Part shown: positions 1 to 64,000 of the stretch, piece by piece | How the letters are laid out: every line of letters begins with the position of its first letter | How positions within the stretch are numbered: position 1 is the stretch's first letter | Assembly (NCBI RefSeq): GCF_014697475.1 | Contig: NZ_JACJRV010000004.1 | Coordinates: forward strand, 124,001 to 188,000 | Reading direction: 5' to 3' | Source of the DNA: Nostoc sp. FACHB-152 | Lineage (GTDB): Bacteria > Cyanobacteriota > Cyanobacteriia > Cyanobacteriales > Nostocaceae | DNA: 64,000 nucleotides | Notes under the pieces: model-generated | Told to the model about the DNA's origin: nothing | Databases searched by the model: none | What the model saw: the letters and a program-made list of their open reading frames with translations, nothing else | Translations under genes and position numbers: made by a program

Positions 1-6
1 CATGAT

Positions 7-34
7 TATAATGCAAGTGCTTGCTTGCATTATA
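7..34. repeat. Perfect 11-bp inverted repeat
   Basis: The arms TATAATGCAAG (7-17) and CTTGCATTATA (24-34) are exact reverse complements around a 6-nt loop. No T-run follows on either strand, so it does not look like an intrinsic terminator. It could be an operator or the end of a repeat that starts outside the window. Confidence 0.5.
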
Positions 35-330
35 TTATGTATGCCAAAAAAAAGTGTACAAACTAGGGCAAACAATAGCGATCGCTCACAAATCTACTTT
101 TCAGGATCTAACCCCTAATGTTTTAGGGAAATAAATAAGTTTTGTTTATTGAAATTTTAAGTAGCAGCCCCAAAAATATTAAAAACCTATATCAAAAAAC
201 TATAGATTCACGATGGTGTGCAGCCTTAATGTCTACAAAGAAAGCTTCAAAAATAAATGCGGGGATATTCCGATGCTGTTATCAAAATAATTCGCGCATC
301 GTGGAATAAAGCATTTACATTTTTAGTTTG
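35..330. other. Intergenic, no gene seen
   Basis: This AT-rich stretch has no convincing ORF on either strand. It contains one HIP1-like GCGATCGC octamer near 80. The string AAAAGTGTACAAACTAG near 49-67 recurs in altered form near 467-485, so both may belong to one degenerate repeat. Confidence 0.4.
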
Positions 331-489
331 ATGGAATTTGTTATTTTGTCTTTTTGGCTCATCCTAATGTTGTTCATCCTGCGGTTAGCCTACTTGGTTT
401 TACAAAGCCATCAACAAATTTCCAGAAATTACCACTTTAAAAAAACTTCTATAAACAGGCATAAGACAAAAAGTACACAAACTAGCTAA
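331..489 (+). CDS. Possible 52-aa single-pass membrane peptide
   Basis: An ATG at 331 opens a 52-codon frame ending with TAA at 487-489. The first 25 or so residues are strongly hydrophobic (Phe, Leu, Ile and Trp rich), and the tail is basic (Lys, Arg, His). That is the pattern of a small one-TM protein with its positive side in the cytoplasm. No Shine-Dalgarno sequence is visible before the ATG, and I recognise no family. It may be chance coding in an AT-rich spacer. Confidence 0.25.
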   Translation: MEFVILSFWLILMLFILRLAYLVLQSHQQISRNYHFKKTSINRHKTKSTQTS

Positions 490-528
490 TCTACGCGTCC
501 CTCTAGCGGTAGAAAAAGTAATTCTTAG

Positions 529-672
529 CAATGGCAAGAATTACTCAGATTGGTTCATGGTGATGTTGCTACAGCCAATCGACTTGTTGATTATGAATTG
601 AAACGTAACCCTGGATGCAGTTTTGATTGGTGTGTAGACACATCGTGGCAATTGAAACGCGATCGCCGTTAA
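529..672 (+). pseudogene. Remnant of a small conserved protein (3' part)
   Basis: From 529 to the TAA at 670-672 the frame reads 47 residues with protein-like composition, including LLRLVHGDVATANRLVDYE and ending LKRDRR. The codon just before it is TAG and no start codon lies in the frame, so the 5' end is missing. It resembles the short cyanobacterial hypothetical proteins that accompany transposon or toxin remnants, but I cannot name the family. I call it a decayed gene because the reading is good but cannot start. Confidence 0.45.
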
Positions 673-745
673 TTAAACAATGTGTACAATATTCCTCTAA
701 ACTTATTGATGAACGACGGTTAAGTAATTCGGAGGAATGGTGGCA

Positions 746-1717
746 ATGGATGTCAGCTTGATAGTGTCGAACATCTTGAATCCACCAGTGCTAGCTTTTT
801 TTCTAGGGGTGCTAGCAGTTTTAGTCAAATCAGATTTAGAAATTCCGGCACCTATACCTAAACTATTATCCTTATATTTACTATTTGCTATTGGGTTTAA
901 AGGTGGGGTGGAATTAGTCAAAAGTGGTATCACTCAGGACGTTGTTCTTACCCTTTTGGCAGCCATGATGATGGCTTGCATTGTTCCAATTTACACCTTT
1001 TTTATTTTGCGGCTCAAACTAGATACTTACAATGCAGCTGCGATCGCCGCTACCTATGGTTCTATTAGTGCTGTCACCTTCATCACTGCTAGTTCTTTTC
1101 TGACTCAACAGGGAATGGCTTTTGATGGGTTTATGGTTGCAGCCCTCGCCTTAATGGAATCGCCAGCCATTGTTGTCGGTTTAATCTTAGTTAATATCTT
1201 TAGCACCAATCAAAACGAGGAAGAGTTTGTTTGGTCAGAAGTATTGCAAGAAGCCTTCTTAAACAGTTCTGTATTTTTGCTAGTTGGTAGCCTACTCATG
1301 GGTGTTCTTACCGGAGAACACGGTTGGCAAACCTTAAAACCCTTTACCCAAGATATATTTTACGGCATCCTAACTTTCTTTTTGTTAGATATGGGGCTGT
1401 TGGCTGCCCGAAGAATCAAAGATTTGCAAAAAACAGGGGTTTTCCTGATTCTATTTGCGATACTAGTACCAATTTTCAATGCCGGAATAGCTTTAATAAT
1501 AGCCAAAGTGATCGGAATGTCACAAGGAGATAGTTTATTATTCGCCGTTTTATGCGCTAGTGCCTCTTACATCGCTGTACCAGCAGCTATGCGGCTAACT
1601 GTCCCCGAAGCTAATCCTAGCCTATATGTTTCTACCGCTCTAGCTGTGACCTTCCCTTTTAATATCATTGTAGGTATACCGCTTTATTTATACGGTATTA
1701 ATATTTTTTGGAGATAA
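746..1717 (+). CDS. sbtA: Sodium-dependent bicarbonate transporter SbtA
   Basis: SbtA is the high-affinity Na+/bicarbonate symporter of the cyanobacterial plasma membrane (DUF897 family). The 323-residue product is almost wholly hydrophobic, with about ten membrane segments. It carries the family signatures YGSISAVTF (about residues 104-112) and MESPAI (about 137-142), the two half-helix motifs that build the substrate site. Frame starts are also possible at 737 and 740, but GGAGG at 731-735 sits 10 nt before the ATG at 746 and only 1 nt before 737, so 746 is preferred. The next gene, sbtB, starts 4 nt after the stop, so the two are co-transcribed. It is somewhat shorter than the Synechocystis protein, which has a longer cytosolic loop. 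Confidence 0.93.
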   Translation: MDVSLIVSNILNPPVLAFFLGVLAVLVKSDLEIPAPIPKLLSLYLLFAIGFKGGVELVKSGITQDVVLTLLAAMMMACIVPIYTFFILRLKLDTYNAAAIAATYGSISAVTFITASSFLTQQGMAFDGFMVAALALMESPAIVVGLILVNIFSTNQNEEEFVWSEVLQEAFLNSSVFLLVGSLLMGVLTGEHGWQTLKPFTQDIFYGILTFFLLDMGLLAARRIKDLQKTGVFLILFAILVPIFNAGIALIIAKVIGMSQGDSLLFAVLCASASYIAVPAAMRLTVPEANPSLYVSTALAVTFPFNIIVGIPLYLYGINIFWR

Positions 1718-1721
1718 GATA

Positions 1722-2030
1722 ATGCAGCCAGTAAAACGGATAGAAATCTTTGCCCATTATGTTGAACTCGGTAAAATTTTAGAGGCTTTAGACAAAGCAG
1801 GTGTACTCGGACACTCAGTTATCAAAGATGTAGCAGGCAAAGGTACAAGAGGCAAAGTTACAAACGATTTAGCAATGACTATGCTAGACAACGTTTATAT
1901 CATTGCCTTTTTTGCGCCTGAGAAATTACCTGTAGTAGAGTCAAATGTGCGACAAATTCTGAGTAAGTTTGGCGGAGCTTGTTTTATTTCTGATGCAATG
2001 GAAATAGAGACTACTAGATGTGTGGGTTGA
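1722..2030 (+). CDS. sbtB: PII-like regulator SbtB
   Basis: SbtB is a trimeric PII-like protein that binds adenine nucleotides and gates SbtA. The 102-residue product has the ferredoxin-like PII pattern: beta-1 KRIEIFAH, a helix with LGKILEALDKAG, a T-loop region with GKGTRGKV (about 38-46), and a second beta-alpha-beta ending CFISDAMEIE. The position directly behind sbtA (4 nt) fixes the assignment. The C-terminus stops at TTRCVG, whereas the well-studied SbtB proteins end in a CGPxGC redox loop. This copy therefore appears to lack that switch. A different PII-like paralogue is possible but unlikely given the linkage. Confidence 0.88.
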   Translation: MQPVKRIEIFAHYVELGKILEALDKAGVLGHSVIKDVAGKGTRGKVTNDLAMTMLDNVYIIAFFAPEKLPVVESNVRQILSKFGGACFISDAMEIETTRCVG

Positions 2031-2181
2031 GCAAGAGAGGCTAGAGGTTAGGGACTAGTACCGCAATGCGGAAGTCAAAAGTCAAAAGTATTATGGAATA
2101 GGCTGTTTAGGATTTTTCAATGTCTGCTTATTTCCGCCGTGGTGTACTAGAGGCTAGTAAATAGTTTGCCCTCAGCACTTT
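2031..2181. other. Convergent spacer with short repeats
   Basis: The spacer between sbtB (+) and cupB (-) contains AGTCAAAAGTCAAAAGT direct-repeat text and duplicated GAGGCTAG strings. These are typical of the dispersed intergenic repeats of Nostoc-type genomes. I see no strong intrinsic terminator. Confidence 0.4.
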
Positions 2182-3312
2182 TTAACTATTCACATCTTTT
2201 AAACGTGAAGTAGTAAACCTATCCATCCATTTTTCTAAGTAAACTCGATTAGCATTTTGCTCGGATGGATTTTGAGTTTCTAAAGGATAAGGCATCAGCC
2301 CTAAAATAGTGGCTGTTGTCACGCAAAACATTGACTTTTGGAAACTGATACAGATTTGCACCCGCAAATCATCTTCACCCCGCAGCCGACGACGATAAAT
2401 AGTGTGTAAATACTCTGGCAAATAATGCCGCATATCCTGCATTAGCAATGTGGGAGGAATACCTGCACCACCGATGGGCAAAGGATCAGCATACAACGCC
2501 CCATACTGAAACCGAGATTGATCAGGTGGAATTTGATAAGCCTGGGCATTGTATGAAACTGTGCCTGCAAAGGGAGTCCCTCTGAAGAAAACTGCCTCAA
2601 CATAAGGCACTGCTGTATCTCCTAAAAATGTTAAACCCACTTTTTTAGGAAGTAGATCATAGACTTTATTGCCAATTTTTACAGAATATGTAATTGGCTT
2701 AACAGCAGCATCAACTAAACCATCTTTAATATGGTCTACAACGTTGGCAATAGACGTAATTTCGCCTGTATCATAGCGGTCTGATAAGGTCAAGAAAATG
2801 TCAGCCATGACTCGCCAAAATTGACCTAAACCACTGTAGTATGCAGAGACACGTAATTGTTCAATTAAAAAGTCGGGAAAAAGTTGATTAATTCCCAATA
2901 TAAAAGGATTATTTTTAAATTTTGCTGTGATAACTGCTTTAGCGGATTCTTGAAATTCTTTTGAATCTAAATATGTATCTAGTCCACCGCCACCATGCCA
3001 CATCATCGCTTTCATACAATATTCTGCATATTCATAATTGATGCGATCGTGCCACCAATGACGTAGTAACTTCTTAAAAGAGAAATCGCTATTAAAGTAT
3101 TTAAAGAAGGGAAAAAATACTAAAAACTGATGTTCAGCAATATAGATAAGATTGTTGGAGTAGGCATCTAAAACTACACCATAACTTTTAAGAATACCAA
3201 CTACTTCTAAAACATTTTCTGGACTATTGGGAAGTAATGCTCCGCCTGCTCGCAATCTTTCAACATACTCAGCTAAGGGATGTTTAGCAGACTGATTGTT
3301 AATAGTTACCAT
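2182..3312 (-). CDS. cupB: CO2 hydration protein CupB/ChpX of NDH-1MS'
   Basis: Cup (Chp) proteins convert CO2 to bicarbonate on the cytosolic side of specialised NDH-1 complexes, using proton-pumping energy to make the reaction one-way. The 376-residue product matches the CO2-hydration family, with a His/Trp-rich block HWWHDR (85-90) and WHGGGGLD (105-112) and no membrane segment. Three points favour CupB over CupA: the length (CupA proteins are longer), the absence of a cupS gene, and linkage to the carboxysome cluster. It is last in the minus-strand order ndhF-ndhD-cupB, 154 bp after ndhD. The CupA/CupB choice is inference. Confidence 0.8.
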   Translation of the reverse strand: MVTINNQSAKHPLAEYVERLRAGGALLPNSPENVLEVVGILKSYGVVLDAYSNNLIYIAEHQFLVFFPFFKYFNSDFSFKKLLRHWWHDRINYEYAEYCMKAMMWHGGGGLDTYLDSKEFQESAKAVITAKFKNNPFILGINQLFPDFLIEQLRVSAYYSGLGQFWRVMADIFLTLSDRYDTGEITSIANVVDHIKDGLVDAAVKPITYSVKIGNKVYDLLPKKVGLTFLGDTAVPYVEAVFFRGTPFAGTVSYNAQAYQIPPDQSRFQYGALYADPLPIGGAGIPPTLLMQDMRHYLPEYLHTIYRRRLRGEDDLRVQICISFQKSMFCVTTATILGLMPYPLETQNPSEQNANRVYLEKWMDRFTTSRLKDVNS

Positions 3313-3466
3313 TGCAAATTCTCCAAGTTGGGAATGAGGGAGATGAAGGGATTTAGGAAAACATAAAGGACAATGAAGACTGAGGACTTACACAAAAAAC
3401 TCTCATTCCTCCATGTCCTCTGTGTCTCTGTAGTTAGATTTCCATAACTACGGCGTAAGTTCTATA

Positions 3467-4963
3467 CTACTTTTCTGCTTTATCTACAGAAACGGTTGCT
3501 ACTACCTTATCTACACTAATCATGGCGGTGATTGTTGGTTCAGTCCAGCGAGATAACCAAGCAGGTTGAATACCAAAAATTACAATCAACACAGCTAAGA
3601 CCACAGATGGCAAGCGATCGCTCCAATAAACTCGTGGTAAATTGATTACTTGTTCAGATAAGCGGCCAAAGAAGGCACGGTTCATCAAAATTAGGAAGTA
3701 AACCGCAGTCAAACCTGTCCCAATCATCGAAAGCAATGTTTGCACGGGGAATACAGGAAAACTACCCCGAAAAATGATGAATTCGGAAATAAAACCTACC
3801 ATTCCTGGTATGCCTGCGCTGGCCATTACTCCCAGTACCATCAAGCTACCAATCACAGGTAAACCTCTTTCGGGATTTAATAGTCCTCGAAGAACGTCTA
3901 AATCACGGCTACCAGTTTTCTTGTAAACTACCCCAACCAATAAAAATAACAAGGCAGAAATTAAGCCGTGGCTAATCATTTGCATCACAGCACCCAAGAC
4001 GCTGAGTGGTGTAGATGCTGCCGCCGCTAACAAAACGTAGCCCATATGTCCAATTGAACTGTAGGCTACCATTTTTTTCATGTCAGTTTGAGCGATCGCA
4101 CATGATGCACCGTAAAGCACACTAATTACTGCCCAAGTTGCCAACCAGGGAGCGGCATAACTCCACGCTGCGGGCAACAAATTCATCCCAAATCGCAGTA
4201 AGCCGTAAGTTCCTAATTTCAGCAGTACCCCAGCCAGCAGCACAGAAATCGGTGTTGAGGCTTCAACGTGAGCATCTGGTAACCAAGTGTGGAAAGGAAC
4301 TAAAGGAATCTTGATACCAAAGCCAACTAAAATTCCTGCAAGTAAGAGAAGTTGAGTAGCTAATGGTAGAGATTGAGCATTTAAGTTTGCTAAGGCAAAA
4401 TTAGAGCCGCCACTCAGCCAAACCATCCCCAGGAAGCTGGACAAAATTAAGATCCCAGATAAGGCAGTGTAAATCAAAAACTTCGTAGCAGCGTAACCTC
4501 TTCTCTCACCACCCCAAATAGCAATTAACAGATATAGGGGAATCAGTTCTAGCTCGTAAAACAAGAAAAATAGCAGTAAATCCTGAGCTAGAAACGCTCC
4601 AGTTACTCCAGCACTTAACAGCAGTATCAGTGAGTAATAAAATCGTGGACGTTGTATGGAGCCATCGCTACTCGTAATCGCAATACAAGTCAACAGTCCA
4701 TTTAAAACCAGCAACGGCAAAGATAAACCATCTACTCCCAGGTTATAACTTAGACCTATTGCATCTACCCAAGGTAAGAACTCGCTAAACTGTTGAGTAA
4801 TTTCGCCTGGGTTGAATTGGATAGCTAGAAAAACTGACCATAAAAAACCTAGACTGGCAAACAAAAAAGCTACTTTACGGGCAAGCTTGCCGTCAAGAAC
4901 AGAAGGCCAGAAACCGATTAACGCCGCACCCAAAAGTGGCAGCAAAATTAACGCACTCAGCAT
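3467..4963 (-). CDS. ndhD4: NDH-1 subunit NdhD (NdhD4 type)
   Basis: This is an antiporter-like membrane subunit of NDH-1, homologous to complex I ND4/NuoM. The 498-residue product has about 14 TM helices and the proton-channel motif with WLPDAHVEA (HTWLPDAHVEASTP, about residues 228-240). The conserved segments FLFYELELIPLYLLI (with the channel Glu) and KMVAYSSIGHMGY are also clear. It lies between ndhF and cupB on the same strand, the arrangement of the CO2-uptake module rather than of respiratory ndhD1/D2. I call it D4 because cupB-like rather than cupA-cupS genes accompany it. That subtype is inferred from context. Confidence 0.85.
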   Translation of the reverse strand: MLSALILLPLLGAALIGFWPSVLDGKLARKVAFLFASLGFLWSVFLAIQFNPGEITQQFSEFLPWVDAIGLSYNLGVDGLSLPLLVLNGLLTCIAITSSDGSIQRPRFYYSLILLLSAGVTGAFLAQDLLLFFLFYELELIPLYLLIAIWGGERRGYAATKFLIYTALSGILILSSFLGMVWLSGGSNFALANLNAQSLPLATQLLLLAGILVGFGIKIPLVPFHTWLPDAHVEASTPISVLLAGVLLKLGTYGLLRFGMNLLPAAWSYAAPWLATWAVISVLYGASCAIAQTDMKKMVAYSSIGHMGYVLLAAAASTPLSVLGAVMQMISHGLISALLFLLVGVVYKKTGSRDLDVLRGLLNPERGLPVIGSLMVLGVMASAGIPGMVGFISEFIIFRGSFPVFPVQTLLSMIGTGLTAVYFLILMNRAFFGRLSEQVINLPRVYWSDRLPSVVLAVLIVIFGIQPAWLSRWTEPTITAMISVDKVVATVSVDKAEK

Positions 4964-5108
4964 ACACAGTATTGAGGAAGAAGAGGGGAGGTGAAGGGGA
5001 CAGATGACAGGTGACAGAGATGGGTGATTTGATATATGGCTTTTTGAAGAAAATTTGTACTTAATTCACCTGTCATTTGCTGTAGCTTGTAAATCAGCAC
5101 TAAGACTT

Positions 5109-6965
5109 TTAGAAATGCAAGTGATCTAAAAGTCCTAATGACCAGCTGATAAAGAAACCTAGGACACTAACTACCGCAAGGATAGTTAACATATATCCTT
5201 GAGATTGACCAGAAATGCTATACCTTAAACCTTGACCGCCGAAAATAGTCGCAAAGCCGACTAAGTTCACGAAACCATCTACTAGGTAGCGATCGCTCCA
5301 AGCAGATATTTTAGATAGCAGGGCAACTGCGCTCACAACTGTCAAACGGTATATTCGGTCAATATAAAAGTCGTAACCCAACAAATCTTGCACAAACCGC
5401 CACGCCAAAATTCTGGATCTTGACCAAGCTTTGTGTAAGTACATCGTAGATCCAATACCTACTCCTAAGATGGTAGAAGCAACTAGTATAGAAACTACAT
5501 ACCAATCAATACTTTCCCAAGCGGGTAATAAATACCATTGTTGAAGCATTAACGGTAATAGTAGGCTCAATATTGTCAATGTCACCATTGGGAATGCCAT
5601 CTGCCAGCCAACTTCCGGCGCACGTCGGGTTTTTTGTTGCGGAGAACCCCAAAATACTAATCTGAACACCCTGGTCAAGTTTAAAGCTGTCAAGCCATTA
5701 ACTATCACTAAAACTGCAATTACCCAAGGACTGACTCTTACTAAACCATCAGCCCAAGACAGCATTGCCCAAAAGCTGCCTAGTGGTAGCAGTGTAATCA
5801 TCCCAGCTGAACCGACAACAAAGGCGGTGGTAGTAGCAGGCATTCGTGACCATAGACCACCCATTTCTGTTAAATCTTGGCTATGGGTGGTGTAGATAAT
5901 TGAGCCAGAACTCATAAATAATAATGCTTTGGCGATCGCATGGGTTAACAGCAGCATCAAAGCCACACCACCTTGCTGCAAACCCACCGCCAAAAACACC
6001 AGCCCCATGTATGCACTTGTAGAATGGGACAACGCCCGTTTAATATCGATTTGTGCTATGGCCACCAATGTCGCGCCAATTGCTGTCACCGTCCCCATGA
6101 CAATCAAAACATTCAAAGTCACTGGTGATAGTGCCAAGATTGGTTGGACTTTGTACAGTAAGTAAGCACCACCAGCCACCACCAAAGAATTCCGCATTAC
6201 AGAAGCCGGGTTTGGCCCTTCCATCGCTTCATCTAGCCACAGATGCAGGGGAAACTGAGCGCACTTACCAGCCGGCCCAGCAATTAAGGCTAATCCTAAT
6301 AAAGTTGAATTAACAGGACTTAAATTAGCTGTTTGCGCCCACTCATATAAATCAGAAAAGTTTAAACTGCCCGCTAAGGTAGAAAGTGATACAACACCCA
6401 TCAATAGCATCAAATCTCCCACCCGCTTGGTTAAAAAGGCATCTCTTGCGGCGGTGACTACCAAAGGTTGAGCGTACCAGAATCCAACCAGCAAGTAGGT
6501 AGATAGGGTAAGAACTTCTAATAAGGCATAGCTGAGAAACAGAGAATCACTAATAGCTAGACCGCTTAAGGCTGCTTCAAAAAACCCTACTAAAGCAAAA
6601 AAGCGTGCTAACGACCAATCCTTTTCCAGATATCCTAGGGCATAAATTTGGGTTAACAGACTTAATCCTGTGACAAAAACTGTTGCCCCAACACTCACTG
6701 GTGAGATTTCTAAAGCAATGGATAAATTTAAATCTGCTGCTTGGAACCAAGTAATCAGCAAACTTTCTGGTTCTCTATCCCAAATGTCTTTAAAAACAAA
6801 TAAGCTATGAGCAAAAGCCAAAAGGGTTGTCAACAAGTTCAGATATGCTGCTGGTCTAGGTCCTGTACGTCTGATGATTCCTAGCCCCCACGGCAATGTC
6901 AAAATAGCGCCTATCAAGCTATAAAAAGGCACCCACCAACTTGTTGAAAATAGAAATTGATTCAT
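5109..6965 (-). CDS. ndhF4: NDH-1 subunit NdhF (NdhF4 type)
   Basis: NdhF (ND5/NuoL homologue) is the distal proton-pumping subunit, and in the CO2-uptake NDH-1 it contacts the Cup protein. The 618-residue product is highly hydrophobic and shows FPLHLWLDEAMEGPNPASV (about 236-254), the TM-helix 7 motif of the family, then RALSHSTSAYMGL and a lateral-helix-like C-terminus. It is the first gene of the minus-strand ndhF-ndhD-cupB order, with the ATG at 6965, and is transcribed away from ccmK2. The 145-bp gap to ndhD holds no gene. The '4' subtype follows from gene context, not from alignment. Confidence 0.85.
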   Translation of the reverse strand: MNQFLFSTSWWVPFYSLIGAILTLPWGLGIIRRTGPRPAAYLNLLTTLLAFAHSLFVFKDIWDREPESLLITWFQAADLNLSIALEISPVSVGATVFVTGLSLLTQIYALGYLEKDWSLARFFALVGFFEAALSGLAISDSLFLSYALLEVLTLSTYLLVGFWYAQPLVVTAARDAFLTKRVGDLMLLMGVVSLSTLAGSLNFSDLYEWAQTANLSPVNSTLLGLALIAGPAGKCAQFPLHLWLDEAMEGPNPASVMRNSLVVAGGAYLLYKVQPILALSPVTLNVLIVMGTVTAIGATLVAIAQIDIKRALSHSTSAYMGLVFLAVGLQQGGVALMLLLTHAIAKALLFMSSGSIIYTTHSQDLTEMGGLWSRMPATTTAFVVGSAGMITLLPLGSFWAMLSWADGLVRVSPWVIAVLVIVNGLTALNLTRVFRLVFWGSPQQKTRRAPEVGWQMAFPMVTLTILSLLLPLMLQQWYLLPAWESIDWYVVSILVASTILGVGIGSTMYLHKAWSRSRILAWRFVQDLLGYDFYIDRIYRLTVVSAVALLSKISAWSDRYLVDGFVNLVGFATIFGGQGLRYSISGQSQGYMLTILAVVSVLGFFISWSLGLLDHLHF

Positions 6966-7617
6966 TTAATTTGCTTCCCTTGACGACTCAGCCTTGATTT
7001 TTCTCAGATAGTTTTCTAACCATTGTTTTTTAAAAAATCTTGAAAAACTACTGCTTTTAAATTAAATTTTCAACTAAACTAAGAATGAGTATTTTTGACT
7101 TAAATATTTATAATAGAGTTTAAATTTGATTAATTTCCATACTTTGAACCTCCTATTTCCATTAGATAATATTTACCTGTAAATTTCTATTTCTACTTCT
7201 AGCAGATAACTTTATAAGATATATTTGAAAAAATTATATAATTTCTATGTATCCTTGTTTACATACAGCAAAATAGAGGAAAGATGGAGACAGTAACAGA
7301 TACAGCCTTTTATCATTCCTCGCCAAGCAGAATTAGTCTTGGTTATGAACTGCGTTTTGTATATGTAATAAAGAAATTATAAAGCATAAGTGCCTGCTCT
7401 TGGAATGAGTAGATTTCAAGCGAGCAGAATCCTGAGATCACAAATTATTAAGTTTTTTAAAACTTTTTTATTATAAACTATTATACTAATTTATATTGCC
7501 AGGGGAGCCAAGCTTTCCTATGCTTAATTTGGAAGTGTCTTTTAGCTCAAGATGAGCTTCCCCGTCGAAATTTTCAAACCACAGTACTGATTGGATTAAT
7601 TTTTAGGAGTTTCTGCG
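6966..7617. promoter_or_regulatory. Divergent control region between ndhF4 and ccmK2
   Basis: These 652 bp contain no plausible ORF and are very AT-rich. They must hold the promoters of both the CO2-uptake module (leftwards) and the carboxysome operon (rightwards). TATACT at 7482-7487 is a possible -10 element for ccmK2, though no good -35 sits 17 bp upstream, which would fit activator dependence. AGGAG just before 7610 is the ccmK2 ribosome binding site. A LysR regulator gene lies at the other end of the ccm operon and is the natural candidate to act here. Confidence 0.55.
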
Positions 7618-7926
7618 ATGCCAATTGCAGTTGGAATGATTGAGACTAAGGGCTTTCCAGCAGTAGTAGAAGCTGCTGATGCGATGGTGAAAGCCGCCAG
7701 GGTAACTCTGGTAGGATATGAAAAAATTGGTAGCGCTCGTGTCACCGTCATTGTGCGGGGTGATGTTTCCGAAGTGCAAGCCTCAGTCGCAGCTGGAATT
7801 GAAGCGGCAAGAAGAGTAAATGGTGGTGAAGTGGTTTCCACTCACATCATTGCGCGTCCCCATGAAAACTTGGAATACGTATTGCCAATTCGTTACACCG
7901 AAGCTGTAGAACAGTTTCGCACTTAA
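7618..7926 (+). CDS. ccmK2: Carboxysome shell hexamer protein CcmK2
   Basis: CcmK2 is a BMC-H protein whose hexamers tile the facets of the beta-carboxysome. The 102-residue product is one complete BMC domain: [22 protein letters not shown], then the pore region with [20 protein letters not shown], and the C-terminal [16 protein letters not shown]. The KIGS pore motif is intact. It is the first ccm gene, the usual place of ccmK2, and is shorter at its C-terminus than the following paralogue. TAGGAG lies upstream at a suitable distance. The K1/K2 names follow gene order and length. Confidence 0.95.
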
Positions 7927-8015
7927 AAACTGATAACAAAAACTAAATGACGGGGTTGCTTGCTTGGGCTACGCTTTTATTTTGCTTGAGAAACATTAAT
8001 TAGGGATTAAAACTA

Positions 8016-8363
8016 ATGTCAATTGCAGTGGGAATGGTAGAAACGCTTGGCTTTCCAGCAGTAGTAGAAGCTGCTGACGCAATGGTCAAAGCTGCGCGTG
8101 TAACTTTAGTAGGTTACGAAAAAATCGGTAGTGGTCGGGTAACAGTAATCGTTCGAGGTGATGTCTCAGAAGTGCAAGCTTCTGTAGCAGCAGGTGTTGA
8201 ATCAGTTAAGCGAGTCAATGGTGGACAAGTGCTATCTACACACATCATTGCGCGTCCCCATGAAAACTTAGAATACGTCCTGCCAATTCGTTATACAGAA
8301 GACGTAGAACAATTCCGGGAAAATGTCAACGCAATTCGACCTTTCGGCGGCAGAAGACCATAA
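8016..8363 (+). CDS. ccmK1: Carboxysome shell hexamer protein CcmK1
   Basis: This is the second BMC-H facet protein, nearly identical over the whole domain to the preceding CcmK2 ([18 protein letters not shown] pore region). It has a longer C-terminal tail ([14 protein letters not shown]), the feature that separates CcmK1 from CcmK2. Length is 115 residues. It starts 90 bp after ccmK2, and ccmL follows after 6 bp. K1 and K2 can form mixed layers, so the tail difference may matter for layer stacking. Recent tandem duplication is evident. Confidence 0.95.
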
Positions 8364-8369
8364 CATATA

Positions 8370-8672
8370 ATGCAAATTGCCAAAGTACGTGGCACAGTAG
8401 TTAGCACTCAAAAAGATCCAAGTCTTCGAGGTGTGAAACTACTGCTGTTGCAATTAGTGGATGAAGAAGGAAATACTTTACCACAATACGAAGTAGCAGC
8501 GGATACTGTGGGAGCAGGAGTAGATGAGTGGGTGCTGATCAGTCGTGGCAGTGCCGCTCGTCAAATTCTTGGTAACGAACAACGCCCTTTGGATGCGGCA
8601 GTAGTGGCGATAATTGATACTATTCATGTTCAAGATCGCCTTATTTACAGTAAAAAAGACCAATATAGATAG
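8370..8672 (+). CDS. ccmL: Carboxysome vertex pentamer protein CcmL
   Basis: CcmL (BMV family) forms pentamers that cap the twelve vertices of the icosahedral shell. The 100-residue product begins MQIAKVRGTVVSTQKDP and contains LLLLQLVDEEG and the turn VGAGVDEWVLISRGSAAR, the conserved core of CcmL/EutN proteins. Length is typical. It sits 6 bp behind ccmK1, so translation is probably coupled. The stop codon merges with a triplicated 14-bp repeat. Confidence 0.95.
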   Translation: MQIAKVRGTVVSTQKDPSLRGVKLLLLQLVDEEGNTLPQYEVAADTVGAGVDEWVLISRGSAARQILGNEQRPLDAAVVAIIDTIHVQDRLIYSKKDQYR

Positions 8673-8880
8673 TCATTAGTCAAAAGTCATTAGTCAAAAG
8701 TCATTAGTCAATCAGCTATGGACTATTGACGATGTACCCTTCGGGTTCGCCAGTTGCTTCAGTCGGGAAACCCGACGACAGTCGCTTCAAGTCGGCAAAG
8801 CCGCCCACAGCGCTGTCTCCCCAACGCACTGGCTCACTATTGACTATGGACAAAAAGCTTAATTCAGGAGGAATCTTGCG
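8672..8880. repeat. Dispersed intergenic repeats between ccmL and ccmM
   Basis: Two full copies and one partial copy of the 14-mer GTCATTAGTCAAAA lie at 8672-8710. They are followed by a GC-rich module (about 8736-8840) with the inverted piece TCGGGAAACCCGA and the string CCAACGCACTGGCTC. Similar text (CGCACTGGCTTCTC) reappears near 61330. This is a typical mobile intergenic repeat of filamentous cyanobacteria, not a gene. AGGAGG close to 8868-8873 is the ccmM ribosome binding site. Confidence 0.6.
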
Positions 8881-10551
8881 ATGGCAGTCAGCAGCACGGC
8901 GGCACCCCCAACCCCGTGGTCAAGAAGTTTAGCTGAGCCAGAAATCCACGAAACCTCATTTGTCCACTCTTTCTCTAACGTTATTGGAGATGTGCGAGTA
9001 GGTGCAAATGTAATCGTTGCTCCAGGGACTTCGATTAGAGCAGATGAAGGTACACCCTTTTACATAGGTGAAAATACCAACATCCAAGATGGTGTAGTGA
9101 TTCATGGGTTGGAACAAGGCCGAGTCATTGGTGATGATGGCAATGAGTACTCGGTATGGATTGGTAGTAATGTTTCCATTACCCACATGGCTCTGATTCA
9201 TGGCCCAGCTTATGTAGGGGATAATTGCTTTATTGGCTTTCGCTCCACAGTTTTTAATGCCAGAGTGGGTTCGGGTTGCATCGTCATGATGCACGCTTTA
9301 ATACAAGATGTAGAAATTCCTCCAGGTAAATATGTACCTTCGGGAGCGATAATTACAAGCCAACAGCAAGCTGACCGTCTGCCAGATGTGCAAGACCAAG
9401 ACCAGCAATTTGCTCATCATGTAGTGGGAATTAATCAAGCACTGCGGGCTGGTTATCGCTGTGCTGCGGATAGCAAATGCATTGCACCCATCCGGGATGA
9501 ATTAGCTAAATCTTATACAAGTAATGGTGTCACTGTTTTAGAGTTAGAAAGGAGTAGTGAAGTGGCGAGCAATAGCTTGGGTGCAGAAACAATAGATCAA
9601 GTGCGCTATCTATTGGAGCAGGGGTATAAGATTGGTACAGAACACGTAGACCAAAGACGCTTCCGTACTGGTTCTTGGACTAGCTGCCAGCCAATCGAAG
9701 CCAGATCTGTGAATGAAGCTTTATCAGCGTTGGAAGGCTGTCTATCAGAACACAGTGGTGAATACGTGCGTTTATTTGGAATTGACCCCAAAGGTAAACG
9801 TCGGGTGTTAGAAACGATTATTCAACGCCCGGATGGTGTGGTAACAGCAGGAGCTAGCTTTAAAGCACCAGCTAGTACAGGTAGTGCTAGCTACAGCAGC
9901 TATAACGGTAATGGTAATAGTAATGGTGCTGGGATTGGTTCAATTAGTGCTGAAACTGTAGACCAGATCCGCAAGCTGTTAGCTGGTGGTTACAAAATTG
10001 GTACAGAACACGTAGATGAGCGTCGTTTCCGGACTGGCTCTTGGGCTAGCTGTAAGCCTATAGACGCGACTTCGGCTAAGGACGTTGTGGCTGCGTTAGA
10101 AGAATGTATTGGCAACCATCAAGGTGAGTATGTCCGCTTGATTGGTATTGACCCGAAAGCCAAACGCCGGGTATTAGAAAGCATTATTCAAAGACCTAAT
10201 GGCCCAGTTGCCCCCTCTAATGGTCAAAAAACTTATCCTAGTTCAAGTATTTCTAGCTCACCAAAAGCAACTGCAACTGCTAGCAGCAATCGCTTGAATG
10301 CGGAAGTTGTAGACCAACTACGGCAATTACTGGCTAGTGGTTATAAAATTAGCGCGGAACACGTAGACCAAAGACGTTTCCGGACTGGTTCTTGGGCTAG
10401 CTGTGGACAAATTGAGGCCCGATCTGAAAGAGATGCGATCGCAGCTTTGGAAGCATACCTATCTGAATATCCTGGTGAATACGTGCGGTTGATTGGCATT
10501 GACCCCAAAGCCAAACGCCGTGTGTTAGAAACAATTATTCAACGTCCATAG
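8881..10551 (+). CDS. ccmM: Carboxysome assembly protein CcmM (gamma-CA plus three SSUL repeats)
   Basis: CcmM nucleates the beta-carboxysome by cross-linking Rubisco and, in some species, is its carbonic anhydrase. Residues 1-210 are a left-handed beta-helix gamma-CA domain with the zinc ligands H75, H102 and H107. The C194/C200 pair ([10 protein letters not shown]) is known to form the activating disulfide. Three Rubisco-small-subunit-like repeats follow at about 232-318, 354-440 and 472-556, each with RRFRTGSW and EYVRL-GIDPK. Glycine/serine/asparagine linkers join them. All active-site residues are present, so this copy is probably catalytic, like that of Nostoc PCC 7120. An internal start at 9562 would give the short M35 form. 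Confidence 0.96.
9548..9564 (+). promoter_or_regulatory. Internal ribosome binding site and GTG start for short CcmM
   Basis: AAAGGAG at 9548-9554 is followed after 7 nt by GTG at 9562-9564, in frame with ccmM (codon 228). Translation from here gives a 329-residue protein with only the three SSUL repeats, about 35 kDa. CcmM is known to be made as a long and a short form by internal initiation. The site seen here is placed exactly between the gamma-CA domain and the first repeat. Confidence 0.7.
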
Positions 10552-10556
10552 TGAAA

Positions 10557-10591
10557 GGGAGTAGGGAGTAGGGAATAGGGAATGGGGAATA
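10557..10591. repeat. STRR-like heptamer repeat, five units
   Basis: Five consecutive heptamers of the form GGGAGTA/GGGAATA/GGGAATG run from 10557 to 10591 between ccmM and ccmN. CCCACTC-rich text about 50 bp further on can pair with them. Short tandemly repeated heptamers of this kind are characteristic of heterocystous cyanobacteria. Confidence 0.75.
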
Positions 10592-10709
10592 GAAAGTAAG
10601 GATAGAAATGAGAATTTTTTCACCACTCACCCTTAACATTCACAACTCCCCACTCACAACTCCCCACTCTCTCATAAAAATTTGTCCGGCTTCCGAGGTT
10701 TAATTTTCC

Positions 10710-11456
10710 ATGTCTGTGCCGCCACTGCGCCTCCACAATAACTTTGACCCTTATATTAGTGGCGAGGTGAATATTCATCCCAGTGCAGTATTAGCACCTG
10801 GTGTAATACTCCAAGCGGCTACCAACAGCAGAATCATTATTGGCCCTGGTGTCTGTATTGGTATGGGGTCAATTCTCCAAGTCAATGAAGGAACCCTGGA
10901 AGTAGAAGCAGGTGCTAGCCTGGGAGCCGGTTTTTTGATGGTCGGAAGGGGAAAGATTGGTGCTAATGCTTGTATTGGGGCAGCCACAACAGTTTTTAAC
11001 TGTTCTGTGGAACCGGGAACAGTAGTACCACCAAGCTCAGTGTTAGGAGATACTAGTCGTCAGATGAGTGTTTCCCAACCACAAAAACCACCCGTCAATA
11101 ATACTGCTTCTAATAACACCCAACAGCAAGAATTAGAGAGTAATCATTTAGGTGGAAATGAAGAAAAAGTAATTTCTATTTCCTCAACGAATCTTTCAAC
11201 TTCGGCTTTCTTGGAGTTAAAACACCAGTCTGTTTCTGTTACTCAACCTTCGCCTACACCGTCTGCACAACCACCCCCAGCCCAAAAAGATGAAACTGCT
11301 GCGAGTTCTAATGACCTAAGTGCAGAAAACCCTGAATCTTCTGATATTTTTGGAACTCAAATTTATGGACAAGGGAGTATTAACAGGCTGTTAACGACGT
11401 TATTTCCCCATAGGCAATCTTTGAATAATCCTAAGTCTGACGAACCGCCGGAATAA
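10710..11456 (+). CDS. ccmN: Carboxysome assembly protein CcmN
   Basis: CcmN bridges CcmM to the shell. The 248-residue product has an N-terminal left-handed beta-helix of hexapeptide repeats (about residues 15-115, with VNIHPSAVLAPGVIL and IGANACIGAATTVFN). A long Pro/Ser/Gln-rich disordered linker (about 118-215) follows. The C-terminal amphipathic segment YGQGSINRLLTTLFPHRQ (about 222-240) is the encapsulation peptide known to dock onto CcmK2. It follows ccmM after a 158-bp repeat-rich gap and precedes ccmO. Confidence 0.93.
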   Translation: MSVPPLRLHNNFDPYISGEVNIHPSAVLAPGVILQAATNSRIIIGPGVCIGMGSILQVNEGTLEVEAGASLGAGFLMVGRGKIGANACIGAATTVFNCSVEPGTVVPPSSVLGDTSRQMSVSQPQKPPVNNTASNNTQQQELESNHLGGNEEKVISISSTNLSTSAFLELKHQSVSVTQPSPTPSAQPPPAQKDETAASSNDLSAENPESSDIFGTQIYGQGSINRLLTTLFPHRQSLNNPKSDEPPE

Positions 11457-11640
11457 GTGTTAATTGTAAGTTGTCCTCTAAAGTATGAAATATGAAGTAT
11501 GAATTATGAAGGATGTAAAAAATGATTTCATCCTTTATGCTTGATTCTTCAGCCTTTCAGTTTCAACTTTTAGCCTACCTTTGGGAAAGCTGCTAAAAGG
11601 GCATTTACATCATTGACTGTGAGTATCCTGGAGAATTCAC
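11457..11640. other. Repeat-bearing spacer between ccmN and ccmO
   Basis: The spacer has near-tandem TATGAA-type text and an imperfect inverted repeat, ATGAAGGATG (about 11502) against CATCCTTTAT (about 11530). GAGAATTCAC leads into the ccmO ATG. The hairpin could attenuate read-through into ccmO. No ORF is present. Confidence 0.35.
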
Positions 11641-12444
11641 ATGGACACATATAATCAACAGTCCCTTAGCACTGTTCGGGCAGCATCGCATCGGCGAGAT
11701 AGAGATAGCTTCAAGGATACTGCCTTGGGTTTGGTATCTACTCTCAGCTTTCCAGCAATAGTTGGAACTGCTGACATGATGTTGAAATCAGCTGGGGTTC
11801 ACCTAGTTGGATATGAAAAAATTGGTAGTGGTCATTGTACTGCCATTGTTCGGGGTGGCATTGCGGATGTACGCCTAGCTGTTGAGTCAGGTGTACAAAC
11901 TGCTGAACAGTTTGGTCAGTTGGTTTCTAGTTTGGTGATTCCTCGCCCTTTCCCTAATCTGGATGTGGTGCTGCCCATCACCAATAGATTAAGTAAATAT
12001 ATGGAGGAGGGTAGTTATAGCCGTCTGAGCAATTTAGCCATTGGATTGGTGGAAACGCGGGGGTTTCCGGCGATGGTAGGGGCTTGCGATGCTATGCTTA
12101 AATCTGCTGATGTGCAGTTAGCAGCTTATGAAAAAATCGGTGCGGGTTTGTGTACAGCCATTATTCGTGGCTCTGTTGCTAATGTCGCAGTAGCAGTGGA
12201 AGCTGGGATGTATGAAGCAGAACGCATTGGGGAATTGAACGCAGTAATGGTAATTCCTAGGCCTTTGGATGAGTTAGAACAAACCTTGCCTGTCGCAAGT
12301 TGCTGGATAGAAGAACGGCAACCAGTGAGGATGCCAGTGAATATTAAAGATAAGGAGCAAGTGGCGGAATTAGAGGTACTCCAGTTGCCAGACTTGGCTA
12401 AGTTACCTGCAAAAGTGACCGAAGAATTATGGAATGATGAATGA
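11641..12444 (+). CDS. ccmO: Tandem-BMC shell protein CcmO
   Basis: CcmO is a double-BMC (BMC-T) protein thought to form pseudo-hexameric trimers in the shell. The 267-residue product has two BMC domains: about 27-115 (LGLVSTLSFPAIVGTADMM to IPRPFPNLDVVLP) and about 130-220 (IGLVETRGFPAMVGACDAM to IPRPLDELEQTLP). The pore-region motifs are YEKIGSGHC and YEKIGAGLC. An N-terminal basic stretch and an acidic C-terminal tail flank them. Length is near that of Synechococcus CcmO. Here it is the last gene of the ccm run, as in Synechococcus 7942. Confidence 0.92.
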   Translation: MDTYNQQSLSTVRAASHRRDRDSFKDTALGLVSTLSFPAIVGTADMMLKSAGVHLVGYEKIGSGHCTAIVRGGIADVRLAVESGVQTAEQFGQLVSSLVIPRPFPNLDVVLPITNRLSKYMEEGSYSRLSNLAIGLVETRGFPAMVGACDAMLKSADVQLAAYEKIGAGLCTAIIRGSVANVAVAVEAGMYEAERIGELNAVMVIPRPLDELEQTLPVASCWIEERQPVRMPVNIKDKEQVAELEVLQLPDLAKLPAKVTEELWNDE

Positions 12445-12718
12445 TGAATTTTGAACTTTGAGTGATGAATTGTGGGAAAATTCTCCTCAGCATTCAGTAT
12501 TCAGCATTCATCTTTGGCTGGAAGGCATCTTACGCTTCGCTTGTTGAAATAATCATAACTTTTACGGACTATAAATCAAATATCTTTCTTTTAATAGCGA
12601 AAATAGATTTTTCTCTATACTAAAACTCATAACTTTGTATGAGCAACACGGCATGATGTGCAGGTGTTCAGTGATACTAGTTTTATATCTATAGAATCGC
12701 TATTGAGGAGAATCAGCC
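12445..12718. other. Spacer with inverted repeats before the LysR gene
   Basis: GATGAATGATGAATTTTGAA (about 12435-12454) is mirrored by CAGCATTCAGTATTCAGCATTCAT near 12489-12512, so a foldback is likely at the 3' end of the ccm operon. The rest is AT-rich promoter-like sequence for the regulator. GAGGAG at 12705-12710 is its ribosome binding site. Confidence 0.35.
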
Positions 12719-13648
12719 TTGAACCAAGCGACGCTACACCAGTTGAAGGTATTTGAAGCGGCGGCTCGGCATGGTAGCTTTACTCGTGCTGCGGAGGAAT
12801 TATTTCTTACCCAGCCTACAGTCTCCATGCAAATCAAGCAATTAACAAAATCTGTCGGGTTGCCATTATTTGAGCAGGTAGGAAAACGCTTGTATTTGAC
12901 GGAAGCAGGTAGAGAATTGTTTGCCACTTGTCGGCAGATTTTTGAAACTATAGCCCAATTTGAAATGAAGGTGGCTGACTTAAAAGGGCTAAAGCAAGGG
13001 CAATTACGTTTAGCAGTAATTACCACAGCCAAGTATTTCATCCCGCGTTTGTTAGGGCCATTTTGTCAGCGTTACCCAGGAATCGATATTGCGCTGCAAG
13101 TAACAAATCACGAAAAAATTATTGAGCGGATGATGGGTAATCAAGATGACTTGTATATTATGAGTCAGGTTCCAGAACATTTGGATGTCAATTGTGAGCC
13201 GTTTTTAGACAATCCTTTGGTAGTTTTTGCACCTGTTAATCACCGTCTAGCAAAAGAGAAAAATATCCCTATTCACGAGCTAAATGATGAACCTTTCATT
13301 ATGCGAGAACCGGGTTCAGGTACTCGCCGCGCTGTGCAGGCTCTGTTAGAAGAACAAGGTGTTAGGGTAAATGTGAAGCTGGAATTGGGAAGTAATGAAG
13401 CAATTAAACAAGCGATCGCTGGGGGTTTAGGCATTTCTGTTTTATCTCGTCATACTTTACTCTCAGATGCCTCAGAGTTCAGCATTTTGGACGTGCAACA
13501 CTTCCCCATTAAACGGGCTTGGTACATGGTTTATCCGGCTGGTAAACAGCTATCAATCGTAGCTCGTACCTATTACGAGTATCTACTGGATGCTGCTAAG
13601 ACATTTGTTGAGCAGACAGAGATGGCTGCATATAGCACTGTTAAATAA
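12719..13648 (+). CDS. cmpR: LysR-type carbon regulator, CmpR/NdhR family
   Basis: LysR regulators of the CbbR group control inorganic-carbon uptake and fixation genes. The 309-residue product has a typical N-terminal winged helix-turn-helix (about 1-65, GSFTRAAEELFLTQPTVSMQIKQL) and a substrate-binding domain, including KLELGSNEAIKQAIAGGLGISVLS. The wording matches the CmpR/NdhR branch rather than RbcR (Ycf30). The start codon is TTG, supported by GAGGAG 8 nt upstream. Its place beside the ccm operon suggests that operon, ndhF4-ndhD4-cupB or a distant cmp operon as targets. CmpR versus NdhR (CcmR) cannot be settled by eye. Confidence 0.75.
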   Translation: MNQATLHQLKVFEAAARHGSFTRAAEELFLTQPTVSMQIKQLTKSVGLPLFEQVGKRLYLTEAGRELFATCRQIFETIAQFEMKVADLKGLKQGQLRLAVITTAKYFIPRLLGPFCQRYPGIDIALQVTNHEKIIERMMGNQDDLYIMSQVPEHLDVNCEPFLDNPLVVFAPVNHRLAKEKNIPIHELNDEPFIMREPGSGTRRAVQALLEEQGVRVNVKLELGSNEAIKQAIAGGLGISVLSRHTLLSDASEFSILDVQHFPIKRAWYMVYPAGKQLSIVARTYYEYLLDAAKTFVEQTEMAAYSTVK

Positions 13649-13754
13649 GTTTTGGCATTTTTGTAGTTATTAAGCTTCGACTTGCTTGACTGGAAGAACC
13701 TGAACCATTACAAATTTAACCAACAGAGTCATTTGATTTGAGGAAAATCTGGCA

Positions 13755-15371
13755 GTGACACACCCGGAAACACCTTCTGTACGAAAAACAGTATCAACCC
13801 AGGTAGTAGCTGTGACGGTATACAGCAATCAAGCCTTAGTTACACGACGAGGTGTAGTTTCTTTAACAGGAGCGGAAAGGGAGTTGGTGATTAATTCACT
13901 GCCAGTGACTCTAGAAACTGATTCTGTCAGAGTTGGCGGTACAGGTACTGTAGGAGTGCGCTTGTTGGGAGTTAGTAGCGATCGCATCTACACAACAGAA
14001 CCTGTTGCCGAACGAGTCGCACAGTTAAACCGCCAAATTCAGCAAATAGAAGCAGAAAAACGCAATTTGCAAGCTCAAATTGATGCCTTAGCATTGCAGG
14101 CGAGATTTATTGAAGGCTTGCGTGAAAAAACAGAAGAACCATTTGCCCAAAGTTTATCGCGCAAAAACCTCAGCCTCAGCGAAACTTTAGATTTCTTGAA
14201 CTTTTTGGGAAGCCAGTATAGTGAATATGCGATCGCATCTGGAGATTACCGCACCCAACAGCAAGAACTAGACAAGCAACTGCAAGCACTCCACGCCACA
14301 CTACACAACATTCAAACACCCCATCCTAAAGAAAGTTTTACCTTAGTTGTTGGTATAGAAGTTGTCGGTGAAGGTGAGTTTGAGCTAGAAGTATCCTACA
14401 TTGTGAATCGTGCTAGCTGGACTCCGCTTTACGACTTAAGAGTTGATAGTACAAATCAGACAGTAAATTTAAGTTACCTTGCAGAAGTTACCCAAAATAC
14501 TGGCGAAGACTGGTTAGATGTGGCTCTTACCCTCTCAACCGCTAAACCAGGATTAGGTACATTGCCACCGAAACTAGAACCTTGGTATATTGACACCTTA
14601 CGTTCACGTACATTGCAACGAGCTTTACCTCGTCCATCACTGCCTACCATAGCAGCTGCGCCTGCTGAGGCTATGTTTCCCCAAGATGAGGAGGATTTAG
14701 CAAATGAGGCTCTCATTCCAGCAGAAAATATGGGAGCATTTGTCTCCAAAGAAGGAAGTGTAGTTACCTTTAAACTAAATGGTAGTGGCAACATTCCTAG
14801 TGATGGCGCGCCCCATAAAATCACAATTTTTAATGACGATTATCCTTGTAGTTTTGATTATGTAGCAATGCCGCGCTTGGTTAGCTTTGCTTATTTGCAA
14901 GCTAATGTAACAAACAGTTCGGATGGCGCAACATTATTACCAGGAAAAGCTAATATTTTTCGAGATCATGTATTTGTGGGTACCACTAGATTAGAAAACA
15001 TTGCACCTGGACAAGAGTTTATATTGAACTTAGGCATTGACGAAGGTTTAAAAATTGAACATAGCTTAGTTGAGCGTCAAGTAGATAAAAAGATAATTGT
15101 GAATCAACGTCGAACTACTTACGCTTATCGAGTCATAATTACTAACTTACTCAATCAGGAAGTTAATTTAAAACTCACTGAGCAATTACCTGTGAGCCGT
15201 AACGAGCAAATTAAAGTTCGTCTTACTCGCATTCAACCGCAAATTCAACTTGGGGAAATGGGAATTCTAGAATGGGAGTTAAGCGTTTTACCTCAAGAAC
15301 GACGAGAGATAAATTATCAATTTACGATTGAACACCCGCCTGAGTTAACGGTAGTTGGGTTAGATATTTAA
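13755..15371 (+). CDS. DUF4139/DUF4140 protein (mucoidy inhibitor MuiA-like)
   Basis: The 538-residue product begins with a DUF4140-like domain (about 14-75, VVAVTVYSNQALVTRRGVV). A predicted coiled coil rich in Gln/Glu/Lys (about 85-155) follows, then a large DUF4139 beta-rich domain (about 195-535, with LEVSYIVNRASWTPLYDLRV and LTQNTGEDW-like text). No signal peptide is evident. Start is GTG with GAGGA about 10 nt upstream. Members are called mucoidy inhibitor A, but the biochemical role is unknown. It stands alone on the plus strand, and nothing links it to the carbon cluster except position. Confidence 0.75.
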   Translation: MTHPETPSVRKTVSTQVVAVTVYSNQALVTRRGVVSLTGAERELVINSLPVTLETDSVRVGGTGTVGVRLLGVSSDRIYTTEPVAERVAQLNRQIQQIEAEKRNLQAQIDALALQARFIEGLREKTEEPFAQSLSRKNLSLSETLDFLNFLGSQYSEYAIASGDYRTQQQELDKQLQALHATLHNIQTPHPKESFTLVVGIEVVGEGEFELEVSYIVNRASWTPLYDLRVDSTNQTVNLSYLAEVTQNTGEDWLDVALTLSTAKPGLGTLPPKLEPWYIDTLRSRTLQRALPRPSLPTIAAAPAEAMFPQDEEDLANEALIPAENMGAFVSKEGSVVTFKLNGSGNIPSDGAPHKITIFNDDYPCSFDYVAMPRLVSFAYLQANVTNSSDGATLLPGKANIFRDHVFVGTTRLENIAPGQEFILNLGIDEGLKIEHSLVERQVDKKIIVNQRRTTYAYRVIITNLLNQEVNLKLTEQLPVSRNEQIKVRLTRIQPQIQLGEMGILEWELSVLPQERREINYQFTIEHPPELTVVGLDI

Positions 15372-16199
15372 AACATTTTGATAATCTAATAGCAATTCAA
15401 ATAATGTTTGTGACAGATACCCCACCCGCCTGAGGTTTAAGGAGTGGTCTGATCCATGTGTCGCGCATTCTTTTCTCAAATTGGTATAAGCTTTGTGCGT
15501 AAGCCCAGATATAGCTCTTGAACCCAAATATACGGTTATTATATCCCATTAAACATATATAATTGCGAACGATGAGAAGTAATCTCAAGTATTACTAAAT
15601 TAGAGGATTATTTCGCACTATTTTGAAAGAATTCCTCATAGGTTCAACAACTAATTTATTCTGCATTTATGCAAATCCTAATCTCAATACACTTGCAATT
15701 ATTTTATTACAATTCTTTACATTTTTAATGACATATTACAATTAGTTTACCGGACATAATCTGAGTTTTTATTACAAAATATAAGTTTTAATAAGCACTA
15801 GATTTCTTCACAAGTTCCTCACACTTTTTTTGTAATCTGCAAATAGGGATGCTCAACTAGTGCATTAATTAGCTTGAGAATTTACCGTCTTTTTGTGTTG
15901 AGGTATTTCGGCAAAAGGTAAAGAAGTATTAATAAAAACTTTAGTTGTGGATTTAAAGCCGACTAGATAACAAGAGTGTTATCGAGCGGAAAAAGCCGCT
16001 ATATATTCATGCTTTTTGTTTAGCTTAAATCCTATGCATTGAAGCATGGGAACATAGCTAGCTGCCTTCTGTCTTCTGCCTCTTGAATGCAGTAAAAATG
16101 CATTTTTTCAGAAAAAAACTTTCATAATATTGAGCTTCAATTAATGGCATTGCTTATCCCTTAAGAGAAATAATCTAGTTTCCGAGGAGTACAATCCAT
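15372..16199. other. Long spacer with a possible structured leader
   Basis: No credible ORF lies in these 828 bp. The part near 15410-15480 resembles a dispersed repeat. Between 15910 and 16000 there is GGCAAA, an AAAGCC string, then two adjacent hairpins: ATAACA-agag-TGTTAT (15967-15982) and AGCGG-loop-CCGCT (15985-16000). The arrangement is suggestive of a structured 5' leader for the exported protein gene at 16200, but it does not match a riboswitch consensus I can recall. GAGGAG precedes the 16200 ATG. Confidence 0.35.
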
Positions 16200-16802
16200 A
16201 TGAATTTCAAACAATTTGGTGCTTTACTGTCTATATCTACAATTGTTGGAATAAACCTCATTGCCAATCAGGTTTTAGCTCAAGATGGGCCTACTATTAC
16301 TTTTGGAAGTGCAATAGCATCAGGTGGATGTAGTATTGACAAGCAGCTTCCTGGACCTAACGCTAGAAGCATATCGATCTCTTTGAATAATATGAGGGCA
16401 ACTAACGGTCAGCGTCAAAGGTGTATTTTACGTGTTAACACTACGATTCCCCCTGGTTTCTTTGTTCAAGCTGTAGAAGTAATTTACCAAGGGACTGTTA
16501 CTGTTCTTCCAAGAAGTAGAGGTGTAACCTTCAACAGAAACTATAGTTTTCTTGGTGGTGCACTTGGTACAACTACGAGTGGGCCTGGAAGAACCGAGTA
16601 TAGATCTATCGCCGACAATGAGTTTTTTACAGAACAAGATGATCTGGCTGTTCTATCTGCCTCATGTGGTGGACGAGGGACTTTCGGTATTAATATGATT
16701 GCACAATCCTCACAAGGATCTGATTGGATTCTTGATACAACTGATATCAATGCTGGGGCTTCTGCGGATCTGACATTAATATTTGGCATAACTCCTTGTT
16801 AA
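16200..16802 (+). CDS. Exported DUF4360-like protein
   Basis: The 200-residue product has a clear signal peptide (hydrophobic core about 8-22, cleavage after LANQVLA, near residue 27). The mature part is beta-rich with four well-spaced cysteines (GGCSID, RCILRV, ASCGGRG, final TPC). The layout of G-GC, an R-x-RC-ILRVNT strand and a C-terminal GTFGIN strand recalls the DUF4360 family of secreted proteins of unknown role. A shorter relative lies at 17325 with the same RCIIRINT and GTFGLN landmarks, so the two are paralogues. No partner genes suggest a function. Confidence 0.6.
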   Translation: MNFKQFGALLSISTIVGINLIANQVLAQDGPTITFGSAIASGGCSIDKQLPGPNARSISISLNNMRATNGQRQRCILRVNTTIPPGFFVQAVEVIYQGTVTVLPRSRGVTFNRNYSFLGGALGTTTSGPGRTEYRSIADNEFFTEQDDLAVLSASCGGRGTFGINMIAQSSQGSDWILDTTDINAGASADLTLIFGITPC

Positions 16803-17324
16803 GTTGCTTATTTTTGTGGGATTGAAAAAGATGATGCTATTAGTAAAAAACTTTGTTGTTTTACTGATATTGCATATCGCACATTGCAGGTTGAGAGAAG
16901 CAGCAACAAGAGATTTTTTCAAGTGGTTGGTTACCATTTAGGATTCCACCACTTTTCATCCGTCAGTCGGGTTCCAATTTAATTCGGAATTATGAATTAT
17001 CACGGCTGATACCAATATTGCTGTTTGATAAATCTGTGTCTATTTCTCTCTTTAAGGTTGGTGATATTAAATTACCGCTTTTTTCAACCTGTTATTTTTC
17101 CGCAAAAAGAGTTTTCTAATTCTTCAACAGGACTTACGCAAAATTATGAAAAAATGAACCGCAAAGGACACAAAGGACACGAAGTAAAGAGAGTTTCAGA
17201 TAGTTATTGCGTAAGTCCTATTCAAGTTAGTTTTCAATAATAGCGTCAGTCTCTTTAACATCAAGGGATTGCTATAGTCGTAAATCTTTTAATAATCCAA
17301 TTTTTTGCTGATGGAGAGTAGATT
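16803..17324. other. Spacer between the two DUF4360-like genes
   Basis: The 522 bp hold a MITE-like element at 17129-17219 (listed separately) and otherwise AT-rich sequence with no convincing gene. A 71-codon frame across 17025-17240 is produced by the repeat and is not supported. Confidence 0.45.
17129..17219. mobile_element. MITE-like element with 13-bp terminal inverted repeats
   Basis: AGGACTTACGCAA at 17129-17141 is exactly matched in reverse complement by TTGCGTAAGTCCT at 17207-17219, giving a 91-bp unit. The inside carries GAACCGCAAAGGACACAAAGGACAC-type text that recurs between genes in cyanobacteria. It has no coding capacity, so it would be a non-autonomous element moved by a transposase elsewhere. 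Confidence 0.65.
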
Positions 17325-17843
17325 ATGCTGAAATTAAGTTATGCACGTAATTTTTTCATATTAATAAGCTTGTTTTCTTTATATGCCAATTCATCTAGCA
17401 TTGCTAATGCACAAGAAAGCCAGCAACAACCTATTGTTACTGGATGTAAGGTAAATTATGATGCCGGAACAAGGGAGTTGAAACTTGTAGAGCCATTAAT
17501 TGTGAACGCACAATCGTCAAGGGCGAGATGTATTATTAGAATAAATACTCCTAATACCCAAAGGCAATTTAGGCTCGTGCCTTTAGCTTTCAAAGGTGAA
17601 GTAAGGCGAACACCAGCAACAGTAGCTGTCGCATCACTTTTAATTGGTGGCACTCAAGGAATAAAAGTGACTCGTATAAGATATGATAGTCCGCCACTGC
17701 CATCTGGTCGGTTTGATTTGACCAGTCAAATAATTCCAACTGACTATACAAATAGTGGAACTTTTGGACTTAATGTAGTATTGTCATCGAGTGGAGGAGA
17801 AGCACAGTTGACAGAAATGAGATTTGTATTACAGCAGATGTAA
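17325..17843 (+). CDS. Exported DUF4360-like paralogue, short form
   Basis: The 172-residue product has a signal peptide with cleavage near SSSIANA (about residue 29). Its mature beta-rich domain shares landmarks with the protein at 16200: TGCKVNYD, RCIIRINTP, KGEVRR and GTFGLNVVLSSSGG. It lacks the extra C-terminal cysteine. Only two cysteines remain in the mature part, which could form one disulfide. GGAGAG lies close upstream of the ATG. The function is unknown, and the two genes probably arose by local duplication. Confidence 0.5.
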   Translation: MLKLSYARNFFILISLFSLYANSSSIANAQESQQQPIVTGCKVNYDAGTRELKLVEPLIVNAQSSRARCIIRINTPNTQRQFRLVPLAFKGEVRRTPATVAVASLLIGGTQGIKVTRIRYDSPPLPSGRFDLTSQIIPTDYTNSGTFGLNVVLSSSGGEAQLTEMRFVLQQM

Positions 17844-17959
17844 TATTTTATTATGAAAAATTTACACCCTGATGAATAGCGTTAATAAACTGAGTTGCAT
17901 CGGCTATCAATAACAAATGTACTGATTTTTGAAAAAAATCAAATACTAATCTATATCAA

Positions 17960-18099
17960 GAAAATTTACGTTTTTACACTCCTGAAGGAGAACTTATTCC
18001 GATACCGGAAGAAGTAGACAACAGGAGAAGTAATGCAGCGATCGCCTAGCAGCAAAACTGCGAGAATTGAATATAGATCCAGTGCTATTTAGTAGCTAA
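17960..18099 (+). pseudogene. Remnant of an Uma2 (DUF820) protein, C-terminal end
   Basis: From 17960 the frame reads NLRFYTPEGELIPIPEEVD and stops at 18047-18049. In the next frame from 18046 it reads LAAKLRELNIDPVLF and stops at 18097-18099. Together these are the usual tail of cyanobacterial Uma2 proteins (a FYTPEGELIP strand, then a helix with LAAKLRELGIDP). The body of the gene is missing and the tail is frameshifted, so it is a dead fragment. Confidence 0.6.
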
Positions 18100-18296
18100 G
18101 AATCTTCAGGTAGCACCCATTTTGGCGGTTCCATCATTTTTTTACGCAGACGTTCTTCAGCAATTGCCAGCATATCGTCTAAAGAAGTCTCTTTGATAAA
18201 TTGTGAGGCGGCTTCTCTAAACTCGATATTGGGGCATTTATCCCCTAAAACGCAACCTTTGACGCAGGCTTCCGCGCAATTAATTTTCTGCTCCAC
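18096..18296 (-). CDS. Small four-cysteine conserved hypothetical protein
   Basis: The 66-residue product has an N-terminal CAEACVKGCVLGDKC cluster (C7/C11/C15/C21). This is followed by an amphipathic, charged helix (REAASQFIKETSLDDMLAIAEERLRKKMM) and the tail PPKWVLPEDS. The cysteine spacing would allow a small metal or cluster site. Codon use and composition look real, and such short proteins are widespread in Nostocales. I recognise no named family. It ends over the Uma2 remnant. Confidence 0.6.
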   Translation of the reverse strand: MEQKINCAEACVKGCVLGDKCPNIEFREAASQFIKETSLDDMLAIAEERLRKKMMEPPKWVLPEDS

Positions 18297-18594
18297 AGTC
18301 GATTCCTCTCCAATTAGGGCGTTTTCCTACCCACAAGATAAATTTTACGATGAGTCAATGGTTATTTGTCATTGGTCAGTTGTCATCTGTCATTAGTTCA
18401 GATCTCCTGAGTCTTTTCATCACCAGTCCCAGCATTTTTTTATGATGAGTATTTATAGCTATTGCCAGTAGGCACAAAAGACTTTCAAGCCGTTTACTGT
18501 TGACTGATAACTCTTTATTGCTATGGATATTGGATGAATGCACTCCTGCTACGCTATCCATAATATATGCAATATCTTGCCAAAAAGAGCTTTC

Positions 18595-19983
18595 ATGTCA
18601 GAAATTTTTGTGACCACTGGAACCATCGCCGCGATCGCTACTGCTGTAGTCCCCCAACAAGGTAGTGTGAGTATTGTGCGTGTGTCTGGTTCTCAAGCAA
18701 TGGCAATTGCCCAATCTCTATTTCACGCACCCGGACGACAAATTTGGGAAAGTCACCGCATTCTTTACGGCTATATTCGCCATCCCCAGACAAGAGAATT
18801 AGTTGATGAAGCACTGTTGCTGATTATGAAAGCACCTCGTTCTTACACCCGCGAGGATGTGGTGGAGTTTCATTGTCATGGCGGAATTATCGCCGTGCAG
18901 CAGGTTTTGCAATTATGTTTGGAACATGGCGCAAGACTAGCACAGCCAGGAGAATTTACTTTACGGGCGTTTTTGAATGGCAGGCTGGATTTAACTCAAG
19001 CCGAAAGCATTGCTGATTTAGTCGGGGCTAAATCTCCCCAAGCTGCCCAAACTGCTTTGGCTGGTTTGCAAGGAAAACTTGCTCATCCTATCCGCCAGTT
19101 ACGCGCTAACTGTTTGGATATCCTCGCAGAAATTGAAGCGCGGATTGATTTTGAGGAAGACTTACATCCGTTGGATGATAATGCCATCATATCAGCAATT
19201 GATCACATTGCCGCAGAAATCACCCGCTTATTAGAAACCAAAGATCAAGGTGAACTACTGCGTACAGGTTTGAAAGTAGCGATTGTTGGTCGCCCGAATG
19301 TTGGTAAGTCAAGCTTGTTGAACGCTTGGAGCCGGAGCGATCGCGCCATTGTTACAGACTTACCTGGTACAACCCGCGATGTTGTAGAGTCACAGCTAGT
19401 TGTCGGGGGTATTCCCGTGCAAGTGCTAGATACAGCAGGGATTCGGGAAACAGCAGACCAAGTAGAAAAAATTGGCGTAGAGCGATCGCGTCGTGCTGCC
19501 AGTGCAGCTGATTTAGTTTTATTTACTATTGATGCCTCTGCTGGCTGGACTGAAGGCGACCAGGAAATTTATGAACAGGTGCAACATCGTCCGTTGATTT
19601 TAGTGATTAACAAAATTGACTTGGTAGAAAATGGAGATATCAAATCTATAGAATATAGCGATATTAATTCTATAGTTTATACAGCAGCATCTCAAAATCA
19701 AGGCATTGATGATTTAGAAAAAGCCATTTTAGAAGTAGTTCAACAAGGAAAAGTTCAGGCTGCAAATATGGATTTAGCAATTAATCAAAGACAAGCAGCA
19801 GCATTAACTAGAGCCAAGATTTCTTTAGAGCAAGTGCAAACAACAATTACTGAACAGTTACCCCTAGATTTTTGGACAATTGACTTACGTGGAGCAATTC
19901 AAGCACTAGGAGAAATTACAGGTGAAGAAGTCACAGAATCAGTTTTAGATAGGATTTTTAGCCGATTCTGTATTGGTAAATGA
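18595..19983 (+). CDS. mnmE: tRNA modification GTPase MnmE (TrmE)
   Basis: MnmE with MnmG makes the cmnm5 modification at U34 of several tRNAs. The product is 462 residues from ATG 18595. An upstream in-frame ATG at 18538 adds 19 unrelated residues and is less likely. It has the N-terminal folate-binding domain ([18 protein letters not shown]), the G domain with [14 protein letters not shown] (P-loop), [15 protein letters not shown] and NKID, and the C-terminal signature ending FCIGK. The final FCIGK supplies the catalytic Cys. Length is normal. Confidence 0.96.
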
Positions 19984-20081
19984 TTGTTTTATTAGTAAAT
20001 TATTTATGTAAAACTCTAATTACTCTGTGTACTCTGTGTCTCTATGGTTCGTTTTTCATAAACCTTGTAATACAATAATTC

Positions 20082-20306
20082 ATGCGTGATAAGATTCCTG
20101 TTCAAGTGCTTGGCTGTCTCCGTCCAGGAATAATTACCGTTATCGCTTTTCCTGGTAATGGTTTTGTAGATGGTGGTTTATTGATGGAAGTACCAACCGA
20201 AATAATTCCAGTAGAGCTAAGAATGCCAAATAGTGAGTTTATAGTAGTTTGCGATCAGCGTAGATATTTTATCCAAGTTTTACCAAAAGATTCTGATAAT
20301 ATTTAA
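20082..20306 (+). CDS. Small hypothetical protein
   Basis: The 74-residue product is beta-rich (VQVLGCLRPGIITVIAFPGNGFV, VELRMPNSEFIVVCDQRRYFIQVL) with no signal peptide. It precedes the SDR gene by 25 bp on the same strand and could be co-transcribed. I recognise no family. The regular strand-turn-strand composition makes it more likely real than not. Confidence 0.5.
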   Translation: MRDKIPVQVLGCLRPGIITVIAFPGNGFVDGGLLMEVPTEIIPVELRMPNSEFIVVCDQRRYFIQVLPKDSDNI

Positions 20307-20331
20307 CTGATAACTTTGCGAATTAAATAGA

Positions 20332-21102
20332 ATGACGCTCATTGAAAATATTAAAAATGCCAATTCCCTAATTATTGGAACTAGCCAAGGTATTGGTCTA
20401 TGTTTTGTAAAAAAACTACTTCAAGATGAAAGAATTAGCAAAGTATATGCTACATATCGAAATCCAAGTAATGCCGAGGAATTATTATCTTTAACAGACG
20501 AATATCCAGATAAATTAACTTGTTTAATGATGGATATTACTGAGGAGTCAGAAATTATTGCATCTGTGCAGCGTATCAGTACAGAAGTCAGCAAGCTGCA
20601 CTTGGTAATTAATTGTGTGGGACTGCTGCATGATGAAAACTTACAGCCTGAAAAAAGCTTGAAGCAAATTAATACAGAAAATCTACTCCGCTACTTTCAA
20701 ATAAATAGTATTGGTGCAGTGCTGTTGGCTAAACATTTATTGCCATTGTTTAAGCATAAAGAACCCAGTGTATTTGCCACAATATCTGCTAAAGTCGGCA
20801 GTATTGGTGATAACCAACTGGGTGGATGGTATGGATATCGTGCTTCTAAAGCTGCACTGAATATGTTGATGCGAAATGTTGCCATTGAGTATGGCAGAAG
20901 TTGTCCACAAACTATAGTAGTAACTTTACATCCAGGAACAACCGATACACGTCTTTCTCGTCCATTCCAGCGCAATGTACCACCAGAAAAATTATTTTCA
21001 GTAGAACGTACAGTCAGCCAATTATTAACTGTAATTGAGCAACTTCAAGCAGGCGATAGTGGGCAATTTTTTTCCTGGGATGGCAGTAAGTTACCTTGGT
21101 AG
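20332..21102 (+). CDS. Short-chain dehydrogenase/reductase
   Basis: This is an NAD(P)-dependent SDR of classical type. The cofactor motif GTSQGIG lies at 16-22, the NxxG-type segment INCVG at about 94-98 and the catalytic Ser near 152 (TISAKVGSI). The YxxxK pair is Y169/K173 (YRASK). The 256-residue length is usual. The sequence resembles the CsgA/C-factor-like SDR group. The substrate is unknown. Its end overlaps the region before xisH, but a functional link is not indicated. Confidence 0.88.
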   Translation: MTLIENIKNANSLIIGTSQGIGLCFVKKLLQDERISKVYATYRNPSNAEELLSLTDEYPDKLTCLMMDITEESEIIASVQRISTEVSKLHLVINCVGLLHDENLQPEKSLKQINTENLLRYFQINSIGAVLLAKHLLPLFKHKEPSVFATISAKVGSIGDNQLGGWYGYRASKAALNMLMRNVAIEYGRSCPQTIVVTLHPGTTDTRLSRPFQRNVPPEKLFSVERTVSQLLTVIEQLQAGDSGQFFSWDGSKLPW

Positions 21103-21143
21103 CTGAACCTAACGCAAGTTATAAGTATATTTATAATCAAACT

Positions 21144-21560
21144 ATGTCAGCCAAAGATATTTTTCACAACGCTGTGCGTTCAGCTTTAGAAAAAGATGGA
21201 TGGATAATTACCAATGACCCGTTATCGATTAAGGTTGATGAAATCGATTTCTATATAGACTTAGGAGCAGAAAGACTCTTAGCGGCTCAAAAAGCTGGGC
21301 AAAAAATAGCAGTTGAGATTAAATCTTTTTTAGGTACATCTGAGATTAGTGATTTTTATGTCGCTTTAGGACAGACACTTACTTATCGTTCAGCATTAAG
21401 TAAAAAACAACCTGAACGAGTTTTATATTTAGCAATTTCTGAAGATATATATAGAGATTTATTTATTCGACCATTTATTCAGGAAGTGGTTTCAGAATAT
21501 AAGTTGAAGCTCTTAATTTTTGAACCTATTACAGAGGAAATTTTATTATGGAAGGAATAA
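21144..21560 (+). CDS. xisH: XisH family protein
   Basis: XisH was described as a factor needed for excision of the fdxN element in Anabaena. The 138-residue product (ATG 21144, MSAKDIFHNAVRSALEKDGW) carries the PD-(D/E)XK-like residues D39 (YIDLGAER), E58 and K60 (AVEIKSF) and the Q77 helix (ALGQ). This suggests a nuclease-like fold. An upstream in-frame ATG at 21096 would overlap the SDR gene and is not preferred. It overlaps xisI by 13 nt in another frame, so the pair is translationally coupled. No XisF recombinase is in the window. Confidence 0.88.
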   Translation: MSAKDIFHNAVRSALEKDGWIITNDPLSIKVDEIDFYIDLGAERLLAAQKAGQKIAVEIKSFLGTSEISDFYVALGQTLTYRSALSKKQPERVLYLAISEDIYRDLFIRPFIQEVVSEYKLKLLIFEPITEEILLWKE

Positions 21561-21880
21561 ATTACAGTGAATTAATTCAAACAATCATTAAAAATCATGC
21601 CAACTATCATTCTGATAGTGATACAGAATTACAATTAATCTTTGATACAGAGCGAAACCATTACCAACTACTTCATTTGGGATGGGAAAATCTGCGACGA
21701 GTTTACGGCTGTATCATCCATATAGATATTAAAGACGACAAAATTTGGATTCAACGTGATGGAACTGAGATAGGAGTAGCAAATGAGTTAGTTGCGGCTG
21801 GAATTCCAAAACAAGATATTGTTTTAGGTTTTCATGCTCCCTATAAGCGCAAATTTACGGAATTTGCTACAGGATATTAA
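21548..21880 (+). CDS. xisI: XisI family protein
   Basis: The 110-residue product is a standard XisI: YSELIQTIIKNHA, a central DTERNHYQLLHLGWENLRRVYGC strand pair, IWIQRDGTEIGVANELV, and the end GFHAPYKRKFTEFATGY. It starts inside the end of xisH, the fixed arrangement of this pair. XisI is needed with XisH for fdxN-element excision, but cyanobacterial genomes carry many pairs far from that element. The molecular role here is unknown. Confidence 0.9.
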   Translation: MEGINYSELIQTIIKNHANYHSDSDTELQLIFDTERNHYQLLHLGWENLRRVYGCIIHIDIKDDKIWIQRDGTEIGVANELVAAGIPKQDIVLGFHAPYKRKFTEFATGY

Positions 21881-21952
21881 AAATACAATTTCTACTACAA
21901 ACTGCTTTGGGACTACACAGTTTTAAACCATTCAGTTAATCATCAATTATTT

Positions 21953-22342
21953 ATGGCTGTTAGCACTAAAAATAGACGAAAGCTTCTAATTAATAATCGT
22001 AGATTTGTTTGGTATATCAGAGATGACGCTGATTCGGCTTATTTTGTCCTACACGTAGTTTCTGAAGACAAAAATTTCATTGTTGCTTATCATTTACATC
22101 AACCGGAATCAACACGTTATTTAATTATCCTTGGCAAAGAATTTCCTGGCTTATCCGATGCAGGTGGTAATTGGATTCGTGTAAGCTGTCCACAATGGGA
22201 GACGAATTCTATTATTACGCCAGCGTCAGTGCGTTGCCTAATTGAATGGTGTTTTCTTGATAACAAAGAATTAATTCGTGTTAACTGGTTAGGACAACCT
22301 ATTGCAAGACCAAAGAAGTTATTAGAAACTAACACAGTCTAG
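21953..22342 (+). CDS. Conserved hypothetical protein
   Basis: The 129-residue product has no signal peptide or membrane segment. It has a mixed alpha/beta composition (RFVWYIRDDADSAYFVLHVVSEDKNFIVAYHL, then NWIRVSCPQW and SVRCLIEWCFLDNKELIRVNW). The aromatic, Trp-rich pattern is protein-like and codon use fits its neighbours. It lies 72 bp after xisI on the same strand, and its stop overlaps the convergent hydrolase gene by a few bases. I recognise no family and infer no function. Confidence 0.6.
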   Translation: MAVSTKNRRKLLINNRRFVWYIRDDADSAYFVLHVVSEDKNFIVAYHLHQPESTRYLIILGKEFPGLSDAGGNWIRVSCPQWETNSIITPASVRCLIEWCFLDNKELIRVNWLGQPIARPKKLLETNTV

Positions 22343-23205
22343 CCAATAACTTTTGTTTCGGTTAGTAAGTGCTGTTCTAGCCAAGTCTCCAAATCAGATA
22401 GCACTTCTTGATAATTAAGATCATCTTGAAGCTCGTGATAAGCTTCAGGATACTCAATTCTTGTTTTATCAGCAAAAGTTACTTGCTCATAAAAAACTTT
22501 GCTGCTTTCTGGTAGTGTTACTCGGTCTGCACCACCATGAAGAATTAACAATGGTAATTGCCATTCAGCAGCATGGTTATTCACCCAAGCAACTGTATCT
22601 AAAAACTCTGTAGCTAAACGCGCCGTTCCTAAAGTATGTCGCAACTTATCTTGGGCGTATGCGGCTAAAACTTTCTCATCCCTCGCACCAGCAGCTAAAT
22701 CAAGTCCTGTATTCAAGCTGAAGCGCGGCCATATTCGTGACATCAATTGTCCGATGAGTAATTTGACTTTTGGTACACCAACTTTGCCTAAACTTGGTGC
22801 TAAAGTAATTACACCTTGCAGCACAGCAGCTTCTTGGGGATAACGCAAAACGTAGTCTAAGACAACAACTGAGCCTAAACTATGCCCTACAAGAAAAATT
22901 GGACATTTTGGCTGCTGGGTTTGGACTAAATCTAAAAATGTTCGCAAGTCTTCTCGAAACTCATCCCATGAGTTGATATAACCCCTCTGTCCAGGTGAGT
23001 GTCCATGACCGCGCATATCAAAGGTATAGATAGCATATTGTTTGGGAATAAAATGTTGGACTATATTATTGTACTTGCTACCGTGACCGCCCAGTCCATG
23101 CACCATAACTAATATTGCTCTGACATTACCTTGTGGTTGCCAACTTTGATAATACAGTTCAAGTTTTCCAACACCCTGAAATGTGCCTTCGCTACGGTCA
23201 ATCAT
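22339..23205 (-). CDS. Alpha/beta hydrolase, monoacylglycerol lipase-like
   Basis: This is a serine hydrolase of the lysophospholipase/monoglyceride-lipase (Hydrolase_4) group. The oxyanion motif is VHGLGGHG (36-42), the nucleophile elbow GHSLG has S109, and the acid is D227 (HGGADRVT). The catalytic His is H257 (EAYHELQDD). The early FDMRGHGHSPGQRG block is characteristic of the family. Length is 288 residues and no signal peptide is seen, so it is cytosolic or membrane-peripheral. It faces away from plsC with a 126-bp shared upstream region, and both encode lipid-type enzymes. Confidence 0.88.
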   Translation of the reverse strand: MIDRSEGTFQGVGKLELYYQSWQPQGNVRAILVMVHGLGGHGSKYNNIVQHFIPKQYAIYTFDMRGHGHSPGQRGYINSWDEFREDLRTFLDLVQTQQPKCPIFLVGHSLGSVVVLDYVLRYPQEAAVLQGVITLAPSLGKVGVPKVKLLIGQLMSRIWPRFSLNTGLDLAAGARDEKVLAAYAQDKLRHTLGTARLATEFLDTVAWVNNHAAEWQLPLLILHGGADRVTLPESSKVFYEQVTFADKTRIEYPEAYHELQDDLNYQEVLSDLETWLEQHLLTETKVIG

Positions 23206-23331
23206 AAAATTTACTTTTGATGGATGAGTTTCTCAGCTAATTACTATCTAATCAAGGTACATTGTAGGGAAAATTTATTCTTATAACTCCGGATGGGTCA
23301 ATAAAATCCGATCGCACACTATGATTAGGGC

Positions 23332-24261
23332 ATGAATTCTTCTAACCATCAGTCAGATAGTTTGCCGTCCTTGGATGCTGCCGCTATTAAGCGAGTTAAA
23401 GAAGGTGTAGCAGCAGCAAGCGATCGCACCGTACATTATACAATTGAACAAGCACTGACTCGCTTAGAAGCAATTAATCAAGGACATCTAGAACACCTAG
23501 TTAATGGTAGTGTACGACGGTTTGTATTGCGATCGCTCATTCATATACTATTCAAAGTCCGCGTAGAAAATATTGAACGTTTACCGCAGACATCAGCAAT
23601 TCTCGCCGTCAACCATCTCCACCACATCGACCCCTTGCTGTTGTTGGCAGAACTCCCCAGCCAGCCCTATTACTATATTTTGGGCGATGCTCGCACTCTC
23701 TACAACAAATGGTGGAAGCGGTTCATTTTAAGTTTTGCCGGAGGTGTCATTCCCTTAGCGCGGTTGTGGAAAGAAGAAGTCGCTGTGATGGAAGCAGCCA
23801 AGGCTGGAAGACAAGACTTAGCAGAATTAGCCGCAGCTATTGAACAAGATGTGCCTTCCGGCAGTGATATCCAGACATTGCGGCAAATAGACCGCATTGT
23901 TCTGCGAATTTTGGCTCGCAAAGACGGAATGATTCTGTTTCCTGAAGGACGGTTGGGAAACAGTGAGGGTAAATTGCATCTTCCTCTCAAGCGAGGAACT
24001 GTGATATATGCCTTACGCGCTGGTGTACCAATAGTACCAGTAGGATTAATTGGTACTCATGACCTTTATTTCCGAAAAGAGTTAACTATTCGCTTTGGTG
24101 AACCGTTACATTTTGCACCAAATGCGAAAACTACTCGAAAAGAAGTAGAAATTGCTGTAGAGGCTTTACAAAATGCCATGATAGCTCTGTTGCCAGCTGA
24201 CTATCAAGAACCAACAGGAACAAAGCTGCTACGTTACTTTCTTAACCATATGTTGTGGTGA
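23332..24261 (+). CDS. 1-acyl-glycerol-3-phosphate acyltransferase (PlsC family)
   Basis: PlsC-type acyltransferases add the second acyl chain in phosphatidic acid synthesis. The catalytic HX4D motif is H95-D100 (NHLHHIDPL), the substrate motif is FPEGR (203-207), and VPIVPVGLIG (about 232-241) is the fourth block. A 75-residue N-terminal extension and an insertion of about 40 residues (EVAVMEAAKAGRQDL) distinguish it from minimal PlsC, so a related acyltransferase with another acceptor is possible. It is divergent from the hydrolase gene. Confidence 0.85.
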   Translation: MNSSNHQSDSLPSLDAAAIKRVKEGVAAASDRTVHYTIEQALTRLEAINQGHLEHLVNGSVRRFVLRSLIHILFKVRVENIERLPQTSAILAVNHLHHIDPLLLLAELPSQPYYYILGDARTLYNKWWKRFILSFAGGVIPLARLWKEEVAVMEAAKAGRQDLAELAAAIEQDVPSGSDIQTLRQIDRIVLRILARKDGMILFPEGRLGNSEGKLHLPLKRGTVIYALRAGVPIVPVGLIGTHDLYFRKELTIRFGEPLHFAPNAKTTRKEVEIAVEALQNAMIALLPADYQEPTGTKLLRYFLNHMLW

Positions 24262-24975
24262 TATAGCAATCTTACTTAATTTACAAACTAGTCGTGGAGA
24301 CAGGCAATAGCCAATAGATTTGTTTGGATCTAATTTAAGTTTGCTATAGCAATTGTTAATTCGTTATTGAAATCTTGTCTTCAATATTAGTTAAGTTAAC
24401 TAATGCTTTATAGCTGATTATTTGGGAATTTTAGCATAACTGCGATCGCAAAACCATTTCTACAATCTGATAGTCAAGATTAAGTACAGAAAGATAACCC
24501 TCCTAAGATAGAATTTTAGGATTTTTATATGTAAGTAAACTAGTTTGCACGCGCTAAGACTCACAGTGAAATGTATAATAAATTAATACATATGAAAGCC
24601 TGAATATCATGCACAGTAATGCATTCAACTCTTACTACCTGACTTTTGTATCTCAATTTAAATATAAGTTCAAAACAAAGTTATTTCCTAAGACAGATAA
24701 CTTTTTGCCACTAATCATTATCTAAAGGTTGCATCAAAAATTTAATCATATTTTTATATTCAGCATAATTTTTATCAATCTCAAAAGCTCTAGTATAAAG
24801 CAGCGAATAATAGTACAATAAAATGTTAATTGCTGCTTGTAGTAATTAACACTTCACTAACTTCCATTTGGCGGTTATTAGTCCATATAAACTGACAAGT
24901 TTAAGGTTTGTTTCCTTTAACTTTGTAGTTTACACTACCCAAAAAACTGAGCAATTTACCAAATATCAAGGAATA
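24262..24975. other. Long spacer upstream of the exported cluster
   Basis: No ORF of note is present. The spacer contains a near-perfect palindrome at 24386-24404 (listed separately). A weak terminator-like hairpin TCCTAA-loop-TTAGGA followed by TTTTT (24501-24526) may end plsC transcription. The remainder is AT-rich, and the promoter of the 24976 gene must lie in its right half. Confidence 0.4.
24386..24404. promoter_or_regulatory. 19-bp palindrome (possible operator)
   Basis: ATTAGTTAA at 24386-24394 and TTAACTAAT at 24396-24404 are exact reverse complements around one G. The size and symmetry suit a dimeric regulator. It lies 3' of plsC and about 570 bp before the next gene, so the controlled gene is not obvious. 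Confidence 0.35.
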
Positions 24976-25203
24976 ATGTTGAAACGTCGTGCAATACTAG
25001 CTGGTCTATCTTTACTTAGCTTAACTTTGGTTGTAAGTACAAAAGTGTACGGGCAATCTACTAGCGGGCCAGAAGCTTGGGAGACTGTCTACAATAATGC
25101 GGTTGCTGGGGCAACAACAACAATTACAGTTCCACTTTTGAGTCCCTTGTTATCATTTATCCTGCAAATAGTCTACAATTTAGCAGGTTTTTGGGGCGGT
25201 TAA
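24976..25203 (+). CDS. Small exported hydrophobic protein
   Basis: From ATG 24976 (AAGGA at 24968-24972) the product is 75 residues. It has a signal peptide of LKRRAILAGLSLLSLTLVVSTKVYG type with a likely cut near residue 26, then a short polar segment (TSGPEAWETVYNNAV). A hydrophobic C-terminus rich in Thr/Leu/Ile ends FWGG. An in-frame start at 24868 would bury the signal peptide and is rejected. I recognise no family. It is 183 bp before the secreted gamma-CA-like gene on the same strand and may share its job. Confidence 0.55.
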   Translation: MLKRRAILAGLSLLSLTLVVSTKVYGQSTSGPEAWETVYNNAVAGATTTITVPLLSPLLSFILQIVYNLAGFWGG

Positions 25204-25386
25204 TTCTTTGTCTCATTCTTAACAAAGAAAGAGTATAAATAGAGGCTTTTGCAGTGTGATTTTTTGGTAATTTATACGCCTGCATAGATGCTTTGCGTCT
25301 TGTCGCCAGACATTGCCTGACTCTAATTCTTGAATGCAGATTTTCTTATAGCCAAATATTTCATAGCCCGTGAGGAGCTTTTTTCT

Positions 25387-26667
25387 ATGTTCAAACCTCG
25401 CGCAATTTTTCGCGCCTTAGTTGCAATTACCCTAGCATTTGTCATCAGCACACAGCTATATATACAACCCGCCTTTGCAGTTGGCGGAACTTGTAATCCA
25501 ACGGCAGGTAACCTACCTATTTGTCCAAATACTGCGCCTTCAGAGTCAGCTAGTTTCGTTGACCCAACTGCAACGGTAAACAATCCTACAAATATTACCT
25601 TGGGCGAAAAAGTCTACGTCGCCCCGTTTGCCGAGTTAGATGCTACTAATGCACCCATTAGCATCGCGGCTGATTCTAATGCTCAAGACCAAGTGAAAAT
25701 TCTAGCCTCCGGAACGGGAGTTGAGATTGGCGAGCGTGTGATTATGGCACACATGGCCGTAATCAAAGGTGCAGCTAAAATCGGTACTCAAGGTTCAACT
25801 GGGCCTTTTACCGACCCAAATACTAATACTCAGTTCAGCAACACTATTCCAGAGACATTTCTCGCCTTCAACTGTGAAATAGATGGTGCAACTATAGAAA
25901 GAAACACAGTAGTTAACTTTCTCGCACGGGTTGGCCCTGGTGTTACCTTACCTGCTGGTAAAGTTGTATTGCCTGGTAAAAACGTCACCACTAACCTACA
26001 AGCTAATAGCGGCAGTTTAGGGAAAGTAGTAAACCTAACACAAGCAGACGTTGCATTAATGGAAGGTATCATTGAAGTTAATGAAGCATTTGCCAAAGGT
26101 TATACAGACTTAGCCAGGGCAGACCTGACAAAGGTAAAAGGGATAAATGAAGCTCCTAACACCTCTTTTAACTCTGGAGGTCTGCCGCAGATAGGTGGAA
26201 GTCCGACTCGTGATCCTAACTATCGTAACCGCATTATCGGCAACATCACTTTCCAAGATTCTTTAGCAGACCTCAAAAATAAACTAGCTAATAGAATTTC
26301 GCTGCGTGCAGATGAAGGTGAACCTTTTAATGTTGGGTCAATTGCTGGGATGGCAAACGATGTTGTCTTTCACGCTTTAGAAACAACTAGTTTGACTCTT
26401 GGTAATGGGATTGGTTATGGGCCTCGCGCTCTAGTTCATGGCGGTAGGCAGATTGTCGGTGGTGTTGCTAATGGCCCTGAAACCAGCGTAGGTAATGATG
26501 TGGGGCTAGGTCCGAACTCCGTTATCTTCCGTGCCAGCATTGGCAACAACTCAGCACTTGGGCAAAGAAGCGCAGTCTTCAATTCTACAGTACCTGCCAG
26601 AACAGCGATCGCTTCTCGCACAATCTATGCCGACAACGGCAGCATGATTTTACCTGTGGAGTGGTAA
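25387..26667 (+). CDS. Secreted double gamma-carbonic-anhydrase-like beta-helix protein
   Basis: The product is 426 residues from ATG 25387 (GAGGAG upstream; an ATG at 25330 would precede the signal peptide). Residues 1-31 are a signal peptide (cut at AFA/V). Residues about 56-245 resemble the CcmM gamma-CA domain, including GEKVYVAPFAEL and a CcmM-like helix EVNEAFAKGYTDLARADL. Residues about 302-420 are a second beta-helix aligned with CcmM (SLRADEGEPF, VVFHALE, ALVHGG). Compared with the CcmM zinc ligands, the N-half keeps only the middle His (H122, AHMAVIKG). The C-half keeps the first and third (H329, H351). The protein should act outside the plasma membrane, but catalysis is unproven. 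It could instead be a structural beta-helix. Confidence 0.7.
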   Translation: MFKPRAIFRALVAITLAFVISTQLYIQPAFAVGGTCNPTAGNLPICPNTAPSESASFVDPTATVNNPTNITLGEKVYVAPFAELDATNAPISIAADSNAQDQVKILASGTGVEIGERVIMAHMAVIKGAAKIGTQGSTGPFTDPNTNTQFSNTIPETFLAFNCEIDGATIERNTVVNFLARVGPGVTLPAGKVVLPGKNVTTNLQANSGSLGKVVNLTQADVALMEGIIEVNEAFAKGYTDLARADLTKVKGINEAPNTSFNSGGLPQIGGSPTRDPNYRNRIIGNITFQDSLADLKNKLANRISLRADEGEPFNVGSIAGMANDVVFHALETTSLTLGNGIGYGPRALVHGGRQIVGGVANGPETSVGNDVGLGPNSVIFRASIGNNSALGQRSAVFNSTVPARTAIASRTIYADNGSMILPVEW

Positions 26668-26680
26668 TCAATTTGGCATG

Positions 26681-27190
26681 ATGATGAAAAGATTGATTCT
26701 GCTGTTTACTTTGATATTTGGACTGGTACTAAGTTTTGATGACAGTTCATCTATAGCTGCTGACATCTCCGTCAATCAGCCTCAAGTGGTACAACCTCCA
26801 ATCACCGGACTTGTTTCTACATTGTCGGATGAGGTCGAGGAATTACCAGCAGAGTTAATTCGCTGGTCAACATACTGGCAACTTTGCTGGGAACCGTATC
26901 CCGAAGCTAAAGAATACGAACTACAAACTGTGCTTGTGGAGGGGAAATCTCCCAAGTTAAAACGCCAAAGCGATCGCTGTTTTCGTTTACAAGCCGCATC
27001 TAATGAAAACCAAAAATCACAAGGATTACTCAACCGGGAAGTAATCTTGTTGATGCATAAGATTCAGCTTGGTTATCGAGTGCGCGCCGTCTTAGATAAC
27101 AATCGCGTCAGTGAATGGTCTGAAGTAATGGCAGTAGGTGCAACTACTGCCTCTGAATCAAATGGTACTAATATCAGTCTAAATCCTTGA
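26681..27190 (+). CDS. Exported protein with fibronectin-III-like domain
   Basis: The ATG at 26678 or 26681 opens about 169 residues. The signal peptide is MKRLILLFTLIFGLVLSF..SSSIAA with a cut near residue 26. The mature part has WQLCWEPYPEAKEYELQTV, FRLQAAS and YRVRAVLDNNRVSEWSEVMAVG, the strand pattern and conserved Trp/Tyr of a fibronectin type III-like fold, with two cysteines. It starts 10-13 bp after the gamma-CA-like gene, so the two are almost certainly co-transcribed. The natural inference is an accessory or partner of that secreted protein. The FN3 call is by eye. Confidence 0.55.
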   Translation: MMKRLILLFTLIFGLVLSFDDSSSIAADISVNQPQVVQPPITGLVSTLSDEVEELPAELIRWSTYWQLCWEPYPEAKEYELQTVLVEGKSPKLKRQSDRCFRLQAASNENQKSQGLLNREVILLMHKIQLGYRVRAVLDNNRVSEWSEVMAVGATTASESNGTNISLNP

Positions 27191-27540
27191 TACTGGTTTT
27201 GGGGCATAGCTAATCGAATAGTGGCGTGACTGGACTAAAATGTTGCATTATGGATTTATTGTGGGATAAGCATCCAGCCTGTCCGGTGCGGGCAAGATGC
27301 CCACACCACAAGAGTTAATTTATGCACTATCTTAAGGCGGTCACGCTACTACTCTTTTTAAGACATACTTTCGGAAACGCTGCGTACCCATCATATTGAG
27401 GGTTCGCGGTTATAGCCTGGAGATGAAGACCTCGACAGTGTTCCCTTTGGCGCGATTAAAAAGAAGTTTATCTTTAAGATGCTGAAAAATTAATCCCACC
27501 AGAAATAAAGATTGTTATTGGAACGAAGACCCTCAGCCAA
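27191..27540. other. Spacer with a dispersed repeat and short coding debris
   Basis: GGTGCGGGCA (27285-27294) and TGCCCACACC (27298-27307) form a hairpin with one mismatch, a common Nostoc intergenic repeat. From 27416 to 27493 one frame reads 25 residues (DLDSVPFGAIKKKF) before a TAA, with no start. It may be the end of a lost gene. Nothing else is evident. Confidence 0.4.
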
Positions 27541-28130
27541 TCACTCCAAAGAACCACAACCTTGGTCTACAATATCAGGACAAAACTCATACATACTTTT
27601 TGCTAGTCCTTCAGGGTCTTGAATGGGTGTGAGAAAACGACCTTCTAGAGTATCGTGGGCAATAATAGTCAAAACGAAAGGCTGTGTAGCTTCTAGTTCT
27701 CGCAACCATTGCACTACATAACCAGGGCCAACACCATAATTACAACCATTTGTTTGATGTAAGGCAACAACATCATATTTATCAGTGGTTGGCACAATAC
27801 ACAGTTGTTTTGGCCCTTCTGCGTTCTGGCTGCTTGTTCTAGCGGGCTACCAGAGTATGTTGATACGTTAATATTTGAGCCTTTATCAAGCAAAACTTTT
27901 ACAGTTTCTACTCTATTTGTCATCACCGCCCAAACTAGGGAATGTCTGAGAGATGCGTCATCAGCACCAGCTTCAATTAATGCACATTTAATTTCATCAG
28001 GGCCGTAACGGGCGAGTTCATAAGCTGTTTCATCACCTTTCTTGACATTTGGGTTTGCCCCAGCCGCAAGCAATGCTTTGACACGTTCAATATCACGCGA
28101 TTCAATAGCGTTAATTAGCTGTTCATCCAT
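27541..28130 (-). pseudogene. Frameshifted ankyrin-repeat / DUF4253 fusion gene
   Basis: Starting at ATG 28130, the first frame gives three ankyrin repeats (NAIESRDIERVKALLAAGANPN, DEIKCALIEAGADDASL, NRVETVKVLLDKGSNIN). It then runs into out-of-frame text ending at 27714. The neighbouring frame contains a DUF4253 domain down to 27541, with YDVVALHQTNGCNYG and the signature EFCPDIVDQGCG. Reading across with one added base near 27823-27827 gives a smooth join (EQAARN-AEGPKQLCIVPTT). A single-base deletion in a gcc-aga-acg context is therefore likely, either a real mutation or a sequence error. Ankyrin-DUF4253 proteins often act as immunity-type factors, but this is weak inference. Confidence 0.65.
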
Positions 28131-28354
28131 AAAATTTATACCTGTATACTCTGGGCATCTCTAGAGATTTTGCCCATTTAAAGGCAATAAATATTCTGTA
28201 TTAATTTTTTATCTGTAAAATTTTAAACTAGACATTTGCCTAATTTAAAATTAAAGTTTGCTGGGAAGCGATCGCCTTTAATTGATGATGTGGTGGAGGA
28301 GCGATCGCATTCCGATTCTTTACAATAATACTTATACCTATTGTCAGAGGCGAT

Positions 28355-28993
28355 ATGCTTTTAAAACTGCAACAAATTATCGTCAAACCGGGACAACAAA
28401 TGTTGCTCAAAGATATTAGTTGGCAGCAGTTAGAAAATATTTTAGAAGAAATGGGAGATAAGCGTGCTGCACGGATCTCTTATAGTGATGGTTGGCTAGA
28501 AATTATGGTTCCTCTACCTGAGCATGAAAAAGATAAAGAATTAATTGGTGATTTAGTCAAAATTTTATTAGAACAACTCCAAATTGATTTTGAACCTTTT
28601 GGTTCTACAACACTGAAAAATGAACGAATGTCGCAAGCCGTAGAACCCGATACCTCTTTTTATATTCAAAACCAAGCTGCTGTGATTGGTAAAAACCGGA
28701 TTGATTTAAATATAGATCCGCCACCAGATTTAGCAATCAAAGTTGATATAACCTCCCGGACTCGATTTAATAACTATGAAATTTTAGGAGTTCCTGAACT
28801 TTGGCGATATACAAAGCAAGGTTTAGAAATTTTCTTACTCCGGGAAGGGAAATATATTAAATCTCAATCTAGTCCTAATTTTGCAAATATACCTATCATT
28901 GAATTAGTCAATGAGTACGTTCAGCAGTGTTTGACTATTGGTAGAAGTCAGGCTATGCGTAATTTTAGAAAGTGGATAGAGAATAACTTGTAA
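28355..28993 (+). CDS. Uma2 family (DUF820) protein with altered active-site residue
   Basis: Uma2 proteins have a PD-(D/E)XK nuclease-like fold and are numerous in cyanobacteria. The 212-residue product has ISWQQLENIL, YSDGWLEIMVPLPEHE, EPDTSFYI (97-104), DPPPDLAIKVDITSRT (about 121-136) and the end YEILGVPELWRY. The usual text is DLAIEVDIT, where the Glu is an active-site residue. Here position 129 is Lys. The protein is full length otherwise, so this is probably a catalytically changed copy or a recent mutation. The neighbours show no shared function. Confidence 0.85.
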   Translation: MLLKLQQIIVKPGQQMLLKDISWQQLENILEEMGDKRAARISYSDGWLEIMVPLPEHEKDKELIGDLVKILLEQLQIDFEPFGSTTLKNERMSQAVEPDTSFYIQNQAAVIGKNRIDLNIDPPPDLAIKVDITSRTRFNNYEILGVPELWRYTKQGLEIFLLREGKYIKSQSSPNFANIPIIELVNEYVQQCLTIGRSQAMRNFRKWIENNL

Positions 28994-28997
28994 TAAT

Positions 28998-29780
28998 TCA
29001 ACTAGAAGCACTAGTATAAAAACGCAAAGCAAACCGCCAAAACCGCGTAGAAAACCAAAACAAAGCGACTGCTAACACCGCCGCACCTATCAACCAGCTA
29101 AATTCACCTCTACCCAGCATCGTTTCTGCTGGGACAGTAGTTAAAAATGTCACTGGTACTACAAAGGTGAAGAAAAATCGATAAGTCGCAGGATATGCAA
29201 CCATAGGATATCTGCCAGCTTCTAACAAACCCCGCAGTACTTCGGTAGCATTATAAATTTTGACAAACCAGATGCTAGTGGCTCCTAACATAAACCACAA
29301 GCTATAAAGAATTACTAAACCGAATAATAAGGGTACGGCACTTAGCAGATAATTATTGATTCCTAAGCCAAGGCGAGTACCTGCATAGCCAATGATGATA
29401 CTGCCAAAAATTAGATCCGGTAAACCCCAAGGAGAAAGAGTATGAGTAGATAGCCAAAACTGGCTGCGGATAGGTTTTAGTAATACAAAATCTAAAGTAC
29501 CTTCCTGGACTTGACGCACGATTCTATTTAAATTAGGAGCTAAAAATGTAAAAGAAAAGCCTTGTAGCAAGGTAAAAATTCCTAAAACGACCAAAGCAGC
29601 TTCCCATGACCAGCCAGCAAAAGTGTAACCAGTGCGGTAAAACAAAAATAAACTAAAAATACTGCCTACTAGACTCCCTACGCTACTGAGAGTGGCAATA
29701 ACAAAATTGAGGCGATACTCCATCTCTGCTGCTATAGCAGTACTCCAAAACAATCCTATAAGTCTCCAATATCTTTTCAT
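28998..29780 (-). CDS. ABC-2 type transporter permease
   Basis: The 260-residue product has six membrane segments. It also has the motif block EYRLNFVIATLSSVGSL, GTLDFVLLKPIRSQFWL (cytoplasmic loop) and GATSIWFVKIYNATEVLRGLLEAGRYP of the ABC-2/DUF990 permeases. These work with a separate ATPase and usually a second permease, encoded elsewhere here. The substrate is unknown (drugs, lipids or polysaccharide are all possible). It converges on the Uma2 gene with a 4-bp gap. Confidence 0.85.
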   Translation of the reverse strand: MKRYWRLIGLFWSTAIAAEMEYRLNFVIATLSSVGSLVGSIFSLFLFYRTGYTFAGWSWEAALVVLGIFTLLQGFSFTFLAPNLNRIVRQVQEGTLDFVLLKPIRSQFWLSTHTLSPWGLPDLIFGSIIIGYAGTRLGLGINNYLLSAVPLLFGLVILYSLWFMLGATSIWFVKIYNATEVLRGLLEAGRYPMVAYPATYRFFFTFVVPVTFLTTVPAETMLGRGEFSWLIGAAVLAVALFWFSTRFWRFALRFYTSASS

Positions 29781-29898
29781 ACGTCACTTATAATCCAATA
29801 TGTACAAAATAAGTTTATGTAAACTTAATAATATTAATTAAGCAACAAAATTTTTGAAAGATAATATGTTATTGCTGATTTTTGGGATTTGATATTTT

Positions 29899-30501
29899 AT
29901 GCATTTTGATTTACCTGAGCTAATTAAATCAATAGGTTATTTTGGCGTATGGGCGATAATTTTTGCTGAATCAGGACTACTCATCGGTTTTTTTCTGCCA
30001 GGAGATAGTCTACTTTTTACAGCAGGATTTATAGCCTCTCAGAATTTGTTCAATATTTGGATTTTAATTATTGGAGCTTTTATCTGTGCAGTTTTAGGTG
30101 ATAATATTGGCTACACTACTGGACACAAGTTTGGTAGAAAGCTCTTTCAAAGAGAAGATTCTTGGCTTTTTCATAAAAAACACGTTGTTAAAACTCAAAA
30201 ATTTTATCAGAAGCATGGCAAGAAAACTATTGTTTTAGCTAGGTTTGTGCCGATAGTGCGAACTTTTGCACCAATTGTCGCAGGTTTAGGTGCTATGCAT
30301 TATCGGACTTTTATTTTTTATAACTTAATCGGGGGATTTGTTTGGACTGTCGGTATGACTATGTTAGGGTTCTTTTTAGGAAAATCTTTACCTGCCGAGC
30401 AAGTAGATAAATATTTATTACCAATTATTGGATTAATCATTGTTATTTCTTTATTACCTTCGATTGTGCATCTTATTCAAGAAAACAGAGCTAATAGGTA
30501 A
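29899..30501 (+). CDS. DedA family membrane protein
   Basis: DedA proteins (SNARE-associated/VTT domain) are undecaprenyl-phosphate or phospholipid flippases. The 200-residue product shows the family blocks: FAESGLLIGFFLPGDSLLF (about 22-40), GDNIGYTTGHKFG (about 74-86), and the amphipathic FVPIVRTFAPIVAGLGAMHYRTF (about 116-138), with R and P in their conserved places. A C-terminal TM pair follows. It is monocistronic or followed by the membrane protein gene at 30555. Confidence 0.9.
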   Translation: MHFDLPELIKSIGYFGVWAIIFAESGLLIGFFLPGDSLLFTAGFIASQNLFNIWILIIGAFICAVLGDNIGYTTGHKFGRKLFQREDSWLFHKKHVVKTQKFYQKHGKKTIVLARFVPIVRTFAPIVAGLGAMHYRTFIFYNLIGGFVWTVGMTMLGFFLGKSLPAEQVDKYLLPIIGLIIVISLLPSIVHLIQENRANR

Positions 30502-30554
30502 AAATATTTCTAGGGAAGCATGATTTACTAATGGTAGAGAGTAATAATTAAACC

Positions 30555-31094
30555 ATGAATTCTCTAGATATCAACCTCTACCTATTTATAGAAAACATCT
30601 GCTTTTTCCTAATTGCCACAGCTTTTACTTTGATTGTGAGTCAAGGTTGGAAAAACGCCAAGCCTTACACTTTGCCTTTACCCTTTCCCGCTTGGTATAA
30701 ATGGTGGTTATTACCTGTACAAATACTAGGTGTTATACCACCATTGCTAGCCATACTTTTATACGGTTTATGGTGGAAGTCTCAAAGTGTATTAGTTGTG
30801 CTTGGTTGGTATTTTATTATTCTTGGGTTGCAAATCCTCACTGAGATTTTGACACTCAGGAAACTACAAAATGTAGTTTGGGTAATGGTTCCATACATCT
30901 ACCTACCTTATCGTTTATGGCAGCTGTATGAGGGTTTGACATTTCTCAGTTCTGACCCTAGCTTACTTTGGGTAAGATATTTATTAATTTTTGAACTCTT
31001 GTTGTGGCTGGGGAACTACGCGATAGACGTATCGCAACTACCAAGGCTATTTCGTTGGGAAGGGAGTTTACCATCCGATAGCAATAATAGTTGA
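30555..31094 (+). CDS. Four-TM hypothetical membrane protein
   Basis: The 179-residue product has four or five hydrophobic helices rich in Trp, Leu and Tyr (LFIENICFFLIATAFTLIVSQGW, WWLLPVQILGVIPPLLAILLYGLWW, VVLGWYFIILGLQILTEI, YLLIFELLLWLGNYAI). It has no recognisable catalytic motif. It starts 53 bp after the DedA gene on the same strand. I know similar unnamed proteins in Nostocales but no function. Confidence 0.65.
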   Translation: MNSLDINLYLFIENICFFLIATAFTLIVSQGWKNAKPYTLPLPFPAWYKWWLLPVQILGVIPPLLAILLYGLWWKSQSVLVVLGWYFIILGLQILTEILTLRKLQNVVWVMVPYIYLPYRLWQLYEGLTFLSSDPSLLWVRYLLIFELLLWLGNYAIDVSQLPRLFRWEGSLPSDSNNS

Positions 31095-31704
31095 GAATTT
31101 TTATCGATTTTATTGAAAAACTTAATGCTTCTACTTTAGAGGCTCTAAATCTGATTTAAGCTTGCTAACATAGAATTATCAATGGAGAAAAAGGTAAGAA
31201 ATGATGTCAAATACTTGCAATGGTTCTTGATTTTCAGTTACAGTCAAGGTATAACCGCCTCTGACTAAACCATGCTGCTAACTTTGAACAGCAAAATATT
31301 GTATAAATTTATACAATATTTGACTTAAAATTTTTAAACTTTTATTGAGAATATTTAGCAATATGACTATAAAAACTGATTAGCTTAAAAACAGGTAAAT
31401 TAAAAAAGTATTCCAAATTAATACCGAAGCGATCGCTACTTATCGCCATAATTTAATAAAAGATTTAAACTTTTGCCACCAAACCATAACAGAACATTGT
31501 TTTTATCTCATGGATAATATTGTGGAGATTTGATTAAACAGCCAGACTTTGAGCAAAAATGATGTTATAAATTGGCAGTTTACTTTTGACAAGTAAATGC
31601 ACATTATTCTTGTTTAACTTTTTGGGTTAAAACAATTGTAGTCATCAACACAATTATTCTTTACCCACCCTTCACTCGTAACACCCATAGATGAGTTAAG
31701 TTCG
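31095..31704. other. Long spacer containing a perfect palindrome
   Basis: No ORF is supported in these 610 bp. A 28-bp perfect palindrome lies at 31294-31321, and one GCGATCGC octamer lies near 31430. The rest is AT-rich and featureless. Confidence 0.45.
31294..31321. promoter_or_regulatory. Perfect 28-bp palindrome
   Basis: AAATATTGTATAAA (31294-31307) is followed directly by its exact reverse complement TTTATACAATATTT (31308-31321), with no spacer. This suits a two-fold protein-binding site or a cruciform. It lacks the GC-rich stem and one-sided T-run of a terminator. Confidence 0.5.
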
Positions 31705-32682
31705 ATGAATACCTTTTTTTGTTCTGACTATACAAGAGAAGTAGGAGAAGATTTGATTGGTAGTGCTACCAATTACGAAACTTACATTTTAGTTGAGTGT
31801 CCTCCACCTTGGACTACAGATGCATTTAATTCTCGCTGGGTACCTAAAAATTTACATTTATTAGCGGAGGAGATAAACAAAGCCAAGTTACCGATTAGAT
31901 TCTTAGTAATTGCTAATGATGTATCACATAAAGCTGACCAAACAACTTTGTTGATTTATCAAAAAAAACAAGGTTTCAGTAATGGTTATCAAAAATATGA
32001 ATTCCATCTACCAAATATTGAACAGGTAGCAGGAGTTGTTAAAAAATGGTTACACAATAAAACTGCTGATTATCCAGTATACACAGACCCGACAAGAGAC
32101 ATTTTAGTGTGTACACATGGTAGTCATGATAAGTGCTGTGCTAGGTATGGCAATCCTTTTTACTTCCATGCTACTGCTACTATTGCTAATCTTAATTTAG
32201 ATAATGTTCGACTTTGGAAATCAAGCCATTTTGGTGGGCATCGCTTCGCGCCTACCGCCATAGATTTGCCAGAAGCTAGATATTATGGTGTTCTCGATCA
32301 AGACTCATTTATGTCAATATTAACTCGAACTGGCGACATTAAATGTTTAGCAAAAGTTTATCGAGGGTGGGGAATTTTGCCAAGCCCCTTACAAGTTTTA
32401 GAAAGAGAACTTATTCTCCATCATGGATGGGATTGGTTTAACTACAAAGTTGTTGGTAGAATCCTTGAGCAAAGTTTAGACAATAATACGTTCTTAACTG
32501 AACTTAATTATGAAAGTGAGGAAGGTTCTATTTACACATATCAAGCTACAATCGTCAAGGATAATGCTAAGTCTCTACAACTGAAAAGTGCTTGTAATTC
32601 AACTCAACACTCAATGTTAGTAAAATATGCGGTAGCTAATCTTTGCTTAACATCAACCAAGATGGTCAGTTTGAGTAAATAA
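31705..32682 (+). CDS. Sucrase/ferredoxin-like (thioredoxin-like [2Fe-2S]) family protein
   Basis: The 325-residue product matches the Suc/Fer-like family, a thioredoxin-fold ferredoxin relative. C136 and C144/C145 lie in CTHGSHDKCCARYGNP (136-151), and HFGGHRFAPT is at 175-184. The clustered Cys and His residues fit an iron-sulfur site. Plant and fungal homologues are named sucrase-like without proof of sucrase activity. No signal peptide is present, and it is probably a cytosolic redox protein. It stands alone after a long AT-rich spacer. Confidence 0.82.
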   Translation: MNTFFCSDYTREVGEDLIGSATNYETYILVECPPPWTTDAFNSRWVPKNLHLLAEEINKAKLPIRFLVIANDVSHKADQTTLLIYQKKQGFSNGYQKYEFHLPNIEQVAGVVKKWLHNKTADYPVYTDPTRDILVCTHGSHDKCCARYGNPFYFHATATIANLNLDNVRLWKSSHFGGHRFAPTAIDLPEARYYGVLDQDSFMSILTRTGDIKCLAKVYRGWGILPSPLQVLERELILHHGWDWFNYKVVGRILEQSLDNNTFLTELNYESEEGSIYTYQATIVKDNAKSLQLKSACNSTQHSMLVKYAVANLCLTSTKMVSLSK

Positions 32683-32868
32683 AATTTGCTATAGGTAGTA
32701 AATTAAAGGGCTGCTCATCTACCACAAATTGTGGTTGAAACATTATATATAGATAAAGATAAATTTTATACTTCACACTTCATAATTCATACTTTATATT
32801 TTCCTTTGCATATTGACAAAGGCTATGTATATCCTAATCTTTGGAGAGAGCATAGATATTTTCAAATT

Positions 32869-33627
32869 ATGGCAGGTCATAGTAAATGGGCTAATATTAA
32901 GCGTCAAAAAGCTGTAGTGGATGCAAAAAGAGGCAAGACTTTCACTCAGTTATCGCGGGCAATTATTGTGGCGGCGAGAAACGGCGTACCAGACCCAGCA
33001 GGAAATTTTCAACTGCGTACAGCGATTGAAAAGGCGAAGGCAGCAGGTATCCCCAATGACAATATAGAACGGGCGATCGCTAAAGGTGCAGGTACATTTA
33101 GCGGCGATAATCATACTCTGGAAGAAATTCGTTATGAAGGTTATGGGCCAGGTGGTGTCGCAGTTTTAGTGGAAGCCCTGACAGATAATCGCAACCGCAC
33201 TGCGGCTGACTTGCGCGTGGCTTTTAGTAAAAATGGGGGAAATTTGGGTGAAACTGGTTGTGTTAGCTGGATGTTTGACCAAAAGGGTGTGTGTGTCGTC
33301 CAAGGTGTGGTTGATGAAGACCAGCTTTTAGAAGCATCTTTAGAAGGTGGTGCTGAGTCTTATGAGATGACTGAAGATGAGACGGCGGAAGTATTGACTG
33401 AGGTGGCGAATTTAGAAACCCTCAACCAAACATTAAAAGACAAAGGTTTTAAGGTGACTGATGCCGAATTGCGCTGGATTCCTAGTAATAATGTCGAGGT
33501 GACAGACTCAGATCAGGCGCGATCGCTTCTTAAATTAATCGATACTCTAGAAAGCTTAGATGATGTCCAAAATGTTACATCTAATTTTGATATGTCAGAA
33601 CAGTTATTAGCTTTGAGTGTTGTTTAA
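32869..33627 (+). CDS. yebC: YebC/PmpR family protein
   Basis: YebC/TACO1-type proteins help ribosomes pass proline stretches and have also been described as transcription regulators. From ATG 32869 the product is 252 residues, starting with the invariant [23 protein letters not shown]. It continues with [34 protein letters not shown] and [21 protein letters not shown]. The open frame continues 46 codons upstream only because the spacer lacks stops. 252 residues is the family length. Confidence 0.95.
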
Positions 33628-34401
33628 ACATCATAACGTAGAAAATTCGTCATCACAATTTGACTATCAGTCTGTACTGTCACCTTATCTCAAGTTGTCA
33701 CACAAAATCTATACTAAGAACAAAATAATGACACATTACTTTGCGATAGTTTGTTTGCAGGTTACTTATGAGATACCAATCCTCGCAGAGTAATTAGCTT
33801 CAAGGTTGATTTGGCTTTAGTCTTCTCAAATTTTAAGATGTTTATACATATCTATTTAAATTTTAGAGAAGGCTATTAAGCCATTCTTATCATAAAGTTT
33901 GTAGGATTATCTAATATTTTCAAAATGAATTTAAATTTCACATTTTAGTGTTAGATTTAAATTAAATAATTTGACATGAATTTTATATTTTTTGTTGCCC
34001 TGTACACTTTCATAACTGCTGTAAATTACAGCAGTTTTTTTATTATTACAGTATTTAGCAGTTAAATTAGGTAGACTTTATTTAGTCTAGAAAAGCAAAA
34101 ATTAAAAGCCAGAATAGTCGTTGTATAAGCTTTTCAGATTTTCAAAGACTAATTTAGCTGAAGTTAAACTGCTATAATATGGTTTATAAATTTTTGTTAA
34201 AAATAACAGTTCAGTATAATCTATATTTTGATATTTCAAAAATCTTTGATTTAAGTTAAGTTTTTTGGAAAGATATTAAAGCAAATTCACTGAGAAATAC
34301 TCTACAGTGGTCACACAAAATTCATATAAACAACAAGATTTTGCCATAAGTGTTTGACATAGTTAAATCGTTAGTTTCTTGAGACTAAATTAGGAGTTCA
34401 A
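33628..34401. other. Long spacer with a duplicated motif and an orphan terminator
   Basis: The 774 bp have no gene. GTCACACAAAAT occurs at 33697-33708 and again at 34310-34321, with further similar flanking text (ATA..AA..AACAA). TTGACA occurs at 33971. An intrinsic terminator lies at 34014-34041. The spacer may contain a small RNA and the regulated promoter of the 34402 gene. Confidence 0.4.
34014..34041 (+). terminator. Intrinsic terminator, no obvious gene upstream
   Basis: AACTGCTGTA (34014-34023) and TACAGCAGTT (34027-34036) pair perfectly around a 3-nt loop, and T follows to 34041. The nearest upstream gene, yebC, ends 387 bp earlier, so either yebC has a long 3' untranslated region or a short RNA ends here. 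Confidence 0.7.
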
Positions 34402-34671
34402 ATGAAGAGTTTATTGAAGGGTTTAATTTTAGCTTTAGTAGTATCTTCCCCTTTAGCTATAGTTGCACCTGCTGTTCATGCTGAAACTACAACAACTAAG
34501 GCTAACGCTACCAAAACGCATCATAAAACTGCAATTAGTGACAATCATACCAAGGTAAAATCAGGTAAAATTCATCACAAAAAACACTTAAAACATTACA
34601 AACATCGCAAGTATACTGCTGCCAACTTAGCTCATAAATCTACTACTGCTGCTAACAAAGCTCACAAATAG
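34402..34671 (+). CDS. Small exported His/Lys-rich protein
   Basis: The 89-residue product has a signal peptide (KSLLKGLILALVVSSPLAIVAPAVHA, cut near residue 27). The mature chain is very basic, rich in Lys and with about ten His, many in KHH and HHKKH clusters. Thr/Ala-rich ends flank this. TAGGAG lies just before the ATG, and a strong terminator follows at 34731-34767. It could bind metal ions or acidic polymers outside the cell, but no family is recognised and the role is inference from composition. Confidence 0.7.
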   Translation: MKSLLKGLILALVVSSPLAIVAPAVHAETTTTKANATKTHHKTAISDNHTKVKSGKIHHKKHLKHYKHRKYTAANLAHKSTTAANKAHK

Positions 34672-34730
34672 TCGTTTTAGACTGAACTTATATCCTCTAA
34701 ATTTTTCTGAAAAGGCAATCACTTAGGTTA

Positions 34731-34767
34731 AACCTCGCTGTTATCTTCAGATAACAGCGAGGTTTTT
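34731..34767 (+). terminator. Strong intrinsic terminator
   Basis: AACCTCGCTGTTATC (34731-34745) and GATAACAGCGAGGTT (34750-34764) form a perfect 15-bp stem with a 4-nt loop, followed by T to 34767. It ends the transcript of the His-rich exported protein gene. Confidence 0.9.
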
Positions 34768-34848
34768 CTGTATTTGTTCGTTTTAACTTGCTCAGGAGGG
34801 GGCGATCGCGTAACAATAATAGTTAAGATGGCTTAATTTCTCTTAACA

Positions 34849-36117
34849 ATGACGCTAACGCAGCTTACTCAAACACTTTCCCCTCAGCAACCCACCACAG
34901 ACAAACGGGGATACGACTATGATTTGGTAATTGTCGGTGGTGGAATTGTTGGGTTAACCCTAGCCTCTGCCTTAAAAGATTCAGGCTTGAATATACTCCT
35001 CATTGAGGCGAAGGTAACATCAACATCCGTAGCCAAAGGCCAAGCTTATGCAGTTCATATGCTTTCGGCACTGATTTACCAAGGTATTGGAGTTTGGGAC
35101 AAAATCTCACCTAACATTGCTAAATACCGCCATGTGCGTCTTTCGGATGCCGATTATCCTGATGTGGTGGACTTTGAATCAGCTGATATCGGTAAAAGTA
35201 CACCAGAGTTAGGTTACGTAGCAGAACACCAAGCCTTGTTACAGCCATTGCAGGAATTTGTGCAGAAATGTCCAAATGTGAATTATCTATGTCCGGCTGA
35301 AGTGGTCAACACAAAGCATCAGCAGGATATTGTGGCAATCGATATCAAAATTTCTGAGCAGATATATACAGTCCGCAGTAAATTACTGGTAGCGGCTGAT
35401 GGATCGAGATCGCCTATTCGCCAAGCAGCAGGTATCAAAACTCATGGCTGGAAATATTGGCAATCTTGTATAGTTGCCTTTGTCAAACCCGAAAAACCCC
35501 ACAACGATACAGCCTACGAAAGATTTTGGCCTAGCGGCCCCTTTGCGATTTTACCTTTACCTGGGAACCGTTGCCGCATCGTTTGGACAGCCCCCCATGA
35601 AGAGGCAAAAGCCTTGTGTGCATTGGATGATGAGCAATTTTTGGCAGAACTTACCCGCCGCTACGGTGATCACATGGGTAAGTTGGAATTATTAGGCGAT
35701 CGCTTTGTCTTTCAAGTGCAACTCATGCAAAGCGATCGCTACGTTCTCCCGCGCTTGGCTTTAATTGGCGATGCAGCCCACAACTGTCATCCCGTCGGTG
35801 GACAAGGCTTAAATCTTGGTATTCGAGATGCAGCCGCACTAGCGCAAATTATTCAAACAGCCCACGCTAAAGGCGAAGATATCGGTAAAATTCAAGTTCT
35901 CAAACGCTATGAACGGTGGCGACAACTGGAGAACTTGACAATTCTAGGCTTCACCGATTTGTTAGATCGGATGTTTTCTAACCAAATCTTACCCTTGGTA
36001 GCTGTGCGGCGTTTGGGTTTATGGTTAATGCAGCGCGTTCCACCTTTAAAAGTGTTTGCACTCAAGTTAATGATTGGCTTAAAAGGGCGTACTCCGCAAT
36101 TAGCACAGCGTTTTTAA
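34849..36117 (+). CDS. FAD-dependent hydroxylase, UbiH/COQ6 family
   Basis: This is a flavoprotein monooxygenase of the quinone-ring hydroxylase family. The Rossmann motif VIVGGGIVGLTLA lies at 28-40 (GGGIVG at 30-35). The second FAD block is GDAAHNCHPVGGQGLNLGIRD, and the DG-type segment LVAADGSRSPIRQ lies near 180. Length is 422 residues. Cyanobacteria have plastoquinone rather than ubiquinone, so the substrate may be a prenylquinone or another phenol. HIP1 sites are dense in the gene. It is single on the plus strand. Confidence 0.87.
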   Translation: MTLTQLTQTLSPQQPTTDKRGYDYDLVIVGGGIVGLTLASALKDSGLNILLIEAKVTSTSVAKGQAYAVHMLSALIYQGIGVWDKISPNIAKYRHVRLSDADYPDVVDFESADIGKSTPELGYVAEHQALLQPLQEFVQKCPNVNYLCPAEVVNTKHQQDIVAIDIKISEQIYTVRSKLLVAADGSRSPIRQAAGIKTHGWKYWQSCIVAFVKPEKPHNDTAYERFWPSGPFAILPLPGNRCRIVWTAPHEEAKALCALDDEQFLAELTRRYGDHMGKLELLGDRFVFQVQLMQSDRYVLPRLALIGDAAHNCHPVGGQGLNLGIRDAAALAQIIQTAHAKGEDIGKIQVLKRYERWRQLENLTILGFTDLLDRMFSNQILPLVAVRRLGLWLMQRVPPLKVFALKLMIGLKGRTPQLAQRF

Positions 36118-36616
36118 CCAACATTCTGTAGGTGATACTACTTTGATTTGCCGGTTTGAGCGATTTTATTCCAGCTTTCTTGGCTGGAAACTCGCTCTAA
36201 TTTAGCTTGGGTAAATATACAGAGTGCGAGCGCTTTTGGTGAGGAAGTGTGACCACATATTTGCTTTGAATCCAACTGAATCAATAAGAGGATACTTAAA
36301 ACTAAAGCTGAAGTAGGCTGTGTTAAAGCTTTAGTTTAAAGCATTTTACAGTAATTCCATTTTTACTGTATAAATAACCTCTAACATCATTGTGTCCTAG
36401 TTAAAGGTAGTGATTGGTTCGTAATAAATAAGTACTATTCAGTATTAGTTAATCTATAAAGTCAATAGTCTTAGAGAATAACTAATACTAGGCTAACTTT
36501 GTTTGTGTGTATCAATTTATATTCTCACAATACTTTTAGAGATTTTCTCACATCTCAATAACTTAAATAATTGAATCTCTGGCTGGATTACAAAAAAATC
36601 ATTTATTCTCAAAAAA
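36118..36616. other. Spacer entering an AT-rich accessory patch
   Basis: No ORF is supported. AGTATTAGTTA (36441-36451) and TAACTAATACT (36479-36489) are exact inverted copies separated by 27 bp, which may be the ends of a small repeat or an operator pair. Confidence 0.4.
36441..36489. repeat. Exact 11-bp inverted repeat, 27-bp spacer
   Basis: AGTATTAGTTA at 36441-36451 is the reverse complement of TAACTAATACT at 36479-36489. It lies in the spacer before the unknown gene at 36617. There is no T-run, so termination is unlikely. Confidence 0.5.
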
Positions 36617-36928
36617 ATGACACAAAATAATTATCCTGAACCTAGATATAGCACCACAGAGGCATTAAATACTTGTTTAACGATTGTACAGACAATTAAA
36701 TCTATATTAAGAAAATATTCCCAATTCCAAGAACAAGAACCTTATTCAGAAATCAATAAATTTTTATTATATATTGAAACTGAGTTAACTAAGGAGACAA
36801 AAAAATTTGAAAGGGAGTTGTCAAAATCTGGTGATAATCTTCGTAGAGACGATAAGAAGTTGAACTCATTTTGGGTTCAACTGCAAATAGCAATAAAATC
36901 TATGGGATATGACAAGAGTCATAAATAA
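36617..36928 (+). CDS. Hypothetical helical protein of accessory patch
   Basis: The 103-residue product is charged and helical (TTEALNTCLTIVQTIKSILRKYSQFQEQ, EINKFLLYIETELTKETKKFERELS), with Lys and Glu abundant. It has no signal peptide or TM segment. The AT-rich codon choice differs from the housekeeping neighbours. It converges on the membrane/coiled-coil gene at 36979. No family is recognised. It may be a lineage-specific gene. Confidence 0.5.
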   Translation: MTQNNYPEPRYSTTEALNTCLTIVQTIKSILRKYSQFQEQEPYSEINKFLLYIETELTKETKKFERELSKSGDNLRRDDKKLNSFWVQLQIAIKSMGYDKSHK

Positions 36929-36978
36929 AATTAACTGTTAGAACACTCAGATTGCTATGCATTTCTTTCATCTGCAAT

Positions 36979-37770
36979 TCATTGATTAACAGATTTTTTC
37001 AATTCATTGATTAAGTAATTAACATATTTTTCAATAATTCTTGTGGAGTCTGATGCCTCTTCGAGTTTGTCTTCAAATTTAATATTGTTTAAAGCATCTT
37101 CGTAAGGAGCAAAATTTTTCACGCCTGACTTTAGTGCTGTAGTCATTTCCGGTGGATAAATTGGACGATAGTCAAGCACATCAATACTATCTCGTAACCA
37201 GTTTATGCATCTACCAATGTCCTGGCTAAAGGCCTTAGATTCATCAGAATTTATAGGAATATCAAACTTTTTCACTGCTTTTGCGATTACATCAATTTCC
37301 AATTTATGACGCAGTTTATCATTATCTAGCAACTTAACAATTTTTTGAGATGCATCATAATTTATAACGTAACTTCTGACAACCTCTTTAAATTTATTAA
37401 CTTCTAATAAGCATTCTCCACTAACATTCCCATCTAGTTTTTGGAGTTGTATTTCTACTGACCCCAAAGTTCTCAAAAAATTGTGAGCATAACTCTCAAC
37501 TTTTTCTTTACATTCTTTATGATTTTCTTCAATTTTTTTGTTTGCTTCTTCTTCTATTTTTGTATTAATGAAAAAATTAAGAATACCTACAGCTACTGGT
37601 ATAAAGCCTAACAAAACAGGATAAATTATTTTTTGCTTTTCTGATACTTTATCATTTAGTTTTGGGTCATTAGGTAGGCTACCCATTAAATTCCCAGTAA
37701 CGAAAGTTAAGATAATGAAAAATATAAAAAACAGGCTAGCAGTAGTTGACTTAAACAGAGGTTTTAACAT
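36979..37770 (-). CDS. Hypothetical membrane-anchored coiled-coil protein
   Basis: The 263-residue product has two N-terminal TM segments (about 12-30 SLFFIFFIILTFVTGNLMG and 48-68 IIYPVLLGFIPVAVGILNFFI). A Lys/Glu-rich coiled coil (about 70-95, KIEEEANKKIEENHKECKEKVE) and a mostly helical cytosolic C-domain of about 165 residues follow. No catalytic motif is seen. It is AT-rich like the facing gene at 36617. No function is inferred, and it could be a sensor or scaffold. Confidence 0.6.
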   Translation of the reverse strand: MLKPLFKSTTASLFFIFFIILTFVTGNLMGSLPNDPKLNDKVSEKQKIIYPVLLGFIPVAVGILNFFINTKIEEEANKKIEENHKECKEKVESYAHNFLRTLGSVEIQLQKLDGNVSGECLLEVNKFKEVVRSYVINYDASQKIVKLLDNDKLRHKLEIDVIAKAVKKFDIPINSDESKAFSQDIGRCINWLRDSIDVLDYRPIYPPEMTTALKSGVKNFAPYEDALNNIKFEDKLEEASDSTRIIEKYVNYLINELKKSVNQ

Positions 37771-37915
37771 TGATATTTCTCCAAAAATATAGTTATATTT
37801 GCGCTCAAAGCTGGTTTATATGGTTACACTAAGCCTCAAATGAACTTTTTAAGTTAATCTAGTAACTTAGCCAACTTATATAAATCTGTAAAACTTTGCA
37901 TTGCTAGCCTAAGTC

Positions 37916-38284
37916 TTAATTTTTGTTTAAAACTCTTTGTATTAGTTCCTGATCGTCATTGATTGCTGTACGAATACGCACAATCATGTAGCAAGCAGTA
38001 TTCTTATTAACCCCAATCTCTTTGGCAAGCTGACGCACACTGATACCCCCTGGTAAATTCAGTACAAGTCGAATTGCTATGAACCATTTATGTAATTCTA
38101 CATGAGTCTTATGAAAAAGAGTACCGACCGTAACACTATATGAAGTAAAACATTCGTTACAGTGATATCTGCGATCGCTTTTGTATGCAGTTGCTCTAGT
38201 TGACTCACAATAAGGACATTTTGGCTTTCCACCCCAGCGAATTTGCTCAAGTAAGGCAAGGCATTCGTCGTTATTTAGTGACAT
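37916..38284 (-). CDS. IS1595-type transposase N-terminal stump (zinc ribbon plus HTH)
   Basis: The frame from ATG 38284 (or in-frame ATG 38308) gives 122 residues. It carries the IS1595 zinc ribbon (CPYC, then CNEC), the block SVTVGTLFHKTHVELHKWF and a helix-turn-helix (SVRQLAKEIGVNKNTACYMIVRIR). It then stops. The DDE-type ISXO2 catalytic domain that should follow, about 150 residues or more, is absent. The result cannot transpose, but the DNA-binding part is intact, so it may be decayed or have become a regulator. A 15-bp inverted repeat covers its start codon. Confidence 0.75.
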   Translation of the reverse strand: MSLNNDECLALLEQIRWGGKPKCPYCESTRATAYKSDRRYHCNECFTSYSVTVGTLFHKTHVELHKWFIAIRLVLNLPGGISVRQLAKEIGVNKNTACYMIVRIRTAINDDQELIQRVLNKN

Positions 38285-38318
38285 CGTTATGCTTTGAACT
38301 CTGAGCATAACGATGTCA
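38279..38318. promoter_or_regulatory. 15-bp perfect inverted repeat over the transposase-stump start
   Basis: TGACATCGTTATGCT (38279-38293) and AGCATAACGATGTCA (38304-38318) are exact reverse complements with a 10-nt loop. The ATG of the minus-strand gene (38284-38282) is inside the first arm and the alternative ATG (38308) is in the second. In RNA the hairpin would hide both starts. In DNA it could be a binding site or an element end. Confidence 0.65.
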
Positions 38319-38453
38319 AAATTTACTTTTAAAATCCTAGAGTTTTATTTCTTCATTAGATAAAAAAAGACAAGAAAATTCTTCTTGTCGATGTGTCATA
38401 TTTGGCTTTGCGATCGCCACTTCTCTACTTTATTTCTGAATGCGATCGCCCTC

Positions 38454-38481
38454 TTGCCTAGATGAATAAATCTGTTATACT
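38454..38481 (+). promoter_or_regulatory. Promoter of the marR-type gene
   Basis: TTGCCT (38454-38459) and TATACT (38476-38481) are separated by 16 bp, a fair sigma-70 type promoter. The operator-like sequence starts 5 bp further on, close to the expected transcription start, which fits autorepression. Confidence 0.5.
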
Positions 38482-38485
38482 AAAT

Positions 38486-38504
38486 ATTACGCACACTAAG
38501 TAAT
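38486..38504. promoter_or_regulatory. Candidate MarR operator, copy 1
   Basis: ATTAC-N9-GTAAT is an inverted repeat at 38486-38504 directly before the marR-type gene. The 17-mer TTACGCACACTAAGTAA inside it (38487-38503) is matched by two related 17-mers upstream of the efflux genes (39035-39051 and 39095-39111), sharing CTAA-TAA and the TA-G core. Confidence 0.5.
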
Positions 38505-38511
38505 TTGCATA

Positions 38512-38976
38512 ATGGTTGTTAAATTAGATAATACAACTTTAGAGTCGTGGCAGCAAGTTCTAGCACCCTACAACTTGGGTTATAGAATCAAATTGCTTTC
38601 ACAACTGCTGACTCGTAAGTTTACTGACAAACTAGAACCGTTTGGGCTGACACCATTTCATTGGTTGGTATTGTGCTGTTTGTGGCAAGAAGATGGTTTA
38701 CCGACATCCAGTATTGGCGAGAAGTTGCAACAGGTGGGCGGGACTTTAACAGGTGTACTAGATCGGATGGAAGAACGCGGCTTAGTCCGTCGAGAGCGAG
38801 ACGCACATGATCGCCGTATTTGGCGCATCTGGTTGACGGATGCTGGTAAGGAATTGGAAAAAGTTTTACCTCCACTAGCCGCAGAATTACGGGAAGAAAC
38901 TATGCGTGGTATTTCTGCTGCTGACCGTGAACTCTTTTCGCAACTACTAAACAGAGCAATCTCTAACCTATCTTAA
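38512..38976 (+). CDS. MarR-family transcriptional regulator
   Basis: The 154-residue product is a typical MarR protein. It has dimerising helices at both ends and a winged helix with FGLTPFHWLVLCCLWQEDGLPTSSIGEKLQQVGGTLTGVLDRMEERGLVRRERDAHDRRIWRIWLTDAG-type blocks. The wing arginines and the DRR motif (about 99-102) are present. It precedes the EmrA/MFS/EmrB genes on the same strand and probably represses them and itself, with drugs or phenolic ligands as likely inducers. The ligand is inference. Confidence 0.9.
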   Translation: MVVKLDNTTLESWQQVLAPYNLGYRIKLLSQLLTRKFTDKLEPFGLTPFHWLVLCCLWQEDGLPTSSIGEKLQQVGGTLTGVLDRMEERGLVRRERDAHDRRIWRIWLTDAGKELEKVLPPLAAELREETMRGISAADRELFSQLLNRAISNLS

Positions 38977-39034
38977 GAAAAGATTATAATCACCCAAATG
39001 GGTGAGGCAGTGTATAAATATTTTTTAGAAAATA

Positions 39035-39111
39035 GTAAGCGTCCTAAGTAAAAGACTAAGAATAACTAGGCTATGAATAACTAGACTATAAATAGTACGT
39101 GTGCTAAATAA
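39035..39111. promoter_or_regulatory. Candidate MarR operators, copies 2 and 3
   Basis: GTAAGCGTCCTAAGTAA (39035-39051) and GTACGTGTGCTAAATAA (39095-39111) match each other and copy 1 (TTACGCACACTAAGTAA) at most positions. The shared core is TA, then G at position 5, then CTAA and TAA. They lie 102 and 42 bp before the emrA-type start, separated by near-repeated AATAACTAG text. This supports one regulator controlling both promoters. Confidence 0.45.
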
Positions 39112-39152
39112 AAGGCTGTCAACCAAATCTTTGAGCAAGGAATTAGGGAAAC

Positions 39153-40637
39153 ATGGGCATCAATACTTTAAATGGAAATAAAAATGGCAAAGGTGCAGTT
39201 GTAGAAATCAAAATGATTAATGACGCTGAGGCATTAGATGCAGCAATGCCAGAATCAGCAAAAATAGCAGTACCAGAAGCACCAGAAACTGAAGTACATC
39301 CGCAGCCAGAGACAGAAAAAAAAGAGAAACCGCGCAGTAAAAAGCGGCTACCTTTAATTTTGGCAGGGTTGGGTGTAGGTGCGATCGCCGCAGGTACATT
39401 TGGCTATCACTATTGGCAGTTCGCCTCTACTCACGAAGAAACAGACAACGCCACAGTTACAGGACACGTTCACCAAGTTAGTAGCAAAATTCCGGGAACA
39501 GTTGCCCAAGTTTTAGTTAACGATAACCAACAAGTACAACCGGGACAGTTATTAGTCAAACTCGACCCCCGCGATTACGAAAGCAAAGTACAGCAAGCCG
39601 CCGCAGCCTTAGAAAATGCTCGTGGTCAAGCCCAAGCCGCCGCAGCTAATATTGCCTTAAGTTCTGAAACCACCAGTGGTAAGACAACTCAAGCACAAGG
39701 CGATGTTAGTAATGCAATAGCCGCCATCTCTACAGCCCAAGCAGCAGTACAAGAAGCCCAAGCCGGGATTCCCGCCGCCCAAGCAGCAGTACAAGAAGCC
39801 CAAGCCGGAATTCCCGCCGCCCAAGCCCAAGTAGCCCAAACAAACGCCAACTTAGAAAGAGCGCAAACAGATTACAACCGTTACCAAAGCCTATATCAAC
39901 AAGGTGCGATCGCTCGTCAACAATTGGATACAGCCAAAGCTGCCTATGACGTAGCTGTAGCCCAAAAAAATGCGGCTGTGCAAGGAGTCCAACAAGCCCA
40001 AGCCAAATTAGCCTCAGCCAAAGTTGGGGTAGCCCAAGCCCAATCTCGACTAGCACAAGCCCAACAAGGAGTTACTAGCGCCCAAGCGAAACTCGCTGCA
40101 TCTAGAGGTGGATTGCAACAAGCCACTGCTGGCGGTCAAGACACTAGCGTGAAACGCAGCCAATATGAAGCCGCCAAAGCTGCGATCGCTCAGGCAGAAG
40201 CATCATTAAAAGATGCCCAATTGCAGTTATCCTACACCAATATTACTGCGCCTAGTGCCGGACGAGTTGGTAAAAAAACAGTGGAAGTTGGTAATAGGAT
40301 ACAAGCCGGTTCACCACTCATGGCGATTGTCGATCAGGATAATTGGGTAGTAGCCAACTTCAAAGAAACCCAATTAGAAAGGATGAAACCAGGACAGCCA
40401 GTAGAAGTGAAACTAGATGCTTTTCCACATCAAACCTTTACTGGAAGGGTTGACAGTATTTCGCCAGCTTCCGGCGCGCAATTTGCCTTGTTACCACCCG
40501 ATAACGCCACAGGTAACTTTACCAAAGTCGTGCAACGCATCCCCGTAAAAATACTTTTAGACCAAAAGAGTATCCAAGGTTACGACTCACGGATTACACC
40601 TGGGATGTCTGCGGAAGTTACTGTTGAAGTTAAATAA
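39153..40637 (+). CDS. EmrA/HlyD-type membrane fusion protein
   Basis: This is the periplasmic adaptor of a multidrug MFS efflux system. The 494-residue product has an acidic cytosolic N-terminus and one TM helix (about 68-90, RLPLILAGLGVGAIAAGTFGYHYW). A biotinyl-lipoyl-like half motif (VSSKIPGTVAQVLVNDNQQVQPGQLLVKLDPRDYE) and a long Ala/Gln-rich coiled coil follow. The second lipoyl half and beta-barrel (LSYTNITAPSAGRVGKKTVEVGN) complete it. A 42-bp direct duplication lies in the coiled-coil part. It works with the DHA2 pump at 42025. A TolC-type channel must come from elsewhere. Confidence 0.92.
   Translation: MGINTLNGNKNGKGAVVEIKMINDAEALDAAMPESAKIAVPEAPETEVHPQPETEKKEKPRSKKRLPLILAGLGVGAIAAGTFGYHYWQFASTHEETDNATVTGHVHQVSSKIPGTVAQVLVNDNQQVQPGQLLVKLDPRDYESKVQQAAAALENARGQAQAAAANIALSSETTSGKTTQAQGDVSNAIAAISTAQAAVQEAQAGIPAAQAAVQEAQAGIPAAQAQVAQTNANLERAQTDYNRYQSLYQQGAIARQQLDTAKAAYDVAVAQKNAAVQGVQQAQAKLASAKVGVAQAQSRLAQAQQGVTSAQAKLAASRGGLQQATAGGQDTSVKRSQYEAAKAAIAQAEASLKDAQLQLSYTNITAPSAGRVGKKTVEVGNRIQAGSPLMAIVDQDNWVVANFKETQLERMKPGQPVEVKLDAFPHQTFTGRVDSISPASGAQFALLPPDNATGNFTKVVQRIPVKILLDQKSIQGYDSRITPGMSAEVTVEVK
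39735..39818 (+). repeat. 42-bp tandem duplication inside the emrA-type gene
   Basis: Two adjacent 42-bp units (39735-39776 and 39777-39818) differ at one base and each encode AQAAVQEAQAGIPA. The extra 14 residues are in register with the coiled coil, so they lengthen the hairpin rather than break it. Confidence 0.85.
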
Positions 40638-40670
40638 GTCAATTGACTATTGACCATTGACAAATAACCA

Positions 40671-41945
40671 ATGACTATATTTAAGCGGTTGCAGATACCA
40701 GCCTTCAGGTCAAGAAACTATCGTTTGTTTTTTGCCGGACAAGGGCTTTCTTTAATTGGTACATGGATGACTCAACTAGCTACTGTTTGGCTAGTGTATG
40801 ACTTAACTAACTCACCATTGATGCTAGGATTTGTCGGATTTGCTAGCCAAATTCCCAGCTTTTTTCTTGCTCCCTTGGGTGGGGTATTTGTAGATCGCTT
40901 TTCGCGGTATCGTACCTTAATCAGTACGCAAGTCATGGCGATGATCCAGTCGTTAGCGTTAGCTGCACTTACATTAACAGGTGTGATTCAAGTTTGGCAC
41001 ATCATCGCTTTAAGCTTATTACAAGGATTCATCAATGCCTTGGATGCACCAGCACGACAAGCATTTGTACCCGAATTAGTAGAACGTAAAGAAGATTTAG
41101 CCAATGCGATCGCCCTCAACTCAACTATGATTAATGGTGCGCGACTAATTGGCCCAGCCATCGGAGGATTACTAATTGCTAGAGTTGGTGTTGCCTACTG
41201 TTTTTTAATAGATGGCTTGAGTTATATTGCCGTCATCATGGGTTTGCTGGCAATGAAAGTTAAGCCGTGGAAAGTATCTGTCACTGACGGTAATCCCTGG
41301 CAAAAAGTTAAAGAAGGATTTGTCTATGCCTTTAGCTTTCCTCCCATTCGGGCAATTTTATTGCTTTCAGCATTAGTCAGTTTCATGGGATTGCAAAATA
41401 CAATTCTTGTCCCAGTTTTTGCCGAAACAATCCTCAAAGGTGGTGCCGAAACATTAGGCTTCTTAATGGCAGCATCCGGAGTGGGAGCCTTATCAGGTGG
41501 AATATATCTTGCAACTCGTAAAACCATATTAGGAATTGGTAAATTAATTGCGATCGCTCCAGCAATATTAGGATTTGGTCTAATTGCCTTTTCAGTTTCC
41601 CGATTTTTACCTCTGTCCCTTTTCACAATGCTATTTGTTGGCTTAGGAACAATTTTACAGATAGCTGCTAGTAATACATTTTTGCAAACTATTGTAGACG
41701 AAGATAAACGCGGCAGATTGATGAGCATATATACAATGTCATTTTTAGGAATGATACCTATAGGTAATTTAGTAGGAGGTTGGATAGCAAATATAATTGG
41801 TGCGCCAAATACATTAATAATTGATGGTATAGCTTGTATTATTGGCTCAATATTTTTTAGCAGACAACTCCCGGCTTTACGTCAAATGGTAATTCCGATT
41901 TATGAACAGAAGGGTATTTTAATCAGTAGTAAAGGTTCTCAATAA
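40671..41945 (+). CDS. MFS transporter, EntS-like
   Basis: The 424-residue product has 12 TM segments. It has the N-terminal block SRNYRLFFAGQGLSLIGTWMTQLATVWLVYDLT, the loop 2-3 motif GGVFVDRFSRYRTL, and ALDAPARQAFVPELV, the signature of the EntS/DUF894 exporter branch. Such proteins export siderophores or drugs. It sits between emrA-type and emrB-type genes, 33 bp after the first, so it belongs to the MarR-controlled set. Two different MFS pumps behind one adaptor is unusual. Confidence 0.87.
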   Translation: MTIFKRLQIPAFRSRNYRLFFAGQGLSLIGTWMTQLATVWLVYDLTNSPLMLGFVGFASQIPSFFLAPLGGVFVDRFSRYRTLISTQVMAMIQSLALAALTLTGVIQVWHIIALSLLQGFINALDAPARQAFVPELVERKEDLANAIALNSTMINGARLIGPAIGGLLIARVGVAYCFLIDGLSYIAVIMGLLAMKVKPWKVSVTDGNPWQKVKEGFVYAFSFPPIRAILLLSALVSFMGLQNTILVPVFAETILKGGAETLGFLMAASGVGALSGGIYLATRKTILGIGKLIAIAPAILGFGLIAFSVSRFLPLSLFTMLFVGLGTILQIAASNTFLQTIVDEDKRGRLMSIYTMSFLGMIPIGNLVGGWIANIIGAPNTLIIDGIACIIGSIFFSRQLPALRQMVIPIYEQKGILISSKGSQ

Positions 41946-42024
41946 ATTGTAAAATCTCATTTTAGTCCTGATAAATTTTTAATAGTTTCCCAATTTTATT
42001 CGCACCTAAAACTGGAGCAATACT

Positions 42025-43593
42025 ATGGCTAAAGTTTCTGCTGTAGCACCAGAACGCATATCTCTAAGAACTTGGATTGGTGTATTAGCCAGTATGCTTG
42101 GTGCATTCATGGCAGTCTTAGATATCCAAATCACTAACGCTTCATTACAAGATATTCAAGCATCTTTAGGCGCAACATTAGAAGAAGGTTCTTGGATTTC
42201 TACTGCTTACCTCGTAGCAGAAATTGTAGTTATTCCCTTAACAGGCTGGTTATCGCGGGTTTTTTCCCTCAGGCTTTATTTATTAGTTAATACTGGATTA
42301 TTTATCTTCTTTTCTATCTGCTGTGCTTGGGCATGGGATTTAAATTCCATGATTGTTTTTCGAGCTTTGCAAGGGTTTACAGGTGGGGTTTTAATTCCTT
42401 CATCGTTGACAGTTGTTTTAACAACCTTACCACCAGCTAAACAATCAATAGGACTAGCTGCATTTGCAATTACAGCAGTTTTCGCACCATCAATTGGCCC
42501 AACCCTAGGTGGTTGGCTAACAGAAAATTATAGTTGGGAATATAGTTTTTATATCAATATCTTCCCTGGAATATTAATGCTAGCTGGTGTGTGGTATGGA
42601 ATTAAGCAAATTCCACCTCAAATACAGTTATTAAAACAAGGTGACTGGTGGGGAATTATTTCGATGGCTATTGGCTTAGGTTCCCTACAAGTTGTGTTAG
42701 AAGAAGGTAGCCGCAAAGATTGGTTTGGTTCAGCTTTGATTGTGCGTTTGAGTATAATCGCAGCGATTTTTTTGATCTTATTTTTTGTTATTGAATTAAC
42801 TCGCAAACAACCATTTATTAATTTACGTTTATTACGTTATCGCAACTTTGGTTTAGCAAGTATTGTGAATGTATCCTTAGGGATAGGGTTATATGGTTCA
42901 ATTTATATTTTGCCTTTGTATCTTGCTCAAATTCAAAAATACAATGCTCTGCAAATTGGCGAAGTTCTAATTTGGGCTGGGATTCCGCAATTATTTATAA
43001 TTCCGTTTATTCCAAAATTGATGCAACGCATTGATGTGCGTTTTATGGTGGCGTTAGGCGTTACATTGTTTGCTGTAAGCGCATTCATGAATGCAGGAAT
43101 GACTAATCAAACAGGGTTAGATCAGTTGCGATGGTCACAACTTGTTCGGGCGATGGGACAACCATTAATTATGGTTCCGCTAACATCTATTGCTACAGCT
43201 GGTTTAAATCCTAAAGATGCAGGGTCAGCTAGTGGTTTATTTAATATGATGAGAAATCTAGGAGGTTCTCTAGGAATTGCTGTATTAGCAACTTTATTAA
43301 CTAATAGAGAGCAATTTCATTCTAATAGATTAGGGGATGCAGTATCTTTATATAACCCAGAAACTCAACAGCGAATTGACCAAATGACGCAATATTTTAT
43401 CAGTCGCGGCGCAGATTTAACTACAGCACAAAATCAGGCGATCGCATCTATTACAAATGTCGTCCGCCGTGAAGCATTTGTCATGGCTTTTAATGATTGT
43501 TTCTATTTTATTGGTTTAGCTTTATTACTCAGTGGTGTTGCAGTTTTATTCATTAAAAAAGTTAAAGCTACTGGTGCTACAGCCGCACATTAG
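42025..43593 (+). CDS. DHA2-family drug exporter, EmrB-like
   Basis: The 522-residue product has 14 TM segments. It has the DHA2 markers LGAFMAVLDIQITNASLQDIQ (TM1, with the membrane Asp), GSWISTAYLVAEIVVIPLTGWLS, RALQGFTGGVLIPSSLTV, and GPTLGGWLTENYSWEYSFYIN (motif C and following). These act with an EmrA adaptor, here the gene at 39153, to export hydrophobic compounds across the envelope. It is last in the set, 79 bp after the EntS-like gene. Confidence 0.92.
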   Translation: MAKVSAVAPERISLRTWIGVLASMLGAFMAVLDIQITNASLQDIQASLGATLEEGSWISTAYLVAEIVVIPLTGWLSRVFSLRLYLLVNTGLFIFFSICCAWAWDLNSMIVFRALQGFTGGVLIPSSLTVVLTTLPPAKQSIGLAAFAITAVFAPSIGPTLGGWLTENYSWEYSFYINIFPGILMLAGVWYGIKQIPPQIQLLKQGDWWGIISMAIGLGSLQVVLEEGSRKDWFGSALIVRLSIIAAIFLILFFVIELTRKQPFINLRLLRYRNFGLASIVNVSLGIGLYGSIYILPLYLAQIQKYNALQIGEVLIWAGIPQLFIIPFIPKLMQRIDVRFMVALGVTLFAVSAFMNAGMTNQTGLDQLRWSQLVRAMGQPLIMVPLTSIATAGLNPKDAGSASGLFNMMRNLGGSLGIAVLATLLTNREQFHSNRLGDAVSLYNPETQQRIDQMTQYFISRGADLTTAQNQAIASITNVVRREAFVMAFNDCFYFIGLALLLSGVAVLFIKKVKATGATAAH

Positions 43594-43651
43594 ATTTTTT
43601 ATTCTAAATTTCAGATTCAAATTTTAAATATTTGATATTTATCTCACAAAA

Positions 43652-43682
43652 TGTAGAGACATTGCATTGCAACGTCTCTACA
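43652..43682. terminator. Inverted repeat between convergent genes
   Basis: TGTAGAGACATTGCA and TGCAACGTCTCTACA (43652-43682) form a long hairpin with one mismatch. This hairpin is a very common dispersed intergenic repeat in Nostoc-type genomes. Here it separates the plus-strand emrB-type gene from the minus-strand lyase gene and may stop transcription both ways. Confidence 0.5.
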
Positions 43683-43706
43683 AAAGATTTATGATTAATC
43701 AGTTAA

Positions 43707-44249
43707 TTAACCATCAATTCTTTTTTCTAAATATTGACCAATCATTATCTGTTCCCCTGCACGGGAGATAATTGTTTGTCTTGTACGATATTTATTACCA
43801 ATAAGCTTTAACTCTTCCTCAAACACTGAACCTTTGTACTCAGTTCGCAAACACAGCGTTTTAGGGTTGGGGAAATGATACTCGGCGGTAACTGGATTAG
43901 ATGTAGCAAAACCGCGATCGCGATATAAGATATTTCCTAATGCACCAAATAATGTCGAACCCTGAGATTCTTGTCTACCTTTCAGTATATCCGTACTATT
44001 CCAAAGTACCTCTGCACCACATATTAAACTAGCTGTATCAAGTAAATTATGCAGCTGCGCTAACTTTTGTAATTCGGCGCATCCCTTTTCTAAAAACCGG
44101 ATGGTAATGAGACTCTCCATCTCCTTAGTTTCTCCCTCCGGTAGGGTATAGTATCGCCTTTCTGAGTGCCACTGACCAGCAGATTCTCGAAAAAATTCTG
44201 CAATTTGTGCTTCGTCAGCAGTTTGAGTCAGTCTTAGTGATGATGTCAC
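43707..44249 (-). CDS. CpcS/CpeS-family phycobiliprotein lyase
   Basis: S-type lyases attach phycocyanobilin to cysteine of phycobiliproteins. The 180-residue product has the family start EFFRESAGQWHSERRYYTL and the beta-barrel strands NILYRDRGFATSNPVTAEYHF, TLCLRTEYKGSVFEEEL and RTRQTIISRAGEQIMIGQYLEKR. These match the lipocalin-like CpcS fold and its end. Nostoc has several members with different target sites, and I cannot tell which one this is. It is unlinked to phycobilisome genes in the window. Confidence 0.85.
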   Translation of the reverse strand: MTSSLRLTQTADEAQIAEFFRESAGQWHSERRYYTLPEGETKEMESLITIRFLEKGCAELQKLAQLHNLLDTASLICGAEVLWNSTDILKGRQESQGSTLFGALGNILYRDRGFATSNPVTAEYHFPNPKTLCLRTEYKGSVFEEELKLIGNKYRTRQTIISRAGEQIMIGQYLEKRIDG

Positions 44250-44714
44250 GCGTTATTGTCCTCGCTTATCCTATAGTAGCGTTTTCTATATACTACATGG
44301 GGTCAAAAGACAATTACGGTTTATAATTTTTAATATATTTCATAAATACTGAGAATTACAGATTACTTTCCTAGTATGTTTGCTAAGATATGTTATGTAT
44401 ACTTAGTAAAACTAAATATCGCTGATTAAGGCTAGCAAATACAAAAATTAAGGGCAAAATTAGTCCTTGATGTTGCCTTGCTTAACTTTCATATTTACAT
44501 AAGAAATATAAGTAAGAAAAACCAGTAATAGCCCAATTTATATTATTATGAATTAAAAAGTATTTTGCTTCTGCTTATGCAGAATAATAACAGAAATTTT
44601 TGACATTTTTAGCCAAAAATTGGCAAAAAAGATATTTTTCCTAAACTTCATGACTTTAGTCATATTTACAAAATTACTTGGTAATGACAAGCTGTTATCT
44701 TTTATAGAAATTTT
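44250..44714. other. AT-rich divergent spacer, no gene
   Basis: The 465 bp between the lyase (-) and the RND adaptor (+) are strongly AT-rich with no ORF. They must contain both promoters. No clear -35/-10 pair or operator stands out. Confidence 0.4.
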
Positions 44715-44732
44715 TTGATTAAAGCAAAACAA

Positions 44733-46178
44733 ATGATTTTCAACGGCAAACTACCGCAAAAATCGATGAAACAGCAAACCTACATAAACCCAAACCAGGT
44801 AATGCATACTCAGAAAAACTTATCCTGCCAAACAAAGGCTGAAAATCCCAAATATAACAGCAAATATTCCAATAAATCAGTCGTGAAATCTGTACCATTA
44901 ATTGTTTTTTTGTTGAGTAGCGGGCTACTAACAATAAGTTGTGGATCTCTACCTAAAGAAACCGCAGAAGCGCAATCACAAAATAGGGGGGGAGAACGTG
45001 GTAGTGCAACACCTGTAGATGTAGCGATCGCTCGTACCGATAAACTAGAAAAACAGCAAGAGTATACAGGTACAACCATACCTTACCGCACCGTATCGCT
45101 GCGATCGCAAGTAGAAGCCAGGTTATTATCTTTAAACGTAGACGTAGGCGATAAAGTTAGGAAAGGACAGAGCATCGGACAGTTAGATGATGCCTTGCTG
45201 CTGACAGACTTAAAACAAGCCGAAGCAGAACTAGCAGCCCAGAAATCAGATGTAGCGAGAGCCAAAACCCTAGTAAGTAATGCCCGTGCTGAAGTCGAAA
45301 GGCTGCGGTTAGAACTAGTACAAGCTCAATCAGATTCACAAAGACAACAGCAATTATACAAACAAGGTGCGATCGCCCAACAAGCCGCCGAACAAGCACG
45401 CACTCAAGCGCAAACAGCCGCCCAAGCTTTGCGGGCTGCTACTGAGCAAGTACGTACAGAACAGCAAGCCGTCGCCGCCACTCAAGGTAGAGTGCTGGCG
45501 CAACAAGCCGTAGTAGCGCAAGCCAAAGAACGCCGCTCCTACTCCCGACTGATTTCCCCTATCAATGGCGTAGTTACAGGCAAAGTTACAGAACCCGGCA
45601 ATCTTTTGCAAGCAGGTGGCGAAGTTATACAAATTGGCGACTTTAGCCGAGTCAAAGTCGTAGTCCAAGTTTCGGAATTAGAACTGTCAAAAATTAAACT
45701 TGGGCAGTCTGTACAAGTACGCTTAGATGCCTTTCCGCAAAGAACAATCATTGGCAAAGTCATACGTATATCCCCAGCAGCCGATGCTACTGCTCGCCTG
45801 ATACCTGTAGAAGTGGAAGTTCCTAACAGTGGCGGCACTATTGGTAGCGGACTCTTAGCTAGAGTTAATTTTGAAAACCAAACAGCACAGCGAGTTGTAG
45901 TCGCCCAAACTGCTATTCAAGCAGCAGCTACAGACAGACAACCCTCTAGAACCCAGACAGCAAATAATCAGACGAATGGCACCATATTTGTAGTTTCAGA
46001 CACACAAGGTCAACCAAAAGTAGCGGCGCGTCCCGTCACTTTAGGTAAAAAGGCTGATGAAAAAGTAGAAATTTTATCTGGTTTGCAACCAGGAGAACGC
46101 TACGTAGTTCGCAGTGGTAGACCATTAAAAGATGGTGCTGCTGTAAGACTTTCGATTTTGTCGGAAACAAAACAGTAG
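44733..46178 (+). CDS. RND efflux adaptor (membrane fusion lipoprotein)
   Basis: This is the periplasmic adaptor of the RND pump at 46271. The product has an unusual N-terminal extension of about 50 polar residues, then a signal segment PLIVFLLSSGLLTISC that ends in a lipobox-like TISC, so it may be a lipoprotein. Next come TPVDVAIARTDKLEKQQEYTGTTIPYRTVSLRSQVEARLLSLNVDVGDKV, a coiled-coil hairpin (Gln/Ala-rich) and LISPINGVVTGKVTEPGNLLQ with the membrane-proximal domain. The TTG at 44715, ATG 44733 and ATG 44766 are all possible starts. I give 44733, but it is uncertain. Confidence 0.85.
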   Translation: MIFNGKLPQKSMKQQTYINPNQVMHTQKNLSCQTKAENPKYNSKYSNKSVVKSVPLIVFLLSSGLLTISCGSLPKETAEAQSQNRGGERGSATPVDVAIARTDKLEKQQEYTGTTIPYRTVSLRSQVEARLLSLNVDVGDKVRKGQSIGQLDDALLLTDLKQAEAELAAQKSDVARAKTLVSNARAEVERLRLELVQAQSDSQRQQQLYKQGAIAQQAAEQARTQAQTAAQALRAATEQVRTEQQAVAATQGRVLAQQAVVAQAKERRSYSRLISPINGVVTGKVTEPGNLLQAGGEVIQIGDFSRVKVVVQVSELELSKIKLGQSVQVRLDAFPQRTIIGKVIRISPAADATARLIPVEVEVPNSGGTIGSGLLARVNFENQTAQRVVVAQTAIQAAATDRQPSRTQTANNQTNGTIFVVSDTQGQPKVAARPVTLGKKADEKVEILSGLQPGERYVVRSGRPLKDGAAVRLSILSETKQ

Positions 46179-46270
46179 AGTCAATCTCTAAAAATTCCTG
46201 AAATCAAAAATCCTAAATAATACATTTATTTTCTAATTTTGCATTTCTAAATTGGAGCCTAGCGACAGCA

Positions 46271-49200
46271 ATGCAGCAGACCAAGAACAGCAGTGGACTC
46301 AGTATCAGTGCCATCTCAATCCGCCAACACATCGGTACACTCATGCTTACCTTGGCAGTGGTGGTTTTGGGTATATTTGCTTTGACAAGTTTGCCAGTAG
46401 ACTTGCTCCCCTCAATTACATATCCCCGAATTGGCGTAAGGATAGAAGCCCCAGGAATTTCACCATCGGTAGCAGTTGATGAAATAACTAAGCCCTTAGA
46501 AGAAGCTTTTTCTGCTACTGAAGGGGTAGTACAAGTTTTTTCCCAAACTCGTGAGGGACAAATCAGTGTAGATTTATTTTTCCAACCGGGTGGAAATATT
46601 GACCAAGCTTTAAATGATGCTACTGCTGCTTTTAATCGAGGTCGGAGTCGGTTGCCAGATACCATTGAGGAGCCACGCATATTTAAAGTTGACCCCTCAC
46701 AATTGCCTGTTTACGAGTTAGCTCTAACTTCACCCTCGTTGCAAGGTCAAGATTTACGGGTATTTGCCGATGAAGAGTTGGGTCGTGAACTGAGTGTTGT
46801 ACCCGGAGTTGCTGCTGTTGATGTCGCTGGTGGTGCAGTAGAAGAAGTACGTGTGCTTGTAGATTTAAGCCGTTTACAAGCGTTGGGTGTAGGACTAAAC
46901 GATGTTCTTGATGAACTAACAGCCCGTAACCAAGATATTTCTGGCGGTCGAATTTTAGGACAGAATTCTGAACCCTTAACCCGCACTATCGGGCGCTTCC
47001 AAGATGCCAAAGAAATCGAAAATCTTTCCTTTGAAGTATCTGCGCCTACCTCTGGTGCTGCTACCTCTGCTATTCCTCCCCGCCGCGTTTATTTACGCGA
47101 TTTTGCTGAGGTCATAGATGGTACAGAAAACCAGCGAGTATTTGTTTACCTCAACCGTCAGCCATCTGTAAAACTAGCAATCCAAAAACAACCCGATGCC
47201 AACACGATTACTGTTATCGATGGGGTCAAGCAAAGGATTGAACAATTGCGTGCTTCTGGCTTAATTCCAGAGGATATGATTTTGACAGCCACCTCAGATG
47301 AATCCCGCTTCATCCGTAACTCTTTAAATGATGTTACCTTTTCTGCAATTTCTGGGGCATTATTGGCAGCAGCAGCAGTACTGTTATTTTTAGGGTCAAT
47401 CAGACAAACATTAATTATCAGTTTAGCGATTCCTTTATGTACTTTGGCGGCGATCGCTTTAATGAAACTGTTTGGCTTAACTATAAATGTGTTTAGTTTG
47501 GCAGGCTTGACTCTAGGCATCGGTCAAGCAATTGATACCTCAGTTGTCATCTTAGAAAATATTTCCGAAAAAGCCGGGTTAACTCCTAATCAGCAACCAA
47601 AAAGAAAACGGCGGAATCCCAAATTCTTTATTGAAACTGCGATCGCTTCTTCCCAAGAAGTAGAATCTGCTTTAGTCGCTGCGACAGGTGCCAACTTAGT
47701 TTCTGTCGTGCCATTTTTATTAATTGGCGGTTTTATCTCTTTACTATTTAACGAACTAATTCTCACCATTGCTTTTGCAGTAGCAGCCTCTTTGATTGTG
47801 GCAGTCACAATAGTACCCATGCTAGCTTCTCGACTACTAGGAATACCTTGGTCTAGCCGGATTAGTGAGTTTTGGCTACTACAACAGTTTAATCGCCGCT
47901 TTGAAGATCTAACACGAGGATACGGTATTTTCCTCACAAAAGTTTTACGTCATCGTCTACTGGTAATTACTACTGCTTTGCTGATTTTAGGTGGTAGCAG
48001 CTTGTTTATGGTTGGTCAAATTCCGCAAGAAATTTTGCCACGTATTAACACCGGACAAGCCAACTTAAGAGTTCAATTTCCTCCTGGCACACCTTTAGCA
48101 ACTTCTGAAAAAGTGATGCAAATTGTCGATGACATTTTGCTGAAGCAACCAGAAACCGATTATGCATTTACAACAGTGGGGGGTTCTTTGTTTGGGACTA
48201 ACACCACAGAAAATCCATTACGTGCCAGCAGCACTATCAGCCTTAAACCAGGGCAAGATGTTGAAAAATATGTTCAAAAGGTTAATCAGGAATTTAACAA
48301 ACTAAATTTGGCAGGAATTTTGTTACGTTTAAGTCCTGGGCAAGTGCGCGGTTTAATCTTGACTAATACTCCAGCCCAAGGTTCAGAAGTTGATGTTATT
48401 TTGCAAGGCGAAAATTCCCAAACTTTAGAACAAGCTGGAAACGAAGTATTGCAAGCTCTTACAGAAAGAGCAAAATTAGCTAGATTTCGACCAAATGCCG
48501 ACCCCACGCAGTCAGAAATTCAAATTCGTCCCGACTGGGAAAGAGTTTCAGCTTTGGGGCTGACAGCGCAAGAAATTGGTACAACCATCCAAACAGCGAT
48601 TGAAGGCTCAATTCCCACCCAAATTCAACGCGGTAATCGTTTAGTAGATGTTAGGGTGCAACTAAATCAAGAAGACATTCAACGTCCTTCCCAATTAGAG
48701 ACATTACCATTATTCACCAATAACAACCAACTAGTCCGCCTTTTAGATGTGGCTCGGATTGACGAAGGTCAAGCACCTGGGGAAATACAGAGAATTAACC
48801 AACGTCAAGTATTTATTATTGCAGGTAATCTCAGTGAAGGAGCAAGCCTTGGTGCTGCTTTGGCAGAAGTTCAAGAAGTACTAAAAGATGTGCAGTTACC
48901 TGATGGCGTTTCCATTTTGCCTAGTTCTGCCCAAGAGTCTAATCAACAGATTCAGAATGCGCTGAAAGCTTTGGGAGCCTTAGCAACGTTCTTAATCTTC
49001 GTAGTCATGGCTGTACAATACAATTCACTGATTGACCCGTTGGTAATTATGTTTACTGTACCCCTGGCTTTAGCTGGAGGAATTTTTGGACTTTATGTTA
49101 CGCAAACTGCAATTGGTGCAACTGTAATTGTCGGTGCTGTGCTACTAGTAGGGATTGTGGTCAACGCCGGAATTTTGATGGTAGAACTTGCCAACCAAAT

Positions 49201-49507
49201 TCAACAAGAGGAAGGTTGTACTCGCCAAGTTGCCATCTTAAAAGCCGCACCGCAACGCTTACGCCCAATTATGATGACTACAGTTACTACCATCTTGGGG
49301 CTGTTTCCTTTAGCATTAGGTATTGGCGAAGGTTCTGAGTTTTTGCAGCCCTTAGGAATTGTAGTTTTCTTTGGGATGGCGATCGCCACAACGCTGACAC
49401 TGTTTATCATCCCTTGTTTCTATACGCTGCTGCACGACATTTTAGATTGGCGTTGGCTGAAGCCTATGTTAATACAGTTTGATAAGTGGAAAAACAAGTT
49501 CTATTAA
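46271..49507 (+). CDS. RND-family efflux pump (AcrB/MdtB-like)
   Basis: This is a proton-driven inner-membrane RND transporter. The 1078-residue product has TM1 (IGTLMLTLAVVVLGIFALTSLPVDLLPSITYP), two large periplasmic loops, and TM4 with the proton-relay region GLTLGIGQAIDTSVVILENI. Only one Asp is seen there (QAIDTSV). The second half has AGILLRLSPGQVRGL, AVQYNSLIDPLVIM and GIVVNAGILMVELANQ. It follows its adaptor by 92 bp. An outer-membrane TolC gene is not adjacent. The substrate is unknown. Confidence 0.92.
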   Translation: MQQTKNSSGLSISAISIRQHIGTLMLTLAVVVLGIFALTSLPVDLLPSITYPRIGVRIEAPGISPSVAVDEITKPLEEAFSATEGVVQVFSQTREGQISVDLFFQPGGNIDQALNDATAAFNRGRSRLPDTIEEPRIFKVDPSQLPVYELALTSPSLQGQDLRVFADEELGRELSVVPGVAAVDVAGGAVEEVRVLVDLSRLQALGVGLNDVLDELTARNQDISGGRILGQNSEPLTRTIGRFQDAKEIENLSFEVSAPTSGAATSAIPPRRVYLRDFAEVIDGTENQRVFVYLNRQPSVKLAIQKQPDANTITVIDGVKQRIEQLRASGLIPEDMILTATSDESRFIRNSLNDVTFSAISGALLAAAAVLLFLGSIRQTLIISLAIPLCTLAAIALMKLFGLTINVFSLAGLTLGIGQAIDTSVVILENISEKAGLTPNQQPKRKRRNPKFFIETAIASSQEVESALVAATGANLVSVVPFLLIGGFISLLFNELILTIAFAVAASLIVAVTIVPMLASRLLGIPWSSRISEFWLLQQFNRRFEDLTRGYGIFLTKVLRHRLLVITTALLILGGSSLFMVGQIPQEILPRINTGQANLRVQFPPGTPLATSEKVMQIVDDILLKQPETDYAFTTVGGSLFGTNTTENPLRASSTISLKPGQDVEKYVQKVNQEFNKLNLAGILLRLSPGQVRGLILTNTPAQGSEVDVILQGENSQTLEQAGNEVLQALTERAKLARFRPNADPTQSEIQIRPDWERVSALGLTAQEIGTTIQTAIEGSIPTQIQRGNRLVDVRVQLNQEDIQRPSQLETLPLFTNNNQLVRLLDVARIDEGQAPGEIQRINQRQVFIIAGNLSEGASLGAALAEVQEVLKDVQLPDGVSILPSSAQESNQQIQNALKALGALATFLIFVVMAVQYNSLIDPLVIMFTVPLALAGGIFGLYVTQTAIGATVIVGAVLLVGIVVNAGILMVELANQIQQEEGCTRQVAILKAAPQRLRPIMMTTVTTILGLFPLALGIGEGSEFLQPLGIVVFFGMAIATTLTLFIIPCFYTLLHDILDWRWLKPMLIQFDKWKNKFY

Positions 49508-49621
49508 ACCCATCAAATTGTGATTTAATGCTGCCTAAAAAATGAATAAATTGCTCATGTTAAAATAAATTTTTAGCCTGAGCAAGAATCAATTTAAGTC
49601 AAACGGTTATTTATATAAAAA

Positions 49622-50566
49622 CTAGCTTTCAATCAAAACAAACTTGCGAATCTGATGATTGTCGTAACCAGAGCGGCGTAAAAATATAGCATTGAGTAAA
49701 AGCCGCCATACTGCTGGTGAAAATGCACCTTTATCTAAAATTAAGAAAAAGTTTTGTAAATTTTTCTGTTTCAGTGCTACAAAAGCCCAATGGAGTTTCA
49801 AATAACTTTTTATATCTTGCAAGTTTGGAATATGTTGATGATATTTTTCGTTAACCAAAGCATAGATTTTTTCTTTAATTAAAATATTAGTATTTAAGCG
49901 TTTAGCTACAGCAAACTTATGATTATATGCTCCTGCCCAAATAGTACGGTAAGCTAAACATTGATTAATAAAAACTGCATCACCAAACTGGGCAATCCGT
50001 AGCCAAGAATCAATATCATCACAATTAGCATCTAATTTGGAATCCCAACCACCTGTTTGGCAAAAAGTATCACGCCTGCAAGCTACTTGTACAGGTGTGC
50101 CAAAAGGTAATAATTCCAAAAGCATACCGTAGTGAATATCTGTTTGCGGCACGTAAAAAGCTGAACCCGGCCCAAGTTTAGGAGTGCGACTGAGTTCAAC
50201 TTCATTTTCATCCACCTGAGCCGCAATGCAAGAGCAAATCACAGCACTTGGACAAAGAGCGATCGCCTTTGCCATCTCTTCGATACAATTGGCAGCTAGA
50301 TAGTCGTCATCATCTAAAAATTTAATCCAGTCACCGCTTGCTTTCTGCACACCAGCATTTACTGTTGCTGCATGACCTTGATTGACTTCATTGCGATGGT
50401 AAACTATCACATCACCCAAGCTTGCTACATAGGCGGCTGTATCATCAGAAGAACAATCATCAGCTACAACCACCTCGCAAGGAATTGTCTGACCCAAAGC
50501 AGACTCAACAGCGCGCCTTAGTAAGCTTACGCGGTTATAGGTAGTGATAACGACGCTAAATTTCAT
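49622..50566 (-). CDS. Family 2 glycosyltransferase
   Basis: The 314-residue product has a GT-A fold N-terminus: FSVVITTYNRVSLLRRAVESALGQ, then EVVVADDCSSDDT (nucleotide binding), then the metal-binding FLDDDDYL (84-90). The acceptor-side block GGWDSKLDANCDDIDSWLRIAQFG with the D-D-W triplet is present. It is soluble with a weakly conserved C-terminal 100 residues. It probably acts on an exopolysaccharide or glycolipid. It stands alone on the minus strand, so no pathway can be given. Confidence 0.9.
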   Translation of the reverse strand: MKFSVVITTYNRVSLLRRAVESALGQTIPCEVVVADDCSSDDTAAYVASLGDVIVYHRNEVNQGHAATVNAGVQKASGDWIKFLDDDDYLAANCIEEMAKAIALCPSAVICSCIAAQVDENEVELSRTPKLGPGSAFYVPQTDIHYGMLLELLPFGTPVQVACRRDTFCQTGGWDSKLDANCDDIDSWLRIAQFGDAVFINQCLAYRTIWAGAYNHKFAVAKRLNTNILIKEKIYALVNEKYHQHIPNLQDIKSYLKLHWAFVALKQKNLQNFFLILDKGAFSPAVWRLLLNAIFLRRSGYDNHQIRKFVLIES

Positions 50567-50722
50567 AAAAAATCACACCTGTACCAAAGCTTTACGTAAT
50601 ATAACTTCCATTTCCAGAAACTCAAATCGGTGAAAAATTCTAATTATTCTATAGCAGTAGACTGAAAGGAGATTTTCGATTTATTATGGATGATTGTGAG
50701 TTTTTAAAGCATATAGGCGGCT

Positions 50723-51085
50723 ATGAACGCTCAAGAGATCATTCGCTCCATTGAAGCGGAACAGTTAAAATCAAATCTTCCCGACATCTATGTTGGCGAT
50801 ACCGTCAAAGTCGGCGTGAGAATCAAAGAAGGCGACAAATACCGCGTACAACCCTACGAAGGCGTTGTCATTGCTAAACGCAATGGCGGTATTAATGAAA
50901 CTATTACAGTTCGCCGCGTATTTCAAGGGGTAGGCGTAGAGCGAGTGTTTTTATTGCACTCCCCTCGCATCGATAGCATCAAAGTAGTACGCCGTGGTAA
51001 AGTACGTCGTGCTAAACTTTATTACCTGCGCGATCGCGTTGGTAAAGCTACCCGGATCAAGCAACGCTTCGACCGTCCTTTGTAA
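50723..51085 (+). CDS. rplS: Ribosomal protein L19
   Basis: L19 lies at the 30S-50S interface. The 120-residue product contains the invariant [37 protein letters not shown] and [42 protein letters not shown]. Length is normal. It precedes the tRNA-Trp gene by 150 bp, the usual cyanobacterial order leading into the secE operon. Confidence 0.97.
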
Positions 51086-51141
51086 TTTTTTGCTCAGGGT
51101 ATGGGAGAAATCTCAATTAACAAGCGGCTTTTGCCGCTAAG

Positions 51142-51170
51142 TTGCTTCCCCGACAAAAATCGTGTACAAT
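51142..51170 (+). promoter_or_regulatory. Promoter for tRNA-Trp and probably secE-nusG
   Basis: TTGCTT (51142-51147) and TACAAT (51165-51170) are 17 bp apart, with an extended TG before the -10. This is a good sigma-70-type promoter about 60 bp before the tRNA. A small AGCGGC-tttt-GCCGCT hairpin (51123-51138) lies just upstream. Confidence 0.6.
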
Positions 51171-51235
51171 AAGAATCGCAATTGCGTTAAACTAAATCAA
51201 AGTTCAGCGCAATCACCGAATCCAAACCAACCTGT

Positions 51236-51308
51236 GCGCTCTTAGTTCAGTTGGTAGAACGCAGGTCTCCAAAACCTGATGTCGGGGGTTCAAGTCCTCC
51301 AGGGCGCG
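51236..51308 (+). tRNA. tRNA-Trp (CCA)
   Basis: A cloverleaf folds from 51236 to 51308. The acceptor arms GCGCTCT and AGGGCGC pair with one G-U. The anticodon loop is CTCCAAA with anticodon CCA, and the T loop is GTTCAAG. The discriminator is G. CCA is not encoded. It lies directly before secE, as in most cyanobacteria. Confidence 0.95.
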
Positions 51309-51506
51309 CTCGCAAGCAAAAAACAAAACCCGAAACAACAGCACTTCTACTACAAACTAACGTAGTTAGTGCTTGTGATTTCGGGTATAATTGTTTGATA
51401 CTTGAGCAATTTTTTGCTGCAAGTCAGCAGGCTGGAATCAAAGCTGTAAACCTGAGATAAAACTAAGCAGGATATAGCTGTACAAGAAACGGGGGGAGAA
51501 ACAACA

Positions 51507-51728
51507 GTGGCTAAAAAAAATGAAGCTGAATTGCCAGAAAACACTAGTGGATTAAACATTCAAAACTTCATTCAAGGGACAAAAGAAGAACTTGAAAAAG
51601 TAGTTTGGCCAAGTCGTAGACAGCTAGTGAGCGAATCAGCAGCCGTGCTGTTAATGGTGACACTCTCCGCATCTCTGATTTATTTGGTGGATGGATTGTT
51701 TGCTTGGGCAGCAAAACAGGTGTTCTGA
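51507..51728 (+). CDS. secE: Preprotein translocase subunit SecE
   Basis: SecE is the small clamp subunit of the SecYEG channel. The 73-residue product has the amphipathic helix GTKEELEKVVWPSRRQLVSES, which contains the conserved VWPSR, and one C-terminal TM helix (VLLMVTLSASLIYLVDGLFAW). The start codon is GTG, with GGGGGGAG upstream. The stop TGA overlaps the nusG ATG (TGATG), so the two are translationally coupled. Confidence 0.95.
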   Translation: MAKKNEAELPENTSGLNIQNFIQGTKEELEKVVWPSRRQLVSESAAVLLMVTLSASLIYLVDGLFAWAAKQVF

Positions 51729-52360
51729 TGACTTTTGCAACAGACGACCCACTTAACTCAAATTTACAGCCAGAGGAAACAGCAGAAGCAGCGATCAAAG
51801 AAGCGCGGTGGTATGCAGTGCAAGTAGCCTCAGGCTGCGAAAAACGCGTCAAAACTAACTTGGAACAACGTATCCAAACATTTGACGTAGCGGACAAAAT
51901 AATTCAAGTGGAAATTCCACACACACCAGCAGTAAAAATCCGGAAAGATGGCAGTCGCCAGCACACAGAAGAAAAAGTGTTTCCTGGCTATGTTTTAGTA
52001 CGGATGGTATTGAATGATGATACATGGCAGGTAGTGCGTAACACTTCTCATGTCATTAACTTCGTGGGAGCAGAACAAAAACGTGGCAGTGCCAAAGGTC
52101 GTGGTCACGTTAAACCAGTACCTCTAAGTTACTCAGAAGTAGAGCGTATCTTCAAACAAACCACTGAACAAGAGCCAGTTGTCAAAATTGATATGGCTAC
52201 TGGTGATAAAATAATTGTGCTTTCTGGGCCATTTAAGGACTTTGAAGGCGAGGTGATTGAAGTCAGTCCAGAGCGAAGTAAACTCAAAGCCTTGCTCTCG
52301 ATTTTTGGCAGAGATACACCAGTTGAATTGGAATTCAATCAGGTAGAGAAACAGAGCTAA
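51728..52360 (+). CDS. nusG: Transcription termination/antitermination factor NusG
   Basis: NusG binds RNA polymerase and links it with Rho or the ribosome. From the ATG at 51728 (overlapping the secE stop) the product is 210 residues. The NGN domain has RWYAVQVASGCEKRVKTNLEQR and EEKVFPGYVLVRMVLNDDTWQVVRNT, and the C-terminal KOW domain has GDKIIVLSGPFKDFEGEVIEV. An in-frame ATG 24 nt earlier lies within secE and is less likely. Confidence 0.97.
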   Translation: MTFATDDPLNSNLQPEETAEAAIKEARWYAVQVASGCEKRVKTNLEQRIQTFDVADKIIQVEIPHTPAVKIRKDGSRQHTEEKVFPGYVLVRMVLNDDTWQVVRNTSHVINFVGAEQKRGSAKGRGHVKPVPLSYSEVERIFKQTTEQEPVVKIDMATGDKIIVLSGPFKDFEGEVIEVSPERSKLKALLSIFGRDTPVELEFNQVEKQS

Positions 52361-52366
52361 ATACAG

Positions 52367-52792
52367 ATGGCGAAAAAAGTAGTAGCGGTCATTAAATTGG
52401 CCCTGAACGCTGGAAAAGCCAACCCAGCACCACCAGTTGGCCCGGCATTGGGTCAACATGGTGTTAACATCATGATGTTCTGCAAAGAGTACAACGCCAA
52501 AACAGCAGACCAAGCTGGAATGGTTATCCCTGTAGAAATTTCGGTTTATGAAGACCGGAGTTTTACATTTGTACTCAAAACGCCACCAGCATCAGTGTTA
52601 ATTCGCAAAGCGGCGAAAATTGAAAGAGGTTCCAACGAACCCAACAAAAAGAAAGTTGGTTCAATTACCCAGGCGCAATTGCGAGAAATTGCCCAAACTA
52701 AATTACCCGATCTCAACGCCAACGACATAGACGCGGCAATGAACATCGTGGCAGGAACCGCTAGAAATATGGGCGTAACTATTACAGAATAG
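52367..52792 (+). CDS. rplK: Ribosomal protein L11
   Basis: L11 forms the base of the L7/L12 stalk with 23S rRNA. The 141-residue product has [34 protein letters not shown], the [22 protein letters not shown] strand and the C-terminal rRNA-binding [12 protein letters not shown]. It starts 6 bp after nusG. Length is standard. Confidence 0.98.
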
Positions 52793-52927
52793 TCAAAGAA
52801 GGCAGGAGGCAGAAGGCAGGAGGCAAAAGGAAAATATTATGACTTCGCACTCGGCACTAAGCACTCACTACTAAAAAAATTATTTGGGGGAGAAGCCCAA
52901 CTTCGCCATTGACCCCAGGAGAAAAAA
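52793..52927. repeat. Repeat-bearing spacer between rplK and rplA
   Basis: GGCAGGAGGCA-type near repeats (52801-52826) and ACTCGGCACTAAGCACTCACTAC are dispersed intergenic repeat text. CCAGGAG close to 52916 is the rplA ribosome binding site. Confidence 0.45.
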
Positions 52928-53644
52928 ATGACAAAAAAAGTATCACGTCGCTTGCGAGAACTGCAAGCAAAAGTAGAAGATAGAGACTACGCGCCATTAG
53001 ACGCATTAGCATTACTAAAAGAAACAGCAACCGCTAAATTCGCCGAAGCTGCTGAAGCACATATCCGGTTGGGAATTGACCCGAAATATACAGACCAACA
53101 GTTGCGGACAACGGTAGCACTACCTAAAGGTACAGGACAAATTGTACGGGTAGCAGTTATCGCTAGGGGTGAAAAAGTAACAGAAGCAAGCAACGCTGGT
53201 GCAGATATAGTTGGTTCGGAAGAACTGATTGACGAAATCCAAAAAGGGATGATGGATTTCGATAAACTGATTGCTACACCAGATGTCATGCCACAGGTAG
53301 CAAAACTAGGTAAATTGCTAGGCCCCCGTGGTTTGATGCCATCCCCAAAAGGTGGTACAGTGACATTCGACATTGCAAGTGCGATCGCAGAATTCAAAGC
53401 TGGTAAATTAGAATTCCGGGCTGACCGTACAGGTATTGTCCATGTTATGTTTGGTAAGGCAGGTTTCTCGCCAGAAGATTTGTTAGTAAACCTGAAGGCA
53501 TTACAAGAAACAATCGACCGTAACCGTCCTTCTGGAGCAAAAGGTCGTTATTGGCGAACCTTTTATGTATCTGCTACTATGGGGCCTTCAATTAAAGTTG
53601 ATATCACCGCTTTACGTGATTTAAAACTAAACGAAGCTGCTTAA
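52928..53644 (+). CDS. rplA: Ribosomal protein L1
   Basis: L1 binds 23S rRNA at the E-site stalk and often its own mRNA. The 238-residue product has [27 protein letters not shown], the [14 protein letters not shown] signature (about 136-149) and [21 protein letters not shown], and ends [10 protein letters not shown]. Length is typical. It is separated from rplK by a repeat-bearing spacer and from rplJ by the L10 leader. Confidence 0.98.
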
Positions 53645-53715
53645 TGTTTAGTCATTTGTCAATCGTCATTGGTAAAAACAAAAGACAGACAAAGACAAAT
53701 GCAAAACTAAATAAT

Positions 53716-53866
53716 CCAAGCCGGAGACAGCAGGTGCAAATTGCTTAATATCCTGCCGAGGTAAAAACTCTAATTGCCTGAAGTACTACCTACAAGGTGT
53801 AGCCGCTACAGCGTCAAGAGTTTTGCTGCGAAACCCCGGTTTAAAAAACTGGGGTTTATTGTTTTG
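53716..53866 (+). ncRNA. L10 leader (autoregulatory, upstream of rplJ)
   Basis: The leader has GCCGGAGACAGCAGG, whose GCAGG (53730-53734) can pair with CCTGC (53752-53756). AAAACTCT (53764-53771) is complementary to AGAGTTTT (53817-53824). A terminator-like hairpin AAACCCCGGTT/AACTGGGGTTT follows (53831-53857). This is the architecture of the ribosomal L10 leader, to which L10 or L10-L12 binds to control rplJ-rplL. Exact ends are approximate. Confidence 0.75.
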
Positions 53867-53930
53867 GGCTGGTAAAACTAAAACACACAAGCAGGGAAAT
53901 CACTGATTTTGCCCTTGGAGGTGAAACGAG

Positions 53931-54470
53931 ATGGGTAGAACGTTAGAAAACAAACAAGAAATAGTAGCTGACCTCAAACAATCTTTGAGTGAGTCAACTT
54001 TGGCACTGGTAATTGAATACCAAGGGCTAACAGTTGCCGAAATCACAGACTTAAGGCGGCGGCTGCGTCCTACAGGCACTACTTGTAAGGTGACAAAAAA
54101 TACCTTAATGGGTATTGCTATTCAAGAGGACGAAAAATGGCAACCAATGTCAGAGTTGCTGAAAGGTTCTTCCGCCTTTTTATTGGTCAAAGAGGATTTC
54201 TCTTCCGCAATTAAGGCTTACCAAGACTTCCAAAAAGCCACTAAAAAGACAGAAATGCGTGGCGGTGTCATGGAAGGCCGCTTGCTGAAAGAAGCTGATG
54301 TCAAAGCTTTAGGCGACTTGCCATCCAAAGAACAACTCATGGGTCAAATTGCTGGAGCTATCAACGCTCTGGCTACAAAAATTGCTGTGGGTATCAACGA
54401 AGTTCCTGGTGGCTTGGCTCGTGCTTTGCAAGCTGTGGCCGAACAAGAACAAGGAAGTGCGGCTGAATAG
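53931..54470 (+). CDS. rplJ: Ribosomal protein L10
   Basis: L10 carries the L7/L12 dimers on the ribosomal stalk and binds its own leader RNA. The 179-residue product has [46 protein letters not shown]. The helical C-terminus that receives L12 dimers is [34 protein letters not shown] precedes the ATG, and the L10 leader lies upstream. Confidence 0.98.
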
Positions 54471-54569
54471 TCAAAGGTCAAGAGTCAATAGTCAATGGTG
54501 GTAATCACAAATGACACATGACGAATGACAAATCACTAATAAATAATCAAACATTACGGAGTTACATCA

Positions 54570-54956
54570 ATGTCTGCTACGACCGACAACATTTTAGAAC
54601 AATTGAAATCCTTAACTTTGCTAGAAGCTGCTGAATTAGTTAAGCAAATCGAAGAAGCTTTTGGCGTAAGTGCTGCTGCTCCCGTTGGCGTAGCTATGGC
54701 TGCTCCCACTGCTGCTGCTGCTGCTGAACCAGTAGAAGAGAAAACCGAGTTTGACGTAATTCTAGAATCTGTTCCTGCTGACAAGAAGATTGCCGTACTG
54801 AAGATTGTACGTGAATTGACTGGTCTAGGCCTGAAAGAAGCTAAAGACTTGGTAGAAGCTGCACCCAAGGCAGTTAAAGAAGCTATTGCTAAAGATGCTG
54901 CTGAAGATGCTAAGAAGCGGATTGAAGAAGCTGGCGGTAAAGTAACCGTTAAGTAG
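54570..54956 (+). CDS. rplL: Ribosomal protein L7/L12
   Basis: L12 recruits translation factors. The 128-residue product has an N-terminal dimerisation domain ([26 protein letters not shown]) and an Ala-rich hinge (about 34-53). The C-terminal domain ends [50 protein letters not shown]. It is followed by a clear terminator. Confidence 0.98.
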
Positions 54957-54983
54957 TTACAATTCTAATACTAGTTTTTAATT

Positions 54984-55011
54984 AAGGAGCCTCATACAGG
55001 CTCCTTTTTTT
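54984..55011 (+). terminator. Intrinsic terminator after rplL
   Basis: AAGGAGCCT (54984-54992) and AGGCTCCTT (54998-55006) pair perfectly around a 5-nt loop, and T continues to 55011. It ends the rplJ-rplL transcript. Confidence 0.92.
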
Positions 55012-55034
55012 GTATTGCATTCATGTTCTCTATT

Positions 55035-55189
55035 AACGTGAGTTCGACAGATATCAAGAACCCCTCTCCAAACCTCTCCCCCACAGGTGGAGAGGCTTTG
55101 AAAATATGACTTTTTCATTTAAAACTAGCAAGATTTTGCCCCTCTCTGCGTCGGAGAGGGGTTGGGGAGAGGTTCATCGAACTCACGTT
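55035..55189. mobile_element. MITE-like element, 13-bp terminal inverted repeats
   Basis: AACGTGAGTTCGA (55035-55047) and TCGAACTCACGTT (55177-55189) are exact reverse complements bounding 155 bp. Inside are mirrored CCCCTCTCC / GGAGAGGGG blocks. No protein is encoded, so it is a non-autonomous repeat. It lies between the rplL terminator and the LOG gene and creates an artificial 5' extension of that frame. Confidence 0.7.
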
Positions 55190-55216
55190 CTATTACAGTA
55201 CAGGAGTAAAAGCAAA

Positions 55217-55861
55217 ATGAAGCCTCCAGCATTTAATATTTGCGTGTTTTGCGGTTCCAAATTTGGAGCAAACTCTATGTATGAATCAGTTGCTCGTACA
55301 TTGGGTATGAGTATGGCACAGCAGCAAATTGGACTAGTCTATGGTGGTGCTTCTATTGGACTGATGGGTGCAGTGTCTTCAGGATGTCTTCAAGCTGGAG
55401 GTTATGTTGCAGGTGTACTTCCAGAGGTTTTAATACCTTATGAAATTGCTCACCCTGAACTATCATCATTAACAATTACGAAGACTATGCACGATCGCAA
55501 AGCGATTATGTATAAACTTTCTGATGCTTTTATCGCTCTACCTGGTGGCGTTGGTACACTTGATGAACTGTTTGAAATAATTACTTGGGCGCATCTCGAT
55601 ATTCATAAAAAACCAATAGCACTACTCAATATTGCTGGATTTTTTAACCCATTACTTACCTATCTTGACCATACAGTTAAAGAAGGATTTGTTTCCGAGA
55701 AATTGCGTGAGTTAGTAAGTGTTTATGATGATGTGGAATTAATGTTAGAAAAATTAGTTAAGCAATTCTCGGAAGTAGAAAGTTCTGAATTATCTCTTAC
55801 CTCGAAACAGTCAACTGATGAATATTCTTTACTAGTTGAAGAACTAAAATCAATAAAATAA
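55217..55861 (+). CDS. LOG-family phosphoribohydrolase
   Basis: LOG proteins release free cytokinin-type bases from nucleoside 5'-monophosphates. In bacteria they may act on other nucleotides. From ATG 55217 (CAGGAG upstream) the product is 214 residues. It has ICVFCGSKFGANSMYESVARTLG, LVYGGASIGLMGAV, the catalytic MHDRKAIM and PGGVGTLDELFE. The longer frame from 55106 is repeat sequence. A TIGR00730-type Rossmann fold is expected. Confidence 0.9.
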   Translation: MKPPAFNICVFCGSKFGANSMYESVARTLGMSMAQQQIGLVYGGASIGLMGAVSSGCLQAGGYVAGVLPEVLIPYEIAHPELSSLTITKTMHDRKAIMYKLSDAFIALPGGVGTLDELFEIITWAHLDIHKKPIALLNIAGFFNPLLTYLDHTVKEGFVSEKLRELVSVYDDVELMLEKLVKQFSEVESSELSLTSKQSTDEYSLLVEELKSIK

Positions 55862-55871
55862 TTATGAACGT

Positions 55872-57683
55872 TTAACACTGTTTGGCTGCGGATGGGTCGC
55901 CAATAGGATGTAAATCCCCTTCCCAAATACTGATATAAATTAAATCACAAGATTGACGCACAATTTGTCCTTTCATAGAACCTAGCGTAAAACTAAAATC
56001 ATCTCTCTGACGCTGTTGAATTTGTTGTAGTCCTTGCTGAATTTTTGAAGTAGCTTGTCCGTTTAACATTCCACTTAAAGTATTTTGCATCACCTCTGGG
56101 TCTACTGATTGAGCAAAAGCCGCTTCGGTTTGCACTAATCTTCCAGATTTACGGTCGAAGAGATAGCCTAAATCTACTTGGTTTGGTACTACTTTGTAAG
56201 TCACAGCACGAGTATTTCCCCACAAGCCTCTCAAATCTCTACTTTTTCTTCCAAGAGTGGCTTCTACCGTGCTTCTAGCTGTACCTGTAGGAAATGCGGG
56301 AACGCTTGGCTTGTTTGTACTTTCTTTTTTTTTCTTCTCTGGCTCTTCTGGTGGTATAACTGGTGCTTCTGTTGTAGGAATTACAGCAGGTTGGTTATCT
56401 GTTGTTTTTGGTTGGTCTAATGTAGCCGTTGGTGTAGGAGTCGCAGAAGTTACAGGTTCTTCGTTGGTTATTGCTGGTGATTGATTAGAGGAAGTTGTAT
56501 CATCATTAGTCGGCAAAGGAGCAGGAATTTGTGGTTGCTGTATTGGTGTGCTGGGTGTAGCTGAAGGGAGTGCAGCACTAGGTTGACTATCAGGTTCTAG
56601 AGATGGAAAGGGCGACGCGGCAGGGTTAGAATTTGTAACAATAGGTATTTCTGGCTGTTGGGTACGAATTAAGCGAGAAATTGTGATACCAGCAATTAAA
56701 CCGCCTGCTATTAAGCCACAAAGTATCCAAACAGACTTGCGTGAATTTGTTGCAGAAATTTTAGTAGGCGTAGATGATGGCTGAAATGGCTGAATTCGCT
56801 GCGTTTGCGCAGTCACAGCAGGACTGAAGCTAATAGTGTTGGAGGTATGATTAGTAGCTGTGGCAGAGTTTAAAGCATATAGCATTTTACTGGCAGTGCT
56901 GTAGCGATCGCTCGCCTGCGGTCTAATTGCCTGATTCAGCACCACAGCCAGTTGTGGCGAAACTTGTGGCGCGTAATTCTGCCAAAGAATTTCCCCGGTT
57001 TGCTGATTAGTTGGTAATTCTGATGGTGATTTGCCAGTTAATAAATAAATTGCTGTTAAACCTAAGCTGTAAATATCTGTGGCATAAACTGGTCTTCCTA
57101 TAGCTTGTTCACTCGGCATATATCCAGGCGTACCAATAACCAGCGATTGAGTTGGATGACCTGGAGTTGCAACTATTGTACGTATTGTTTCTTTAACAGC
57201 ACCAAAATCAATTAAAACTGGCTTTTGATCAACAGCACGGAGAATAATATTATCTGGTTTAATATCTCTGTGAATTATGCCTTTGCTATGCACATAATCT
57301 AATACTGATAGCAGATTTAAAAGAATACCTCGGACATTAATTTCACTTTGGCAACCTTGGGCGGCAACAATTTCTGTTAAAGTTTGCCCATGAATCCATT
57401 CTTGAACGAGGTAAAATTTTCCATTCTCTAAAAAGTAGGCGTAAAGTCTAGGAATTTGGTCACTACTTTCACCTAATACTTCTAACGTTGCTGCTTCTCT
57501 TTCAAACCTTTGCTGAATTAGTTTATAAGTTTGGGTGTCATTAGTTATTGGTTTGAGTTGCTTGATTACACAGCGACGGCGAGAAGGCATATGGGTATCT
57601 TCTGCCAGAAACGTATCACCAAACCCACCAGCACCGAGTACCTGAATAACTTGATAGCGATTGTTCAGTAAAATTGTGGTCAT
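55872..57683 (-). CDS. Ser/Thr protein kinase A, membrane-anchored
   Basis: This is a Hanks-type kinase. The 603-residue product has G-loop GAGGFG (17-22), K41 in VIKQL, HRDIKPDN (138-145), DFGAV (159-163) and GTPGYMPSEQ. The kinase domain ends near 275. A TM helix follows (about 318-340, SVWILCGLIAGGLIAGITIS), then a Pro/Thr/Ser-rich stretch of about 110 residues. An extracytoplasmic C-domain (about 460-603, TGTARSTVEATLGRKSRDLRGLWGN) has no family I recognise. It is first of three similar kinases in tandem and next to the LOG gene, with which it converges. Confidence 0.92.
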   Translation of the reverse strand: MTTILLNNRYQVIQVLGAGGFGDTFLAEDTHMPSRRRCVIKQLKPITNDTQTYKLIQQRFEREAATLEVLGESSDQIPRLYAYFLENGKFYLVQEWIHGQTLTEIVAAQGCQSEINVRGILLNLLSVLDYVHSKGIIHRDIKPDNIILRAVDQKPVLIDFGAVKETIRTIVATPGHPTQSLVIGTPGYMPSEQAIGRPVYATDIYSLGLTAIYLLTGKSPSELPTNQQTGEILWQNYAPQVSPQLAVVLNQAIRPQASDRYSTASKMLYALNSATATNHTSNTISFSPAVTAQTQRIQPFQPSSTPTKISATNSRKSVWILCGLIAGGLIAGITISRLIRTQQPEIPIVTNSNPAASPFPSLEPDSQPSAALPSATPSTPIQQPQIPAPLPTNDDTTSSNQSPAITNEEPVTSATPTPTATLDQPKTTDNQPAVIPTTEAPVIPPEEPEKKKKESTNKPSVPAFPTGTARSTVEATLGRKSRDLRGLWGNTRAVTYKVVPNQVDLGYLFDRKSGRLVQTEAAFAQSVDPEVMQNTLSGMLNGQATSKIQQGLQQIQQRQRDDFSFTLGSMKGQIVRQSCDLIYISIWEGDLHPIGDPSAAKQC

Positions 57684-57896
57684 GAACCGTTACAAGCGCA
57701 CAAACGCAATGCTTTATCGTCAATATTTGCCCTCTTTAAATGTACATTACGAGATAAAAACAGATAATGTTCCGTCTCTATAGCACTAATTATTAACAAG
57801 ATGGCTGTATTATCAGTACCACATTTTGGGAGATATAAAGAGCAAATATAAATGCCTTTTGATGTATTTAATTTTATTCAGTATTCTAATATCAAG

Positions 57897-59531
57897 CTAA
57901 TTAGCACCACTAATTACCCACCGATTATTATCTGTATCCCATGAAAGTGAAAAACGTACAGAACCCTGTACTTGTTTGCCGCTTTTCATGAAGTATGTCA
58001 ATAGAGCATCAACTGTAGCTGTTTCTGCATTAGTTTCTACTAAATTTACTTGCTCAACACTAACACTTCCTACTTGTCCTCTCCACCAGCCAAGGTAAGA
58101 ATCATAACCTTGAGGATGAAGACGTTGATTATTTTGATATCGAGGAGATAGCAGATTCCACGCATCTTGATATTGACCCTCATTAATAGTTGCATAATAG
58201 TCTTGCACAAATTTTTCAGGAGAGGGTCTATCTACTTCTGGCTGTGTGGATGAAGGCTCTTCAGCAGATGGAGTTTCGCTAACAATTGGTGTGGGAGGTT
58301 GAGAGCTAATAGGTGGTGGAGTATCTTCTTGGTTATTTGTAGAAGTTTCAGAAGGCTCAGGTGATGGAGTAGTTACTGGTGGAGTATCTTCTTGGGCTTG
58401 GTTATTTGTAGAAGTTTCGGAAGGCTCAGGTGATGGAGAATCTATTACTTGTGCTTGTTCGTCGCGGCTGGCGGGAACATCACTTTGTGATGGTGTAGAC
58501 TTTACAACTGATTGATTTATTATATGGAGAGCAACACCAATCGCTACAGCAGCACCCATTAATCCGCCAACAATTCCCAGTAAAAATCCCTTATTTCCAT
58601 TGTTTTGATTAACAGACTGCGGAGTGGGTTGAACACGTGGACTAACGGCAACTGTATTTGGTATTGTTGCAGGCGTTGGTGTAGGAAGTACTGTTGGCGG
58701 AAAACTGACTGTTCCTGTTTGCAAAGCTTCCAGCATTTCTCTAGCTGTGGCAAAACGTTCTCTGGGGTGGTAGGCGATCGCTCGATCAATAATTCCTGCT
58801 AGGGTAGGACTTACACTCAAAGCATAGCTACGCCAAAGAATTTCTCCAGTGCGAGGGTCTGTTTCTAATTCCTGTGGTTGTTTCCCCGTCAGCAAATAAA
58901 CTGCTGTCATTCCTAGACTGTATATATCACTGGAATACATCGGTCTACCTGCGGCTTGCTCACTGGGCATATACCCAGGTGTCCCAATCACAATCGAACT
59001 GGTAGGATTGCCTTGAGAATTGACTACCGTTCCCATTGATTCACGTACCGCACCAAAATCAATCAGTACTGGTTTACCATCACGATACCGGACAATAATG
59101 TTATCTGGCTTGATATCGCGGTGAATTATCCGTTTAGAATGCACATACTCTAAAACGGGTAATAAATTAAGCAACAAGTCTCGCACGGCACTTTCACTAA
59201 ATAAACCCTGCCGTTTAACTTTTGTGGTTAAAGTTTCGCCTTCAACCCACTCTTGCACTACATAGAATTGTCCTGAAGACTGGAAATAAGCATATAATGT
59301 CGGAATTTGGTTAGTAGAGCCGCCCAAATCTTCTAAAATTGCTGCTTCCCGTTGAAATCTTTCCTGTACTAGTTGGTAAATTTGGGGATTATTTTGAATT
59401 GGTCTTAGCTGTTTAATTACACAGCGTCGTTTGGAGGGCATATGAGTATCTTCTGCCAGAAATGTCTCTCCAAATCCACCACTACCTAATGTTTCTAGGA
59501 CTCGATAACGGTTGTTTAGCAGATTTTCCAT
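57897..59531 (-). CDS. Ser/Thr protein kinase B with NTF2-like tail
   Basis: The 544-residue Hanks-type kinase has GSGGFG, K40, HRDIKPDN (137-144), DFGAVRESMG (158-167) and GTPGYMPSEQ. A TM helix lies at about 316-340. An internally repeated Pro/Ser/Thr/Glu linker follows (SPEPSETSTNNQ occurs twice). The C-terminal 110 residues (FVQDYYATINEGQYQDAWNLLSPRYQ to RWVISGAN) look like an NTF2-like (SnoaL/ketosteroid-isomerase-like) domain outside the membrane. Its kinase domain is closest to kinase C. Confidence 0.92.
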   Translation of the reverse strand: MENLLNNRYRVLETLGSGGFGETFLAEDTHMPSKRRCVIKQLRPIQNNPQIYQLVQERFQREAAILEDLGGSTNQIPTLYAYFQSSGQFYVVQEWVEGETLTTKVKRQGLFSESAVRDLLLNLLPVLEYVHSKRIIHRDIKPDNIIVRYRDGKPVLIDFGAVRESMGTVVNSQGNPTSSIVIGTPGYMPSEQAAGRPMYSSDIYSLGMTAVYLLTGKQPQELETDPRTGEILWRSYALSVSPTLAGIIDRAIAYHPRERFATAREMLEALQTGTVSFPPTVLPTPTPATIPNTVAVSPRVQPTPQSVNQNNGNKGFLLGIVGGLMGAAVAIGVALHIINQSVVKSTPSQSDVPASRDEQAQVIDSPSPEPSETSTNNQAQEDTPPVTTPSPEPSETSTNNQEDTPPPISSQPPTPIVSETPSAEEPSSTQPEVDRPSPEKFVQDYYATINEGQYQDAWNLLSPRYQNNQRLHPQGYDSYLGWWRGQVGSVSVEQVNLVETNAETATVDALLTYFMKSGKQVQGSVRFSLSWDTDNNRWVISGAN

Positions 59532-59635
59532 AAATTAGTGCCAATCTATAAATATTAAATTATTTATTATGTAATTTATATTTTTACTGATTAGCACTTA
59601 CTTAATGATTAATATTAAATAAAATTGTAAACAAT

Positions 59636-61114
59636 TTATTTTTTAAAATATCTTAGTTGATAGCGGTCTTGATATTTGGCGATGTAATCAATATTTCGCT
59701 GCTCTAATTTAGAAAGTAATTTTGGCGGAAATTTCTTGGGTGAGTATGTCGGAATATACCAAGGCTGATTATCAAAGTATTCTTGTAAGCCTGGAGTCTC
59801 AAAACGGCGACCATGACGAGCGAAAATGGAATTTCTCATTATGTCTAAGGTAAAACCATCTTTACCATCTAAATCTGCATCTGTTACAGGTCTTCTAGAT
59901 AGCCAAAAATAATTTTCAGGAGTTTTAACAATATCTGGCAGTGTCGATGTAGTGGAAGGTGAGGGAGTAAATTCTGGACTTTCTGATACTTGCGCTAATG
60001 GTGTTGGTTGAGAAGTTTGGGGAACTTTTGAGGTTGAATTTATGGGAGTTTCAACAACTGTAGGTGTGGTATTAGACGGTGATACTGATACATTTTGCTC
60101 GGCAATAGGTTGAGGGGATTTTGGAAAAACTTGAGTAACAATCACAGCTGCACCTATTAGCCCACCTGCAATCAAACCACCCATCAGTAAGCCATTTTGA
60201 TTATTGCTTTGAGTTGATGGTTGAGGAGTTACAGGAATTGTTGGAGGTTGCGGTTTTGGGATTATTGGTTGTGTTGGCGGTATTGGGTTAGTTACTTCTT
60301 GCAAAGCATCTAGCATTGCTCTTGCGGTAGGATAGCGATCGCGTGGATGATAGGCGATCGCCCGGTCAATTACATCTGCTATGTTGGAACTAACATGACT
60401 GGCATTCTGTCGCCACAAAAGTTCCCCAGTCTGGGAATCTGTCTCTAATTGTTGTGGTTGTCTCCCAGTTAACAAATAAATTGCTGTCAGTCCCAAGCTA
60501 TACAAATCGCTAGAATACATCGGTCTACCTGCGGCTTGCTCACTCGGCATATATCCAGGCGTGCCAATCACAATCGAACTGGTAGGTAACCCTTGAGAAT
60601 TTACCACTGTTCCCATTGATTCACGCACCGCACCAAAATCAATCAGTACTGGTTTACCATCTCGATGGCGCACCATGATGTTATCTGGCTTAATATCACG
60701 GTGGACAATTTGCCTGGAATGCACATAATCCAAAACAGGTAAAACGTTTACCAATATTTCTTGGATTACGCTTGCACTAAATAATCCTTGCTGCTGAACT
60801 TTGGCTGTTAAAGTCTGGCCTTCCACCCATTCTTGAACCAAATAGAATTGCCCTGCTGCTTCAAAGTAAGCATACAATTTTGGAATCTGATCATTACCAC
60901 TACCAAGTTCTTCTAAGATTGCAGCTTCCCGTTGAAACCGTTCTTGCACCAGTTGATAAATTTGCGGATTATTTTGAATCGGTCGTAGCAACTTAACTAC
61001 ACAACGGCGTTTAGAAGGCATATAGGTATCTTCTGCCAAATAGGTTTCACCAAACCCACCAGCACCGAGTGTATTAATAATTTGATAGCGATCGTTCAGC
61101 AGCTGTATTGTCAT
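59636..61114 (-). CDS. Ser/Thr protein kinase C with YARHG domain
   Basis: From ATG 61114 (a TTG 12 nt earlier is less likely) the product is 492 residues. It has GAGGFG, VVKLL, HRDIKPDN, DFGAVRESMG and GTPGYMPSEQ, a TM helix (GLLMGGLIAGGLIGAAVIVTQVF) and a Pro/Thr/Ser-rich linker. The C-terminus is a YARHG domain (about 405-492, RNSIFARHGRRFETPGLQEYFDNQPWY). YARHG is thought to be an extracellular ligand- or cell-wall-facing module. Kinases A, B and C thus share one kinase type but carry different outer modules. Confidence 0.92.
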   Translation of the reverse strand: MTIQLLNDRYQIINTLGAGGFGETYLAEDTYMPSKRRCVVKLLRPIQNNPQIYQLVQERFQREAAILEELGSGNDQIPKLYAYFEAAGQFYLVQEWVEGQTLTAKVQQQGLFSASVIQEILVNVLPVLDYVHSRQIVHRDIKPDNIMVRHRDGKPVLIDFGAVRESMGTVVNSQGLPTSSIVIGTPGYMPSEQAAGRPMYSSDLYSLGLTAIYLLTGRQPQQLETDSQTGELLWRQNASHVSSNIADVIDRAIAYHPRDRYPTARAMLDALQEVTNPIPPTQPIIPKPQPPTIPVTPQPSTQSNNQNGLLMGGLIAGGLIGAAVIVTQVFPKSPQPIAEQNVSVSPSNTTPTVVETPINSTSKVPQTSQPTPLAQVSESPEFTPSPSTTSTLPDIVKTPENYFWLSRRPVTDADLDGKDGFTLDIMRNSIFARHGRRFETPGLQEYFDNQPWYIPTYSPKKFPPKLLSKLEQRNIDYIAKYQDRYQLRYFKK

Positions 61115-61380
61115 TGCAGGTTGCAAATTGTCACTAGTGGCAACAAGCAGATATTTGTATCAATTATTTCTGCTATGCCGTACTACGCTAGTATAGCCGC
61201 CCTCAATGATTTTTATACTCGTTGTATACTTGGAACTTTTTACACTCCTCCTTTCCGGTTACAGGATTACTATTTTTTTCTAACTTTGTGTTGCGCCAGT
61301 GAGGGAGTCTGGCGACCAAACGCACTGGCTTCTCTGCGATTCTGCGGTTCGTTAAAAAATTGCTATTTAATTTTTTAATT
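61115..61380. other. Spacer with dispersed repeat text
   Basis: Near 61291-61343 lies GC-rich text (GCCAGTGAGGGAGTCTGGCG, CGCACTGGCTTCTCTGCG). It resembles the repeat found after ccmL near 8815-8830. No gene is supported. Confidence 0.4.
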
Positions 61381-61926
61381 TCATTTCAAATCTAATAATC
61401 CTTCTTCTTTCAATTTAGGATTAAAGCGGAGTTCTATCTGTAAACCACGATCTGCTAAAAATTTTAAAATTTCAGCCTCCACTCGTCGTGCAACATTTTT
61501 GATAATTTTCATTTGTGCTAATTCATCATTATTAGGGTTCTGATAACTTAACTGTTCCTCGGATGTCATTAAAGCTTTTACATTAATTGGTTGCGTCCAT
61601 TTCTCTTTATTCTTCCCATTTCCCAAAGGAACACTACCATTTTCTTCAATCCAGGCACTTTCAATACTTTCTAAGGCACTACGGCTGGGGCGTTCAATAG
61701 TTTGAGTTTTTATCCAATAACATTGTTCTGGTTGACGAATTAAATGCTGTTTCAAACTCAAATATACATCCCTTGAATATCCCACAAATTGCAGCAATTT
61801 ACTTTGATTAAATATTGCATATACACCTATTTTTCCTGTCAATTGCTCTGGCAATTGTCCATTTTCATCAATATATGGTATGTATTCTAAACTTTCTAAA
61901 GATGAAGCATTTATTTCGTTACTCAT
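61381..61926 (-). CDS. Divergent GIY-YIG nuclease-domain protein
   Basis: The 181-residue product has GVYAIFNQSKLLQFVGYSRDVYLSLKQHL (about 33-61), a GIY-YIG core in which GIY is GVY and YIG is FVG. The catalytic Arg (SRD) and later ESAWIEENG (about 87-96) with the Glu are kept. The rest is charged and helical. Such proteins are common in cyanobacteria with unknown targets. The altered first and second motifs leave activity open. No partner gene is adjacent. Confidence 0.75.
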   Translation of the reverse strand: MSNEINASSLESLEYIPYIDENGQLPEQLTGKIGVYAIFNQSKLLQFVGYSRDVYLSLKQHLIRQPEQCYWIKTQTIERPSRSALESIESAWIEENGSVPLGNGKNKEKWTQPINVKALMTSEEQLSYQNPNNDELAQMKIIKNVARRVEAEILKFLADRGLQIELRFNPKLKEEGLLDLK

Positions 61927-62292
61927 AGATCAAAACAGATGCAAACATTACTAACAATATCAAATTGATATTACAGCAGTCCTAAGCTGTTACACACATA
62001 ATTTGTACATTAAGACCGCAGGAGAGCAGGGGCGGGAGAGAGAGTGAAGTTGAAGTTTTTCTATTAAATCAAAAATATGCAAGTTAAATGTGGAACAGCT
62101 TACTAAGTTGGGATTTTAACTTCAGTTCAAGTTAAGGACTTAAATTCGCTCACTTGGACGAAAAAATCAGGCTTTTACGCTGTCAAAACCAAGGACAGAA
62201 TAACAGTTTCAGCTTATCTCGAACTTGGTTAAAAAGAAAAAGGCAAAAGAAATTTGTCTTTTGCCTTTTTAATTAATGATTAACTTTCAATT
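61927..62292. other. Spacer downstream of rpoC2
   Basis: No ORF is supported. It contains the rpoC2 terminator at 62237-62270 and a purine-rich patch (GGAGAGCAGGGGCGGGAGAG) near 62020-62041. The promoter for the GIY-YIG gene (minus strand) lies in the left part. Confidence 0.4.
62237..62270 (-). terminator. Intrinsic terminator of rpoC2 (works both ways)
   Basis: AAAAAGGCAAAAGA (62237-62250) and TCTTTTGCCTTTTT (62257-62270) form a perfect 14-bp stem around a 6-nt loop. On the minus strand, T-rich sequence follows directly. It lies 23 bp after the rpoC2 stop. Confidence 0.85.
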
Positions 62293-64000
62293 TTAGATAT
62301 CGAAATCATCCTCGTCGTCATCTTCCTCATCGTCATCGTCATCGTCATCTGCTACGAGGTCATGAACTTCATCGGCGATTAAATCATCTTCATCAAGAAA
62401 TGACCCTGTAAGACGACTACCATATGTCCCTTCTGTTAGGGAAGGTGTATCTAGATTGTAAGCACGAGCGGTGCGATCGTCTAACACCATATCTAGGGGA
62501 TCATCAACTTCATCCAAGACACTTGTAGTGTCCAGAGTTGCATAATCATCGATCGCACCGGGTTCATCATAGGTATTGTATCCAGTACCCGCCGGAATCA
62601 ATCGTCCGATAATTACGTTCTCTTTCAAACCACGCAGCCAGTCGGATTTCCCTTCAATAGCTGCTTCAGTCAAGACCCGTGTTGTTTCTTGGAAAGATGC
62701 AGCCGAGATAAAGCTGTCTGTGTTCAAAGATGCTTTGGTGATACCCAACAATACTGGTGTGTATTGAGCGCGCGCACCACCTGTAATTGCCATTGCTTCG
62801 TTGACTTGTTCAACTTGGCGTAATTCTACCAACTCACCCGGAAGCATTGTAGTGTCTCCACCATCATCAATCCGCACTTTGTTGGTCATCTGGCGCACAA
62901 TTACTTCAATGTGTTTGTCGGCGATATCAATACCTTGGGACTGATACACCAATTGCACTTCGTTCACCAAGAATGTTTGCACCTTCTGCAAAGCATGGCT
63001 GGCGCAAGCGTAGACTCCATCCTCAGAACCTAAGCTGAAGAAGATTTCCAGAATTTCGTGGGGGTTAGATGGGCCATCAGTGATTGGTTGTCCGGCTAAG
63101 ACGTGAGAACCATCGGGTACGATCAGGTTTTGTCCTGGGCCAAGGGGATAGTCGGTGACTACACCATTAGATTCCACAATCTTGACAGCGATCGCTTCAT
63201 CGCCATCACCATAAACTACCTTAACTTCACCAGCCCGGCGTACTAAAATACACGCTTCTTTTGGCTTCCGAGCTTCCAGAAGTTCTTCAATCCGTGGCAA
63301 ACCTTGAATGATGTCTCCAGTTTTGGCACGTTCAAATACCAACAGCACTAAGTTATCACCGCGCTGTACTAAATCACCATCTTCAATCTGCAACACTGCA
63401 CCAGGGCTGACTCGGTAAGGACGACCAGCACGAATAGTCACAGTATATTTCTGGGTACTGAGTGCTGATTCCTCACCAGATGCTGCCGGAGCCGCATTCT
63501 TAATCTCTACAATTTCCCCAGATTCTTCTGCAAATACTCCCGGAGTAATTTCGGCACCTTCGACCATTAAATCGCCGACTTTCACTTTGGGTTTAGAGGC
63601 AGTAGTCATCGTAATCATATCGCTGTGACGCAATACTAAGCAACGGCGCACTGCTTCTATACCTTTTTGGACACCCCGTACAATACCGCCTTCTTTACAC
63701 AAGATTTGGGTACGTGCGACTACAGCACCAGGGGCAATAGTTAGTCCATCTTGAACTTCCAGACTTGTCTGGGTACTACCTTGGGTGGCATCAGCCACAA
63801 TGTCACGACGAACTACTAATGACTCCAAAATTACTAGCTGTAAGCGTTGTATATCTGGGTCTTCGGCATCCGCCACCAATTCAATATCTGCTGCTAAAGG
63901 AGAAGCATTATGGTCTTGTTCACCTTCTTGCTCAATTTCTAACACTAGCTGAGTACGTAGCAGTTCCACACCTTCTACCGATTTGACGCGTTCAGCATCT
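62293..64000 (-). CDS. rpoC2: RNA polymerase beta' subunit (RpoC2), C-terminal part
   Basis: In cyanobacteria beta' is split into gamma (RpoC1) and beta' (RpoC2). The last 569 residues or so are present, and the frame stays open to the window edge (reading [17 protein letters not shown] from 63999). Blocks include [67 protein letters not shown] and [21 protein letters not shown], the trigger-loop-distal and jaw/clamp end. The tail is very acidic (Asp/Glu run). The 5' part is beyond 64000. Confidence 0.97.

Follow-up and report, generated by a model that had tools for sequence, protein, structure and literature searches.

Can a single polypeptide that carries two gamma-class carbonic anhydrase (gamma-CA)-like halves build one metal site out of both? 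This question is raised by an open reading frame at positions 25387-26667 (forward strand) of the window, by which we mean the whole 64,000-nucleotide stretch of Nostoc sp. FACHB-152 DNA analyzed here. Known gamma-CAs are homotrimers, or mitochondrial heterotrimers in which one surviving site is debated, and Cam of Methanosarcina thermophila is a homotrimer with three sites. The first-pass annotation of the window proposed that the encoded protein, which we call the double, is a fused chain whose metal-binding histidines are shared out between its halves. We examined this proposal using the protein itself, its homologues and its genomic neighbourhood.

An exported protein with two gamma-CA-like halves

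The open frame begins with an ATG at 25387, with a Shine-Dalgarno-like GAGGAG 9 bases 5' of it, and its stop codon ends at 26667, giving a protein of 426 amino acids with two gamma-CA profile matches. Judged by eye, residues 1-31 (25387-25479, forward strand) resemble a Sec signal peptide, with a basic start, a hydrophobic stretch and the end QPAFA. Two halves follow on the same strand: an N half of residues 54-250 (25546-26136), which retains N98, Q100, D101 and H122, and a C half of residues 256-426 (26152-26664), which retains R307, D309, E310, H329 and H351. The place of the frame, the signal peptide (by eye) and the two gamma-CA-like halves all agree with the first-pass annotation. An Rfam scan of 22300-28400 gave no match at gathering score, promoter and terminator scans at the locus yielded no more hits than on shuffled sequences, and a search of phage records with the double returned zero matches.

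Scanned with Pfam, the double matched hexapeptide-type repeats only. It scored 74.4 bits against the NCBIfam equivalog model NF040597 (carb_anhyd), far below its 380-bit cut-off, and 60.1 bits against NF053794 (CcmM), again far below its 550-bit cut-off. The Rubisco-small-subunit-like repeats by which CcmM is recognized are missing; a second gamma-CA-like half is found instead, after which the protein ends. A search of PDB sequences with the double retrieved Cam and CcmM, and the profile of the double's family matched Cam chains in two stretches, one for each half. The AlphaFold2 model of the monomer (mean pLDDT 69.6, pTM 0.79) was good in the N half and poor in the C half, with ten-residue pLDDT means mostly at 50-66 beyond residue 300. 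Foldseek and VIA-align found the N half similar to Cam and CcmM, the VIA-align rows spanning residues 29-255. A left-handed beta-helix is indicated for the N half by both its model and its fold matches; for the C half, which is poorly modelled and scarcely reached by the fold search, only the profile match points to it. The N-half model also contains a terminal helix (residues 219-245) with the invariant residues N232 and Y239, and no such helix is present at the end of the C half. The double is most simply viewed as a divergent member of the gamma-CAs with a new layout.

Division of the active site between the halves

The whole 426-residue double contains three His only, H122, H329 and H351 (codons 25750-25752, 26371-26373 and 26437-26439, forward strand), which occupy the positions of Cam H117, H81 and H122, respectively, as would follow from a split of the ligands along the gamma-CA subunit division. 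All three are His in 86/86 aligned doubles (64 subclade I and 22 subclade II rows; 84 distinct over residues 54-420, with identity down to ~26%). The complementary positions L106, K127 and P346 are variable and are His in 0/86 rows each, such that equivalents of Cam H81 and Cam H122 occur in 0/86 N halves and that of Cam H117 in 0/86 C halves. The division of the three metal His 2+1 across the interface, by which gamma-CAs are recognized, was found at sequence level in 86/86 rows. Since the three His are retained in every one of the 86 doubles, this ligand pattern exceeds what chance would give. The first-pass annotation was right in its split of the ligands and in its residue calls at all six positions, and the His that it singled out are indeed conserved together throughout the 86 homologues.

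As a control, His was found at all three ligand columns within one chain in 19/19 single-domain rows (14 singles and 5 CcmM); the CcmN row (n=1) has no ligand His. The CcmM encoded in the same window carries H75, H102 and H107 in one chain, and the ungapped match between it and the C half, from SLRADEGEPF to VVFHALE, was reproduced (14/29 identical, with an Arg-to-His distance of 22 residues in each). The His counts leave out a gene cut by a contig end (L076), one in a split frame (L067), a fragment (L114), the broken second copies (L039/L110, G123, G015 and G559), identical rows and those family-genome doubles that are not among the retrieved loci, and retain as read one gene with a truncated start (L065) and one with a frame broken upstream (L079); L118 and L119 duplicate the genomes of L082 and L083, and a Deinococcus row, read by eye, stands outside the 86. 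Merging of identical rows reduced 91 rows to 79, and in this set only 18 of the 426 positions are invariant, eight of them being H122, N232, Y239, R307, D309, E310, H329 and H351. An extra His appears at the column of residue 178 in 22/22 subclade II and 2/64 subclade I rows.

The other active-site residues are divided likewise; we number them as in Cam on the basis of the ungapped match and of the known features of Cam. Equivalents of R59, D61, E62, H81 and H122 are each present in 86/86 C halves (64/64 subclade I, 22/22 subclade II). The N halves hold the equivalents of N73 in 83/86 rows (63/64 subclade I, 20/22 subclade II), Q75 in 85/86 (64/64 and 21/22), D76 in 83/86 (62/64 and 21/22) and H117 in 86/86 (64/64 and 22/22). 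For each of the gamma-CA residues R59, D61, E62, N73, Q75 and D76, between 83 and 86 of the 86 rows have an equivalent in one of the halves. The opposite sets are rare, with N73 and Q75 equivalents in 1/86 C halves each, and E62 aligned in 8/86 N halves. Subclade II is the exception, R59 and D61 being found also in the N half (19/22) and D76 also in the C half (21/22). The equivalent of the proton-shuttle residue E84 is missing from 21/22 subclade II and 10/64 subclade I rows. In the 19 single-domain controls, one chain carries R59, D61, N73 and Q75 in 19/19 rows, and E62 and D76 in 17/19.

According to PMC8000050 (Table 2), R45, D47, H66 and H89 line one side of each gamma-CA interface and are faced across it by Q60, D61, H84 and residues of the terminal helix, an Arg45-Asp61 ion pair bridging the two sides. 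In our own mapping, these residues correspond to Cam R59, D61, H81 and H122 and to Cam Q75, D76 and H117. The residue sets of the two halves therefore match the opposite faces of one published subunit contact, and one composite site would be expected. The presence of a terminal helix in the N half and its absence from the C half likewise fit a single working contact between the C half and the N half. Taken together, the sequence evidence that the halves share one such site is strong. The first-pass annotation had placed a composite site at each inter-half interface; sharing between the halves is borne out by the conservation of the ligands and by the parallel split of the non-His residues, but "per inter-half interface" proved too broad, as the alignment predicts a complete ligand set only where the C-half face (R59/E62/H81/H122) meets the N-half face (Q75/D76/H117). 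Given the N-half R59 and D61 and the C-half D76 of subclade II, a metal-free second contact may still use the ion pair in these proteins.

Origin, relatives and a partner gene

In a tree of 66 rows, the N halves formed one clade (support 90/64; 93% of 200 bootstrap trees) and the C halves another (support 99/97; 100% of bootstrap trees), with subclades I and II appearing in both. Long branches meet in this tree, including subclade I of both halves, so that the two clades can be placed only tentatively with respect to one another and to single gamma-CAs. Because the N halves and the C halves show matching subclades, a single origin of the double, predating the divergence of subclades I and II, is most likely. 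The five CcmM rows formed a clade of their own (100/100) with all N and C halves outside it, and pairwise BLAST of the N half against the C half of the window protein gave nothing (E 2.8), which speaks against the earlier suggestion that the double was derived from a CcmM-like domain by duplication. A tie of the double to the ccm genes of the window (2182-12444, where we take the genes to be cupA, ndhD3, ndhF3 and a ccm cluster with ccmM and ccmN) was not supported in the few genomes checked, in which the double and the CcmM match lie on the same contig, far apart (~67 kb in G098, ~156 kb in G136 and ~2.6 Mb in G060).

Close doubles, intact or broken, were found in 53 of 192 sampled genomes of the host's family; 130 of the 192 match at all, mostly via CcmM outside the double-bearers. 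Of 388 sampled genomes of the host's class, 20 match at E <= 1e-8, with doubles in 16 cases, CcmM-like proteins in three and a split gene in one. At least 48 loci, counting doubles as well as single-domain proteins, were retrieved from genome contigs; they include loci of Geodermatophilus, of Hymenobacter roseosalivarius and of numerous terrestrial cyanobacteria. The double is present in 7/96 genomes of a Geodermatophilaceae-side sample (family of G558) and, among 100 genomes sampled around Hymenobacter (family of G559), in G559 only. Plasmid 3 of Deinococcus deserti encodes a double that is annotated "carbonate dehydratase" and in which, by eye, all three His are present. Isolates with a double belong to Cyanobacteria, Actinomycetota, Bacteroidota and Deinococcota, and Geodermatophilus, H. 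roseosalivarius, D. deserti, Scytonema and Myxacorys are desert, rock or soil-crust hosts. The records that bear the titles Klebsiella, Tepidiphilus, Burkholderiales, Rubrobacter, Actinomycetota and Chloroflexi come from metagenome binning and could be misassigned, possibly including the contigs of three doubles from bins titled Burkholderiales (L074), Tepidiphilus (L081) and Klebsiella (L084). Broken second copies of the double occur at L039, L110, G123, G015 and G559:C74, some of them adjoined by partner fragments, and one subclade II double (L067) lies across two neighbouring frames, through a natural split, decay or sequencing error.

Ten bases after the double, on the same strand, lies a gene (26678-27190) for a putatively exported protein of 170 amino acids, whose start resembles, by eye, a signal or lipoprotein peptide. 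This partner belongs to no Pfam family (no match for 17 members scanned) and has no match among PDB sequences; 17 aligned partners share three invariant Trp and two invariant Cys, and our only impression of its fold is that it looks fibronectin-III-like. It adjoins the subclade I doubles examined, including those of Geodermatophilus, Hymenobacter, a Chloroflexi bin and a Tepidiphilus bin, and lies upstream of the double in Nostoc mirabile. The exceptions are one locus with no partner (L084), one with fragments only (L023) and one whose flank is too short (L052); with the longer flank of L046, which holds the same gene as L052, the partner is found ~1.9 kb away. Across the 192 family genomes, the partner is matched at E <= 1e-8 in 52 of the 53 double-bearing ones (Fisher p 2e-43, kinship ignored), and partner fragments without a double occur in two. 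The partner is also present at 7/7 Geodermatophilaceae-side loci and in 9/11 genomes behind the other loci, the two without it being those of subclade II loci, and none was seen in the flanks, which are short, of subclade II doubles.

Upstream of the double, an open reading frame of 74 amino acids with a signal-peptide-like start (24979-25203, forward strand) is kept in Nostocales loci, and was not found beside non-cyanobacterial doubles. We also considered a third gamma-CA-like subunit encoded elsewhere in the genome. The matches there besides the double are presumably CcmM and hexapeptide acyltransferase-like, CamH/YrdA-like and LpxD-like proteins, and none of them has a signal peptide (by eye).

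A candidate secreted carbonic anhydrase and its alternatives

On this evidence, the double is probably a secreted gamma-class carbonic anhydrase, constructed as a fused pseudo-heterodimer with one composite metal site shared by its halves. The C half would give one contact face, with two metal His and the catalytic Glu, Arg and Asp, and the N half would give the opposite face, with one metal His, Gln, Asn, Asp and the terminal helix. Meeting within or between chains, these faces would form one site that binds a metal and, judging from the export signal seen by eye, interconverts CO2 and bicarbonate outside the cytoplasm. All other faces, their metal ligands lost, would have a role in assembly only, and the partner may assist or anchor the double. 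Carbonic anhydrase activity is likely. The monomer model, weak in the C half, speaks neither for nor against the contact of the two faces. Points that count against this reading are the absence of the E84 equivalent from most subclade II rows and some of subclade I, the incomplete division of the non-His residues, and the fact that two halves by themselves cannot close a trimer when no exported third gamma-CA-like protein was found in the genome.

Other arrangements were weighed against this one. It could be imagined that N halves trimerize together and C halves together, the double being an inactive scaffold with no complete site and with relic or structural His. The presence of two halves per chain would fit two such stacked trimers, the C half modelled poorly, and inactive relatives exist, such as CcmN with its row devoid of ligand His. 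Relics, however, would not be invariant in 86/86 rows with the complementary ligands gone from every one, and the catalytic Glu and Gln are retained too; we consider this arrangement very improbable. It is also quite unlikely that another protein completes the site, whether a separate gamma-CA-like chain or the partner, by filling the third place of a trimer or the missing face. Such help would suit the inability of two halves to close a trimer by themselves, as well as the tight linkage of the partner gene to subclade I, but the double already has all the ligands, no further exported gamma-CA-like protein was seen in its own genome, and subclade II doubles have no partner beside them in their short flanks. 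Finally, the composite site may be real and perform other chemistry, such as the sensing or storing of metal or bicarbonate, or a hydration or hydrolysis reaction of a different kind. The E84 equivalent is mostly gone from subclade II, subclade I has a dedicated partner protein, and some gamma-CA-like proteins are inactive (according to parts of PMC7447434 and PMC8000050). Metal binding alone, however, would not need the Glu, Gln, Arg and Asp of the carbonic anhydrase site, all of which are retained, and we regard a different chemistry as unlikely.

The secreted carbonic anhydrase that we favour would have both parallels and differences among known systems. EcaA and EcaB are exported cyanobacterial carbonic anhydrases of the alpha and beta class; an extracytoplasmic carbonic anhydrase is expected in the double as well, yet the folds are unrelated. 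Cam, which both halves match by profile, has the ligands and catalytic residues that the two halves make up together, but is a homotrimer, whereas the double consists of two fused halves with one face each. The N-terminal domain of CcmM, of the beta-carboxysome, differs in having all three His in one chain, in being followed by the Rubisco-small-subunit-like repeats, and in forming a separate branch. A likeness in ligand distribution, which favours our reading, is found in CA1/CA2/CAL of plant mitochondrial complex I, where, as described in PMC7447434, all ligands and Zn density are found at only one of the three interfaces of the gamma-CA trimer. These are three separate mitochondrial chains, whereas the double has two halves in one exported bacterial chain.

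The first-pass annotation knew of no described protein of this design. In agreement with this, searches of an open-access library showed no description of the double among their listed results, and passages of PMC13249358, PMC8445988 and PMC4894872 contain nothing on it; the Deinococcus member, however, already bears its carbonate dehydratase annotation, and Npun_F3687 may be either EcaA or this protein. A broader proposal, on which we are evenly divided, is that the double represents a dedicated secreted CO2/bicarbonate module of single origin that passed between phyla, apparently in bacteria of deserts, rocks and soil crusts. In this view, fusion of the chains cost the gamma-CA two of its three ancestral kinds of site and left it with one composite site, and the module of subclade I would also include the partner, which would form an undescribed family.

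A fused bacterial chain with one kind of composite site would show how interface sites thin out, and would offer a simple soluble system in which to ask whether one site suffices. The partner gene may in turn lead to a new protein family. The double itself may point to an overlooked exported carbonic anhydrase in terrestrial cyanobacteria and other bacteria.
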